DNA from: Agelas oroides
Lineage: Eukaryota > Porifera > Demospongiae > Agelasida > Agelasidae
Direction: 5' to 3'
Length of the DNA stretch: 64,000 nt
Assembly: GCA_949130485.1 (NCBI GenBank)
Contig: OX422184.1
Coordinates: 11,539,996-11,603,995 of the forward strand
Of the stretch, positions 1-64,000 are shown piece after piece (position 1 is the first letter of the stretch; the number at the start of each line of letters is the position of its first letter). A program made the translations under genes and the position numbers. Below the pieces are notes generated by a model, which ran no database searches, was not told the origin of the DNA, and worked only from the letters and a program-made list of their open reading frames with translations.

Positions 1-164
1 CTTATATTATATCATGAAATGTGATATATCGTGACATAAAGGACTGTGACATGTGACATAAATATTCTTATATCGTGGCAGCACTACTTGATTTACATGT
101 GGATGTCATTGTTCTTATCCAGAAAAAATTTAATACAGTGGGGAAGCATCGAAGCACCAAACCA

Positions 165-500
165 CCTAAGTGGGGTCACCACAGTAAAAAACTATACCGT
201 AAAATATTACGAGTTTGTTGCGATCCGTATTGTTGTGAGTGCGCAGCATGAGTAACAATGCCAACGGCAACGAATGAGTGCTATTTTCCCCATATACCTG
301 TAGTTTGATACTATGGTGATAATGATCATACAAACCTCCACTTTCATTGCACCTTGAGACGCAGCACACGTGACTTGTAGTACCTGATGCGGATTCTCTT
401 ACAGTAAAAAACATGGCTTTTTATAAACTATGTGCAGCTGCAAGGCTTCTCCATTGACTCCCATATATACATTTGTGTGAGTTAGATGTATGATACTGTG
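165..500 (-). repeat. Dispersed repeat, inverted partner of 3785-4105
   Basis: This segment reads as the diverged reverse complement of 3785-4105. Shared landmarks are the runs around the words acaaatgt, cagctgca and gcaacaaactcgt. No coding potential is kept on either strand. I cannot see its termini, so its class is unknown. The flanks 1-164 and 501-653 hold nothing I can support. Confidence 0.55.
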
Positions 501-653
501 CAGTGCTAAGGCGCTTACATGTACGAACAGAACACCGCAAACCTCACTATCGGAGTTGCGTCTTTTCAGCGTACATAGGAATATGCCAAGGAAACTCATC
601 CTTCCAATGTGTCACATGGTACACATTGGACAGTGCAGTAGCTCTTGACCAAA

Positions 654-706
654 TGGTTAGGGCTAAGTGTTACAGTTGGGGTTAAGGTTAGGGCTAGGGC
701 CAGGGA
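654..706 (+). repeat. Degenerate TTAGGG-like stretch
   Basis: Several imperfect GGTTAGGG/GGTTAAGG/GGGCTAGGG words lie in about 50 bases. They resemble the animal telomere repeat but are short, irregular and internal. A chance or very old interstitial repeat is the likely explanation. Confidence 0.3.
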
Positions 707-859
707 ATGTAATCCTTTTTGTCTCTGAATGTGACAAATACCTTTGTGTCTTGCTCTCCTGACCTGGTTTGATAGTGTCCCTTCACCAATCCATGGTGAA
801 AGGACAGCACCTTGTGCACACTGACTTACTATATAGCCACACAGATCCATTTTTCTTTT

Positions 860-1340
860 AACACTTAGGACGCGAAGCACCAATATACTGGCGCATGGGC
901 TATACACGCGTAGCGCGATGCGAACATATTGGCACCGGAGATATTACCCGTGTAAGTAGCGAAGCCAAGCGAACTTTTTGGGTAAATCCCTTCCCGTTGA
1001 GTAGTAATAAGTGTAGACCACACCTTTCCATAACACGCAGGGAAGGCGGAAGGGGCGGTGCTAGTTCGTGATCATTCGAGAAGGGCCGTCAAAGTGAAGC
1101 TTTTTCTTTAACATAGGGAGCAAGAAGCTTCCAGATTTCACATAAGGCTGGAGTACTAGCTTCAAATAACTTGGAAAAGGGCTTAGTCCGTCAGAGCTGT
1201 AAGTAACAAATGGGACAATAGGCGCCATTTCAAATTGCTGGTAGGCTATGATATACACCTACAGATAATAGCTTCAAACGGTACATATCGCTTACCTAGC
1301 GACAATCAGCAATTTAGATTAACTAGTCCAGCCTTGTTAC
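860..1340 (+). repeat. Diverged relative of the TTAA (piggyBac-type) short element
   Basis: The order of landmarks matches the copies at 12142-12766 and 28022-29937: gtagtaataagt, accacacctttcca, ggaaggggcgg, ctagttcgtga, then a gcttcaa / atcgctta block and an ending agtccagccttgttac. The copy is strongly diverged and no TTAA-flanked ends can be read. From 1341 to 1966 I see no supportable feature. Confidence 0.5.
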
Positions 1341-1966
1341 ATGCTACCTATGCAAATCAAGCCACTGGCCTATGCAATCAGATTGTGGAATGAAACCACA
1401 AGGAACGTGATCCCGTCACATGGGCACGAGGCCAAAAGTGCCAACCATGCAATAGTCTCCTACATACGTGTGGCAGTGGTGTTGAGTTTGCGGGAGATCG
1501 GTGGACGATTGAAATCGGAGAGCGCTGTTTACCCATACGGGTTATCAAGGCAAACTCCCTGATTGTCTGTTGGCACTGGCTGAGGTCCCAATCAACTGAG
1601 ACAATCTGTCGGAATTTGTGTATAAACAGTGTCCATCCGACCCAGATAGATAAATACGGAAGATAGCATACTAGAGCATCGCTTGTTTAACTCTCTCTTG
1701 CTTCATCTTGCACGCGTTTGCATGATAGTCAGCTGACATCAACGGTTGCAGTAAGGTGTGTCCTACTGTAGCACGCGTTTGATGACGTTTACATTAGCGA
1801 CAGGTGCTACCAAGCCCCTTTCCCGATTTTTTGGACGGTGCCTGGGAGCGAAGCTACACCTCACTTGTGCCTTGTACCTAGCCACAGAGCTGTACAGAAA
1901 ACGATGAGAATTCACCAGTACTTGCATCTGATACCCCCATCATGTCATGTGACAGAGTACACGTAT

Positions 1967-2573
1967 GTGCCACGCTTAGCAAAAACCTGGCACTTCCCGC
2001 ATATATTGAATTCGAGTTAGAGGTGATTTTATCCGTACAGGTCTTTTTCCAGCTAAACTCAGGTTATTGCACCAACGTGTCACAGGGTATCATACTGGAT
2101 TATGAAGCCCAGCTCTGCTACTATAACGACGATATAAGCTCGAACGCACAGGCAAGTCAGCAAAATACGGGAATGCGTTCTTCAAAAAAACGCGATTCAT
2201 AAGCTTCCAGTCCGTATATGGTTGTCTTTCTGTCTATAGACACAATGTAAGCCCCCGCTTTCACAACTGCTGTCTTTCCCAATTGTTGTTGTTGAATTTC
2301 ATGCCGCTTTTTTACAACAGCACGTGTCAATTTTACGTAACATGATAGTATACGGAGACACTAAAGTTTACCATAGCAGTGTAAGAACATTGGTTTTTCT
2401 CAAAAAGTTGCGTTCCGCGTCCGCGATGGATTTCGCTTTGCAACTCGGGAGCCAAGCAACCGGTCGCTACCATTTTTTCACTGTCGCACAATTAAACATC
2501 GATATACCAATTTCCGGTCTTATCTCGATTTTCATGAAATCGGGATGTGCCGGGTTTTCGCTCAGCGGGTCAC
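1967..2573 (+). repeat. MITE, family with GTGACCCGCTGAGCGAAAAC ends, copy 1
   Basis: This is about 600 bp of non-coding DNA colinear with 33463-34095. The right end (about 2545-2573) reads as an inverted CGGGTTTTCGCTCAGCGGGT, matching the left terminus of copy 2. The left end here is mutated. It is non-autonomous, and the superfamily is not assigned because no clean target duplication is visible. Confidence 0.7.
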
Positions 2574-2619
2574 ATATACTAACAATTGGACACTATATCA
2601 CATTTTCTTCCTACAATGT

Positions 2620-2860
2620 GGCTTGGGTTAGTCGGATTTCCAGATCCCACCCTCTTACAAGGAAAAATCCTTCTGGTGAACCAAGTCAATTTTCTTGGGC
2701 TAGCACATTTCTGTAACCTGCAACATTCAAATATTTACACCACATCTGCTTAAAAGATGCTTGGATACCAGAGAGGTGAAGTTTTACTGCTGTAAGGGAA
2801 GTAGTGCATAATTGGGGCGAGCGTGAGCGAGCCCCACGCTAGTGAGTTGAACGGTGGAAT
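2620..2860 (+). repeat. Fragment of the 36551-37936 repeat family
   Basis: The stretch shares ordered blocks with 36555-36790: GGTGAACCAAGT..TTCTTGGGCTAGCAC, then GCAACATTCAAA, TTTTACTGCTGTAAG and GGGGCGAG. No matching right-hand end follows, so it is a truncated copy. From 2861 to 3280 nothing else is supportable. Confidence 0.5.
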
Positions 2861-3282
2861 TTTTCTGTTATATGCACACACATATATATATGTATTGTAC
2901 GTACGTCGTACGTCCATTGCATGTGTAAGAGCGCCGTGTATGGACAATATACGAGTGATCTAACAATACGTGCGCACGTAGACACTTTTATGGTAGCCTT
3001 TTTGTTCAGAATTCTTCAGTGTAGAGTTGTTTTACTACTTATAGTGAATTAAGATAGACACTCTGAATACTTCCAGAAGAGCACCGAAACCATTGCAGTG
3101 TAAGGAAAACAGGCTACAACACAGGAGAGAACGAGAGAGGGCTCAATGTGTGGCAGAGACAGTTGAGCAGTGGCAGGAAAGATTAACAAAGTGCAAGGGA
3201 GAGATAGGACTGGGCACTCTACCCTGAATGCCACTACATGAATTTGTATAAACCTTAGATTCTCTTTATTGTGCATACTGTA

Positions 3283-3717
3283 GATCTGGAAATTTTCGTT
3301 GTAAAAATATTTTGTGGTAAACGTAAATAAAATACAAAATATAGTTTACAATGGATAATCATTACAGTCAGCACATATTTCGTACACACAGTTTCACAGC
3401 ACAGCTAGCTAGCTATTTCGTGCAAGGCGGCCTCTTCGATACCCGCAGGTGATTCGTGGCGAACTTTCTTAGTGTCCAATAAATCGTTCGCCTTTACTGC
3501 CACAGTACGTATCTACGTTCCCCGGGTCTCTTCCGCATGCGAGTAGTTCGCCAACAGCTGTGTGGTCACAAACGTTGCAAGCTGGCATGTGTAGTCTCGT
3601 TCTAAATCACTAAACCTGGGAACGTAGAATCAATTTAATACCGTTAAAATTTTTTTGTGGGTATCCGAGACCACGAAAATATTTTTACACGAAAAATTAC
3701 ATGTAAATTTCCAGATC
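3283..3717. repeat. TA-flanked MITE, 435 bp
   Basis: The element is bounded by TA on both sides. Its TIRs begin GATCTGGAAATTT and both go on to a TGTAAAAATATTTT..GTGG block; the right arm carries an extra short insert. No coding capacity is present. A TA target with short TIRs fits a Tc1/mariner-type derivative, but the terminal sequence is unlike the other TA elements here. Confidence 0.65.
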
Positions 3718-3784
3718 TACGGTATATACATTGCAAACACGCTCATGCTTGCCCCACAATGCATTGCATTCGCCTAGTAATTAA

Positions 3785-4105
3785 GATGATCATACATCTA
3801 TCTCACACAAATGTCAATGGACAAGCCTTGCAGCTACATGTAGTTTATAGAAAGCCACATTTTATACTACAAGTCACGCGAAAATCCATATCAAGTACTA
3901 CAAGTCAAGTGCGCTGCATCTGAAGAAGCAATGAAATTGAATGTTTGTATGATAAAATGATTATAACCATAGTACCAAGCTATACCGGAGAAAGTATCAC
4001 TTGTTTGTTGCCGTTTGCATTATTACTCATCCTGCGTACTCATAACAATACAGACCGCAACAAACTCGTGATATTTTCTGGTATAGCTTTGTACTGTGGT
4101 GATAC
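3785..4105 (+). repeat. Dispersed repeat, inverted partner of 165-500
   Basis: This is the second copy of the repeat at 165-500 in the opposite orientation. It is about 320 bp, non-coding and moderately diverged. It directly abuts the left end of the TIR element at 4119. Confidence 0.55.
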
Positions 4106-4413
4106 TTATATAAAAATCGCAAAAAAGTTTTCTGAATGAAAACAAGCGCATGTAGGGATGGAACCCTCAAAAACCAACCAAACTAGATGGGAATGACACC
4201 ACAACAATTTCACACCATCCCTACATCTTGTGCCATTTTGCCAACTATGCTTTGTGTTTGTTAGTTGGGTGCATAGAAGGGTTGTGGAAGGCAGTGGGGT
4301 GGGTAGTGCTGGGTGTGTAGTCCATGTTGATTTGCATGGGGAGTGGGTTATGTTGTGGGTTGCTGCAATGTAGTTGCTATACTGAGCATGGCAGATATGG
4401 TCTGTCTTGAAGT

Positions 4414-4600
4414 AGTCTCGCAAGCCAGACCCTTTCCGCACAGTGCTGATCGCTTTCGGTATGTGGCACACGGAGGGAAGAAGTTTGATGTTTGGGTTTA
4501 CAATTTCACTTTGGATTTATGACGATTCTTAGTTCCTCTGCGTGCCGATACTGAAAGCGATCGGTGCTGTGGAACGGAAAGGGTCTGGCTTGCGAGGCTA
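4414..4600. mobile_element. Mutator-type palindromic mini-element
   Basis: Ends read TAGTCTCGCAAGCCAGACCC on the left and its near-complement GGGTCTGGCTTGCGAGGCTA on the right. The flanks read gtcttgaag on the left and, across the Tc1 insertion, gtcttgaat at 8516. That is an eight-of-nine match, as expected for an aged 9-bp duplication. The Tc1 element at 4601 inserted into its terminal TA. Confidence 0.65.
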
Positions 4601-4779
4601 CAGTAGCGGTCAAAATTAGGTTCCCATTTCGTTTCCGTTCAACGATTGTTGAACGGTATGCAACGCCGTTCCATTTGTGTGCCGCTTGCGTATTGAATGA
4701 TTCAGCATTCCGTTCCATTCCGTTTCGTTTCCGTTTACTGTTCCACGTGTGAATATTTTTGTTAGTTCTTCATGCAGCC

Positions 4780-5590
4780 ATGTACTCCACGACGTATCAA
4801 AAGCAGAGAATTCTATTCTTCTACTACCAGGGATGGAAAGCGCCAACCATCGCCAAACGTTTGAAGGAGGAAGGTCTCTCGGGGAGTAGGAGAGGCATAG
4901 ACAAGTTTCTCAAGCGATTTCAGGAAACTGGATCGATCGCCCGACAACCTGGCCAGGGTAGGCCATCGAAGATAACTAGCGAAATCAAAGAGATGGTCGA
5001 GGCACAGATGTGGTTAGACGATGAGACGATGGCAATCCAACTCCATCAGCTGCTAATCTCCCGGGGATACAATATCAGTAAACGGACTGTCCTTCGCTGT
5101 CGAACATCACTGGGATGGACGTTCAGAGGGAGCGCGTATTGTCAGCTAATACGTGAAACCAACAAAGCAAAGCATTTGGATTTTGCTCAGAAATACGTCG
5201 AAGAGGCTACGTCTGCTACCGAATTTGAAGACGTCGTGTGGACGGACGAATACTCAGTTCAGCTGGAGACGCATAGGCGTTTTTGCTGTAGAAAATGTGG
5301 GGAGCCACCTAAACACAAGCCAAGGTATGCCTCCAACAGTACATATACTTTGCACGCACAGTGCTTGCGCATTTGGTAAGCAAGTACCGAAGGTAATGGG
5401 CGTGCTCTAACATAGGCCATGGATATTATAGACTTGTTTACGAGTCTATAATATCCATGGCCTATTTGTTTCAGGAATCGAGCAGTTCTGGAAAGCTATT
5501 GACGTGGCAAAATGTACGAGGTATATTCGACATCTTCGAAAAATCATCCCAAAAGTTATCGAAGTAAATGGCAATGCAACAGGATATTAG
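4780..5590 (+). pseudogene. Tc1/mariner transposase, catalytic core deleted
   Basis: The reading frame from the ATG at 4780 to a stop at 5379 gives about 200 residues. It has two helix-turn-helix segments (YYQGWKAPTIAKRLKEEG; FQETGSIARQPGQGRPSKI), a second HTH around RGYNISKRTVLRCRTSLGW, and the first catalytic Asp in VVWTDEYSVQLE, followed by the usual basic region. The frame then ends. The family C-terminus reappears at 5474-5590 (IEQFWKAIDVAKCTRYIRH through VNGNATGY, then stop). About 150 residues with the second Asp and the final Glu/Asp are missing, replaced by some 90 bases including a perfect hairpin. A GT..AG pair brackets the gap, but the reading phases disagree, so I read a deletion and not an intron. 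This copy cannot catalyse transposition. Confidence 0.88.
5413..5463. repeat. Perfect hairpin inside the transposase remnant
   Basis: Arms of about 22 bases (starting TAGGCCATGGATATTATAGA) pair around an 8-base loop. It lies exactly in the gap left by the lost catalytic core, and may be a repair product or a mini-insertion. Confidence 0.75.
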
Positions 5591-5628
5591 ACAGTATAGA
5601 TGCACTTAGTGAATGGTACATTGTAGTA

Positions 5629-5896
5629 TATGTGGCAGTCCCGGATAGAAATCGAATATTATTCCGTCGCGTATTTCGAGCACATCACCAAGTTTGACGC
5701 GCTATAGCGCTGAGCTTCCGCTAAGGGCAGGGCTCACACGTGCTATGTAAACGCATGAATATCTGATACGTCTACGAAGCGCGTATGAGCTCTGCCCCTA
5801 GCGGAAGTTCAGCGCTACAGCGCGTCAAACTCGGTGATGCGCTCGAAATACGCGACGGAATAATATTCGATTTCTATTCGGGACTGCCACATATGT
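5629..5896. repeat. Palindromic MITE, about 268 bp
   Basis: Two arms of about 105 bases face each other. Each carries GGCAGTCCCG(G/A)ATAGAAATCG, the GTCGCGTATTTCGAGC block and the GACGCGCT..AGCGCTGA block. A short spacer separates them. It lies between the ends of the two convergent genes of the Tc1 element. A partial relative (GCTGAGCTTCCG..GGG) is at about 18590-18665. Confidence 0.7.
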
Positions 5897-5997
5897 ATAT
5901 ATGTAGGAAGCACTGTATTTGTAAATAGAAACTACAATGCAAGTGTATTTCAACAAGTGTACACAGTGAATCAACATTAACTACAGAGTATGTACTA

Positions 5998-8183
5998 TCA
6001 GTGACGTAAACGTTTACAAGCCTGTCCAACTGCATCAACACACTTAGTCCACAGAACTTCAAATTCTTGTGGTTTGTTCCAGTATACTGGGAATAAATTT
6101 CGTATCGTCTCCTTTAGCTCAGCAAGCTCAGTGGTTGGCAGTCCTGGGAAGTCATGAGCACCATATGGAGTGCATCTGCTCATTACACTGTCACCAAAAA
6201 CAGCTTTACGGGCTAGCTTGACAGCCAATGTAGTTGCCTTAGATGGTACACAGAGGTGGTGGTGTGTATGTGCCACGCTTTCAATACTGGAAAGTAATGC
6301 CTTGTTGATTTCCGAAGAAGGCATAGTTGATACCTGACCTTTTTTCACTGAGGTCTGGTGACTAAGCAAACTCCTAGACTGTTCACCTGGGGTATAAGTC
6401 TGGCTCCAAGACTGTTGCCCTGGGGTATAAGCCTGGCTAAGCTGACCCCAAGGCTGTTGCTGTTGCCCTGGGGTATAAGTGTGGTGAGTAGACTGGCTTA
6501 GTGGACTGCAAGGCTGCCCTGGGGTACAAGCGTGGTGAGTAGACTGGCTAAGTGGACTGCAAGGCTGCCCTGGGCTATAGAGCCCTGTAGTGTCAGTCAA
6601 TGGCTCATAGTCAAGAGACCATGGTGGGTACTGGTGGCTGTAGGTTTCTTGGTGTTCAGCTCTCTTGACAGTAGCTTCTCTTGACTCGTACTGCTCGAGC
6701 CTGGCAAGAAGAGCAGCCTGTGCCTCTTCAACCCGTTGCAGTCTTAACTCCAGTTGCTCAACTTTCATCTCCAGTAGCAAAGGGTCTGCAGTAACAGAAC
6801 ATATGATGAATAAATAAGTCCGTGTAAAATAGCAAAGGGCAGTAACAGAACAATAAACAAATGTGAAATCAACAAACACAAATTTGAATGCATACCTGAT
6901 TCAGATACTGTGGTGTTGCTATTGAAGGAGTCCCTCCAGTATCTGTCTAGAACCAGGTGGCTGTCCGATGCTATGCTGGCCAACTCCGTACCCACTGACT
7001 GTGGACTCTCCTGAACAGTGATGGGAGAATTCTCAGTGGGGTCACTGTTTGAGGAACCACTGTGAGGGATCACTGCTCGGCAGATCATTGCTTGGGGGAC
7101 CACTGTTTTGGGGACTGCTGCTCGGAGGCTCACTGCTCTGGAGACAACTCTTTGGCGGGCTGTTGCTCGGAGGATCACTGTCTGGGTGATCACCAGCGTT
7201 GTGACACTGATCTTTAGGATAGCACCTGTGAGGAATGACACAGATAAACCACATCAATGGAAGCTGAGGGGTTAAAAAAAGTGATTACAGGTACATGCAA
7301 TGCGAAAATCCACTTCTTACAAAATTATTTAGGCCAGAACAGGTATCCTCACCCTTTTTCTTTCCACTGGTTTTGTTAGGTCCTTTCCCCTTTGGTGGAA
7401 TGTTTTCCTTTTGTGTAGATCCTAGCATGTGAATAAACAGAAGTTTTGCTGTAACTTAACTATATACAGACAAATGAACAATGTTGTCAAAAGATCGCAA
7501 CATACACTCCTCACCCTTTTTTCTGGTTGCATCTTTTTTCCTCCCAGTGGTTGCACCCTTTTCTAACGGTACAATGGGACAAGCAGTAAGAGAAAATTCA
7601 TGAAGGCACATATGCTAAATGTAATTCTTTAATTTTGTCATAGTGAGAATGTATAGTGTTCATGAAACTGACCTGATTTCCTTTTCTTTTGCTGGGGCTC
7701 AACGCAGTCATCACCAGGTGTGCTGGCTCTGCCCCGTTCATACTCGACGGCAAGGCTCTTGATTTCCTGTTTAGATCCTGCAGTTATTAAGGTCAACCTT
7801 CAACTATGCTCACACTACTATTTACAATCTACTTTACTTCCTTACCAATGCCAAGAATCTTCCCTGCATAGATGCACCCATCCGACCACTCCACACTACA
7901 GCTAACACCCTTTTTCACTTTTGTCACCGGTGGTTCAAGAATGTTCATTTCTTTCACTTCAGCAACAGTGTCATCTTCTGGGAAGTACACCAGGTAGTGT
8001 TGTTCTAAAGTAGAGAGACATGGAGGTTGGTACAATGGCGTAACGGCGAATCTAGTGTATTCCAGTTAATGCCCATTCACTCAAACGCCGTATTCTTGCT
8101 ATAGCTATCAGCACTACTGTGGAACAAGAGCTAATACATTTATAGCTAGTGTTTGTTGCACTACACGTACCTGATGTGCGCAT
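5998..8183 (-). CDS. BEN-domain protein, seven exons, passenger of a Tc1 element
   Basis: Predicted minus-strand exons are 8183-8171 (ATG), 8004-7846, 7777-7673, 7562-7515, 7421-7353, 7225-6896 and 6785-5998 (TGA). All six introns are GT..AG, all in phase 1, and the frame stays open for about 503 codons, which argues strongly for a real gene. Residues 5-57 (YLVYFPEDDTVAEV..VEWSDGCIYAGKILGIG) look like the small beta-barrel segment often found N-terminal in animal BEN proteins. Lys-rich linkers follow (about 90-135), then a Ser/Thr region, a coiled coil at about 244-287 (LLLEMKVEQLELRLQRVEEA), YTPGQ-type repeats at 290-375, and a C-terminal BEN domain at about 400-500 (KLARKAVFGDSVMSRC; LKETIRNLF; FEVLWTKCVDAVGQACKRLR). 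BEN domains bind DNA or chromatin proteins. The start is short but fits the splice phase; a Glu/Ala-rich frame upstream (8190-8340) lacks an ATG and is probably 5' UTR. Confidence 0.85.
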
Positions 8184-8841
8184 AGAAGCCTTCACCGCTG
8201 TTCTCAAAGTCATCTTCGCCAAGGATCTTGCACTCTCGGGTCTCGTTCTTCGCTTCGACTTCGCTCTTTGCCTCGGCTTCGTTATTCGCTTCGGCTTCGC
8301 CTTTCGCTTTATCGGCTGATTTATATGACCCGCACTTCACGGTTTGCTTCTTTTATGCGGCACGTGTAAATTTCTCACCTCCGTACAAGAACGTTCCGTT
8401 CCGTTTATTTGCACCGTTCCACTTCCGTATTATAATCGTACTTCCACATTATATTCAACATAGTACGATCGTTGTACGGAAACGAAATGGGAACCTAATT
8501 TTGACCGCTACTGTAGTCTTGAATGTAGAAACTGTGGAGTGCATGAGCTGGGTCTGTATGGTATGTTGGGGTAAGTTATGTTGTGAAATTTTATTGCTGC
8601 TGGACATGGCATGTATGGATTGTCTTTTATGTAGAAGGCTGTGTATTGTTCAGTGTTCATTTAGTGGGTGTGAATAGACTAAGAGCATGTAGAGAGTTTT
8701 GTGGTGTGCATAGCGAATGGCACAAGATGTAGGGATGGTGTGAAATTGTTGTGGTGTCATTCCCATCTAGTTTGGTTGGTTTTTGAGGGCTCCATCCCTA
8801 CATGTGCTTGTTTTAATTCAGAAAACTTTTTTGTGACTTGT

Positions 8842-9812
8842 TCCTGCTGTTTTTTTTTTTTTTTGGTAGTTTATTAGGAATGGTAACAGAGAAGAGACGT
8901 GGAAGGGTAGGCCGAGGGGAAGATGCATGGTGTGTACGGTATGGTAGTATAGAACTTTTTTGCTCACAAAGAACTAAGGATTGTCATAAAGTCAAATGCT
9001 TCTAAGTGAAATTGTTAATTCAAACATCAAATAGGGTGTTTAGAACCCCAAGCAAAGCCTCATAAAAACCAAGTGCAAAGCACGAGTTTAATGAGGCTTT
9101 GCATGCAAGCCTATAAATCTCGCGCTCACTTCATGTGGACTACTAATGGGTTCACTGAAAAACTCTCCATAGACTGTCACCACAGCCGTAAGACCCCATT
9201 ACAGGAACAGTTTGATGGTGAGTAGCTATAGTCTAAATCCGTTTGAAACCACAGTATATAGGGGTCTATGGAGCTGAACAACCACCAGTTTCTGTGGCCT
9301 CCTCCTCTAGTGCAAAAGTTTTTGAATGAAGCCATGCACTGTTGACTCAGTGCTACTAGCTGCACTAGAGCAGTTCGAGTATACCAAGCTACCAATAGGG
9401 TCCTACTTGCTGCGTTGGAGAAAACTCAGAGGCACAACACAAAAGGAGGATGTTAAGAAGACACCAGCCAAAATGCTACCATCAACTTACAGTAAACATT
9501 GTATGTGTACTATATGCATTGTTGTAAATGACTATAACAAGCAAATTGAAAATGTGAAAGTTGACAATAGAAATTGAATATCAGTGGCTAGTGTTCTAAG
9601 TCATATAGCCCACCTAGATACAAATAACTTGATGGTTAAAACACTAGCTGGCAAGTACCAGGTAGTGTTTTAACCGTCAAGTATACCTCGTATCTAGGTG
9701 GGTTATATGTCTAGCAACTCACTAGATTACGAATTGACTTCAGCTGCGGTCTAAATGGAAGTAGAAACTGCTGCACTTGCAAACTGCATGTGCTCATTGT
9801 GGGAGTCCTCAC
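8842..9812 (-). repeat. Dispersed repeat D, copy 1
   Basis: Read on the minus strand, this matches 53105-53740 in order: the CTGAAGTC / TAGAAACTGCTGCACTT block, the palindrome arm, a stretch that could encode LNNHQF.WPPPLV, and the AAGCCTCATAAAA..CC block next to the TIR element. In both places the repeat adjoins the same TIR element end, so the two may form one larger unit. A T15 run lies at 8850-8865. The shared LNNHQF.WPPP words hint at a decayed coding exon that I do not recognise. Confidence 0.6.
9602..9710. repeat. Long hairpin within repeat D
   Basis: Arms of about 48 bases (CATATAGCCCACCTAGATAC .. ACTTGATGGTTAAAACACTA) pair with mismatches around a short loop. The copy at 53.2 kb keeps only one arm, so the hairpin was either completed here or lost there. 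From 9813 to 10375 I see no further supportable feature. Confidence 0.7.
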
Positions 9813-10375
9813 ATAAACTTTCATTTACAGCAACTCTAGCAATACATACTTCTCCTGGAAACATGCACAACCCCTCTGTGTCTGTTTGCATGCATTTATA
9901 TACCACCTGACTTCGGCTGTTGCTGTCTTTATCGTTTACGGTAAGCTAGATCTAAACACATACTCAGTTAAGCTTCCGATGCTCTCCAGCTAAGTTAATC
10001 GTCCCGTTGCTCATGGAAGCACTTGGTAATGCCTGATATGGCTCATAGAGGCCTTTGACTAATCTAATGTAGACATTTTGAGCATGTCATTGGTGCACTT
10101 TTAATGTGGCCGCCATTTTTTTTCGGGATCATCCCTACATATTGCGTACTACTGTACGCCATGATTATGCAATCTTACTACATTATGAGAATAAGCCTGG
10201 GCACTAGTGGGATATATATTTGGAGGAATCACACTAGTAGCTGTGTTACACGTATGCTGCTGTTTCAATATGTATGCACTTACGTATGTCAATCCGCAGG
10301 CTTCTGCAAGGAGACCGACCATACTGGTGGGTGAAAGAGAGTGGTGTTTGGCCTACCAGCCGTCAGTTACTGCAA

Positions 10376-11053
10376 CTACCCATTACCTGTGTGACTGGAC
10401 CAGGTTAGAATCAACCTTGTCTTGTTCTGTTGCACTGGTATGATATTATGCTTTATATGTGCAGTACATGTGTAAATTGCTTTATAGTGTGTTCCATGCA
10501 TTTCGGCAGTATGTGTGTATATGTTTCTACAAAGAAATTCTATGTATGCATTCAGTTGCATGCATAGCTGCTCTTCTGTTTTGGGTGGATACGGCTCACC
10601 GTTGGTTTTGCGGGCTTCAACAACAAAAAGACACAGAACGCGGCAAAGTTCAGTGCATTCACTGTCTTTGTCCACTGGCTTTGAGAGGATGTCGACATCT
10701 ATAGTCTCGCCCACAGTGCTACGCTGATTTTGTGAAACAATCCACTGTCTAAAAGTGGAAAATGCCCACTTCGTGTTCTTTTCGGTGTTTTGGGGGACAA
10801 ACCCCTTCGAAATAGTCTCCAATTGCTCTGAAGACACCATCTCAGTAAAACGCTTCTTCCCTTTTAAAGAAGCAGGTACTTTCTGACGCTTCTTTGGTGG
10901 CTGGAAGTCGTCATTCTCTTTCTCGCTGTCGGAATCAGTCCAGTCACTCGTCCCGAGCTTAAATTCCTCCGGAACCTTCTTAGTTGTGTCAATGCTGTTG
11001 ACTCTAGCTAGCAGCGAAGGAGAAACCACGCAAGGCTTACTGCTTTTCGCCAT
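10376..11053 (-). pseudogene. QRICH1/Crypton-like N-terminal fragment
   Basis: The ATG at 11053 opens a frame beginning MAKSSKPCVVSPSLLARVNS. An acidic and basic stretch follows (DSDSEKEN; PPKKRQKV, a likely nuclear localisation signal), then the conserved block NTKWAFSTFRQWIVSQN..LCRVLCLFVVEARKTNGEPYPPKT. That block is characteristic of the N-terminal part of QRICH1/ZMYM-type proteins, which derive from Crypton tyrosine-recombinase transposons. The reading frame runs on past PPKT into low-quality sequence with no splice donor where the family continues, and no recombinase core is visible. I therefore call it a 5' fragment. A second, more decayed copy is at 61.1-61.8 kb. Confidence 0.65.
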
Positions 11054-11273
11054 TTCAAACTCACATTTTGAACAAGCTACGATAATTGCATTTGAAGAGC
11101 TCAACCAATCAGATACCGCGAATGTTTTGCGTAAGCAGTTCCTATGCAACCGTAGCTATAGCAACACCAATCGGATTTCACGAGTGTTTACGTAAGCAGT
11201 TCCTACGCAACTGTAGCAAACATAGTTGCAGGCGGTGCCTTTGATTTGTATGGCTGTCATGCTACAAGCCAGC

Positions 11274-11405
11274 TAAACCACCCCCTAGACACGTTTACCA
11301 GTAATACACTCGACAGTTCCGGGGTAATCCCCTCGGGCTTCGCCCTCGGGGTTTACCCGGAACTGTCTCGTGTATTACTGGTAAACGTGTCTAGGGGGTG
11401 GTTTA
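11274..11405. repeat. 132-bp palindrome with CTCGGGCTTCGCCCTCGG centre
   Basis: The arms run from TAAACCACCCCCTAGACACG to the reverse complement with few mismatches, folding on a GC-rich centre GGGCTTCGCCC. Two other palindromes (55161-55257 and 59729-59852) have unrelated arms but nearly the same centre. It lies just upstream of the QRICH1-like fragment. From 11406 to 12137 nothing else is supportable beyond AT-rich sequence. Confidence 0.8.
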
Positions 11406-12141
11406 ACTATAACCTAAATACCTTCTGTATAGCCTTTTTTAGTTAATCAAACTACAAGTAATAAATTTATTTTCCTAAACTGGAAACTATGACTAAACTA
11501 AACTAAAACATCCAAGAACATCCAAGAAGAACCATAACTAAAACAGAAACAACCTTTTTTCACTGATAACTATAGCTAAATACCTTTTAGTAAGGGGTTT
11601 GGAGTTTTAAATCGAGAAAGGCCCGTCTACAATCACTGGTGGGCTGGACTGGTGGACTGATGCTAAAAATCATTTGTATGCTTACACTTGACTGTGTAGT
11701 TATGTGGAAATTCTGCCTACAGTAATAATGAAGGTCTTCATACCCAGCAATGTATTGGTTTTATCCCTGCATATGTTATAGTGTAGACAACCTGACTTAA
11801 AAGTTCCTAGGACTAAAGGTGAGGTTTGGTACCCGGTAAACTGTTCAGCTGTTATTACACCAATAGCATACTATACACCGTAATGCTCAAGTGTACAGTA
11901 GATCAAGTACAATATTTTCTTCTTACAAGCTTCGTCTGCATGGCCAATCTCAGTGTTAAAATGTTTCCTGGGAGGTAAAAGTGCAGCAACATGGAGTGCT
12001 ACTCCCTCAAATTTTTTTTATCTCTCTCCCCACCTTGAGAACTTTTAGAAATGAACCCCACGTTAAGCATTGGCTATTTATTGTCATCAAAAAATTAATA
12101 GCTTGCCATCAAACCAGTCCTGTGCTAGGTTTTGGGGTTAA

Positions 12142-12766
12142 ACCTTGAACTGCGGATGTCGCATATTTGAGACGCGCGCGGGCATGCACTAAGTGTGGCT
12201 GTCACAGTTTTGCGACAAAGTAGCCAAGTCACGCTTACCGCGCGAAGCTAAGAGGCTTAGCAGGACTTTGGGGTAAACCCTGACTGTTTAGTACTAATAA
12301 GTCTAGGCCACACCTTTTCACTTACATCACTATTCAGGAAGTCAGGAAGGGGCGGCACTAGTTCGTGAGTGACGAGGGATTGCTTTGAAACATGAAGGTT
12401 TCTCTCAAATGGAGGAAGCAAACGGCCTCCAGTTTTCACTTACGATGGAAGTTTTACCTTCGAATAACTTGAAAATCGGCTCAATATGTCAAGACAAGGT
12501 AGTATCAAGTGCAATAATCGGTACTGTTTCCAGTCGCTAAAAGCTACAATGTATGGCGGCAGATAATGGCTTCAAACAAGTAGAAAATCGCTTAGTTAGC
12601 GGTGGTCAGGTACTTACGTAAACTATTCCAGCCCAGTTACACACAAATCACGCCACTGTTACTGTCCAAGGCTAGCTAGCAACGCTTGGCACTTTGGTCT
12701 TCAGATTAATAATGTAACTTGTGCGTTAATAAACCGTAAATAATAACTACTTCTGCATATCGAGGG
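12142..12766 (+). mobile_element. piggyBac-type short element, most complete uninterrupted copy
   Basis: TTAA lies outside both ends (12138-12141 and 12767-12770). The left end reads (A/C)CCTTGAACTGCGGATGTCG and the right end is its inverted counterpart, GCATATCGAGGG. The 625-bp body has no coding capacity. A TTAA duplication with CCC-starting TIRs is the piggyBac signature. Other copies are at 28022, 35670 and 38000, with a relative at 18670. From 12771 to 13190 I see only a TTTATTTA run at about 13083. Confidence 0.75.
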
Positions 12767-13190
12767 TTAATAACGTAAACTCGGGAGCGTAAGTACCTTT
12801 TATTTCAAAATTGCGAATTTTTGCAGTACCGATCACGTAGGGTACTTATATTCATACCACGGGGCTAAGTATACTGCAGTGTAAATACAGCCGTAGCGAT
12901 GCCGTGGTACCGACGAAGCTACCGCTAGAGTAGACCTCTTGACTACTCTGCTCTGCGCCTACAAACCTACTGCCATCTGCTGTCAATCTTCGGCATCGCT
13001 GATTGTCCGCCTTCGGGTTGAAGTGGAGATGGCTGGCCATGACCCTTACTGTTGCTGGGACGCCAGTTTCCCGAGTAGTAAATTTTTTATTTATTTATTT
13101 TTTTCACGCCAACTTACATACATATGTACAAACATACAGTGCTAATGTGTATAATACATAGAGAACTCAGGAGGATTGGGATGTATGGGT

Positions 13191-13466
13191 TCACTGTAGA
13201 GGGACTCGGCCCTCGAGGCAGGCTAGGTCCATTGTGTCAGTGGAAACTGCAGGCTGGTGGACACTGGATCTTGCTCCTCTTAGGCACGTAATTGCTGAGC
13301 GCAACAGTGAGTAGCTCAGTTTACATCTGATCCAGTGGAGGGTTTTGCTGTATGTTTTGTCATGTTTCTGGGCTATTCCTTTGTAGACCACATTGGCTGT
13401 TGGTCCCATTCCTCCTAATGTGGAAAAAACTAGGTCGTTTGATGTGTACGGACAGTACGTTAACAA
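13191..13466 (-). pseudogene. Retrotransposon reverse-transcriptase C-terminal fragment
   Basis: A minus-strand frame encodes LVFSTLGGMGPTANVVYKGI..KHDKTYSKTLHWIRCKL..LLRSAITCLRGARSS and ends shortly after LACLEGRVP. I associate this block with the C-terminus of reverse-transcriptase polyproteins that are abundant in cnidarian and sponge genomes, probably non-LTR. Only the last 90 or so residues are present and nothing upstream of it is retained. Confidence 0.5.
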
Positions 13467-13469
13467 CTA

Positions 13470-13760
13470 TTACGGGCACTGGGATTTTCCAGGACCAGGC
13501 CCACAATTTCCAGGACATCTCATCTCTTTCCTGGTGGGTTGGCCCTGTTGGCTCACCTGACCTGTCTGTTCAAAAAGCTTGAACGTTGTTTGGGCTGTAC
13601 TACACGAGATGTTAAGATTCAGAGCAATCTTTCTGAACGAGAGTTCCATTGCAATACGTTGCCGACGACTCTCCAACGAAGGTCAGCCAAATACGCTGAC
13701 TTGCATCCTGGTTCAGCAGACATCGTGATCGTCCTGGTGTTTATAAAATTTGAATTGACC
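13470..13760 (-). pseudogene. Tc1-like transposase N-terminal fragment
   Basis: On the minus strand, MSAEPGCKSAYLADLRWRVV and then, in a shifted frame, RQRIAMELSFRKIALNLN..CSTAQTTFKLFEQTGQV match the first helix-turn-helix of IS630/Tc1 transposases. The DLRWR lead-in resembles GLRWR in the better-preserved transposase at 15721-16650. There is one frameshift, and the remainder is absent. Confidence 0.6.
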
Positions 13761-13879
13761 ATGTTTTACCATGAGGCGCATCCTGGATAAAGGCTGGATT
13801 TTCCACTACGTCGGATATCCTGCCACAGGAAGCAGATCATGTATATGGTTACAACCTACGCTGCACTAGCCCTGACGCC

Positions 13880-16800
13880 TTACGCGGTGTTCGAACAGAA
13901 CTGAGATCTACAGTATCCCAGAACTCGTCTAGTCTTGGAGTAGCCTCGTACCCAGTCCTCCACCACAGCTATCGTCGCTTGCAGTACGAATAACACGGAG
14001 AAGGCCTGGTGAAAATCATCACGTGATGTATGCCACTGACATAATAACATAACTTTAATATTTTTCACTACGTCATGAAGTAACTGCACAAAGCCGACTT
14101 GGACGGACTGGAGCTCGTGCGGGACGTTTATCCAACAAATTTCAAGTTTACAGCAGATTGCAAAAGTCTTGCAACAAGCAAGCTGATGTTGGAAAAACCA
14201 CAATTAATTTATCATCCATGAATCTAATTATTTTTAACGCGCCACTTCCAGACATACGTAGTACTGGGAATCTAGCTGTGACAGTTTTACTCGATCCACG
14301 TAGCTAACGATGCAACAAAGGCACTTATACCCTGGACCAGCTCCTCCAGCGGCTTACTATGGCTCAATGTACTATTTTGGGCCGGCAACTTCTAGCCCCC
14401 ACCTTGAATTGGACCATCCAAGCACTTCAGGTATTTAATACAGTACTCTAGCTAGTTGTGGTTACTTCTCTCATACAAAAAGCTCTGTTTCATTCCTGTA
14501 GTGAGGAGGTATGGTGATAAGCATGGCATATACGTGTATACATGTACACACTACAGTGAGCATTATTTAGGATTGTTGGTTATTCTATTTAGAGCCGGTC
14601 ATGATGCTCATCTTCCTTTTTTTAGGGACAGTTGGTGAGACAAGAAAGTACAACTATGTAGTACGAATAATAAACCCTACTCGGAAGAGTCTATTTTCTG
14701 TTCGGAATTGGCATCATGTCAATGAAAAGTTCTCAAGATGAAACTGATGGAAACTTTTGCAGACCAAGTCCCCGATACCAGTAGTGGTTTCAGTGTGGGT
14801 TATTATGAAAAACCAGGAAATGCAAAGCGTTGGATAGAATCCTCTGATGACTTGGAAGCCATGTACGCCGTATACCCACATGATAACACTATTACACTGT
14901 GGTGTGATGGTAAGGATGCTAATGCTAATACATGTGGTGCTGCAAAGTCTCAGACTAAGCGCACAAACAGTGTGGATGAAGACCCACCTGTTAGCAAGCG
15001 GGCAAAGAAGGAACAGGATATTGAGGAAGCCTTCAAGATTTTACAGGAAAACCATAGTGATGAATACAGTACTCCACAACTTCGTCTCTGGGCTAGAATG
15101 TATGGGAATGGTTTGCATGATGATTTAGACAAACCGCCCAACGTCCCAGCCATCACTGGACAGCCCATAAAGAAGAAGAAGGAAGCAAAGTATGAACCAC
15201 TTACTGAAGCTCTCGCTGGTGCTGCAACAGCCATAACTAAAATACTAGTGACTGGTTCAAATGCATCTCCCACCCGCAATGTAGGTTCAGACCCCAAAAA
15301 GGCACTTGGAATTTCCCCTGCAAGTAAAGCTAATTTGAGTGGACAATATCTACAGCAGCTTAGCACACTGCAACAACTAAGAGAAAACTCTGTGCTTTCT
15401 GAGGAAGAGTTTTCAGAGCAAAAGTACAGCAGATTGCAAAAGTCTTGCACGGGCAAGCTGAACAGTGGAAAACCACAATTGATTTACTGTGTTTGAACCA
15501 TGAGGAAGGGCTTGCTGAGGCGGGAAAGATAATCAGATTCATACATGGTAAATCAATTATGGTTTTCCACTGTTCTGCTTGCTTGTTGCAAGACTTTTGC
15601 AATCTGCTGTACCTCCTTTTGCATAATCTGAGAGGACTCAATGCATCTTAGTATGTTTACAAAACTACACAAACTATGGAATACAAATTACATCATACAG
15701 TGTATCAGCTACTATATTTATCACATATATCCAGCATGTTTTATCCATCCAATACAATCATCTTTTGTTATAGATGCAAATCCAGCTAATATAAAATCTT
15801 CCAATTCATGGTCAGGTACAGCCTGGATGGCAGCTTCATTAGCTTTCAAGTACGCCTTGATTTTTGAAAATCCCTCCTCCATTGGATTAAGATCAGGTGA
15901 GTAGGGTGGTAAAAAGTGAACTAGGGCTCCAACACTTTGAATAATCTGTACTATGTGATCGACATGATGCATAGATGCATTATCTAGTATAACAACACTG
16001 TTTGGATTTGTTCCATTAAAGGGCATAAGGCGTGGAACTAGGCACTTGTCTACAAAATCTTCAAATTTTTCAGCATCTACATTTTGTGATGTTATGTAGC
16101 TGTCTTGAATTCCTTCAACAGTGAGAATCCCAATCGCTGAATACCTGACACCACGCACAAGTAGAGAGGTAGATGGTGCACGCTTTCCAACTAAACTATA
16201 GCCAAATTTACGTAATGAACTGCGTCTATCACATCCGGTTTCATCAAGAAACACTAACATTTCTGGGCTATAAACAGAGCAATCTGATACAAACTCGGAT
16301 CGCAGCTCTGCACTTCGCTGTAGTGCTACTTGTTGCAGTTTTTTCCTTGAGAAGTTGTTCTTTTTCAAAAACCTGCATACAGTAGCTTCATCCACCTCAG
16401 TACCAGTGACCTGCTTCATGTCATGCACTATCTCTCGCAGATAAATAGAAGGCCTTGTTAAGATATTTTCCAGTATCACAAATTCATCATATGCTGTCAA
16501 TGCTGTAGGCCTCCCACTTTTTGGATGCTCATCTACATCTCCCGTTTGGTAGAACCTGCTTACTACTCTGCTGACTGTAGAGGCATCTACATTCAGATTT
16601 TCACCTACTTGCCTGCATGTCAGACCTAAGAGTTCCTTCTGGTACACCATACGCCATCGCAGGCCACTGGAATACGCTGAGGTGCGGTGAGGCTCTGCGG
16701 AGCTTCCAGACGCCCTTGGCCATTGCTAAATGTAATAATCATATTCATACAGGAAGTCATTATTCAATTGTGGGTTTGTTGAACAACTTTCCATGTTGCA

Positions 16801-19800
16801 AGACTTTTGCAATCTGCTGTAGACGAAGACGAGTAAGAACAACATGAGAAAAAGGACGCTCAAATGGAAGCAAGAGTGAAAGTTGACAGTTTCAGAGCGC
16901 TAGAAGCTGTATGACAAACCTGGAGCGCGACCATCTGTTGCCAATGGTTCCAGAGGTTGGTTTTGAAGTTGCTATGACACTAGGTTGCTCTTCGTTCTTT
17001 GCGCCTTACATATATTATGTCTTTCCATACGCTATCAATCGATATCGTGGCTACTGCTGCATAATAATTCCAGTCTCGTTCCCAAGATATCGTTCGCCTG
17101 GGTACGAGGCTACAAAATTTACTAACTAGCATGTGTGACGTAGACAGTGGCATACATCACATGATAATTTTCACCAGGCTTTCTCCGTGTTATTCGTACT
17201 GCAAGCGACGATAGCTGTGGTGGAGGACTGGGAACGAGGCTAGTCTTGGAGCATGTAATTTCAATATGCTTAGTGCAGCCTTCCTCTCCAGAGGGTTCCT
17301 CAGACACTTCACTGACAGCAGCCGAGGGATGTCCTTTACATGAGGGAGGCTGCTGTGGTGGAGAAGGGTCTTGAATGGAGGTGGAACATTGCTGGACCTG
17401 GTGACTTGTTTGTGATCTGAGTGGAAGTAGGTTTATCATCACCTTTTCGAGCAAGCCCATGAGTTCCTCCAGTGGGTGCTGCTGGAGTGTCTGTCCCAGC
17501 TCCTTGGCCAGCTGTAACAGGTACCAGACCACTTTATTTTACAAATTATTATGGGCTTAGTGACCAAACGTCACATCCGGAGTACATTCCTGTGCCGTCT
17601 TGGAGTACTTTATTATTGCAGTCAATGCAATCTTTAGCCAAACATCCAGAGCAATAACTTCCAGGCGGTACTGTATATTTCAGTACAGTGAAGTTCAATC
17701 ATCACTCTTGCAAAAACTGGGTGGCAATCAGACAATCTGTTGTCGAGCTATGAGGTGACAACGATGTCTGCAATTCATGTGAGTACTCAGGTAAGCTAGG
17801 GAGAGTACAGCAATAATATAATATGTTGGTCCTTTTCACTTTTCACTTCCTTTTGGCTTTCAAGTTACTTCAGCAGTATTTAAAGTTGATAACAACTTTG
17901 CTGTTACTGCATAAGAGACATTTTGCAGTGAGTTAAGTATCTCATGACATTTCAGTGTTAAACTTACTGGTGTGGCACATCCACCTCTCCCCCCTCTCCT
18001 CCCCCTTTCTGGCCTCCTTCCTCTGGGCCGAAACCTTCGGCCCCTGTAGTGGGTGGTGGGGGGAGGAGGTAGGGTGGCCACGGGACCGGTAGGAGCAGTT
18101 GGGTGCGTGGCAACCCGAGGGTAGGAGCAGTTGGGGGCAGTGGCAACCTGGGGGTAGGAGCAGTTGGGGGTGGTGGCAGTCCTGGGGTAGGAGCAGTTGG
18201 GGGCGGTGGCAACCCGGACGTAGGACCAGTTGGGGGCAGTAGCAACATGGGGGTAGGAGCAGTTGGGGGTGGTGGCAACCTGGGGGTAGGAGCAGTTGGG
18301 GGTGGTGGCAACCTGGGGGTAGGAGCAGTTGGGGGTGGTGGCAGTCCTGGGGTAGGAGCAGTTGGGGGCGGTGGCAACCCGGACGTAGGAGCAGTTGGGG
18401 GCAGTAGCAACATGGGGGTAGGAGCAGTTGGGGGTGGTGGCAACCTGGGGGTAGGAGTAGTTGGGGGAGGCACTTCAGGGCCAGTAGTGCCTAGAAAATA
18501 AAGAAAGTTAACGGATTTGCACACTGCACACATGCAGTCGGAAGTGTGTATATATATATTTATTGTTTTACTATATACACACGTTGCATTGCTGAGCTTC
18601 CGTTATTGCCGGGGCGGGCCAAGCTGTTTAAGGTAACGTATGTGCAGCGGATGTGAGCCCCGCCCTTAACCCTTTGAACGCGGAAGTAATTTTATTCATG
18701 ACAGTTTATTAACGCGGAAGTTGTTTCATTATCACCGTTATCAACTCGAACGGTCCAAGTGACAAGCGTGCTAATAAAGTCTTTGGCTGCACCAACGGCT
18801 TGATTTGTGTAGATAGGGTGTAAATAGGCTGGACTAGTTTATCTAAATGTGTCTAGTAAGATATTTCTACTTGTTTTAAGCCATTTTGTGCTGACTATGC
18901 ATCGTCGCTTCGAGCGGTTGGAAACGGTGCCGATTTTCTGAACCGATACCCACAGCCCCGACAAAATAAGTCGATTTACAAGTTATTTGAAGCTATTACT
19001 CCTACCTGAAGTGAAATATGGAGAACGCTTTCTCCCTGAGGGCAAGAAAAAGCTTCGTGTTTTGGCAGCCCTCAGCTCATTGGGCTATTCCATTTAATAA
19101 GCATACACCCCCTGTGGATGAGCTTTAATTATGTCGAGGGGGGTGTATTGTCAGAATTGTGATTAGTGTCAAGGGGGGTATCAGAAGTGTGATTAGTGTC
19201 TGGGGGGCCAGTGTTGTCAGAATTATGGATTTGTGTCAAGGGGGGTAGAAGTGGATGAGCTTTAATTATGTCAAGGGGGGTGGGTGTATTGTCAGAATTG
19301 TGATTTGTGTCAAGGGGGGTAGAAGTGGTTAATCTTAATTATGTATGGGGGGGGGGGGGGGTATTGTCAGAATTGTGATTAAGTTTAATTATGTCGAGGG
19401 GGGTGTATCATCAGAATTATGATTAGTGTCAAGGGGGGTTGAAGTAGATAAACTTCAAGTAGAATTACGTCCAGGGGGGTGTATTGCCAGAAGTATGATT
19501 AGTGTCAAGGGGGGTACAAGTGGTTCAGGGGGTGTATTGCCAGAAGTACAAGTGGTTCAGGGGGTGTATTGACAGAATTGTGATTTGTGTCGAAGGGGGT
19601 AAACTTAAGTAGTATTATGTCTGGGGGGGGGGGGGGGGGGGGGGCAGTGTTATCAGAATTATGTTTAGTGTCAAGGGGGTACAAGTGATTCAAACTTTAT
19701 GTACAGGGGGTGATCATCAGAATTATGATTTGTGTCAAGGGGGGTTGAAGTAGATAAACTTTCCAGGGGGGTGTATTGCCAGAAGTATGATTAGTGTCAA

Positions 19801-22800
19801 GGGGGGTGGGTACAAGTGGTTCAGGGGGTGTATTGACAGAATTGTGATTTGTGTCGAAGGGGGATAAATGAAAGTATAATTATGTCCATGGGGTTGTAAT
19901 ACAGTGGAACCCCACGGAAAACCCTCAACAGCAGACACCCTGCATATAGCTAAAGCATTTCAGCAACTGTTGGTTAACTCTTGTGAGCAGGCGTGGTGGA
20001 ACTTGCATAGCTAAAAGAAATGAAATCACTCAATTTTTTTTATAAAAAAAATTACCTATAGCTAAATCAAGTAGCTATTTTCTATTTCTGTAAATAGAAG
20101 TGGAAAATAGCTACTTGATTATACATGATGCCTTAATTCTGTTAATTGTGTCAGGGAGTACTATATACATCCCACTTGATTTGCTGTCCTGGGGGTTGGA
20201 AAAGCTGTTAATTATATCTGGGGGTGCTATATCCCATTTGATTGGCTATCTAAGGAGGTAGGCATGCTCTTAGTTGTATCAGGGGGGCGCTAAGTCCCAT
20301 TTGATTGGCTGTCCAGGTGTAGGGGTGGGGGGGATGAGCACAAAGCACGAGGCACAGAAATGAAAAATTTTAATGATGACCTGACAGGACTAGAAAAGTG
20401 AAATGAGTTTCTGGGCAGATACAAATAATCTAAATGATCCCTAGACAATCATACTGAGACTCTGGACAAAAATTATTATAATGACTCCTTGGACAGATAC
20501 AAAATAAAATATGTGAATGACGTTCTTGACAGAGATGAACAGATCCCCAAAAAGTTCCTTAGGACAGGTAGGAGAATTTAACAAGTTATGCACGGCAGCT
20601 ACATGTTTACAATAATGAAAACAAGCACATGCAAGGATGGAATCCCCAAATAGCAACTAAACAAGGAGCAACGCCGCAACACCTTTACATCTTGTGCCAT
20701 TTTCCCATGCAACCATTGTTTGTTACAGAATGTTGCAATTATGATGATTATCCAGTGTTTGGTTTAGTTTGAAAGTGCTTTCTGGCAGCTACAAACCTAC
20801 AACCTTGTACATTGTATACATAATTATGTGGTTAGTTGTTGCCTTCAAAACAAAAAGTAGATGTCAGTTGTCTCTGTGGCTGTGAAGAAAGGGGTATTTC
20901 CTAAATGGGAGCTATATAGCATGACCAGTAAGACAAAAGTTTTTCAACATTCTGAGCATAGGTCACGATGTTGAGCATCTTGCTTAATGTATCTACCAAT
21001 TCACACCTTGTTTCTGCTTAAAACTTGCTGTGGTATCTATCAAACAGAATCTACAACTTCCTATGTACTGTGTGAACTACCTTCTACATTGTATGTATAC
21101 TATTAGCCACACTCAGAGTTGGGTGATTGTTGACCATAATCCCTGACTACATAGTGTATTTTACAACAGAGGTTTTAGTGCATTATTGCATGAGTGCAGG
21201 AATGAATTTTCACGACTCCAAATGAGATTTGAAAACACTCCCTGTCAAGTGCAGTATCTCACATTGCACGGAAAGTAGTGTAAATATCTATGGACAAAAT
21301 TGTCTTGCCAACAGCCGAGCAGTGCTTACAGTACATGGAGAGCCTGTATTTACATTATACTATTTTAACACTACCAGTGTGCGTATTGCACATTAGCTCT
21401 ATGGAACTTAACACAATGCACACTCCAAGTATAGCTTTCTTGTAATTGTTTAGTGAACGCAAGTACAGTTCTGAAGAGCAGCTGTGTTTTTAATTCAGGT
21501 TGTTACTGTACAGTAACTTGTAAAAACAACGAGTAATTTGATTACACAGCATGCATGTTAGCCACACCAGTAGAATTATGTTTTAGTTCAGCCTGTGCTC
21601 TGGAACTTGGGATCATTAATCCCTGGCTACCATACTCTAACTATAACAAATCTACAACTTCCTATGAGTTCATTACTTACCTGATACTACAGAAACAAGA
21701 ATGAAGTGGAAAAATAGTAAATTTGTGTTCATAGTTATTATATATTCACTGTTTTGGTCATTGAGGTAGCCAATGTCAACTATACAGCACCAACAGTATA
21801 ACAACTGCCACAGCTTCGGCATGCACTCTACATTTATTAGCCCAACATAGCCTACTGCACAAAGCTCATTGAGTCTTCATTGCACTTCATGCAACGCAAC
21901 ATGGCCTCTAAACTTCAAATTTGCCTGTAATAGGCTTGCGCACATTATTTCATGAGCCAGTTACTGTCATCACATGCATTACAGAGACAACAGTAGTTAT
22001 TAGAGTTTGAGGATAAGTGCCAGTTACTTTATTGAAAGAGGCAGCACTGAGAAGCTTGTTGAACCATCTCCAAGTTTTCCGACCTATTGCTGAGCTCAAT
22101 AGCTTGCAAAATAAAAGTATGTCACACCATTTTTTTTTTCAATCATGTTTATATAAGCCCATTACACACACATCTACTACTGCTGTCTCATTCTAATTTT
22201 TGGGGTGATTTTTGATTTTGCTGCTTGCAATGAGGGAGTAAAGTTGCACTTGCCACATAGAGATTGTGAGCGCCTGATCATGTATTGTGGATAGTGATAA
22301 TTGAAGCCACTTAGATAAGTAAACTGACTGGTCTATATATGGTATGTGGGCGGCAAGCCTACATGCTAACAAGTACAAATCTAATTTAGTAGTAGTTCCC
22401 AGGTTATGTAGCACTGTACAATATTTGACTGAGACTTAGCATGGTACTCTGGAGTGACTGGTAGCTAGCTGTTAGCTGTCAGCAAGAATATCTGTTTTAT
22501 AAACACCTAGTGGCTATATTGTACAAGGCTCTATAGTTACTTGTCTATGCAGTAGGTATCATCATGGATAATAGAGCAGGGTTGCATTGGCAACCAATCT
22601 TTGGTATTATGTTGTTCTTTATGCTATCATGATAGCACAAGCCTCAGAACAAGGATGCACCAACATCGTTCACATGGAAAGTCCTCTTGCAATTAGTAGA
22701 TCCTTTGAGTGGTCTAGCATACATCTGTACTCTTTCTATAGCTACTAGTTGCTCCAGAGGTCATGACCCTATACCATGCATGTATAAGATTGTAGCAAAG

Positions 22801-25754
22801 GGCCAGATCTCAGTCATGTGCTACATGCTCCAAGGGGCTACTTGTAGTCTTACAAGTCTTACAAGATTAGATTCAGATTTACAATAACACCAAGGACAAA
22901 TTAGGTCAAGTTATTGTATAGCAATTTTAATCTGAGGACAAGGATTGGTTATTGCTGCATAACTCCCATGGCTACCATGTTATAGCTAAGCATTGTGTAC
23001 TTCACTTATCATAGGTTCTTATTGCCTTTATAGCTGTAAGTTTCTTTTCTGTCTAATGTAGCGAAACAGTGATTCACTGATTCTAAGAAATATTGCATGG
23101 TAGCTTTGGATTTAGGATCGCCAAGTCCAAGGGCAAAGCTGAGAACAAATTTGCGAGCTACGTGGCTATATACCTCAAAGGATTGGTCCTTGTTGTTATT
23201 CACACAAGATAGTTTACACTGTAAACAAGGTGGTTTGTATGAAACATCATTCCTACCTCCACACAGGCTGTTCCCCACCTGTTACCATAGGAACAAGAAC
23301 ATCATTTCTATTCTCTACTCAGGCTGTTACCCACCTGTTACCATAGAAATGAACATCATTCCTATCCTATACATGGGCTGTTCCGATAAGTGTACAAAAG
23401 CAGCCATCCTGTGATTCTGCTTTGTGGTACTTGCAGTTCCACAGTTTGGAAACAAATTTCTGCTGTTCTGCTACCACACAGCCTCAGAATTTTATAATGC
23501 ACCAGAGAAATTTCTGCTATTCTGCTACCTCAGTAGCAGAATGTTTCTCATCTGAGAAATATTCTGCTATTCTGCTAATCTGCAACCCCGGTGGCAGAAC
23601 CTTTCTAACCAGAGAAACATTCTACTATTCTGCTACCAGAATTTTGTTCATCTGAGAAACATTAGCAGGAGTTTTGAGGGAATATTTCAGCTATCATAGT
23701 GAATCTACATCATCAAAATTTTATAATTTTTTTATTATGATGATTGTTTTGCGGGGGCAAGGGGGGGGGGGCTGGAACTAACAACTGGTATGTTGGATTT
23801 TATAGCTTGTGCCAGCTTCTTGACAGGTTCAGCATATTTTGGGTTGTCCAGGAAACGGTTTAGTGGCATATTTATTTGGTATATTGGCATACAGTCAAAA
23901 GACGATGAAGGGATATCTGCAAAGCAAGCTAGGACATCAAAGTCTCTGAGTGCAAAGTAACTAATTTTCTTGAATGTTTGCCACTGAATCAGTGTATGAT
24001 GTCAAAACACGCTAGACTGTGAATCCAGTTCAATAAGCAGTGCTGTACTTTGGGCAGGTATACAATGTGATTTATGTTTGGCAAGAAAAGGGTTCTCAGG
24101 ATTCAGGGCTGGGTTTCCTGCTACTGTTCAAGTGAGAGCAGAGTAGCAAAATAGCAGAATATTTCTCAGATGAGAAACATTCTGCTACTGAGGTAGCAGA
24201 ATAGCAGAAATTTCTCTGGTGCATTATAAAATTCTGAGGCTGTGTGGTAGCAGAACAGCAGAAATTTGTTTCCAAACTGTGGAACTGCAAGTGCCACAAA
24301 GCAGAATCACAGGATGGCTGCTTTTGTACACTTATTTGTTCCCCACCTGTTACCATAGAAACATCATTTCATGCCATTGATTGTGTCAGGGGGACACTAC
24401 ATCCCATCTGATTGGCTCTCCATGGGGTGGACATGCAGTTAATTGTGTCAGAGGAGCACCATGTTTTATGCAGTTAATTGTGTCGGGGGGGGGGGGGGGG
24501 GGGGGGGGGCATTACAACCCATTTGATTAGTAGTCCAGGGGGATGGACGTGCAGTTAATTGTGTCAGGGGGGTATTACAATCCATTTGATTAGCTGTCCA
24601 GGGGGGTGGACATGCACTTAATTGTGTCAGGGGGGCATTACAACCCATTTGATTAGCTGTCCAGGGGGGTGGACGTGCACTTAATTGTGTCAGGGGGGCA
24701 TTACAACCCATTTGATTAGCTGTCCAGGGGGGTGGACGTGCACTTAATTGTGTCAGGGGGGCATTACAACCCATTTGATTAGCTGTCCAGGGGGGTGGAC
24801 GTGCACTTAATTGTGTCAGGGGGGCATTACAACCCATTTGATTAGCTGTCCAGGGGGGTGGACGTGCACTTAATTGTGTCAGGGGGGCATTACAACCCAT
24901 TTGATTAGCTGTCCAGGGGGGTGGACGTGCACTTAATTGTGTCAGGGGGGCATTACAACTCATTTGATTAGCTGTCCAGGGGGGTGGACGTGCACTTAAT
25001 TGTGTCAGGGGGGCATTACAACCCATTTGATTAGCTGTCCAGGGGGGGTATTGGCTACTAATTATGTCCAGGGGGCCATATTACCCAAACTGTCCATCCA
25101 CAGGGGGTGTATGCTCATTAAATGGAATAGCCCATTGACGATCACCCGCGAATAAGTACCGCCTCTTCCTGTTTTTCCAGACGATGATGTCAGTCCAAAG
25201 GTGTGGCATAGCTTCATTAGCACTTATCATGGAGGGCCTACTCTCAAATCTCGTTAAGCTTCTTAGCTTTGTGCGCGGAAAGCACACGAACTTATCGTGA
25301 GCATATATATATGGTCGCCGCGACGACGGGAAATTTAATGTGACCATATATATATGGTCACCGCGTTCAGAGGGTTAACTACGTGGATCCATGGTGAAGG
25401 TAGCAAAATATATTGTGGCACACACAGAACACTTAAACGGCTCATGCCTACCAGTGGGGGCCGCATTGAACTCATCAAAATTGCCCATGTCCTCCATTTC
25501 CATAAATATTTCTATGTAACAAGGGGATGAAGTACAGCAGTACGTGTACGTACATACCTAACTGTATACACAAATTTGCTATGAACTCACCGTTGTCCGA
25601 ATCAATGTTTCTCCCTTCGGCCATACTTGTTGCAGTTGCTGCTACAAAATGAATTTTTGCAGCAGCAATTGCAAGAAAACCTGGACCGCGTTTAGCATTC
25701 CCGCGTGGAAGAGTTGGTCCATTGCAAGTGCACATGATATACAGATCAGACCAC
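13880..25754 (-). CDS. Host-like minus-strand gene, unrecognised, exons spread by insertions
   Basis: I propose these minus-strand exons: 25754-25591 (CNGPTLPRGNAKRGPG..), 25511-25452 (EIFMEMEDMGNFDEFNAAPT), 18490-17968 (Pro/Thr repeats), and a last exon 17511-17243 that resumes at 13940-13880. The first three junctions agree in phase (1 to 1 to 1) and have GT/AG borders. The third-to-fourth junction does not (2 versus 0), so a small exon is missing or the link is wrong. The last exon (LAKELGQTLQQHPLEELMGL .. HIEITCSK) is cut by the Mutator-type element at 13941. Across the insertion, minus one 9-bp duplication, the frame continues TRRVLGYCRSQFCSNTA to a stop. The intron between exons two and three holds a nested 6.7-kb insertion. 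The first exon starts in phase 2 after an acceptor, so more exons lie beyond 25754. No known domain is seen and the product is unknown. Confidence 0.45.
14310..15651 (+). pseudogene. Passenger gene of the Tc1/IS630 element, two exons, disrupted
   Basis: Exon 1 (14310-14430) encodes MQQRHLYPGPAPPAAYYGSM and on to HPSTSG. A GT..AG intron (14431-14625, phase 1) follows. Exon 2 continues TVGETRKYNYVVRIINPTRK..WHHVNEKFS. A frameshift lies at about 14737. The next frame is open for over 220 codons: METFADQVPDTSSGFSVGYY..RWIESSDDLEAMYAVYP..ITLWCDG, a Lys-rich linker, LRLWARMYGNGLHDDLDKPP, and SGQYLQQLSTLQQLRENSVL. A 183-bp MITE splits the last codons at 15427. Without it and one TA, the end reads EEEFSEQKYLLLHNLRGLNAS, then stop. 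The RWIESSDDLEAMY segment has a ubiquitin-like/PB1-like look (low certainty). I recall this as a multicopy sponge family of unknown function. Confidence 0.65.
15427..15609. mobile_element. MITE of the host Tc1/IS630 element, 183 bp
   Basis: The ends carry the same CAGCAGATTGCAAAAGTCTT terminus as the enclosing element, with TA outside (15425-15426, 15610-15611). Its arms match each other for about 65 bases. The right arm is closer than the left to the left end of the enclosing element. It interrupts the passenger gene close to its C-terminus. Confidence 0.85.
15721..16650 (-). CDS. IS630/Tc1-type DDE transposase, near-intact
   Basis: The frame gives 309 residues from the ATG at 16650 to the TGA at 15721. 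Residues 1-60 form a helix-turn-helix (LLGLTCRQVGENLNVDASTV, then FYQTGDVDEHPKSGRP). A second HTH lies at about 65-110. The catalytic triad is visible: Asp in MLVFLDETGCDRR, Asp in VVILDNASMHHVD, and Glu in PYSPDLNPMEE. There are 34 residues between the second Asp and the Glu (DD34E). The frame stays open upstream to 16734 (QWPRASGSSAEPHRTSAYSS, then GLRWR), and GLRWRMVYQ is the usual family lead-in. The true start may therefore lie there, in a codon now lost, or in another exon. It reads inward from the right TIR and would cut and paste at TA. It looks active or only recently inactive. Confidence 0.88.
   Translation of the reverse strand: MVYQKELLGLTCRQVGENLNVDASTVSRVVSRFYQTGDVDEHPKSGRPTALTAYDEFVILENILTRPSIYLREIVHDMKQVTGTEVDEATVCRFLKKNNFSRKKLQQVALQRSAELRSEFVSDCSVYSPEMLVFLDETGCDRRSSLRKFGYSLVGKRAPSTSLLVRGVRYSAIGILTVEGIQDSYITSQNVDAEKFEDFVDKCLVPRLMPFNGTNPNSVVILDNASMHHVDHIVQIIQSVGALVHFLPPYSPDLNPMEEGFSKIKAYLKANEAAIQAVPDHELEDFILAGFASITKDDCIGWIKHAGYM
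17068..17113. repeat. Small hairpin with Mutator-type ends
   Basis: It reads AGTCTCGTTCCCAAG .. GGGTACGAGGCTA with complementary arms. No 9-bp duplication is visible around it, so it is old or partial. The neighbouring 16822-17067 of the enclosing element shows nothing supportable. Confidence 0.55.
18090..18475 (-). repeat. 33-bp in-frame minisatellite in a host exon
   Basis: About twelve imperfect 33-bp units (GTAGGAGCAGTTGGGGGTGG core on the plus strand) encode an 11-residue Pro/Thr/Leu repeat (TAPTPRLPPPP type) on the minus strand. The unit length being a multiple of three keeps the exon open. It includes an apparent higher-order repeat of five or six units, suggesting recent expansion. 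From 18495 to 18665 there is only a TA-rich run and a MITE fragment. Confidence 0.85.
19130..19900 (+). repeat. Left subterminal G-rich irregular tandem repeats
   Basis: Repeating phrases are AATTGTGATTAGTGTCAAGG followed by a G5-G6 run, GTGTATTG(A/C)CAGAA, and pure G runs of up to about 22. The spacing varies between about 35 and 70 bases. On the G strand this should readily form G-quadruplexes. Reading frames here are repeat artefacts. Confidence 0.8.
19901..23390. other. Interior of the 6-kb element, no gene seen
   Basis: This 3.5-kb stretch shows no conserved protein words and only short frames. Minor features are more G-rich GTCAGGGGG phrases at 20150-20330, a diverged half copy of the 53.7-kb TIR element at about 20610-20700, and a repeated phrase CTGTTACC..CACCTGTTACCATAG with three units at 23270-23380. 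Confidence 0.5.
23392..24338. repeat. Inverted repeat, 190-bp arms
   Basis: The arms 23392-23584 and 24142-24338 are near-perfect reverse complements. Both contain GTGTACAAAAGCAGCCATCC at the outside and TTTCTCATCTGAGAAATATT inside. The spacer of about 550 bp is unrelated, with a G11 run at 23761. This could be a fold-back element or two oppositely inserted copies of one short repeat. Confidence 0.8.
24476..25060 (+). repeat. 63-bp tandem repeat, about nine units
   Basis: Almost identical units contain AATTGTGTCAGGGGGGCATT, ACAACCCATTTGATTAGCTG and TCCAGGGGGGTGGACGTGCA. The first unit carries a G run of about 28. The array forms the right subterminal zone of the 6-kb element. The 186-residue minus-strand frame through it is a by-product of the 63-bp period. 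Confidence 0.9.
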
Positions 25755-25846
25755 CTGCAACCGTAAACGATGGTCCAAAAAAGGTGATTTAGTCCATAAC
25801 ATATCTTTAAAGTTGTAATAATCTCAAAAAACCCACATAAGGCGAT

Positions 25847-26756
25847 CAACTCACAAATACAGCAGTAAGAACATTGAAGGCAATGTCATACTTAGGCTCC
25901 CTGGTGTATGTCCTCAGCTTGATCCTGGAAGGTTGAGGAGCGACATTTGGAAACAAGTTGTCTATGTTTGCATACACTACTGCACTTGAATCCTCTGGCG
26001 TGTCATCTGTACTATCTGAATCTTGATCGGCCTGCACGCAGTTGGTTCTGTTTTGCCCTCTGTAGCTTGTTTTCCGTACAGTGTTTGGGCACCGGCAGAG
26101 CTCTTTGCGTGGCAAACTCTGGTGATATGCCTTTTCAGCCCACATTTGTGACATTCAGTGCCCTTGAAACGACACTTGGAAGGCAAATGGCTCCTTCTAC
26201 CGCAGAGGTAGCACTCCTTTTCCTTTGCTGTAGTCGTTTTCACACTGTGAACGGTAGAATCCCATTTAAGCTGGTGTGTGTTACGCTCCACGGCATCCAT
26301 GCTCTGCGCAATCTCCACGGCCTGCTGCAAGGTGAGGTCCGACTTGGACAGCCAATGCTTTTGCGTGACTTAGATGTCTGTCAAACTCGCAGTGTGTGGC
26401 GAGTCTCTGCAGTTCCGCTTCATATTCTGCTATTGTTTCTACAACAGCCTGCTCCCTGCAATGGCCACTCTCTTTGGCTCGTAGTGTCTCTTGAGCGCGG
26501 CAAACTGGTCCTCTAGTGACTTCTCACTGGGTTTCTGTGGTGACACATTGTTGCGAAGAAGGGTGTAGTTTTTCCCTCCAATAGTGCTCAGGAACACTGC
26601 CACTTGACGCCCTTCTGCGACTCCATTCTGCGACTCCATTCGCCTGGAAGTAGAGTTCCACACGCTCCAAGAGAATGACTTCCATGATGAATCGGTATTG
26701 TTGACAAGCATGGAAAGCACTTGATACCAGACACCCAACATGGCCGGCCTTCTCAT
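25847..26756 (-). mobile_element. Ty3/Gypsy-type LTR retrotransposon fossil, gag part
   Basis: On the minus strand a capsid-like region (EGRQVAVFLSTIGGKNYTLL, then EDQFAALKRHYEPKRV) is followed by two CCHC zinc knuckles (CYLCGRRSHLPSKC and CHKCGLKRHITRVC) and a short tail leading toward the protease region. No LTR, reverse transcriptase, RNase H or integrase is visible nearby. It is broken, with several breaks over under 1 kb, and looks old. It sits directly upstream of the first recognised exon of the minus-strand host-like gene. Confidence 0.75.
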
Positions 26757-28017
26757 TCAGTTTACTGTGTCTGACATGAAAGCATTCATTTTATACATTT
26801 CGGTACTGCAAGCTTGTTGAAAAGCCAACATGACTTACACAACAAAAGTGCCCTGATTGCATAGGGGAAGCCGCATTCTGCCAAACAAGCAAGTATGATT
26901 GCCACTCCATGTGGCACTCACCATCAGTTGATGGGGTATGTAGCTTGTGGTTTGTCTGGTGTTTGTGGGTTAAGTAGTTCTCAAGAAATATCGGCATTCC
27001 ATGTTTCTTTCCATAAAATATGCTAGTTGACTTATGTGTAGTATGAATAGGTGAGTTCAAATGGTACCACGCAATTTTTTTTTCAGCTTACCTCTAAGGA
27101 AGTTGTAAGTCACTGTGAACCCCTTGTTTCCAACAGTGAAGTGACAAGCAAATTTTGTTCTGTTCTGCTCCAGGTTTTATTACCACCCACTCTTTGTCAT
27201 GGAGCACATGCATTTTCAGAACATGAAAAGCTCCCCAGAAACAATTCGACGGATTGTTGAATCCAATTGCAGCATTCGTCCTGGCTGTACAGTAGATTTA
27301 TGTGCAAAATGGTGCAGAAGGTGGTGCCTGGAACAGGGTTTACGTAAGTCAATTGAAGAATTCTATCATGCTATCCAATCTCTAAATAAATGGCAGACTA
27401 CGACTGTATCACTGTATCTTCTTTTTTCCAAGTTGAGTGCATGTCAAATGTTCAGTTTAGGCAATTGTTGTTCAAGAATATCTAAATACTGCAGGTGCAT
27501 CAAGTCTCAATAAATTATTACTAGTGAGATGCTGCATCATCCTGGGGTGAGCCTCAGCGAGTAGCTGAAAAAGCAAATTTCATAACTAAAATGCCCACAT
27601 ATAGGTGACCACACATGCTGACAATTTGTCTAGCCAGAACAGCTAGCTACTACAATGGCTACATGGGCATCGGCTAAGCTTCACGCTCAAAACATGAGCT
27701 ATCAGGGGAATCCTGTGAAGCAAACCTCGGCACCTGCCTGTCACTCGCAGCCTGCCTTGTCACACAACCATCAGACTCATAGCATAGATTATCAGAAAGT
27801 TGCTGTGCGTACTGCAAACACATTCAACTTTAGTCGTATTCACTCCCGCTTTCATACCAATGCTACACTAACAGTAGCCCTTCACTGTCACTCTCGCGGC
27901 TACTTGTCAGCATTTTGAAATATTTCAATGTGCCCATTTCAAATTTACTGTAAGTGGTCGGTCCAAGCAAGCAAACATACACACGCACGTCGCAATGAAG
28001 TCACACTAGTATGGGGG
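26757..28017. other. Stretch without a recognised gene
   Basis: Short frames exist on both strands (for example a minus frame 27060-26791, and plus frames 27199-27513 and 27655-27918). None shows a family motif, consistent splice pattern or paralogue in this window. I see no repeat ends either. Confidence 0.4.
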
Positions 28018-28509
28018 TTAACCCTTGAACTGCGGATGTCGCATATTTGCGACGCACGCGGACATGTGCTAAGTGCGGCTGTTGCAAAATTGCGACAAAG
28101 TAACCAAGTCATGCTTACCACGCAAAGCTAAGAAGCTTAGCGTGACTTTGGGGTAAAGCCTGACAGTTTAGTATTAATAAGTCTAGGCCACACCTTTCCA
28201 CTTACATCACTATTCAGGAAAACCAGGAAGGGGCTATACTGGTTCGTGAGTGACCCTGGGTTTTGACAATGGTTGCCAAACACGAAGCTTTCTCTCGAAC
28301 AGAGGAAGCAAACAGCCTCCGTTTTCACTTACAATGCAAGTGTTACCTTCGAATAACTTGAAATTCGGATCAATATGTCAAGACAAGTGAGTATCAAGTG
28401 AGATAATCGGTACTGTTTGCAGTCGCTAGAAGCTACGATGTATGGCGGCAGATAATGGCTTCAAACAAGTAGAAAATCGCTTAGTTAGCGGTGGTCAGGT
28501 ACTTAGGTA

Positions 28510-29286
28510 GCGTACGGTGCCAATTATCGAATGGAAGAATATCACACAAATATTGAGTAGTTTTACGTGAATGTGTAGTAAGTGCACAGCGTTTAACTTC
28601 TGGCCGATGTATTGCGCACTCAGCAAGACAGTTTTGCGCTATTTACCAAGTTTCCTTAAGAAGATGGCGGCATATGCTTCCGATTTTGCAAAAGCACGGC
28701 ATTGACCCTCCCCCTAAACCAGTAGAGATAGTCTAGTGGTTTTGGCAAGAGCTCTGGGTCTCAGAAACACCCTACTACCTGTGTGTCTGTCCATGGTTAA
28801 GGTCCATCCTGCCCAGTCTGCCATATTCTTGTTAGCTGTTAGCTGTTTATAGCTCTAGTCATTGAATACAGTTGTTTGAACAGTTTCATTGACTGTGCTA
28901 TATTTGCATGAGGTATGTTTGTATTTGTCCGACTCAGCTCTTGTGTAATGCCGGGTGCTAGTGTAACAGGGTGGTGCAGGAGGCATGGTGGTGTTAAACT
29001 TCTTTCAAGCTAAGAGTTCAGAATTTTGTTGCTGGTCGATAATTAGTAATAGTAGAATGTATGGGCAGTCGATAATTGGTACCGGTGTTCGATGATTGGC
29101 ACGATAATATGGTATGAAAAAAGTGTTGCTCATGCACGCGTGTGTGCTATCACTCGGCTGAAAGGGGTTATTCTAATCTGCGAGAGCCTACTCTATCGTT
29201 TGGTGCAAGAACTAAGTTCCTATGTTTTTCCTGGACTGATATATGAAGGCAATTACAAGTTGTGTTCGATAATTGGCACCGTACGC
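28510..29286. mobile_element. TA-target MITE, 777 bp
   Basis: Perfect 22-bp TIRs start GCGTACGGTGCCAATTATCG, with TA directly outside (28508-28509 and 29287-29288). The empty site is visible in the related copy near 12615. Internal GATAATTGGTACCGG and GATGATTGGCAC words near 29070-29105 look like duplicated TIR pieces. There is no transposase. Confidence 0.85.
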
Positions 29287-29360
29287 TAAACTACTCCAGC
29301 CTAGTTACACACTATTGACACAAATGATGCCACGGTTACTGCCCAAGGCTAGCTAGCAAC

Positions 29361-29835
29361 TAGGGGTGAGTCTATTATGCTTTTTTCCCTCCTATTATGC
29401 TTTTAAGCAATTCTCAAGAAATGTACCATTTATGCTGAAGAAAGTGCCCATTATGCCCGGTTTTTTTTCAACAAAATGCCCTTTTCTCGCAAGGAGGGTT
29501 AGCAGTGATCTTATGCTTTCGCGCGAAGTCAGAAGGCCTAGGCGATTTTAGCCTGCTCAATAATGAAATGACTCGAATGTTGACGTCTTGGCCAGGCTCC
29601 TGGGAATCCTCTGGCTCGCTTCTGGAGCTGTCGACTGCTACTGGGCCACTACTACTACTAATACTAGGCCCACTATCGCTAGATTCTATGCTGCTTGCTC
29701 GGACCTGCAGTCAACGACTCCATTTGACGAGCACTACACATGCCGTAAAACTGGCCGATTATTCCCGAATTATGCTTTATGCTTTTGCGGACCGATTATT
29801 CCGGAAATTATGCCAGCATATTAGACGTATCTCTA
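29361..29835. mobile_element. hAT-type MITE, 475 bp
   Basis: A perfect 8-bp duplication CTAGCAAC flanks it (29353-29360 and 29836-29843). The ends read TAGGGGTGAGTCTATTATGC and, inverted, TAGAGATACGTCTAATATGC. An 8-bp duplication and TAG-starting TIRs fit hAT. The frame 29505-29888 running through the right end is not conserved. Confidence 0.85.
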
Positions 29836-30312
29836 CTAGCAACACTTGCCACTTTGGTCTTCAGATTAATAGCGCTAATATTGAATAACTTCTGCATTAA
29901 TAAACCGTAAAGAATAACTACTTCCGCATATCAAGGGTTAAAGCTAATAGCCATGTTACGCCAAACTGACATTAAACTTCACCCAATGCAAGTGTTACAA
30001 TGTGTAAAGGAAAGGTATGCACTCACTCAGGTAGGTATGTGTCTACAACATTTTGCACTCGTACATTTAGTTAACGTAAACAACATTGAAGTGTAATCGC
30101 TGTTTGGGTGAGTAGCACGATCAACTTCCATCATCAAGCAACTAGCTTGTAACTCCTAATCTCCAACATACACTTGTTTGAATTACGCATTTCCACATGT
30201 GTTCAAAATGCATCCATTGTAATGACACCTGCACTTCTTCCTCTTTTGTATGGTAATGTGGCAAAGTGGGTAATTTTCTCCACTGATTTCCATATGCACT
30301 TGGCGTAACATG

Positions 30313-30783
30313 TAGGGCCTGAACGAATATAGTAACATTCGAACATTTGTTCGCATCCCCAAACGTTCGAAGGTAAAATTATGTTCGCCTGTGACTTATT
30401 TCTAATCAATCCACACCCCACGTGCAATCTTGCAAGATGGTCACGGAGAAAAGTTTCAGGCCTTCGGCATGGCTGAGTGTAGAACGCGAGGCGGAGAGAT
30501 GCTCCCGACACTAGAGGTAGACTGGCGAGCTTCAGCGGTGAGGGACGAGGAAGCAGAGTGCTTCTGCGAAGTAGCTGGCGTGTCTATCATCGCTGCCGGC
30601 GGGCGGTCTGTGGTAGACACCTCTAACCGTAGACAGCTGGGTGGCTTAAATAAACTTTAAAGTAAACATGCTTTGTGCATTCATGCAGAAATCCAAGCAC
30701 ACTACATAATATCTACCGAATGTTGTTCGAATGTTAGTTACCGAACATTCGAATGGGGAAGTTCCCCATTCGTTCAGGCCCTA
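30313..30783. mobile_element. hAT-type MITE, 471 bp
   Basis: The ends read TAGGGCCTGAACGAAT and the inverted ATTCGTTCAGGCCCTA. The flanks GTAACATG (30305-30312) and GTAAAATG (30784-30791) match in seven of eight bases, an aged 8-bp duplication. A plus-strand frame 30430-30660 has no recognisable domain. The flanking 29944-30304 and 30792-31230 hold nothing supportable. Confidence 0.75.
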
Positions 30784-31229
30784 GTAAAATGAAGTGTCCG
30801 GTGTTTAACTTAGCAATTCTGATGTGCTTTCTTTCTTAATATAATTTGCTTCTTCTGCCAAGAAAAGTGCTTGTAAAAACTTAAGGGTCATTTTTCTGTT
30901 CATGTCTCCCACAATAATATATAACAGTATCCACAAAAATAGTTACAAAATTGTCATAGTGTACATGCATTCAGCAAATTGGTCTGTATTGAGTCACTTT
31001 GTAAGTGGTAGCTAACAGATATGCCAGGTACACTGAAACCTTTGGCCTCAATTCACAGAGCAAAAAAGTGTAAGTTAGAACTAAGTTTCACAAACACAGG
31101 CCTTTCGGCAAGGGGGGATAGACTCGTATCACTTCTTCTCTTCCTCAGAATGGTTTTGTTTCACTCTCTGTACTTAGAGCAAATACTGAAGAAAAAGTAC
31201 ATACTACCATTCCAGCTTTACTAAAGCTG

Positions 31230-31950
31230 TGAGGGGGGAAGGAATAGACGTGAATCTGGATGAGTGGTCCCCCCCAGCAATTCTGGTTCATGTCTACATC
31301 GTATAATATGCACCTTCAGTCAACAAACTGTTCCCTGTATTCTACTACATCTTGCCTTTCATGTCCATCACCCTTTTTGTGGTATTTCTGTGAAAATCAA
31401 GGGAACACAACCACAGTCTAGCTGTTTCATTGCAGATCTCATAATGAAACTGTTCCTGCACCCACCTTTGGAACACGTCTGCTGCAGCTGTTTGCTCGCA
31501 CATACTCTCCTGCCTTAAGTCGGAAATGCTCATCAGAATCAGGATTATTAACCCCTTTTCTTCGATTTGAGAGCAACAGTTCCACTGCTGTGTCATCCCT
31601 TTCCTCTGCAGCAGTACCAATCATGCACACAAAGTACATTGCTGCCCACTTACAAATACTACAAACAGACACTCCTGTCTCATCAGCTGCATTTTGTGCT
31701 GCCTCAAGTATCCCCATGTCCAGCAATGGCATTTAGCATTTCATTACCTGTATTGCATTCAATATAGGACTCGATTTTTTTTCCATTGCATAATGTTGAT
31801 TTGTCATGCAGGCATATCTGTTGTAGAGTTGTATGATCATGGTCATTGCACTCACCACAGATCTCTTGTGTGCTTGTGTTTTGAGCCTTCTGAGCACACC
31901 TGGTTGCTATTGCAGCCTTTGGTTTGCCTCTTGGAGCTTTTTTAACAGTC
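31230..31950 (-). pseudogene. Decayed DDE-transposase N-terminal region
   Basis: The minus strand carries, in broken frames, a basic stretch (TKKITSWTVKKAPRGKPKAA), EHFRLKAGEYVRANS, an HTH-like segment EQFHYEICNETARLWLCSLD, and GHERQDVVEYREQFV. The order of VRAN.., ETAR.WL..L.F and GHER.DVVEYR..F is one I associate with a transposase-like protein repeated in sponges and Hydra, just before its DDE domain. Several frameshifts and stops are present and no DDE core follows. Confidence 0.5.
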
Positions 31951-32053
31951 CATGAAGTAATCTTTTTGGTACTTTCACTGCAGCTTCTCTTAGAGGGCTG
32001 CAAGTTGCTGGCATCTCATAGTGCACTTTGGCTTCACTTCCTGGTTGTGGGGC

Positions 32054-32703
32054 GACAGATGATCGCATTGTTTTCAGAACCAGTTGTAGTAATTGAATCG
32101 GTTTCCATGTGAAGCCTTGATTAGCTGGTCATCTGGTCAGCCATCACTACGATCACTAAAGAATTTGAATAGAGGAAAGTTCTGTCTAGCTAACCAGTTT
32201 ACGGTTACGTGCATCTTTGTGACATCACTAAAACATTATGATGTCATAATGGCGCTCCTTAAGGTATATGGACCAGGATGGAACTCTCAGCATAGAGTAT
32301 TTTCATGCAAATAAAAGTGAGATATGCCTTAAGCATAAATAAAATGACAGGATAGTTTTACTGTAAAGTTTGAGTAATGACAGATGATCGCATTGTTTTC
32401 AGAACCAGTTGTAGTAATTGAATCGGTTTCCATGTGAAGCCTTGATTAGCTGGTCATCTGGTCAGCCATCACTACGATCACTAAAGAATTTGAATAGAGG
32501 AAAGTTCTGTCTAGCTAACCAGTTTACGGTTACGTGCATCTTTGTGACATCACTAAAACATTATGATGTCATAATGGCGCTCCTTAAGGTATATGGACCA
32601 GGATGGAACTCTCAGCATAGAGTATTTTCATGCAAATAAAAGTGAGATATGCCTTAAGCATAAATAAAATGACAGGATAGTTTTACTGTAAAGTTTGAGT
32701 AAT
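32054..32703 (+). repeat. Perfect 325-bp tandem duplication
   Basis: Unit 1 (32054-32378) and unit 2 (32379-32703) are identical as far as I can read, starting GACAGATGATCGCATTGTTT. Neither unit has protein-coding motifs. Identity over 325 bases means either a very recent duplication or an assembly artefact. From 32704 to 33462 I see nothing supportable. Confidence 0.9.
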
Positions 32704-33462
32704 TTCAAAAGTTTTACTCTTGCTTTACTCTTGCTTTGCTTCTTTATATAAGCACAAGAAGCTAGGTAATCATATCTTCAATATGCTATTGCAGGATTCC
32801 GACTTTACTGCTCCCAATGTTCTGTCTTTTCTTCAGCAAAAAAATAGCTTGATTTGACAGCATAGTTAGCCACTTTATTCAAGTACTGAGGATAATAACA
32901 AATGACTAAATTTAGCTAGACATTAGTGAGGTCCTAACTTTGAGCTAACCTTTAACATGGTGCCTACATTCAGGCAGTGATGCAAAAGTAATCTATACCA
33001 AGTATGGTGTGCCTAATTTTAAATTTTTAAACTACTGTTGTGTATACTCATGGAATTTTATACTTATGTGCCTAAATTTAGGCATCTAGGTCTATTTTGA
33101 GACAGAAAATATTAATTTTTGAACATTCATTGATGAAAGTTAAAAGAGTGTGTGCCTAAATGATGATTACTGAATGATTTCTGACTTTGCAAAAGAGATA
33201 GAGCACAATTATTGAGATCCTACAAAAGAGAATTGGACATGCCAAAATAACACAACAGGCTACTGCAACTTTTTGTCAGTGTTTATTTATTTCAGACGTG
33301 TCTGTCTGTACTTCACGTTCAGGTTTTCTTTAGAGAAGTTCCTTTCACCTTTCCCCCTGCAGTTCAGCTGGGATGGGGTAGCGGAAGTCGACATGACCTA
33401 CAGAAGTTTGCAAACTTGAAATCACAACTGCAATTAATGTAAGGTGATTACGCCTTACATTT

Positions 33463-34095
33463 GTGACCCGCTGAGCGAAAACCCGGCACTTTGCGCAAAT
33501 ACTGAATTTGAGTTAGAGGCAATTTTATCCGTACAGGTCGTTTCCCAGCTAAACTCAGATTATTTCACCAGTGTGTCACAGGGGGCTTGGACTGTATCAT
33601 ACTGAATTATGAAGCCCGGCTCTGCTACTATAAAGACAATATAAGCTTGAACTCACAGGCAGGCCAGTGAAATACAGGAACGCGTTGCTATGGACTGCTT
33701 GTACGCGTTTTTCAAAAAACGTGATTTTACCAGCTTCCAGTCCGTATACAGTTGTCTTTCTGTCCATAGACACAATGTAAGCCCCGCTTTTATAACTGCT
33801 GTCTTTCCCTACTGTCTTTGCTGACCTCTAAGCTGCTTTTTCACAAGAACACATGTAAATTTACGTAACACGATAGTATACACATAGACATTAAAATTTA
33901 CTGTGGCAACGTAAAAACATTGCGTTTTCTCGAAAAGTTGTGTTCCGCATCCGCTACACATTTTGCTCTGTAGCTCGGGAACCAAGCAACCGATTGCTTC
34001 CATTTTTTTCCTGCCGCACAATTACACATTGTTATACCGATTTCCGGTCTTATCTTGATTTTCACAAAATGCGCGGTTTTCACTCAGCGGGTCAC
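33463..34095 (+). repeat. MITE, family with GTGACCCGCTGAGCGAAAAC ends, copy 2
   Basis: The 633-bp element has TIRs GTGACCCGCTGAGCGAAAAC and the inverted GTTTTCACTCAGCGGGTCAC. ATTT occurs on both flanks and may be a short target duplication, though that is uncertain. It is colinear with 1967-2573 and non-coding. Confidence 0.8.
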
Positions 34096-34298
34096 ATTTT
34101 ATAGTCCGTGGCTTTTCATTATCCAGTTGTTCAATGTCACTGCAAATGGGTTGGTGCAAAGCTGAAATATACCACTTTCTGGCCACGTGATAGACTATCA
34201 CGGATAGTCTTCTGGAGGTCTCCTGTTTTAGACTTGTGCTCATTGTATGTGGACAGTGAAACCTGAATCAACAATAGCCATTCTTTGCCTGTTTGATC

Positions 34299-35570
34299 TC
34301 ACAGTCTCCCAACAGCATCTTTAATGGGGTGATTTTCCCTTAAATATACTAGAGAACCCAGGGCCATTCTGTCCAATGGGATGCCTTTGGAGTCAGACAA
34401 GGGATTCACATTAGAGAAAACAGCAAGTGTTGGTGTGGTGGGTGTTGGGGTTCCTTCATGATTGTAAGTGATATGGAGAGACTTAGCTTCGGCTAAAAAC
34501 TCTGCTTCAAAGCGGTATCTGTTCATAACGTTATTATATCTCGTACTGGATACTTTAACGCTACGAAAGTGTTCCATTAAAACCTGCACAATCAGAGGAT
34601 AGTTCACCTTAAGACGACAGCTAGCCAACAGCATAGATACTGAGTTAAGTGATCGATAGGCATGCTCAAACTATTTGTAACAAAGAACAACATGTCCATA
34701 CACAATTTCACGTTCTTTTTATAGTTTGTTAGTGGCTTGAAATTCTTGACCTCAAGCTTTTGGTTGCCCCAGAAAACCTCTGCCTCTTTATCACTGAATG
34801 GATTCACTACTCTCCTTCATCATTCACTACTACCCTTTCTCATTCATTACTACCGCATTCACTACTACAGTTCATCATTCACTACTACCTTTCATCATTC
34901 ACTACTACCCTTCATCTTTCACTACTACCCTTCATCATTCACTACTACACTTCATCATACACAAGTTGTATAAAGACAAACCTTTAGTGAGTAAACCTTT
35001 GATGAACTGGTCTTCTTTCAAATTGCTGGGCAAGGATTCATACTTCATCTGGTGGTAGTTGTCAAGGTGTTTGTACTCAGCCCACACTGCTAACCACCCT
35101 AACTGCATCCAGTCGTAGTTCTTGTTTATAAACCGTTGACCCTCTAGTGCCTGGTACATGCAGCTCTGGGAATATGTAAAATCACTATACTCACTCACAG
35201 AAGCACATCGATCTAGACGGCACTGACATTTCCGTCACTCTCCTCCTTGAAACAGCTATATGCACTGTCAGGATTGGCATAAGTCATCTCAACAACATCC
35301 AAATCAACCTCAAGTTCTTCATCGGTGTTCTTTGCCATTTCATTTCTGCATCAGGTGATGATGGGACACTTCCTACATATGTGATTGCAGGTTTAGCCTT
35401 TGGTGTAAATTTCAGCTTGTGTTTAGCTTTCTGACGCTTCCTCTGTGCTATTTTCATCTGTAGACTATGCTTTCCCATCTTGATGCAGCCAACAGCTCTG
35501 TAATAGGGGAATTTAAAGGAAGTAATAATAACTACAGCAACAACTATATTCTCTCCTCCCAATTTCAGGT
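34299..35570 (-). pseudogene. Decayed unrecognised gene
   Basis: Minus-strand frames succeed one another. An acceptor-like CCTATTACAG is followed by AVGCIKMGKHSLQMKIAQRK and TYVGSVPSSPDAE. Then, after a frame change, come AKNTDEELEVDLDVVEMTYA, SEYSDFTYSQSCMYQALEGQ, NYDWMQLGWLAVWAEYKHLD, EVFWGNQKLEVKNFKPLTNY and SCRLKVNYPLIVQVLMEHFR. They read like one protein with at least two frame changes. A 20-bp minisatellite interrupts it at 34805-34965. I do not recognise the family; a transposon-encoded protein is possible. Confidence 0.35.
34805..34965 (+). repeat. 20-bp minisatellite
   Basis: About eight units of CATCATTCACTACTACCCTT with single-base variants. The three overlapping frames through it (Ser/Thr/Leu rich) are artefacts. 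Confidence 0.9.
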
Positions 35571-35669
35571 GTACTTCGTCTTAAGTTGCACCTTCTAAGC
35601 CACTTCAAGTACTGTAAGGTGAAGCACAAACATGAGTGCAACGCATCAGACTGACAGTTGTACCACCAC

Positions 35670-35980
35670 ATTCGAAGGTAACACTTCCACCGTAAGTGAA
35701 AACTGGAGGCCGTTTGCTCCCTCTGTTCGAGAGAAAGCTTCGTGTTTGGAAGCCTTTGTCAATATTCACGATCACTTATGAACTAGTACAGCCCCTTCCT
35801 GGCTTTCCTGAACAGCGATGTAAGTGTAAAGGTGTGGCCTAGACGTATTAGTACTAAACAGTCAGGGTTTAACCCAAAGTCTCGCTAAGCGCGAGTTGGC
35901 TACTTTGTTGCATAAATGCAACAGCCGCATTTAGCGGATGCCCGCGCATTTACAAATATGCGACATCTGCAGATCAAGGG
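35670..35980 (-). mobile_element. piggyBac-type short element, truncated copy
   Basis: The right terminus CAGATCAAGGG is followed by TTAA (35981-35984). Read on the minus strand the body matches the first 310 bases of the 28022 copy, then stops abruptly near 35670. From 35985 to 36550 nothing else is supportable. Confidence 0.75.
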
Positions 35981-36550
35981 TTAACTGGTATATTGTGTGA
36001 CGTCACAGGTGTTGATTCACAAATTCAAAATACGTTCATTGCATGTTGGCTAGTGGCTAGCAATGGATCACTGTGGATTGCAATGGCAATTTTTGTGTTC
36101 CTCAGCCAAAGAGAAGGCCAACTAACAATGGAGAACAATAGATGATTAGTAGCCATAAGCATAGTCAATCGTGTGGCTCACGCTCAGGTCATTGTGGCTA
36201 CGTTGTCCACCTCAGTGGAAAACTTCTGAAAAACAATGCAACTTTGGTAGCCCTTCTATTGCCATGGCTAGTCGATCTCACGACTCACACATGAGAGCAT
36301 GTTACCAAGTTGTTGGATAGTTCAAAGGTCTTGTTTCCTGGCTTCAGAAGTATGTGATCTTGGTGGTGAAGTCTGCTATCATCAATCCTAAGTGCTAATG
36401 CCATCATGGCAGCTGATTGAAGTTTCAGCTACTTTGTGATTATTTTATGATTGTCAATTTTCATTGCATAACTTGGTTTCTCCATGGATGTTTCTATATT
36501 TGAACTTATAAAAAACAAAATATTGAAGAGGTGTGCTCAGTATGAAATAT

Positions 36551-37936
36551 TAGTCTTGTGCCCAGACCCCTCCCTCTCATGAGGAAAACTGGTCTGGTGA
36601 ACCAAGTTGAATTTCTTGGGCTAGCACACACTTTTGCAACTAGTGTAACTTAGCAACATTCAAAACATTTTGCGACATACCTGCTCAAAAAATATTTAGA
36701 TACCTGACAGAGATGTAAAATTTTACTGCTGTAAGTGAAGTGAGGAGTAATAACTAGCAGAATGCACTGCATTGTGGGGCGAGGCTGAGCAAGCAGTGGC
36801 GTGAAGGGTAGAAGAGCAACATCTGGTTAGTTATCGCTTTTGGACTTACGTAACCTGGGCAGGCAGAGCATGTACACATGGCGTGTATACAGCATTCATC
36901 TGTCATAGTCTCTTTGTTCTGGTACCTCAGCAGCTACACAAGTGGCACGGCTTGCCCTGTCTTTACCCCGCGTGCACATGCGTGAAGGGGTTAAGCAATC
37001 GGTTTTGTCCGTCTTTCAGTCTGTCTGTCAGTCCAGTGATAAATTTTGAACTCGGAATATAGACAGGGTTAAACGATTTCTAAAACTGACAGTAGCATTG
37101 AAATTGTAAAAAAAAAAGTCACGTATGTGTACCCCATAGGGACCAAAGCGGTTCTATCCTCTGCTTTTCCAGCCGTTTCCTATTTGATGTTGGAACTGTC
37201 CGCCATTTTAATATAGTCAATACCTTGGATACGGTAGAGTCCGGGTATACAAGGACCGACACATGTCCATCAATAATTCGGATACAGTGGAGTCCGGGCT
37301 TATGTAGACTGGACACGTGTCCAGTCTAGGACGAGAAGCTGTTTATGCCAGCAAGGCGATTTTCTTTCACATGCACTATGACACCAAAGTAACAACGTCG
37401 TAAAGCACACGGGGTAAGTATTCTGTGAATACACTCCAGTTTGTCCTGCACTTACTCAGTTTGTGTTCTCTTTGCTCTGCTGTTTCAGCAGCACGGTGCG
37501 CTGTCACATTCGTTTCTATGTTTCCTTTTCTCCTCTGTTGTTTGTGGCGTCCTTCACGGGTCACTTCGAGAACATGATGGTTCCATATCAATGACCCCTG
37601 CAGCTTCGTTTCGAGAGCATGATGATTCCATCCTTAGATCCATGTTGAGCACATGGATGTGACACTGCCGAGAAATACCCGTGCATTTTCAATTTTTTCA
37701 CAACATGACTATTGAAATATGAATGTATTTACGGTACGACGTACGAATACATACGTACATACAGACACCGCTTGCGTTGAACACGTTAATGTGGGTCTTG
37801 CTCAAGCTTGCCCCAATTAACAATCTCACAATTTCATTGGTCCTTACCACGTTCTGGTAATAAGCCCAAAAAATTCGACTTGTTCACCAGACCATTTCTC
37901 ACCTAGAGGCGCATGGTGGATCTGGGCACAAGACTA
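36551..37936. mobile_element. Mutator-like TIR element, 1.39 kb, old
   Basis: The ends read TAGTCTTGTGCCCAGACCCC and the inverted GGATCTGGGCACAAGACTA. Similarity continues inward for about 75 bases (GGTGAACCAAGT..TTCTTGGGCT). The flanking nonamers atgaaatat and atcaaattt agree at seven of nine positions, as expected for a decayed 9-bp duplication. The terminal TAG.CT.GT.CCCAG resembles the TAGCCTCGTTCCCAGG family. A related repeat (36961-37330) lies inside. There is no transposase. Confidence 0.6.
36961..37330 (+). repeat. Repeat P, copy A, no exon kept
   Basis: It begins TTTACCCCGCGTGCACATGC, then GGGGTTAAGCAAT, a GTCAGTCTGTCAGT-like run, GACAGTAGCATTGA, GGTTCTAT..CCTCTGCTTTTCCAGC and GAGTCCGGGTAT. 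Copies B (40985-41520, minus) and C (58590-59355, plus) share this order and carry a protein exon after it; copy A does not. Confidence 0.65.
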
Positions 37937-37999
37937 ATCAAATTTATAGCACACTTTGAATTGTCAAACAAGCTTACTTAGCAATTAGCTATTTTAGTC

Positions 38000-38205
38000 A
38001 AGCTACACACTGTCTAAACTTATTGTGTGAAACCATACACAATCAAAACAGTACTGATTTCCCACTTGATACTGACACCCCTGACAGTTATTTGGGGAAG
38101 TCTCACAATAAACGTCTTAGCTTTATGCATTAAGCACTATTTCCCTACCTTGTTGCATATGCATTTAGCATGTGTCACAAATATGCAACAAATGCAGTTC
38201 AAGGG
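38000..38205 (-). repeat. Diverged piggyBac-type end fragment
   Basis: The terminal CAGTTCAAGGG is followed by TTAA (38202-38205 region), and the inward sequence resembles the 28022 copy with many changes. A C14 run lies nearby at about 38320. From 38206 to 38650 I see nothing else except a MULE-like TIR phrase, GTGGGTCTGGCTTGTGA, at about 38545. Confidence 0.45.
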
Positions 38206-38652
38206 TTAAAACCTTAGTCTTGCAAGCACTGCGTATATAAGCCATGTCCCACTGGAATGCAATTAGCTAGGTGACATAACCAATGTACTCTTGAATTACC
38301 AATTACGAAGTGCGCATACCCCCCCCCCCCCCAAGAACTATAGTCAGACTGATGTGTTTGTACAGCTATCGTAGCAGAAAAGATGTCCTAGCTCTGTCAC
38401 AGTTTCCAAGACCATTATTGCTACACAAACAGTGATGTAATGTGTCATGTGATATGATACTGTAATGTGATTGGAGCGCACTGTACAGTGCGGCGGGACA
38501 CGGCTTGTATACGTAACCCACCAGGCCCTTCCCTTTTTTGCAGAAGTGGGTCTGGCTTGTGAAACTAAGTATAGGAACACTGTCAAAGAAAGCATGTGCA
38601 TAGTAAACCCAGACTGTTGATAGGAAACTGTGCATTTCTACTTCAAAAAGGC

Positions 38653-39126
38653 TTACACTTTCAGGCCCTCCCTCCCAAATATCCCCAACTCCAACAGGGC
38701 CAAAGTATAAAACTTTATGCGATCATTGTGGAAGGACTGCTGGACTAGTCTGAGGCCGTCATGAAGTCGCACCAATACTGCAGCCAATTGGCTGCACTCC
38801 AACTGTGTATAGAATGAACAGCACTGAAGTGCAGAACCCTCGGCACAAGCTAGATGTGTTTGGTTCTGTTCTTGCCTGTGCAAAGTCTGCTCACATGTTT
38901 CAGAGGCTCTCTTACTCGCTTTGCGGACTTTGTCTCTCTCTTTCATCACTAATAACTCTTCCTCAGACAGTAAGGCTTTTCTACGTTTCATTGCGTTCTC
39001 AGGCTCCCAAACAGCAGTACACCGTGCGTTCCTTTTTATCGATGCGAAGGCATGGCCACAGTCACAAACTGACCTTTTCACGTGCACTACAGTATTACAC
39101 TGTGGGCAAACCTTTCTCAGACGCAT
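38653..39126 (-). CDS. Zinc-ribbon protein with RASE.EQTLHRQ repeat
   Basis: The frame gives 157 residues from the ATG at 39126. Residues 5-27 form a Cys4 zinc ribbon (VCPQCNTVVHVKRSVCDCGH). A basic region with MKRRKALLSEEELLVMKERD and KASKRASETCEQTLHRQEQN follows; I associate such RASET.EQTLHRQ.QNR motifs with N-terminal parts of repeat-borne, helicase-associated proteins in cnidarians and sponges. The C-terminal 60 residues (CSFYTQLECSQLAAVLVRLH..) are unrecognised. Just upstream (39131-39175) lies a second, broken copy of the PQCNTV segment, a small tandem duplication. It may be the first exon of a longer gene or a remnant, and no downstream exon is identified. Confidence 0.5.
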   Translation of the reverse strand: MRLRKVCPQCNTVVHVKRSVCDCGHAFASIKRNARCTAVWEPENAMKRRKALLSEEELLVMKERDKVRKASKRASETCEQTLHRQEQNQTHLACAEGSALQCCSFYTQLECSQLAAVLVRLHDGLRLVQQSFHNDRIKFYTLALLELGIFGREGLKV

Positions 39127-39468
39127 AGACCTAATCTACGGTATTACACTGTGGGCATACCTTTCTGAACCTCTCGTAAAAGACAGTCACAAACATCTAA
39201 GTTAGATGGAAAAACCACAATACCGTGTGCTCCAACTCACATGATCACACATTACCGTTACGTACGTGTTACGGAGAGGTATACGGAAACATTGCACGTG
39301 AAGAAAATGGCTGACTTAGTCGCGGTAAGTTTATGATGCTTCTAACTTTTGAACTAAGCAGTTTTAGAGAAAACGGCTTTTTCATTTTTCTGCATTTTCC
39401 GCGCTGTAGCCACGGATACCTCTCGTTGGATGCCTAAAAGCGCGAGAAGGCAGAGTAGAGAAAACGGG

Positions 39469-39470
39469 GT

Positions 39471-39510
<40 letters not shown>

Positions 39511-39526
39511 CACACAGACACACAGG
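39469..39526 (+). repeat. (CA)n microsatellite
   Basis: About 29 CA units with two interruptions. The His/Thr-rich frame through it is an artefact. A piggyBac-like terminal word (CGCGCAGAGGGTTAA) follows at about 39555. Confidence 0.95.
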
Positions 39527-40079
39527 ACAACTACTGTAACCCTGTCGCGCATGCGCGCAGAGGGTTAATGATGTGTGCTGCAACAAGAGAAAGACAAGTA
39601 TATAGACATTTTGGACTCTTGACAGTAGTTAGATGCTATTTTGGGCCCAAGGCTATTGTGTCCCCAAGCGCAGTGAGGGTGCCTGGGATAACTGCTGAAT
39701 CAGCAAGCATAAAATTCTACAGCAGTTATGATCAAAAATATTGTCCCTTCAGTGACCACACTAACATTACCCGCTGTACAAAGGCCGAGCTTTTTGGTTG
39801 CATAATGTACGAAAAACAGAGAAACAGCCTGGAAAACGTGATCATGTGCCCTGTGATGCAGAGCAAATAGTTTTGATAATCAAATTATTTCGAGATTGGT
39901 ACTAGAAGGCTGTTTCACTATTTACCGGGGATACAATAAATGTAGCTTCTACGACGTACACTTGAGATAGTTGCCTTGTTGAACTTAAAGAAAGCTGTAA
40001 GTTTGTAGCTGTTAGAAAGCTCATTCACTGTTGCATAATAATCCTGCAACCAAGCCTGGAAACTTGTTTTGTTTTTTTC

Positions 40080-40276
40080 AGAACTCAGTTGTTCATAGCG
40101 GCCTTACAAGGAGTCCTCGCTGCCATAGTGAGTGGTGTCAACAAGCAGACTGTCTCAAAGCACACCGAACTGACGAGCTACAACAAAGATGGTCTAGTAT
40201 TTACAACACTGGGCAAATATTCAGAGTCAGACTGCATGGGCAATAATTTGATTATAACCATTCACAAAACCATGCA
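40080..40276 (+). CDS. Possible terminal exon of a small host gene
   Basis: After a TTTTTTCAG acceptor the frame TQLFIAALQGVLAAIVSGVN, SKHTELTSYNKDGLVFTTLG, SDCMGNNLIITIHKTMHST ends in TAA. A candidate first exon, ATGGCTGACTTAGTCGCG followed by GTAAGT (39308-39325), lies upstream, but the phases do not fit without another exon. The product is unknown. Confidence 0.3.
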
Positions 40277-40626
40277 CTCTACGTAAAGGAGGAAAATTCA
40301 TTCAGCATCTCAAAAAGCTGGAGAGGAGCTTGGGAATGAGGCTACTACCAGAGAGGAGTCTGAGAATGAGGTTCTTACCAGAAATGTTGAAACAAGGACA
40401 TTTCCTTCAGCATCAGGACAGTTCATCAGGACCTCATGTAGTTTCTCCTGCGAAACACTTTGCTCCCTAGGGGGAAAGATTTCTGTCAATTTGATGACCT
40501 GTGAAGCCCTGTGAGATGAAATACCATAGAAAGTAGTTAATAGGTGCATACTTGCTACTATGCTTTGAACTTTGACTTTCAAGAACAGTACTGGGGCAAA
40601 ACTTAATTTATTCCTGTTGCAAAATA

Positions 40627-40948
40627 AACTAGAAGTCTTCAGTGAAGACATACCCCACGCTGTTTTTTGATACAAAGGGACCCTGAGGTGTTTTTGTTTA
40701 TTATTTTAACAGTTTTCAGTATAGGGATGTCATGAATGGTTTCACATATATTCTGCTTAGTGTATGGTTTGCATGGTGTTGGGTGTTTGTTTCAGGGAAG
40801 CTGATACATGCATGTTATATCCGCTGATGTTCGAGGTGGTGGTTGGTATGTTATGTGTGCTAAGTCTGTGGCTGTTACTTTGCTGTGTGCGCATTGGGAT
40901 TTTGTTCTAGATGAAAGAGGTGTCTATCACTATTTGCTGCAGCTACTG
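40627..40948 (+). repeat. Repeat X, copy 1 (conserved C-terminus plus 3' flank)
   Basis: This is about 90% colinear with 57982-58312. Both start with a frame ending LEVFSEDIPxAV. and a stop, then share about 280 bases of AT-rich flank ending CTATCACTATTTGCTGCAGC. A conserved reading-frame end plus conserved flank suggests the 3' end of a repeat-borne gene. It abuts repeat P copy B. Between 40290 and 40626 there is only a Mutator-like end word (GAGCTTGGGAATGAGGCTA) near 40328. Confidence 0.65.
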
Positions 40949-40984
40949 TAAATACTACTAACCAAACTTCTTATGTTAATAACT

Positions 40985-41520
40985 AAAATGTGTACCTTCT
41001 CTTTGACTGGGCTCCTCTTTGCTTCCTCTCTTGTGCATCCTGGGCTTGTTTGTACCCTTGGGTTTCTAGCATTTCCCTAAATTTAAGAGAACGCTTTCTG
41101 TCTCTTCTAAGGTCCATGCTGGTATAAATGCTTTTTCGAAAACTATACAGATTGGGGTAGCATTACGGAAATTTCGCTGTGTATGCTCGGACACCACCGT
41201 ATCAAAATTATGGACAGGTGTCAAGTCCACGAATACCCGGACTCTACGGTATTGACCGTATTAAAATGACGGATGATCACGACGTTAAATACGAAACTGC
41301 TGGAAAAGCAGAGGGTATAGAACCACTTTGCTTCCTATGAGGTACACATGGGTCACTTTTTTTACAATGTCAATGCTACTGTCAGTTTTGGAAATCGTTT
41401 AAACCTGTCTATATTCAGATTTAAATATTTTTCACCGGACTGACAAACTGACAAACTGACTGACAAACAGACGGACAAAACCAATTGCTTAACCCCTTCG
41501 CGCATGCGCGCGCGGGGTAA
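40985..41520 (-). mobile_element. Repeat P, copy B, with first exon
   Basis: Reading on the minus strand from 41520: TTACCCCGCG terminus, GGGGTTAAGC, a TTTGTCAGTCAGTTTGTCAG run, GACAGTAGCATTGACATTG, GAGTCCGGGTATTCG, then an ATG at about 41118 opening MDLRRDRKRSLKFREMLETQ, GYKQAQDAQERKQRGAQSKR, ending at a GT donor (GTACAC). Copy C has the same exon. It is probably an N-terminal exon of a repeat-borne protein. No catalytic domain is present here. Confidence 0.6.
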
Positions 41521-42995
41521 AAATCCATTAACTGATTTTTCACACAGTTATTGACCGATGAGAATGCAATCCATCTGCTTACACTAACTACTTACAGGCC
41601 AGAAGTTCAGTGTAGCGAAGTATGCATTTTATCGCACAGGTGATGTGGCTCTGTATATCAATACTGATCTTGACAAGTAGACAAGTGACAAAGATGCAAT
41701 AAAAAGCTACATAAAGCTAAATGCAAGCTATAACCAGACATGAAGAGACATGAAATGGCCAAGTTATAAACACGAGTTATAAGCATGAGAATATACTGAA
41801 GGTCTGAAAGTACAAAAGCCTTCATCCCCCAATTAGTAGGCTTTTCGGCATATACTGCTGCAACTAAAACTGACCTTTGAAACCAGTCATCCTCATCTAC
41901 AGCAATCTGTCACCCAAGATTGAAGGCTGCTTTGAAGTTGGCAATGAGGGGGTCAACAAATGGTTGCAGCTTGTACAGAGGCAGGAACTTCCTGAGTGAG
42001 GAACTTCCGTAGTTCTGCCATGTCATGTACAGACCTAGTCTATCAAGCTAGACCACTGCTGCACTCATGAGCAGTGTGACAGCTCATGATATATACTCCA
42101 GTGTTCACTTTTATGATTTGTTCTGTAAATTTACTACACTATTACTTCTGTTAGGCTTCACTCTCAAATACACATTGATGTTTATTTTTGCTAAATACAA
42201 AAAAATATATATTTGTGTCTGGAATGTTTTTAAGAGTACTGATACCATACCTTGGATGTCCAATGCACGACATCCAAATGTTCTAGGATATCCAGGGATA
42301 TCCTAGAACATCTGGGACCTGAACCTCTGGGACCTTACAGTGTCTCCACAGCTAGGACATCTCAGGACATCCTAGGATGTCCCAGGAAGTAGTTTGATGT
42401 AAGGGACAGTTCGTGGCAGTCCTGGCATACCATCGAATCTAAGTCCACAAAACTGTTCCATTACATTGGCAAAGTTCATGTAGAGTGTTTGGAAGGGAGG
42501 ACAGGTACAGGTAGCCAAATGCCATACACAGCCTTTAGAAAACAAAGCCATTGGAAGGCAGAAAGGAGCCCTGAAAAGCAACCAAATGTAAGAGTGAATG
42601 ACTCTTTTGTGATTGACATGTCAGGGTGTGGTTGTGTGTTGGTATGGGAGAAAGTTGATGGTACCTCCACTTATTTCTGTCTTACAAAAGAGCTCCTATT
42701 GACTGAACACCTTACAAGAGGGAATAGGAACTCTTTCGAGTGTTTCCATATTAAATGTAACCACAAAAGAAGCATTCCATCCATCAATGCCTAATTGAAA
42801 GTGTCATCTATTTTTTCCCCACGGTTTATAAGTATTTGCTATAGAGAGATACTGGAATAGAACAAATGTTCTGTTGTCACGCTTCTTGATCCATGTATGG
42901 AAGATTTATTGGGACAGGGTATACGAAGCAGTACAGAGATCCAAGAATAGTAAATTTGGTCTCTCTATGCATTAGATTGATTTTATATACTAATT
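41521..42995. other. Stretch without a recognised gene; GGATGTCC-rich palindromic segment
   Basis: No coding motif is recognised. Around 42250-42390 the words GGATGTCC, GGATATCC and their complements recur, including the hairpin ATGTTCTAGGATATCC / GGATATCCTAGAACAT. I looked for upstream glucose-6-phosphatase exons (a GERP.WW-type motif) and found none. Confidence 0.4.
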
Positions 42996-43008
42996 TTGTT
43001 TTCTCCAG

Positions 43009-43554
43009 GCAATCCAAGTGGTCATGTGATGATATCTCTCTCAGTTCTTCTTTCCTGTGTGCACTATATAAACTTACAGCAAGAATGCAGAGACATCAAA
43101 TCACTGAAGTTAGAATCACATCAGCTGATGAAGATTGCTGTTTCAGTTCTTGTACTTCTTATAGCAACCTCCAGACGGCTAATTTCATCACATTTTGTGC
43201 ACTAAGTTATTCTTGGGGTGTTAGTTGGTATGCTGGTATACTCTTTTACTACTCATTCTAGAGTATTCCAATCTCACATGCAAGTGCAAAACTATACACC
43301 TGTTCTTTTCTGGTCATGGCAGTGTTGTTGCTGGTCAGTGCTCTTTCGACTTTTTATACCTTGATACTATTGGGAACTGTAAAGACAGTTCATGGATACA
43401 TCTTGATACAACTCCATTTTACTCTCTCATGAGAAGCTCTGGTTGTGTTTTTGGATTAGCTGTAGTTTCAAAATTTTTTCCTGATGCCTGGAATAGCATT
43501 CTCCTAACGAGGGTTCAGAGATTTGTTAGGCTACTACTGTATTTATGGCAGTGA
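43009..43554 (+). pseudogene. Glucose-6-phosphatase catalytic-subunit fragment
   Basis: After a TTTTCTCCAG acceptor the frame reads GNPSGHVMISLSVLLSCVHY, continuing to MKIAVSVLVLLIATSRRLIS, SHFVH. This covers the PSGH phosphatase motif and the SR.....H motif of the PAP2/G6PC superfamily. The codon where the family has Gln after HF.H is a stop (TAA), though VILGVLVGMLV follows in frame. A later frame gives CKDSSWIHLDTTPFYSLMRS, SGCVFGLAVV, the G6PC block corresponding to human EWVHIDTTPF. So there is one nonsense codon, at least one frameshift, and no N-terminal exons with the active-site Arg. The normal enzyme is a multi-pass ER membrane protein releasing glucose from glucose-6-phosphate. This copy cannot make it. 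Confidence 0.8.
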
Positions 43555-44690
43555 TTAACAGTGTGCCACTATATGTAGGAAACAATGTTTCATTTTATTG
43601 CATCTCATTAGTGAAGTTTACTGTATTATCTTTATCTATACTGGTAAATAGGTGAAGATGATGTCTGTAATTGTGCTATTATTGTTTGTTGAGATAATTC
43701 CAACAAGTCTTACAATTGTGTCTGACCCAGTTGATGTATCTACATTATGAATAGGATCAGTTTCTCCCTGTTTTTCCCACTATGTATTACTGTGATTGCA
43801 AACCAACAAGTGTGAATGAGGCTATTGTAGCTAAGTGACCATGCATTATGAGAATGCACATTGCATTGTCCTCACAGTCACTCATGTATAGTTGCTATGT
43901 CATCTTAGCCTGTTTAGCTCACACAATCATATATGCATCCTGTGAACAACAACCAACTGTATTGCTATCAGCTCTTGTATAAAATAGTTTTTGTTCAACG
44001 TGTGCCCTTTTCTTCATTCCAGTTTGGGTTTACTAGCATTACTGTTATGTTAGCTCTCAGTTCTATTATGGCAGTCCAATTGTAAACTATCAGGTTGTAT
44101 TGAACTCTTACATGTACAAAATCACAACATAATAGTGAAAAACTGCCTATTATTTTTTCCAACATGTTTATGCCTTTTTCTTCATTCCACTTCGCCTAGC
44201 ATTACTGGCAATAACTTTTTGTGGTGGTAGCACGTTCCCTAGCGGTGGTGCATAGGTCACATTGTACTTCACCCTGTAAGTGAAAAGTGAATAAGTAAAC
44301 AATTTGAAATGAGAGTTGGTCTCAGAATACCCCAAAATGTCAACAAAGAATTTCTAGTCATCTGATACTGTGTTTGTTTTACTTCTTGTGAGGTGGAGAT
44401 TTTTTGGGGTGGCCAGGGGCTTCTTCACTATCCTTTAGTTGGTTGTACCATCCTTATAATGGGTTGATAGTCATCCTATATTTCACATTGGTAGTGGTCA
44501 CCTGGCTAGATATTGTCCTGTTGTTAACGTGATCTAAGTAGACTAGTCTTATGGTCATCATCTCCTTCAGTTCTTGTGGTGTCGACTATATATTCAGGGT
44601 TCCAGTGTATAGCCAGGAAGTACTATACACAGTATGTATAATATGTACTTATTGTCACATATTATACATATTACACATTTATATTTTTTA
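43555..44690. other. Stretch without a recognised gene
   Basis: AT-rich sequence with no motif-bearing frame, no TIRs and no tandem array that I can support. Confidence 0.4.
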
Positions 44691-44896
44691 TGCATGTTCC
44701 AAAGATCATGAGCATTAATGCTTGGGTCACCTACAAGCTTGGTAGATTTGAGATGGTAGTATCTAGGTATGGAGCTATATCAGCCCTACACACAATGGAG
44801 GAAGCAAACTGTTTCACTTCAAGGCCAAATGGTAAAAATGGGAGAGGCCAAGTAATGAGGCTAGATTGTATTGAGGTGTGCATACATGAAACTAAC

Positions 44897-45143
44897 CTCA
44901 TTTGTGTTCCACTTGATGGAGCCAGTCGAGAGTGTATAGCTTGCTCTGCTTCCATTATCTCCTGCTCTGAACTCAACTGTGTCTGGTCAGTTTTAATGTA
45001 CACGTAGAAGCAAGAAGTTTTTACACCTGGAAATTGGTGACCATTCACAATAAAGTTTCAGCTACTACCTTTCTATGCTCTGAATGAAAGCATCTGAAAA
45101 ATACTCAATCTTTGAACTAGCAATTGCTGATGTCTGTGGTTTT
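44897..45143 (-). pseudogene. Two exons paralogous to the 49.7-51.7 kb gene
   Basis: Minus-strand exon 45143-45069 (KPQTSAIASSKIEYFSDAFI) and exon 45026-44897 (VKTSCFYVYIKTDQTQLSSE, then EQAIHSRLAPSSGTQM) correspond to the single exon 51075-51262 of the plus-strand gene (TTACFFVYISTNQ.., QALQSQLDPSS). The borders are AG and GT, but the phase between the two exons does not fit. A Mutator-like end word (CTCATTCCCAAACC) lies just upstream. It is likely a partial duplicate, possibly dead. Confidence 0.45.
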
Positions 45144-45313
45144 CTGAAATCAAAGTATCTCACACTATTTCCAGCCTCTAGGAGTGGTTTGGGAATGAGG
45201 TTAACTATTCTTGCAGTGTACCTTGTGGTTTTATAAGTGGTCAATACACAACTGGGCTTACTAACATAAGTTGTATTATTAATATTGCTCTCAAGTATCT
45301 GTAACAGTGTCAT

Positions 45314-47358
45314 GCACTGCCTGTGCTTGTCAGGCAGAAGTCACTGCTGAACTGTGACTGCATGAGCTGCTAGCTAGGCCTTGACAAAGTATGCTTTCTA
45401 TTCCCTTGTGCTCATGACATACCTTTTATGCTTTGAAAGCTGCCCTATTATTTCAATTACGCTTTTTATATTTTTCTCACATATAGCAGTTGTATTGTAG
45501 CAGTATTACAGACTGGGGGAAAAGAGTTTGCAACAGATAGAACAATTGCTAATACATTAGTGATCAGGTGACCTCCAAAATATTGGGCAAGCTGGGAGCA
45601 AATCTGTACAGCAACTTTAAGTGATTATTGTGAGACTGATGCCCAATATTCTCACAGGCCTTTATAATTCACTCACTTTTTATTGCCAGAAGAAACATTT
45701 GTTCATGGTGGCAGTTAGCTATTTGTATGCTGCCCACTAATATCACTGTTCGTACTACACAATGGCTAACTTTTAGCTTTCTCGCATCTCATTTGTTTTC
45801 ACTACACATATAAACACTGGACCCAGGAATCAACACAAGAAGCCATGCCAACAGAAAAGCAATGTGTATAGTGGAGTATTAGCTTGACAGTCTTGTGAAT
45901 ATATAAGTACGCATGCAGCTTTCAAGCTGGCTATTTGATTTCTCAAAATCTTAAGTCATGATGTATGCATATCACATGCGTGTTACTTGGTGGATGTGAC
46001 ATCCATATATGGAGAAGTTTGAGATGCACATTACACCCTAAGGTGTGAATCCCAAGATGCTAATAAATGTGCTCACACATTTGATAAGCCTACATATAAA
46101 ATCATTGCTGTGTGTATTGCTACTATGCATGATAGCTAGATGAACGGTTACTGATGTCTGGCTCCTGCCCTACAGCACACCTGTAGTAGTAAACTGAAAA
46201 ACATGGGAGCAAACACGGAGACAGTTTAATTTTTTAGCACCACTTTCCCACACTTGTTGGTAAATGAATATTTTATTGCTGGGGTAGGTAGGTGCACCAT
46301 GGCACTAACCAGATTTGAGATACAGTGCTTCCTATGGCCTGTGTATTAGATTACGTTGGTCCTTTATTTAGTATCTTGGGGTGTAATAAGACAACACTAG
46401 CACTAATAATAGTCAAATTGCTAGTGCTAGTATCAACTGTAAATTGAAGCCTACACATCCAAGCAATGATCCATCACAGATCATTTTCAGTATCCACACA
46501 GATACTGCATGAAAGTGATCTGAAATGGAGTTGGTTGGCCTGGCGTGCAAGACTATAGACTTTTGCAAGCTCCGTCGGGCTATATGTGCATCAAAATTTC
46601 TCCACATCCACCTCTCACAATGTACTTGAAAGAATATGCAGCACATCAAGATGAAACCAGTACAATTAAACTTTGGCAACACCGTGTGATTGCGACTGCA
46701 GAACAGTTCATGCAAACAGTGCAGGTAGCTAGCAGCTCAGAAGCGGAAATTTCAAATCATTTTTAGGCACTGTCAGAGATTGAGTAAGTTGTAAAAAGTA
46801 TATACATAAATTATATGGTTTTTGTTCACATAGCAACAAGTCTAGATGTTTGTGGGGGAGTTTCTTTCCAGTCCACTACATGGAGGCATTGAAATTTGCA
46901 TCATTAGCTTGCACTAGTGATGACGTTTTGCACGGTGTGGGTAAAATTTAGTTATTGCTTGTGATGCATGAGCAGCAATATTGTAGTTATGGAAAGTTTC
47001 AATATGGCATTTTTGTGGGGGAGTTACATTGCACACGCTTACACTGAGAATAGAAATGAAAGTGTTAGGCTTGGTTAGTGGTTGAAGCTTTGCATGCCAT
47101 AAATGAAACTGCGTTTTTGGTACCATGAGCTTTGCGTCACATGATATATTGTAAAGATGCTGCTTAATGAAGTCCTAAGACAGGTTGCAGGATGCTGTAA
47201 TGGGGGGGAAGAAAGTTTAAATTCAGCATGAAAACTATACGAGTGCATAGCAGTTCCTTTGGTTCAGTATTCCACTTCCTTCATTGCAGTCCAACACTAA
47301 AACCACTACTGTTATCATCAGCCATGAGTGTAGCTCACTTGAGCATTGAGGCTTCTTG
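45314..47358. other. Stretch without a recognised gene
   Basis: A plus frame at 46545-46766 (PSGYMCIKISPHPPLTMYLK ..) is open for 73 codons but has no known motif. Otherwise I see no supportable gene or repeat. Confidence 0.35.
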
Positions 47359-47503
47359 TAGCCTCGTTCCCAGGCTCTCTCCTTAAAAGCGGGGGGAGGA
47401 GAGAGCCTGGTAACATTCGCAAGAAAAGCTGTCGACTTACGGCGCATCATCATTCATGTGATGAACGTAGGACCCTTGAGGAGAGAGCCTGGGGACGAGG
47501 CTA
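47359..47503. mobile_element. Mutator-type mini-element, 145 bp
   Basis: The ends read TAGCCTCGTTCCCAGGCTCT and the inverted AGAGCCTGGGGACGAGGCTA. A perfect 9-bp duplication GGCTTCTTG flanks it (47350-47358 and 47504-47512). It is non-coding, and part of its interior repeats the TIR (GAGAGAGCCTGG). Confidence 0.9.
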
Positions 47504-48010
47504 GGCTTCTTGTAGGAAGCAAGCAATGCCATCCTTACATGGTGGTCATTACTAACGTGATCACTCACATTTGGTTTTGGTGATTGGAAGCAACCTGCAT
47601 GCAATTGTATTGCCACCGTACCACTGCATCCACGACCTCAGCTCTGTTGTGTTAGCTTGTTAGCTCATGATTACAGCTGTAGCTTCTAGGTGATCACAGT
47701 CATAGTCATTTGACAATGACCACCTTGCAGATTTTGTCCCCCACAGACCTACCCGTGTAGTTATCAATACAGTGCACTGTGTCGACAAACTTAGTTCTGT
47801 CTGATTTAATTAATGCCAAACATTATGTATAGTGGAAGTCTGGCAAACCAAACATATCATAGTTTTGGAGAGGATGGAAAAAGAGATACTGATCAAACTG
47901 GTAAGCTGCATGCTCAGTTCCAGAGGAATGTGTTAACGCTGATGTCAGACTGGGCAACATAAATTTGTCACAAATAAACATGTAAAATCAGCTGATTGTG
48001 AAGGAGCAAA

Positions 48011-48150
48011 CACTGTTAAAAATGGGGTGCTACATTACACCCCTGGGGCACTACACCATACTGGTTATTAAAATCTTCAAAGGGAAGTTTTAATAACTGG
48101 GATGGCATAGTGCCCCAGGGGTGTAATGTAGCACCCCATTTTTAACTGTG
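48011..48150. repeat. 140-bp palindrome
   Basis: The arms start CACTGTTAAAAATGGGGTGC and fold on AAGGGAAG with few mismatches. No TSD is evident. Unlike the palindromes at 11.3, 55.2 and 59.8 kb, its centre lacks the CTTCGCC motif. Flanks 47513-48010 and 48151-49685 show nothing supportable. Confidence 0.85.
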
Positions 48151-49685
48151 AAGTTTAATAGTCTCGTACCGCATGCGCAAGTACGCCGTTTCCAATCCCG
48201 GTATGGGTTATTAAACTCTGCTTTGTGCTTATTTTGACGTACCTATGCAGCTACGGACCGAATTTTCTGACGCGGAAGTTCCAGAATTTCTTATATAAGG
48301 TAAAGCCATCATGGCTCTGAATCTGTTCGTAAACTGCTGACCTCCGTAGCTTGGCCCTGCACAATGTAGCTACGTTAACGACTCGACAGCAGATTGATAT
48401 TAAGCCTTTTTCGCATGTCGCACGCAACTGGTACTCCCTATAAGTTTGCTACGTAATTCATTTGCAATAAGGCTACCGTTATAACCTTATACAAACGGAG
48501 AATAGCAACTTACTATCACCAGTCACACAGGAAACCTCTTTAGCTTGAATCCCCGTTACTGTGACCACCCAAGGAAACGGCAGTACCTATATAGAGGAAA
48601 ACAAACAAAACAACAACAACATGCAACAACAAAAAAAGCATAAAGGAAATATTTCAGGAATCTGTGCATTGGTACATGCATGCCTGGCTCTACATACACT
48701 ATACATATTTATGCATAACTACATAGATCAGTAAAGTCAATTTGTATTACGTTAATAACTGCTTCCCTGAGTGCTTTGTAATCCAATCCAAGCTGAGTGG
48801 TCACAACAACATCACACTTTTTGGTGGTCATGATTCTTCACAGAGCTACTGTCACTGACTGTCTTGTATATCCAACTGGAAATTAATCTACAAAATCTGT
48901 GCTGCATGTGCAGCGACTTCGTCTCTCAGAGTAGATGGATAAGATAAAGACTTGTATGCATGAGTGGGTGCCATGTATGCACTCACAATATAATAATTAT
49001 TGTAGATCAAGCTTGTATGTGGTCATTGGCAGAATAACGGTATAGCTATGTTGAAACTCACTATATAAGGAAAGAGTTCTCATTTGGACTACCCATTATT
49101 TTTGCATCCAAACTGCATGCTATGATCCTGTACTCCAGAGTTGTAATAACTATTGTACACATTTCCTCCTTCATCTTCTCAGTTTATACAAACAACATTG
49201 AGGTTAGATAATTACTATTATGTGATGATTACACACAAAAATTGCAATGGCAGCATGTAAATGCTTAGCCCAGTGAACCACATATGATACATGCATACAC
49301 TTTATGTTATAGAGTATTTGGAAATGTGCATGGGCTATGTAATTGTTCACTATTAATTTATGACACCATTAAAACAGTTTTCAATGTACCATGTTGATTA
49401 TCGTCATTTGATATTGTTTGAATAGGACTACTACACTAAGCAAATGCCAATCAGATACTCAGATAATTGAACAATTGAGGTCATGCTTGACAGAAAGGGT
49501 ATTTTGTGGACAGACACTACGAAACTATGCAGATGCCACAGATAGCTAATTGGGATCATGCTTGACTGTGGTAGTCCCCCAAGTACTTATCTTATCCTAC
49601 TCTATCTACTGAGAGGCAGCTGTGGCATTGTGTAGAGCTCAAAACTACTTCTAGCTGGATCAAGTCAGTGGTTTAGTGAGCAATC

Positions 49686-51744
49686 ATGTCAAAGATCCTC
49701 GATATAATGGTGACTACCGAACTTGATTTGAACTACAATGCAATGTGGGAAGCAGTTTATAATGTGAGGCAAATTCTTTGCATATGAAATGCATGACTTT
49801 AGTTATCCATAGCAGGATGCAGAAAATACTGTGACTACACTAACAGCCTGCCAGTCTTCTTTTGTGTTTTGCTACTTTGCTTGTTTGCAAAAAAAAAAGA
49901 AAGAAATAAAATCCACTACAAGTCAAAATATTGTAGTTCCTTGCAGTAATACAACCACCCTAGACAGACAAGTAGCTAGCTATATATTATTGTGGATACC
50001 CGCTTGTAGTTCTAATCCAGAATGCAATCATCAATTAGCTGATCTTTAGCTTTTCTTCATCTTAGAAAGTTGGACCTCAATGGAATATCACAGTGACAGG
50101 AAAACGAGTTAAGAAGATTACCCACACAAATGGTAAGTGATAGCATTTGCAAAAAACAAACAAACAGCTACATGCCTTGAAAGGGGCTAAAAGTATGTTC
50201 CATTGGGAGTGTCATCAGTTGATTGTACTAGCACTAGAATTCAAGTGATGTCAATAGCATATAGAATGCAGTACAGGCTAAGTTGGGTTAGGTAGATGTA
50301 TAACTAGAATTGTGACATCATTTCATTTTCTGTGACACCTGCACGCTCTCAGTATAATTACAAGTATGTAAGATGATACCTGAACTAGCTATAGCACACT
50401 GATATATGTTGTCTTGAATCTGGTCATTTTGGTATTTACCTACCAGTATTTGTTCAGTGAAGTAATGTCACACGGTGATTACTCCAGTTTCAAGATTCAT
50501 TGAACTGGTGAGTAAAGAAAATTTACACCCATAATCACCATCTATCATCCCTGTCAGAATTCCATCAAGCTTTATTAAGTTTGTAAATTTCTTCAGCAAA
50601 AAATGTAGCACATGGAAAAGCGGGACAGATGGTGCACTCAATACCGTACTCATGGCTTGTATAAGCCTGCACTTAGGTGGGTTTAGGGTCAAAGGTCACA
50701 GAGTGTCACTAGTCATATGCATAAAGCATTGACTTTGGTCCTGGGGCAAATCAATTATGAATGAAACTCCTATCAGAAGTAACACACTATTACAGTTAAC
50801 GTCTCCATTTTCACACGTTTCCTAAGCTTGTTTTGTCCGTTTTTGCTCTGGCTACCTGCTGACTATAACTATACAAAACGTGAAGCACGTAAATGTGCAT
50901 GTGCCTGCATAGTCTTTGAGCCTTCAGGATGCCTACAAGTGCAGGCCTGTACATGCCCAAGTTGGATAATACATTAGTGAGCCAAGTGAACTTCTATAGC
51001 ATTTCATAGCCTTGATCTCCGTTTCCAAGTTCCACTTCCATTTTCTGTTTATAGTTTCTATATCATGCTTTCAGAAATACTGTCACGTAGAGGCATTGAC
51101 TGACTCTAATCTGGAAGTGCTTTACTTTTCAAATATGACAACTGCCTGCTTCTTTGTGTACATTAGTACCAACCAGGAGTATGAATATGCACATGCATAT
51201 GTAAATCAAGCCAAGCAAGCTCTGCAGTCTCAACTGGACCCATCAAGTACAGCACAAATCACGTCAGTTGAAAGAACACACCACTATTTTTATTGATATA
51301 GAAGTGAGAACGTAACTCAGGATGATTTATGACGTTGAGATAATATTCACAGTCATGCTGAACAATCAGTATACACATTTTCCTTGGGAAGTGAGATAGG
51401 GGGCTGTGAAGGAGGGGGAGAAGGTGGAGGGGAAGGGAGGAAAGGGAAGAGGGCTGAGGTTCTTAGTGATGTGACTCCTAATATCTGTATAACAAAACAT
51501 AATTTTAACTTTTATATCTACAGAGCAATTTCGTATGGAATTTTGAGACTTCTGAATACCATCTGACAACAGTTGTGTTTGTGTTCATGCTGCACTCTGC
51601 TGCAGACTATTTGATTCACTCTCTTACTTTACATACCATTGATACAGGGTGCTGTTTGATGAAAATTATGCTGCATCCATCATTGGACCACCAGCGCAAA
51701 TACTGGAAATACCACTAGAACCATCTATTGTACACAAATGTTAG
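49686..51744 (+). CDS. Unrecognised host-like gene, partial exon model
   Basis: Candidate exons: 49686-49763 (ATG; MSKILDIMVTTELDLNYNAM), 50066-50132 (KVGPQWNITVTGKRVKKITH), 51075-51262 (KYCHVEALTDSNLEVLYFSN, TTACFFVYISTNQEY, QALQSQLDPSSTAQI) and 51648-51744 (VLFDENYAASIIGPPAQILE, IPLEPSIVHKC, stop). Junctions 1-2 and 3-4 agree in phase and have GT/AG borders. Junction 2-3 does not, so an exon between 50133 and 51074 is missed or absent. No known domain or signal peptide is visible. The third exon has a diverged counterpart on the other strand at 44.9-45.1 kb, which argues that the frame is real. The function is unknown. Confidence 0.45.
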
Positions 51745-52640
51745 GTTTGCAAGGCAGTTTGAAAGTGAAAATGAACTGAGTAATAATACTCTGGGTTGAG
51801 TAGGTGTATATTGCTAGGCAACTGCATGCACAATTTGATTTGCACTGCATGTATCATTGTTGCTGCTCTTCACTAAGTGTCTTAATAATTCAAAGTTATG
51901 GCATGCCACTAGTTATTGTGTTATAGTGCATTATCATTTCATCCACAAGTATACAGCCTAATAGGCCAGACCTCTGTCTGTGAGGTTTAGGCATGTCAAA
52001 TTACAGTTTGATTTGCTGATACCTAATAGTGCAGATGAAAAAATTAACAGTACACATACATGAAATAGGATGATACCACATGATCTTCCAATCTATGATC
52101 AGTGCTTAAAATATGAGGGTATCACTGCCCATGGGGAGTGATACCCCACATATTTGACATTTGACAGTAAAAGGAACTTGCAGCACAAATAACTAAAGTT
52201 GTGCTCCACCCAAATTAAATTGAGTCAAATTTTGAAGTTATTTTCATTTCTCAACAAATAATAAACATTGGCAAGCAGGTATGACTCCAGGTATAATTTC
52301 CTTCCCACTTGGATGAAAAGGGCACTGACAAATTTTAGGCACTTTCTATGATTTCTTTTGTTGTATTTCACTATGCAATTGAAGTTGCTACAAAGACTGA
52401 GAACAAGTACATTGCTGCAGATAGTTTATAAGACATGATAAGAATTGTTGTTAGTGAAGCACTGCAGTTCAAACACCTTCATTATTCTGATACTATATAT
52501 GCTAAATGAATAAGTTGTGACCTTATGATAGGATTCATCATAAATCCCAAGAATTTCTCAAGAATCACAATATTTTGAATCATAAAATCATGTGTTCAGT
52601 ATACACCTAAATGATGGAGTGGTTACTTGAGGTAGTTTCA

Positions 52641-52918
52641 GGTTGACTAAACATGTTTTTAGTACTCAATCTGACATCTACTACTTAAGAGCAGCTGCAG
52701 TCCATCTGAAGTGTTGGACAAATCTTGCAGAGAACACAAAGATCTTCGCATGTAAAGGATCACCACCTACAGTCATGCATCAGTGGTCTGGGAATGAGAC
52801 CTGTTCTGAAATCTGCACACCTTTTATAGAGTACTGGTTACCCTCCAGTACAGAATACCTAGATGTAGTCAGGATTTTTCAGTTTAACGGTTTTAGTACA
52901 GGATCCATGTCATCATGA
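52641..52918 (+). CDS. Possible exon with extracellular-type cysteines
   Basis: After a TTTTTAG acceptor the frame TQSDIYYLRAAAVHLKCWTN, KIFACKGSPPTVMHQWSGNE, TCSEICTPFIEYWLPSSTEY, LDVVRIFQFNGF runs to a TGA at 52918. Four cysteines and an NET glycosylation sequon suggest a secreted or ectodomain segment. It may be a further exon of the neighbouring plus-strand gene or independent. No family is recognised. 51745-52640 and 52919-53104 hold nothing supportable. Confidence 0.3.
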
Positions 52919-53104
52919 CAGTAACATCATGTTTTATTCCACAATCAAGATCATTTTCTTTTACTCTTGTCCCAATTTGAGGTTTGAGATGCATTTACAC
53001 CCATTAACTCTAGCTAGAGAGGGGATGTGCATGTTTCCAAGAGAAATATTATAAGGTATGTATTGCTAGAGCTGCTGTAAATGAAAGTGTATGTGTCATA
53101 ATAT

Positions 53105-53740
53105 GAGGACTCCCATACTAAAGCACATGTACTTTGGAAGTGCAGCAGTTTCTACTTCCATTTAGACTGTAGCTGAAGTCATTTTGTAATCTAGTCAGTT
53201 GCTAGTCATATAGCCCACCTATATACTTGATGGTTAAAACACTACCTGGTACTTGTTAGCTTGGTCCTCGAACTGCCCTATTGAAGCTAGTAGCACCGAG
53301 TCAATGGTGGTTTCATTCAAAAAATTTCCACACTAAAGGAGGCGGCCACTGAAACTGGTGGTTGTTCAGCTCGAAAACCTCTTTGCAGACTTCGTCCCCA
53401 CAGAGCTCACATGTATTGAGTCGTAAGACACCATTACAGCAACAGTTTTACAGTGAGTATCTATCGGTTTGACACCACAGCGTTGGGATCTACGGGATTT
53501 ATAAGCCTGTGTGCAAAGCTTCATGAAACTCATGTGCTTTACACTTGGGTTTTATGAGGCTTTGCTTGGGCAATTTCACTTGGAAGCATTTGATTTATGA
53601 TGATTCTTTGTTCTTTGTGAACAACACAGTTCTATGCTTTCATACTTTACAGACCATGCATCATCCCCTTGCCTTCCTTACCCACCTCTCTTCTCTCTTA
53701 CCAAAAACAATAAATAAAAAACATAACAGGAACAAGTCAC
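53105..53740 (+). repeat. Dispersed repeat D, copy 2
   Basis: This is the plus-strand counterpart of 8842-9812. It ends directly at the CACAAAAAAG terminus of the TIR element at 53732, as copy 1 does. One arm of the hairpin seen at 9602-9710 remains near 53205-53255. Confidence 0.6.
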
Positions 53741-54343
53741 AAAAAAGTTTTCCGAATGAAAACAAGTGCATGTAGGGATGAAACGGTCAAAAACCAGCCG
53801 AACAAGATGGGAACGACACCACAACACATTCACACCATCTCTACATCTTGTGCCATTTTGCCAACTATGCACAACAAAAAACTCTTTACACACTCACTAA
53901 ATGAACACGGTACTCAGCACTGCTCACTTCACAGCCTTCCACATAAAAGACAATCCATATCTGCCACATTCATCAGCAATAAAATTTCACAAAGTAACTT
54001 AAATTCCCAACATACCATACAGACCCATCACTGCTCACAGTTTCTGCATACAAGACAGACTATACCTGCCATGTTCAGTAGCAACTACATTGCAGCCACC
54101 CACAACATAACACGCTCTTCATGCACATCAACGTGCACTACACACCCAGCAATACCGTCCCCACTGCCTTCCACAGCCCTCCTATGCACACAACTAACGA
54201 ACACAAAACATAGTTGGAAAAATGGCACAAGATATAGGGATGGTGTGAATGTGTTGTGGTGTCGTTCCATCTTGTTCGGCTGGTTTTTGAGCGTTCAATC
54301 CCTACATGCACTTGTTTTCATTCGGAAAACTTTTTTGTGACTT
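53732..54343. mobile_element. CACAAAAAAG-ended TIR element, undisturbed copy
   Basis: The 612-bp element has TIRs of about 125 bases: CACAAAAAAGTTTTCCGAAT, then GGGATG and ACACCA(C)AACACATTC. It matches 4119-8842 with all nested insertions removed, including the join GTCTTG..TG.AGAAACTGTG at the insertion point. It therefore serves as the empty-site reference. The 194-codon frame across it is not a recognised protein. Confidence 0.85.
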
Positions 54344-54767
54344 TACAACACCGTACTCACTGAAATGAAATTGATGAGTTGACAAATCATGAGCCACATG
54401 TAGTGTAAAATTGGAAAGACAATAATGAAGGTTTCATTAGACAGAGCAAATCATGTTGTGAACAATCATTGTGTCAGCCATGTGAGAAATTACCAGGCTC
54501 TTTCATTCTTCCATGCTGTAAGCAAAGGAAAGCTAGTGCCTGAAACAAGGCTAACTATATAGCTGTAACCAGGTTATCTAGTACCCAGGCTTACAAGTTT
54601 GGGAATGATACTTAAATCAGAAAAATAAGGCACTCACTATGAACGGACGGTGCAATATAGCCTATCCAAATACATTACATTCCTAATCATATGACTATAT
54701 CAAAGTCCATAGTTAAGCTCCATTAACAACAGTGCAATAAATGCCAAATAGTGTTTTTCTTGTACAT

Positions 54768-55080
54768 GTAAACAGTGCAAAAAGTGTAATAGCTCACTGA
54801 TTGGCTGAACAACAGTGCAAAAAGTGTAATAGCTCTCTGATTGGTTGAAAAACAGACCATCAACAGTGAAAAAGTGTAGTAGCTCTCTGATCGGTTGAAA
54901 AACAGACTGTCAACAGTGCAAAGGTGTAATAGCTCACTGATTGGTCAGTAACTTGTAAGTACCAACAATTTGCTGTAAACTATCTAATGTACTATAAACT
55001 TGTAAACTTGTAAGTAACAACAATTTGCTGTAAACTATATAGTGTACTGTAAACTTGTATACAATAAACTTGCCTATCTT
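54768..55080 (+). repeat. Two short tandem arrays
   Basis: Four units of ACAGTGCAAAAAGTGTAATA + GCTCACTGATTGGTTGA-like sequence (40-51 bp period) are followed by two units of AACTTGTAAGTA(A/C)CAACAAT + TTGCTGTAAACTAT. Both are non-coding. 54344-54767 holds nothing supportable. Confidence 0.8.
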
Positions 55081-55160
55081 GTACATACTCATACTTAATG
55101 TAGTGTACTGTCAACTTGGCAAGGTTTATGATTAGCAATCAATAAAATTTTTTTCTTGTA

Positions 55161-55257
55161 CAATTTGGGATTAATAGCACTCGTGATTGGCATAATTGCA
55201 CTCGGCTTCGCCTCGTGCAATTAATAGCCATTCACTCGTGCTATTAATCCCAAATTG
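55161..55257. repeat. 97-bp palindrome with CTCGGCTTCGCCTCG centre
   Basis: The arms start CAATTTGGGATTAATAGCAC and fold on GCACTCGGCTTCGCCTCGTG with some mismatches. The centre matches those at 11274-11405 and 59729-59852, whereas the arms are unrelated. Confidence 0.8.
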
Positions 55258-55285
55258 CACTCGAAACCATGCTAGTAATTATACA

Positions 55286-55356
55286 TACAGGATTTGAACC
55301 TAGGGTTTCTGAATTCTGGTCAGATGCTCTTACGACTGACCAACTGGCTCCGGCAT
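55286..55356 (-). other. tRNA-like sequence (SINE head or tRNA relic)
   Basis: The minus strand shows an A-box-like TTGGTCAGTCGTAAGAGCA, a 5-bp anticodon-like stem TCTGA/TCAGA with a 7-base loop, and a B-box GGTTCAAATCC. The acceptor stem does not pair and the loop lacks the normal pyrimidine pattern. I read a tRNA-derived relic, not a functional tRNA. Confidence 0.5.
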
Positions 55357-55419
55357 TGGAGCAGAGGACAGATGGTATAATTATGTCCATAGACACTTCT
55401 TGATAGGGCTGGGAATCGG

Positions 55420-56700
55420 TAGTAGTCTTTAAAATCTGTTATTAATCTCCACTAACTGACGATAATGAATATATCGGGCGAAATAATAAGCTAACCATAA
55501 ACAGGAAGGACCTCCCACATAATTGTTTTCAAACACCAAGATAATATATACAAGCATGGTACAAAGTCATGAGGCAAATCTGACATACTGTGTACAAGAA
55601 AAATCGATGTTTCCAACTTATCGATTACGTAAGTATGTATTAGTTAACACACAGGTGTATATTGGTGGCAGCTGTGGAGGGGGAAATGGATTGTACCGCT
55701 CAGAGCTAGCTTCCTTAAGAGGCATGTTGGATCAACTGAGATGACCACTTGAAGGTACAGTCTGTTAAATTTGTGCTCTATTGGGCAGCAAAGGCTTGTA
55801 AAAGGTTTACTATTCCACATGAATTACTTGTTGATCATTTGTGTCATTGTTCCATAGCAAGCCCAGGCCAAAGGGAGCAGTGACAGTGTGCATTTAATAT
55901 TGGCATGTACTGCAAGTTAACTGTGCTGCACTCAAATTCTTCGTAGAAGTGTACCTTCTCCTTTGACTACCTATACCACTTACTAGTTGATATGCCGCAT
56001 TCTCACTCAATGTATGGTCACTAGAGTGAAACTTGTCTATAGTGGTTAAAGGCAGTCACCTCTCTTTCTTTATGGCCACTACTCCTGGTCCCAGTTGTAC
56101 TAATCTTGGGCAAAATGACCTGTATAAAGCAACCACCTGCCTGAAACAGCAAAAATAAAATGCTGGTCCCATGGCGACCATTATATCACTGTAGCATACA
56201 CAACAAGTCTTGCTTTACAAATTACATCAACAATGTAAATGAGGAGAAAGAGGGGAGATGCTCTGAGAGAAATGGTAGGTGATGATTTGGCATTGTGAAG
56301 TCTGAGACTGTCTCAAATATGTGAACATAGCTTGTGTTGAGAGAGCCTGGGTACAAGGCTAAGGGAAACCTATAAACGTACAATCCATGCACCATGAGGG
56401 ACTGATCACTGAATAAATTTGCACGATTGAGAATCCAAGAAATAGACTAGGGGAAGCTTCTTCCCTGCCCCCTCACCCCCAACCTATTAGACTGAGCCCA
56501 GGAAAAGGCTTTTGTTAAAGACTACCTAAAAAAATTGGCAGAAATAGAGTTATAGGTGTGATTTTACCTCTCACATTGCATACTCAGAAGTCTGGCTGAA
56601 CTCTTCATTGAATCTTGGTGATCTGACAGTGGTATTAGAACCTGTCTGCATTTGTGTAGTCGTTTTGTTGGTGAAGGGGAGGGGGAATGCATACGCAAGT
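55420..56700. other. Stretch without a recognised gene
   Basis: An hAT-like end word (TAGGGCTGGGAATCGG) begins near 55406 without a partner, and a Mutator-like end word (GAGCCTGGGTACAAGGCTA) is near 56346. A short plus frame at 55523-55744 has no motif. Nothing else is supportable. Confidence 0.4.
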
Positions 56701-56706
56701 TGAGCA

Positions 56707-56793
56707 TAGCCTCATTTCCAGGCCTTCCTTACTTCACTTTCCATCACTTGCAGTGCCGACAGAAAGCTGGGTGGGAGCTTGGGAACAAGGCTG
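56707..56793. repeat. Mutator-type mini-element, old copy
   Basis: Ends TAGCCTCATTTCCAGGCC and GAGCTTGGGAACAAGGCT enclose CAGAAAGCTGGGTGGGAG, the same interior as 60069-60154. The flanking nonamers do not match, so it is old. Confidence 0.6.
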
Positions 56794-56917
56794 ATTTCAA
56801 ACGTACAAGTATGCTATTGGTATACTTGTGCGACACGGTTTTGGACTTGTAGTGTGAGGCTGGCTGTGTATGCAAGTGACACATAAGTGTCACCGAGTGA
56901 GAATTCAGCATATCAAG

Positions 56918-57631
56918 GGCCGTGTGTAAAAGCCGGACTGCCGGACACAGATCACCGAAAATTTGAGCAAAAAATCGAACGGGCAATTATAAGTTTTTGC
57001 ACATGCGCAGTAAAACGTATTATTATTAGACGGCTCTTGACAGTCTTGTCCAGGCCGAAGTCTACTTTCAGGCTACGTAGCGGCCTCCAGCCTTACTCGT
57101 ATAGTCTGCCTCTTCTGAGGCAGTGGCACAAAGGAAGGCATTCATGAAAAGCTCCGCTGCTTCAAGGCGCAGAGGGACAGTTCTTGCGCACGAGGTAAGC
57201 CAGCTAGTTACCTACCTAGTCAGAGTTTCTCCCGGTACTCTGTGCTACGACTGCATGCTACGCACACTGTTTGGTTTCAGCAAGTCGGCGTTTGCGTAGG
57301 AAACTGTTGCAGTGAGCGTTTGGCGTGCTTGCCACTCTGCGTGTAGGTAGCCTCTGCCGGTTCTGGCAAAAAACAGTGGCTCAGTTACACCTTGGTGGCT
57401 TTTATATGTCCGTGAAGGCCTTACAAAGGTCAAGCCAGACGACCAAAAAGGAATGCTGCTAGTTAATAGGACCAGGCCTACAACGTTTTCCTGTACAGCA
57501 AAAGCGAGAAAGAGGTGGGCGGGGCCTGAAACGAGGTCGATTACGTACGCGCGCGCAGGCACTTCATAATTGCCCGTTCGATTTTTGCACGCATTTTTGG
57601 TGATCCGGCAGTCCGGCTTTTACACATGACC
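56918..57631. mobile_element. Mutator-type TIR element, 714 bp
   Basis: The TIRs begin GG(C/T)C(G/A)TGTGTAAAAGC and both continue CCGGACTGCCGGA and AATCGAACGGGCAATTAT, giving about 95 bases. A perfect 9-bp duplication CATATCAAG flanks it (56909-56917 and 57632-57640). The terminal sequence differs from the TAGCCTCG family. A possible small exon, ATGAAAAGCTCCGCTGCTTC up to a GTAAGC donor at about 57194, lies inside but has no known motif. 57641-57981 holds nothing supportable. Confidence 0.8.
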
Positions 57632-57981
57632 CATATCAAGTGTAATAGAATCAAGTAAGCAACATAAGTAGTCAGTGGAGAAGGTAGAAATTCCATGGAT
57701 AGTTTGAGTGCATGCATCGCTAGCTCACAATGCACACAGCTAACAGGTTTGCAATGGTACTAACAGATTATATGCACACAAACACTTGAAATCTTGATCA
57801 ACTTGTGTGTGACAAGAAGTTATCATGTACATGCTTTCACTGCCCAAATTTAGGCCTCATGGACTGGTTGCACTCTCACATGATCATCATTACTAAGTAT
57901 GCTGTATACTCAGTCTATATCATATGCATGTTTTATAGCTCTGTGCTGTACAGTCGATTTCCCCCTCAACAACTGCCACAA

Positions 57982-58312
57982 CTAGAAGTCTTCAGTGAAG
58001 ACATACCCCGCGCTGTTTTATGATATAAAGGGACCCTGAGGTGTTTTCGTTTATTATTTTAACAGTTTTCAGTATAGGGATGTCATGAATGGTTTCACAT
58101 ATATTCTGCTTATAGTGTATGGTTTGCATGGTGTCAGGTGTACATTTCAGGGAAGCTGAATTGTAGAGGTGGTGGTTGGTATGTTATGTGTGCCAAGTCT
58201 GTGGCTGTTACTTCGCTGTGTGCGCATTGTTTTGATAGGAATTTTGTATTTCTCTGTTTCTAGATGAAAGAGGTATCTATCACTATTTGCTGCAGCTTAC
58301 TATGTGCAAGCA
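57982..58312 (+). repeat. Repeat X, copy 2
   Basis: It is colinear with 40627-40948 and starts with a frame ending LEVFSEDIPRAVL and a stop. The copies differ by small indels (for example the TTTTGATAGGAATTTTGTAT segment). A lone Mutator-like end (TAGCCTCGTCCCCAGGCTCG) follows at 58499. Confidence 0.65.
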
Positions 58313-58589
58313 TTTTGTGTGTTAATTTTGTGTGAGTCTCTTGAAGTCCATGAACATTTGATTGCAATATGTTTATGTGCATGTTCTGTTGTCAAAAAGT
58401 GTAATTGTGGCTAGTTGGGTCTACCTGTTCTGCATGCGGTAGTGAACGCCCGCACGTGCACCGCTCTATAAATAGTTTGGGTGGGTAGCTGGTCCTCGTA
58501 GCCTCGTCCCCAGGCTCGGGTAGGAGGCTAACATACGTAGGCATGTGGTATGGATGTAATCTCCTTTCTTTTTCCTTGTGTCTGCTTCC

Positions 58590-59355
58590 ATTGACATTGT
58601 AAAAAAAAAAGTGACCTATATGTACCTCATAGGAAGCAAAGCGGTTCTATACCCTCTGCTTTTCCAGCAGTTTCCTATTTAACGTCGTGATCATCCGCCA
58701 TTTTAGTACGGTCAATACCGTAGAGTCCGGGTATTCGCGGACTTGACGCGTGTCCATAATTTTGATACGGTGGAGTCCAAGCATACACAGCGAAATTTCC
58801 ATAATGCTACCCCGATCTGTATACCAGCATGGATCTTAGAAGAGACAGAAAGCGTTCTCTTAAATTTAGGGAAATGCTGGAAACCCAAGGGTACAAACAA
58901 GCCCAGGATGCAGAAGAGAGGAGACAAAGAGAAGCCCAGTCAAAGAGAAGGTACACATTGTAAGATGTGTTATTAACGTAAGAAGTTTGGTTAGTATAGT
59001 ATTTACAGTTGTTGTTGGTCACGACCTCCCTGTCCAAACCTTATAGGAAGCGTCAATCTGAACCAACTGGTGATACAGAGGCAAGGAGAAAGAGAGAAGC
59101 TAAAGCTCAGGCAGCTAAACGCCAAGCTGAGTCAACCCAGGAAGCAGACGCAAGGAGAAAGAGAGTTGCCAAGGCTCAGGCAGCTAAACGGCAAGCTGAG
59201 TCAACCCTATGCTACTGTCAGTTTTGGAAATCATTTAATCCTGTCTATATTCAGATTTAAAATTTTTTCACCGGACTGACAAACTGACAAACTGACTGAC
59301 AAACAGACGGACAAAACGAATTGCTTAACCACTTTGCACATGCGCACGCGGGGTA
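58590..59355 (+). mobile_element. Repeat P, copy C, with two exons
   Basis: Exon 1 (ATG at 58830 to about 58949) encodes MDLRRDRKRSLKFREMLETQ, GYKQAQDAEERRQREAQSKR. After a GTACAC..TTATAG intron, exon 2 (from about 59045) encodes KRQSEPTGDTEARRKREAKA, QAAKRQAESTQEADARRKRV, repeats of the AKRQAEST type. The frame is cut at about 59210 by a sequence that is the reverse complement of the repeat's own outer end (GACAGTTTTGG .. GCACGCGGGGTAAA, 59222-59355). This copy is thus an internally deleted, TIR-like version. Such Arg/Gln/Ala repeats occur in N-terminal parts of repeat-borne proteins; the enzyme is unknown. Confidence 0.6.
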
Positions 59356-59728
59356 AATATATACCTTCATCCTGACTACTTTATCTTATTGATATTATGC
59401 TTACTCAGTCTCTTTTACGCTGCATACTCTCTGAATGCATGCCAGTCAGAATAGTATAGCTATGTCCCACCTAGTATAGTTTTGCCTATACAACAGGTGG
59501 GGGTTTACTGTGATAATTTCCCTCCCTGAGGGCTACAAGGGAAATTATGGCTCATAATTCCCTCTCCATGTATTTTTAGTTTACAGTCTACTACATTGTC
59601 AGACTATAGTACAGATTTTACATCATTTTACTGTGACAGTAAATAATATTGCAGTTACTGGAAACATATGCACATGTACATATGTGTTTACAATAATAAC
59701 AACAAAGTACCAATCAGGTGGGATATAT

Positions 59729-59852
59729 AATAGTTATAGCACAGGTGGCCAGGCATTTATGGCTGTAGTAAACAAACCTCGTCCTCGGGCTACGCCCTCG
59801 GACTCGGTCTGTTTACTGCCATAAATCCCTAGCACCTGTGCTACTACTATTA
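59729..59852. repeat. 124-bp palindrome with CTCGGGCTACGCCCTCGG centre
   Basis: The arms include TAATAGTTATAGCACAGGTG and GGCATTTATGGC..GTAAACA, paired with their complements on the right. The centre is nearly that of the palindrome at 11274-11405. A smaller hairpin (ATAATTTCCC..GGGAAATTAT) lies at 59512-59550. Confidence 0.8.
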
Positions 59853-59983
59853 CTAAATTACGTAGAAAGAGGGTTAAGTACATATCGAGATTATGCGGTG
59901 GGCCATGGGCACAGGAACTCCCATATGTAGTTTATGACATAACCTCATGGAGCTATGTTAACTTAGACGATCCCCTATCAAAA

Positions 59984-60042
59984 TAGCCTCGTTCCCAGGC
60001 GCTCGAAAACTCCGATTTTTCGAGCACCTGGGAACGAGGCTA
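59984..60042. mobile_element. Mutator-type mini-element, 59 bp
   Basis: TAGCCTCGTTCCCAGGCGCT and its inverted partner enclose a 13-base loop. A perfect 9-bp duplication CTATCAAAA flanks it (59975-59983 and 60043-60051). It is almost entirely TIR. Confidence 0.92.
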
Positions 60043-60068
60043 CTATCAAAACTGCTGAGGGTGTAACC

Positions 60069-60154
60069 TAGTCTCGTTCCCAGGCCCCACCCAGCTTTCT
60101 GTCGCTTCCGTATTGCAAGCGACGGAAAGCTGGGCGGGGCTGGGAACGAGGCTA
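60069..60154. mobile_element. Mutator-type mini-element, 86 bp
   Basis: TAGTCTCGTTCCCAGGCCCC and GGGGCTGGGAACGAGGCTA are the ends. A perfect 9-bp duplication GGTGTAACC flanks it (60060-60068 and 60155-60163). It folds into one hairpin and lies only 18 bases from the previous element's duplication. Confidence 0.92.
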
Positions 60155-60401
60155 GGTGTAACCCATATCGCAGACACTACTGTGTGTTAATTGGCTTGTC
60201 ACTATGGGAAGCCATAAGATGAAAGGCTTCCATAGCAACTAGTGAAGTAGCTGTGCACTGTATCGTAGCAACCAATTCAAACTGCGATTCAAACCAGTTG
60301 CAACTAGTTGTGAAGAGCCTGCATGGCGATGGCAGGAACGCGTGAGCCACTAAGACCTGGATTCTGCGATAGTAGTTGCTGTGTGGTTACGCATTACTCA
60401 G

Positions 60402-60425
60402 CCCCCCCCCCCCCCCCCCCCCCCC
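60402..60425 (+). repeat. C24 homopolymer
   Basis: An uninterrupted run of 24 C. A (TA)n run follows at about 60520-60537. Confidence 0.95.
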
Positions 60426-60444
60426 AAATCTGAAGTATCTTACT

Positions 60445-60500
60445 GTCCAGTGGCTCAGTGGTAGAGCATCTGTCCGGAATTCAGGTTTGGATCCTGGCTT
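60445..60500 (+). other. tRNA-like sequence (SINE head)
   Basis: The phrase GTGGCTCAGTGGTAGAGCAT is a good A box with D-arm features, and GGTTTGGATCC is a B-box-like word 30 bases on. No acceptor stem pairs, and a TA run follows. It is a likely tRNA-derived SINE start. Confidence 0.45.
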
Positions 60501-60885
60501 TATTTCTTCATCCACCAATATATATATATATATATAAAAGGCCTTCTTCTATCTTGTGAGCCTTTGACTGGGCAAAAAAACAGTCTGTATGGCTACTCTC
60601 CAGATAAAAATTAGTATGTTTCTTGTCATCCTGTAATGGGGTTCTGACAGCACATACAGATTGGCTGCCAGCTCGTGCAGCAGGAACTTGGGTACGTGAC
60701 CGTGAGTACCTCAATATTTACTATGTCGAGTTAAAGCCTCGAGATTCAGCCAAAGACTCAAAAAGTAGGGCTGGGACCAATATATTGGAAAATCAATGTT
60801 ATCGACATCATTTTCACATTTTTAGCGATTATCAATGTTTGTCACATGGGAAGCCATAAGATATGAAAGGCACTGACAGTGGGAT

Positions 60886-61115
60886 ACAGGGTTTTGCAGA
60901 ATCTTTGCAACACGCTAGCAGCTGTGTTTGATTGATAATTAAGTGGCTGTGAACAAAATGTTACCTCCTACATAGGCACATAATTAGATAAAGGGTGAGT
61001 CATATTACATAACCGCAGCCTCAGCGGTGCAAACTTTGACTTCCATATAAGGAACGCAATACGGTTTTCGCTTCACGCATTCTAAGCAGCGTTGCAAAGA
61101 TTCTGCAAAACCCTG
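60886..61115. mobile_element. TA-target MITE, 230 bp
   Basis: Perfect 25-bp TIRs start CAGGGTTTTGCAGAATCTTT, with TA outside (60884-60885 and 61116-61117). It is non-coding and abuts the QRICH1-like fragment. An unpaired hAT-like end (TAGGGCTGGGACC) is at about 60766. Confidence 0.88.
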
Positions 61116-61117
61116 TA

Positions 61118-61794
61118 TATCATGTAGCAACACAGCTGAGCGATATGGCTAATATCACCTACGTGAATTAGCCATATCACCCTCGTAGGCGGTCCTAGAC
61201 AAATTATACGCGCAGCTCGCCAAAGTCCAGCAAGAAGTTCGTTAATCGTAGCAGCGGGGTATCGTTTGCCATCCTCTCGACGAGCTTCGACGACAAACAC
61301 AGGTCAGTAGCCACTTGTTCAAAAGTGATATCGTCGGGTTCTCAAGCAAGGCGTCTGGACACTTCTCGCGCGTCTATTTTGATTCGTCTGCTTTCTCCAA
61401 GCATCGAACACACGTAACACCCACTGGGTACTTCAGCGCTCGGTATTTTTCGGCGTATAAGTTATCCCTTACACGCAGTCTCCAGTTCGCTCGCACTGCA
61501 CGCACTGAAACGGCGTTCCGCGGTAACTTTCTCCTTCCATTTACCAAGCGTTAGCTTCAGCTTCTTTCGCGGCAGTGGGTTCTTGAAGTCAGCGTCGTCG
61601 TTTGCCTGCGGGTCCGCCGGTACACAACACTGCCATTCGGAGCACCACGGTTCTCCTATATTAGGGTTACCAATGTGAAAAATCGACCTCCGGATTTCGA
61701 ACAATTTACACCACACGCATGAAGAGCTCACTGATGCTTGAACAATCGCACACTGAAACTTCACCCCCAATCGTATATTGCGTGTGAACTGCAC
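61118..61794 (-). pseudogene. QRICH1/Crypton-like fragment, second copy
   Basis: The minus-strand frame from about 61794 ends KEKVTAERRFSACSASELET, ACKG, matching the position just before VPQNTE in the 10.4-11.1 kb copy. Broken frames follow, then LFVVEARREDGKRYPAATIN, ELLAGLW, the same block as FVVEARKTNGEPYPP in the first copy. Several frame changes lie between. A small hairpin (GATATGGCTAAT / ATTAGCCATATC, 61143-61184) and the TA MITE follow where the protein should continue. Confidence 0.55.
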
Positions 61795-63001
61795 CGAAAC
61801 TCATTTACGTGGCTAAGGGGTTAAAGGACAGGTAGCATCAACATGATTATGTAATGCGATTTAGCACGCTGCTTTTGCCAAAACCTTGCTGGAGTGTAGG
61901 AGTTTCATAGTAGCAAAATTGAGTCTCAGAGGTTGCTGTATAAAGGCAGTGGAGTATTTTCTTTCTTGTAGGTGAGTAAGAAAATTGCTGGAACTCTGAG
62001 AATTAGCATTTATTGCAGGTAAGTAGTTAGAATGAAACAATCCCTCCTAGTTTATTGTTGTGAGGCTTGGTCCAAATAATATATAAAACAACTTTGGTAG
62101 CGATTGAAGGTTGATTGCCATCTGGCTAAAAATACAAATGTGACATGCGTCTGGATGAGGCAAAACAATTCAGGACCACCTTTTCAAGCTTATGAGTAAC
62201 TAGTTTTGGTTACAGTTGAATTCATCATTTAATTCTGAATAGAACAGTTTTTGTTGCATCTAAATTGGTGAAGTAACAGTGGAGATATCTATTTTTGAAG
62301 AATTTTTGGAATTAACTACACCAGATTTGGTAACTTTCCAAGATAAAATTTTCATAAGTGGTTGATTACAAATAAAAAATGATATCTCCACTTCTACAGC
62401 ACCGATTTGGACGAAACAAAGACCATTACATTCCAAATTGAATGACAAATCTAGCTGTATTGAAGAATTGCAACTTAGCAAAGACTGAAGAGCTATCACT
62501 AACCTCACCCATGCCAATGTCACAGTTTCAGTGGTGTTAGCCAGATGGCAAAGAACCTTCAATCACTACCAAACTTGGTTTATATGTTATTTGGACTAAG
62601 CCTCACAAAACTGAACTAGGAGGGATTGCTTCATTCTAACTGCTTACCTGTAATAAGTGCTAATTCTCAGAGTTCCAGCAATTTGTTACTCACCTACAAG
62701 GAAGAAAAAGCTTCACTGCCTCTGCACAACGACCTTTCAGACTCAAGTTTGCAAATTTAAAACTCCTACACTCAAGCAAGATTTTGGTGAAACTAGGGTG
62801 CTAAATTGAATTACATCATCACGTTGATACTACACGTACTTTAACCCCATAGCCACGAAAATGAGTTTCGGTGCAGTTCGCATGCAATATACGCTCCGGG
62901 GTGAAGTTTTAGTGTGCGATTGTTTAAGCATCAGTGAGCTCTTCATGCGTGTGGTGTAAGTTGTTCGAAATCCGGAGGTCGATTTTTCACTTTGGCAACC
63001 C
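61663..63001. repeat. 1.34-kb palindrome
   Basis: The two halves pair from AGGGTTACCAATGTGAAAAA at 61663 to its complement at about 63001. The centre is at about 62335, where GTGGAGATATC meets its complement. Both arms carry GCATGAAGAGCTCACTGATG, a TTAACCCC word (61817-61824 inverted; 62841-62848), and the GATTGAAGGTT / ATGGCAAA block. The arms have diverged by roughly 10-15%. The left arm overlaps the 5' part of the QRICH1-like fragment. Confidence 0.85.
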
Positions 63002-64000
63002 TACCTATATAGACAGCTTGGACTCCTAGGAAGCAAAATGTATAGCACAGACATAGCATAGTCAAGAAAGATCATCTTGCCAGCCACAAAGATGAGATAA
63101 CTAATGTCAGTGAGCCAGATCAACCCGGGGCATTAAATCGTACCTCAGATAACTCTGAAGAGGTAATTACTGAGTGACAGCATAAATCTTCAAGTATAAA
63201 AGTTTACATCATGAGAGAAATTGTGACTTCAATGCTCGTGTTTTGGATCCCATAGTAAATAGCTTAGCTGTAAGTGATTATTACACCACAAGTGGAAAGA
63301 TAAAAAATTATAGTAATGAATGAATGTGAAAAGCCACAAAAGTGCATACGGAGTGTATGCCCAATGTTTTACCCTGTCTTTCCAAGCCTGAGAGGACTTA
63401 CTGAAGTTTGATACCACAGCTGGATACAGTTATCATTGAAGAATCTTCAGTTAAATACTAAGCCGGAGAGATAACTATACAGGGAAAAACATTTGCCATC
63501 ACGAAATGGGACCTATGGTGACACAGGATTTTACAGTGCCCAAATTACCTATCTTAGCATGAAGGTACTTACATTTGCTTAAATATACGATTTTTTTAAA
63601 CCACTGCTAACCTGAGTTATGATCAAAAATGTTGACACTTTAGTGACCACACTAAACTTCATCCTGACTTGCAGCTCTGGAGCCTTAATAACTAAGGTAG
63701 GTACACTGTTAACAAGCTATAGGTCTATTAGCTACAACTTTCAGGTAGCAGACATACCAATGCAGCACAGCCACACTGAGCTACAAGTCACTTTGATATA
63801 CTTAAGTAAAGTGCACACTTCGCTATAGGCTTGCTGCACTACAGTACATCCCATGCCTCCACAGCACTTTTGATGGCAACGGCACTTCTTTACAATACCG
63901 ACTGATGTCTTTCAGTAGCATATGTGTGGTGTTCTAGATGCATACAACAGTAGCATGGCCATCTTCTGCCCAGCAAGTTGGTTACCTTTGTGTCATCCTG
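63002..64000. other. Stretch without a recognised gene
   Basis: Short frames only. The phrase TTATGATCAAAAAT(G/A)TTG..AGTGACCACACTAA at 63617-63655 also occurs at 39725-39765, a weak local similarity that I cannot extend. Confidence 0.35.

Follow-up and report, generated by a model that had tools for sequence, protein, structure and literature searches.

A Tc1/mariner-type transposon of the sponge Agelas oroides carrying a predicted seven-exon BEN-domain gene with a CpG history of its own

Introduction

How does a multi-exon gene for a BEN-domain protein come to lie between the terminal inverted repeats (TIRs) of a transposon? Tc1/mariner elements are described as typically encoding a transposase alone (PMC12242761), and our literature search found no description of a BEN gene inside a DNA transposon among the open-access papers that it returned. 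In one of these (PMC5704228), the sole mention of 'BEN domain' stands in the reference list. The locus lies in a 64,000-nucleotide stretch of the A. oroides genome (hereafter the window). An earlier note on it proposed that the BEN gene was either captured by the element or is a resident second gene of a larger transposon, kept by selection while it is moved in trans. Here we describe the element, its transposase and its BEN gene, and weigh these origins against each other.

Results

Borders and insertion site of the element

The Tc1-type element occupies positions 4601–8513 (3,913 bp) and has a target-site TA on either side, at 4599–4600 and 8514–8515; the left TA is common to the element and to a 184-bp MITE (4415–4598) which adjoins its left end. 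The left TIR (4601–4638, plus strand) and the right TIR (8476–8513, minus strand) are identical at 38 of 38 positions, in agreement with the earlier note, and the match extends to 47 of the first 49 positions, with mismatches at 39 and 47. The element thus has both the TIRs and the TA target duplication of the Tc1/mariner (IS630) superfamily. Subterminal regions lie inside the TIRs on the left (4639–4776) and on the right (8214–8475).

The element interrupts a repeat, a copy of which is present without the element at 53515–54344 on the minus strand. The left flank aligns to this copy over 297 bp at 88% identity, and the right flank over 596 columns at 75% (or 508 at 78% with other settings). 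When the flanks are joined, leaving out the element and the abutting MITE, they form one alignment of 810 columns at 81% identity, with a local difference of 9–11 bp at the junction. Given this element-free copy, the simplest reading is that a single insertion brought in the TIRs together with the transposase and the BEN gene, which supports the proposal that the BEN gene travels with the element.

A transposase without its catalytic core

The left part of the element encodes the N-terminal half of an IS630/Tc1-type transposase, reaching roughly to the first catalytic D (4777–5376, plus strand), in a frame which is open from 4753 to 5376. It follows the NCBIfam IS630 model NF033545 over model positions 2–186 of 299 with 51.3 bits (E 1e-13), a score under the cut-off of 100, which applies to the whole protein; all seven Pfam matches likewise fall under their cut-offs, and PDB sequence searches with the transposases of this element and of a second one in the window (see below) gave weak matches only. 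The complete DDE/D catalytic triad is absent: the match ends at model position 186, with no more of the triad left than the region around the first D, and the core beyond it is missing, as the earlier note had recognised. A hairpin (5412–5465; 26-bp arms, 96% complementary) lies where the core was lost. It is followed by a short open tail ending in TAG (5474–5590, plus strand), presumably the transposase C-terminus, for which a Pfam search was without match. The element is therefore a relative of Tc1/mariner by descent, in a non-autonomous form. A palindromic, TA-flanked MITE (5631–5891; 261 bp, arms 90% complementary) separates the transposase from the BEN gene. Elsewhere in the window, a 26-residue similarity at 45155–45232 (E 0.014) was considered as a relic of the element's transposase and rejected, the surrounding frames being full of stops.

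Gene model and product of the BEN gene

The BEN gene is convergent to the transposase and comprises seven predicted exons with GT–AG borders, all on the minus strand: exon 1 (8171–8213, from the first ATG at 8213), exon 2 (7846–8004, with a Tudor-like stretch by a weak match), exon 3 (7673–7777), exon 4 (7515–7562), exon 5 (7353–7421), exon 6 (6896–7225, with eight 15-nt repeat units in its first half, where the frame is doubtful), and exon 7 (5998–6785, with coiled-coil-like heptads, 51-nt repeats, the probable BEN domain, and the stop codon TGA). All six introns are in phase 1, and the frame is open for 513 codons from the first ATG, or for 503 from the second, the length given in the earlier note, whose exon count, intron phase and open frame are borne out in this predicted model.

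An exon-chain search gave the BEN gene a score of 1503; none of 100 dinucleotide shuffles reached it (maximum 1047), and the maximum in 36 stretches elsewhere in the window (both strands at each of 18 positions from 20 to 64 kb) was 921. With the real exon 7 retained and the part upstream of it shuffled, 0 of 200 trials reached the score of the gene (maximum 1434). This shows that the BEN region codes beyond chance; the exon ends of the best chain in this control differ from those of the model.

The BEN match (Pfam PF10523, model positions 3–74 of 76) scores 23.0 bits (E 9e-5) against a cut-off of 23.2, and 21.4 bits in the spliced protein. A structural model of the BEN domain has four helices at a mean pLDDT of 55.9; that of exon 2 has a pLDDT of 48.4. 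A Foldseek search with the BEN model returned nothing at E ≤ 0.001 in the best 50 of 145 matches (up to E 10), and a PDB sequence search with exon 7 gave no match up to E 1, while the N-terminal part had weak matches to the SMN Tudor domain (best E 0.1). The cargo product is probably a DNA- or chromatin-binding BEN-domain protein. By their domain description, BEND5-type proteins (PMC9233729) likewise combine a coiled coil with a BEN domain, as predicted here; the present protein adds the weakly Tudor-like N-terminus and long low-complexity linkers.

Two CpG histories within one element

The CpG observed/expected ratio is about 1.0–1.9 in the transposase and termini (1.62 for 4601–4780, 0.98 for the transposase, and 1.88 for 8214–8513), but 0.27 in the BEN gene. 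The transposase coding pieces contain 41 CpG and 41 GpC, compared with 28 CpG and 99 GpC in BEN exons 2–7 together with introns 2–6 (Fisher p 4e-5); adding the left subterminal region to the transposase gives 52 CpG and 48 GpC (Fisher p 3e-6 against BEN). NCG codons follow the same pattern, with 2 observed in exon 7 where 17.6 are expected, and 12 in the transposase where 13.6 are expected. The drop in CpG begins just past the transposase stop codon, the 146 intergenic bp that remain without the MITE containing none, and ends between exons 2 and 1 (about 8000–8200); intron 1 has a ratio of 0.81. Across the window, the ratio per 1 kb varies widely, from 0.15 to 0.95.

The cargo thus has a history unlike that of the element, as would be expected of a captured host gene, although the contrast may also have other causes. 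It suggests that the BEN cargo came from the host and is not an ancestral part of the element; the loss of CpG from a largely open frame suggests that the gene may have served for a long time beforehand as a methylated, selected gene. Between capture and residence the contrast leans to capture, without settling the choice.

Searches for relatives

By tblastn, no relative was found in viral contigs for the 513-residue BEN model, exon 2, the N-terminal half of the transposase or a 75-residue stretch of it, nor for the 187-residue accessory and 200-residue transposase stretches of the second element. Two TIR patterns had no match in viral contigs, and the transposase stretch had no relatives in prokaryotic genome contigs; as these collections are viral and prokaryotic and their protein scans require exact short peptide matches, absence there says little. 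A TIR pattern had two matches in prokaryotic genome contigs, both in Bacillus, which we attribute to chance, given a pattern of 19 bases and 257 Gb of sequence. Rfam and tRNA scans across the window found nothing, and eight further open reading frames or pieces of the window gave no noteworthy Pfam match.

Discussion

Origin of the BEN gene

We favour, at a probability of about 0.52, the reading that a young Tc1/mariner element captured a complete host BEN gene at the DNA level and then inserted as a unit. The six predicted introns argue against an mRNA-derived capture, and the presence of two CpG histories in one element favours a recent capture, at the level of DNA, of a host gene that had long been methylated. 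A young transposon of Tc1/mariner type (IS630 superfamily) would have copied a host gene for a coiled-coil and BEN protein, introns included; as the element-free repeat copy shows, transposon and gene then inserted together at a TA within the older repeat. Deletion of the catalytic core leaves the element without a working transposase of its own, such that any later movement would presumably depend on transposase from other copies acting on the intact TIRs. With the BEN start near the CpG-rich right end, expression of the gene, as cargo, may still be possible; a duplicated host DNA- or chromatin-binding protein could then be spread by the transposon and, more speculatively, might also bind the element's ends. 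Several points weigh against capture. A host copy of the BEN gene free of an element was not seen in the sequences that our searches covered. For a random acquisition, the gene fits tightly: the stop codons lie only about 144 bp apart when the MITE is left out, and there are CGTTCC motifs at both ends (any residual host flank on the right amounts to at most some 180 bp, 8214–8391). Further, if a resident BEN gene underwent gene-body methylation, this alone could yield the CpG contrast, and the window shows wide variation in CpG content in any case.

The same layout would suit a true two-gene Tc1/mariner lineage with convergent transposase and BEN genes, the BEN protein being an accessory factor which binds subterminal motifs or prevents silencing, and the catalytic core having been lost in this copy. 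The compact tail-to-tail pair fills the element, and CGTTCC is confined to its ends, with five occurrences in 380 bp (at 4667 and 4711 on the left, and at 8392, 8397 and 8415 on the right), none in the middle, and 0.15 expected from the density in the window. There is precedent in Oxytricha TBEs, Tc1/mariner elements reported to encode two extra proteins under purifying selection (PMC12242761), and mouse Bend5, which reportedly binds DNA and recruits Tet1 for demethylation (PMC9233729), would fit an anti-silencing role. The window itself contains another two-gene element (14151–16819), in which the frame of the DD34E transposase is open and a predicted, spliced accessory gene runs convergent to it, encoding a SHOCT-tailed protein that had no match among PDB sequences. 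Its two genes, however, are similarly CpG-depleted (0.38 and 0.35), as expected from a common history, whereas the BEN gene differs from its transposase and termini. Moreover, a further BEN-bearing copy was not found in the viral and prokaryotic collections scanned, and binding of the BEN protein to CGTTCC is only putative. We regard such a lineage as a possible but clearly less probable origin.

Alternatively, the captured BEN gene may now be a pseudogene, changed in frame in exon 6 and perhaps in exon 1, such that the openness of the 503-codon path would owe something to a sequence rich in repeats and poor in stops. The eight repeat units of exon 6 have a pN/pS of 1.50 in the model frame and of 0.46 in the next one; the latter stays open across the array but reaches a stop soon afterwards. 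The codon score is 0.04 bits per codon in the model frame against 0.17 in the other. Over 8171–8352 as a whole, the model frame of exon 1 likewise scores below a neighbouring frame (−0.22 against 0.26). However, the third frame of exon 6 has an equally low pN/pS (0.43) despite its stops, making this a weak test, and both exon 6 codon scores fall short of the 95th percentile of random open stretches (0.22). The model frame scores best in exons 2, 3, 5 and 7 and in the second half of exon 6, exons 2 and 7 retaining this when left out of training, and the conflict may stem from use of another acceptor or from a start codon that the model leaves out. We consider decay of the gene improbable. Of the earlier note's 'unbroken' gene it is the open frame that stands; which frame is coding is doubtful over the first half of exon 6.

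TIR-like sequences arising by chance, or a pair of unrelated half-elements flanking a fixed host gene, would be compatible with the decayed transposase and nothing else, and are very improbable given the perfect TIR identity and flanks that form one repeat broken only by the element and its abutting MITE.

Comparison with known systems and implications

The element shares with Tc1/mariner transposons the TA target, TIRs starting with CAGT, and the N-terminal half of an IS630-type transposase, but differs from the typical case in its size (about 3.9 kb), its second, convergent gene with predicted introns, and the loss of the catalytic core. The three-ORF TBEs of Oxytricha, as described in PMC12242761, similarly combine a Tc1/mariner transposase with extra proteins, there a zinc-finger/kinase protein and a 22-kDa protein, here a BEN protein. 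In fungi, DNA transposons that have captured a TET/JBP dioxygenase (Kojima 2025, PMC12730594) likewise carry a gene related to DNA methylation, although those reported belong to other transposon groups in several lineages, whereas we describe one copy of a Tc1 element with BEN. Plant Pack-TYPE elements (PMC8903248) are DNA transposons which also capture and move coding DNA; by comparison with their account, the present case involves a whole predicted multi-exon gene, a partly kept transposase, and an animal host.

A Tc1 unit moved together with an apparently whole multi-exon gene for a DNA- or chromatin-binding protein is unusual under either origin, and the CpG contrast within the element offers a simple test, applicable genome-wide, for telling cargo from native genes. 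If the gene was captured, a Tc1 element would be able to duplicate an intron-bearing regulator; if it is resident, the element would be an animal counterpart to transposons bearing their own anti-silencing or accessory factors. A broader idea, which we consider unlikely, is that this genome contains a whole class of Tc1/mariner elements in which the transposase is paired with a convergent, spliced accessory gene (for BEN in one lineage, for a SHOCT-tailed protein in another), and that the BEN protein binds the CGTTCC-rich ends and blocks silencing by methylation. If true, this would account both for the retention of CpG in the termini and transposase and for its loss from the methylated body of an active BEN gene.

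Insertion of the BEN element as a unit

The BEN element (4601–8513), a TA-flanked Tc1/mariner-type (IS630) element with a transposase and a convergent BEN gene, is bounded by TIRs at 4601–4638 and 8476–8513. As the earlier note had described, the TIRs match over 38 bases (38/38 identical) with TA directly outside each; 47/49 of the outermost positions of the ends are identical, and no further match to the 38-base TIR was found elsewhere in the 64-kb window with up to 9 substitutions allowed. The flanks (left of ~4409 and right of 8516) belong to one repeat, a second copy of which (53515–54344, minus strand) is without the BEN element. After removal of the BEN element and an abutting 184-bp MITE (4415–4598; ~27-bp inverted ends, own TA on either side), the joined flanks align to this copy at 81% over 810 columns, with a local difference of 9–11 bp at the junction. 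The MITE and the BEN element lie at the same TA, as two TA insertions side by side. Since the second repeat copy is without the element, the transposase and BEN gene most simply arrived together; gain of the BEN gene in place, after insertion of the element, is a less simple account. The BEN element is judged real and to have moved as one unit, whose cargo is a probable BEN gene.

The transposase frame is open over 4753–5376 and matches positions 2–186/299 of the IS630 transposase model, as well as several helix-turn-helix families, all below cut-off. The match stops at 186, bearing out a proposed loss of the catalytic core; the part that would hold the second and third catalytic residues is absent, and a working transposase is therefore not expected from this copy. 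Downstream of the frame end lie a hairpin (5412–5465) and a short open tail ending at TAG 5588–5590, which we take to resemble a Tc1 C-terminus and which has no Pfam match.

Predicted structure and coding evidence of the BEN gene

The predicted gene runs on the minus strand in seven exons (8213→5998), and its frame is open for 513 codons if counted from the first ATG and for 503 if counted from the second; the model of seven exons, six phase-1 introns and 503 open codons proposed previously was reproduced with GT-AG borders. As a coding control, exon chains were searched under simple splice rules. The BEN stretch scored 1503, compared with 100 dinucleotide shuffles that averaged 496 and peaked at 1047; the best of 36 other window stretches (20–64 kb) reached 921, and the opposite strand gave 654. 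The borders of the best chain in the BEN stretch differ in part from the seven-exon model. With exon 7 kept real and the remainder shuffled, 200 shuffles reached 1434 at most, so the exons upstream of exon 7 are also beyond chance. Exon 7 holds a coiled-coil-like heptad run and, at its C-terminus, a BEN match just under the cut-off (23.0 versus 23.2 bits, E 9e-5, model positions 3–74/76); a Tudor-like match in exon 2 is weak. Structure predictions, made without relatives, were of too poor quality to inform on the gene.

The 503-codon frame is open but doubtful in the first half of exon 6, and an unbroken gene is therefore not established. Exon 6 contains eight 15-nt repeat units, between which pN/pS is 1.50 in the model frame. 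The next frame, whose units are PSSDP-like and which stays open across the array but meets a stop shortly afterwards, gives 0.46, and the third frame, which has stops, gives 0.43. Codon scoring, with the window's open frames as training set, gives 0.17 bits per codon in the next frame versus 0.04 in the model frame for this first half, both below the 95th percentile (0.22) of 128 random open stretches. The model frame scores best in the second half of exon 6 and in exons 2, 3, 5 and 7 (exons 2 and 7 even when excluded from training), and a non-model frame scored higher in exon 4 (16 codons); both transposases of the window, if excluded from training, reach only about zero in their respective frames. 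These exon 6 tests are weak, and the integrity of the predicted frame is unproved.

CpG content of the BEN element

In 200-bp steps, CpG observed/expected (o/e) is 0.91–1.67 over 4601–6000 (hairpin and MITE included), 0.07–0.44 over 6001–8000 and 0.83–1.75 over 8001–8600, the last step extending 87 bp into the flank. The transposase coding pieces contain 41 CpG and 41 GpC, against 28 and 99 in BEN exons 2–7 and introns 2–6 (Fisher p 4e-5; 3e-6 with the left subterminal region added). There is no CpG in the 146 bp separating the two genes (MITE excluded), and the depleted stretch may begin directly after the transposase stop; at its other side, o/e is 0.81 in BEN intron 1 and 1.70 over 8214–8391. 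Coding constraint does not explain the depletion, because the introns are depleted too (0.44 over all six) and NCG codons number 2 versus 17.6 expected in BEN exon 7, compared with 12 versus 13.6 in the transposase. The whole window has an o/e of 0.52, with 1-kb pieces widely spread at 0.15–0.95 (5th to 95th percentile), values that we interpret as typical of a genome whose germline methylation is mosaic. Together with the BEN gene and the introns, this CpG pattern may tentatively suggest an invertebrate animal as host.

A second two-gene element and other features

A second TA-flanked Tc1/IS630-type element (14151–16819; 28/30 outermost TIR bases shared) carries a minus-strand transposase of DD34E type (34 residues from second D to E), whose frame is open for 334 codons between stops and matches DDE_3 at E 9e-29. 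Its convergent plus-strand accessory gene has a predicted intron, shows one frame change (near 14730) and ends in a weak, below-cut-off SHOCT-like C-terminus (E 0.002); the coding control for this gene gave 0/200 shuffles. A 183-bp TA-flanked MITE (15427–15609) of this element's TIR family, its TIR starting as in the element, lies in the 3′ end of the accessory gene. CpG o/e of the two genes is 0.38 and 0.35, a similar depletion as expected for two genes with one history. Around the element, 132-bp inverted arms (CCTCGTACCCAG type; 13938–17245) have, by eye, a ~10-bp direct repeat outside, giving nested elements.

Elsewhere, 37072–41399 is an unassigned element with TA-bounded inverted ends 4.3 kb apart (49-bp arm, 29/30 bases), within which an ORF (38653–39135) has a CxxC-type motif by eye. 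TA-flanked pairs of long inverted arms (61709–62956, 295 bp; 23389–24332, 267 bp) are foldback-type elements. An ORF at 10376–11155 has a QRICH1 domain above the Pfam cut-off (31.4 versus 30.8 bits), and tandem repeat units form long ORFs at 17860–18602, where several frames across both strands are open, and at 24466–25080.

Origin of the BEN gene

The differing CpG histories of the BEN gene and its element match the prediction of recent host gene capture, and the predicted introns place such a capture at the DNA level. The earlier note had left open whether the gene was captured or is a genuine second gene; the CpG contrast favours capture, and residence, though less likely, retains support from the compact layout (144 bp between stop codons, MITE 5631–5891 excluded), from the motif CGTTCC, found five times in 380 bp of both ends in one shared orientation and not in the middle (0.15 expected), and from the presence of the second two-gene element in the same window. 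That element also counts against residence, as its two genes are similarly depleted whereas those of the BEN element are not. Alternatively, a resident BEN gene methylated as a transcribed gene body, with the transposase ~140 bp away unmethylated, could give the same contrast.

Among known systems, Oxytricha TBEs encode two additional proteins under purifying selection, with no sign that these alter DNA binding in E. coli (PMC12242761), and several fungal DNA transposon groups are shown to carry TET/JBP genes (PMC12730594). In mouse Bend5, a coiled-coil and BEN protein, the BEN domain binds DNA; recruitment of Tet1 by Bend5 is also reported (PMC9233729). Our open-access literature search found no paper linking BEN with a DNA transposon.

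Capture of the BEN gene is the more likely origin: judged by its base composition, it looks like a gene that underwent long methylation exposure with its frame largely kept, and that was joined to an element without such exposure.
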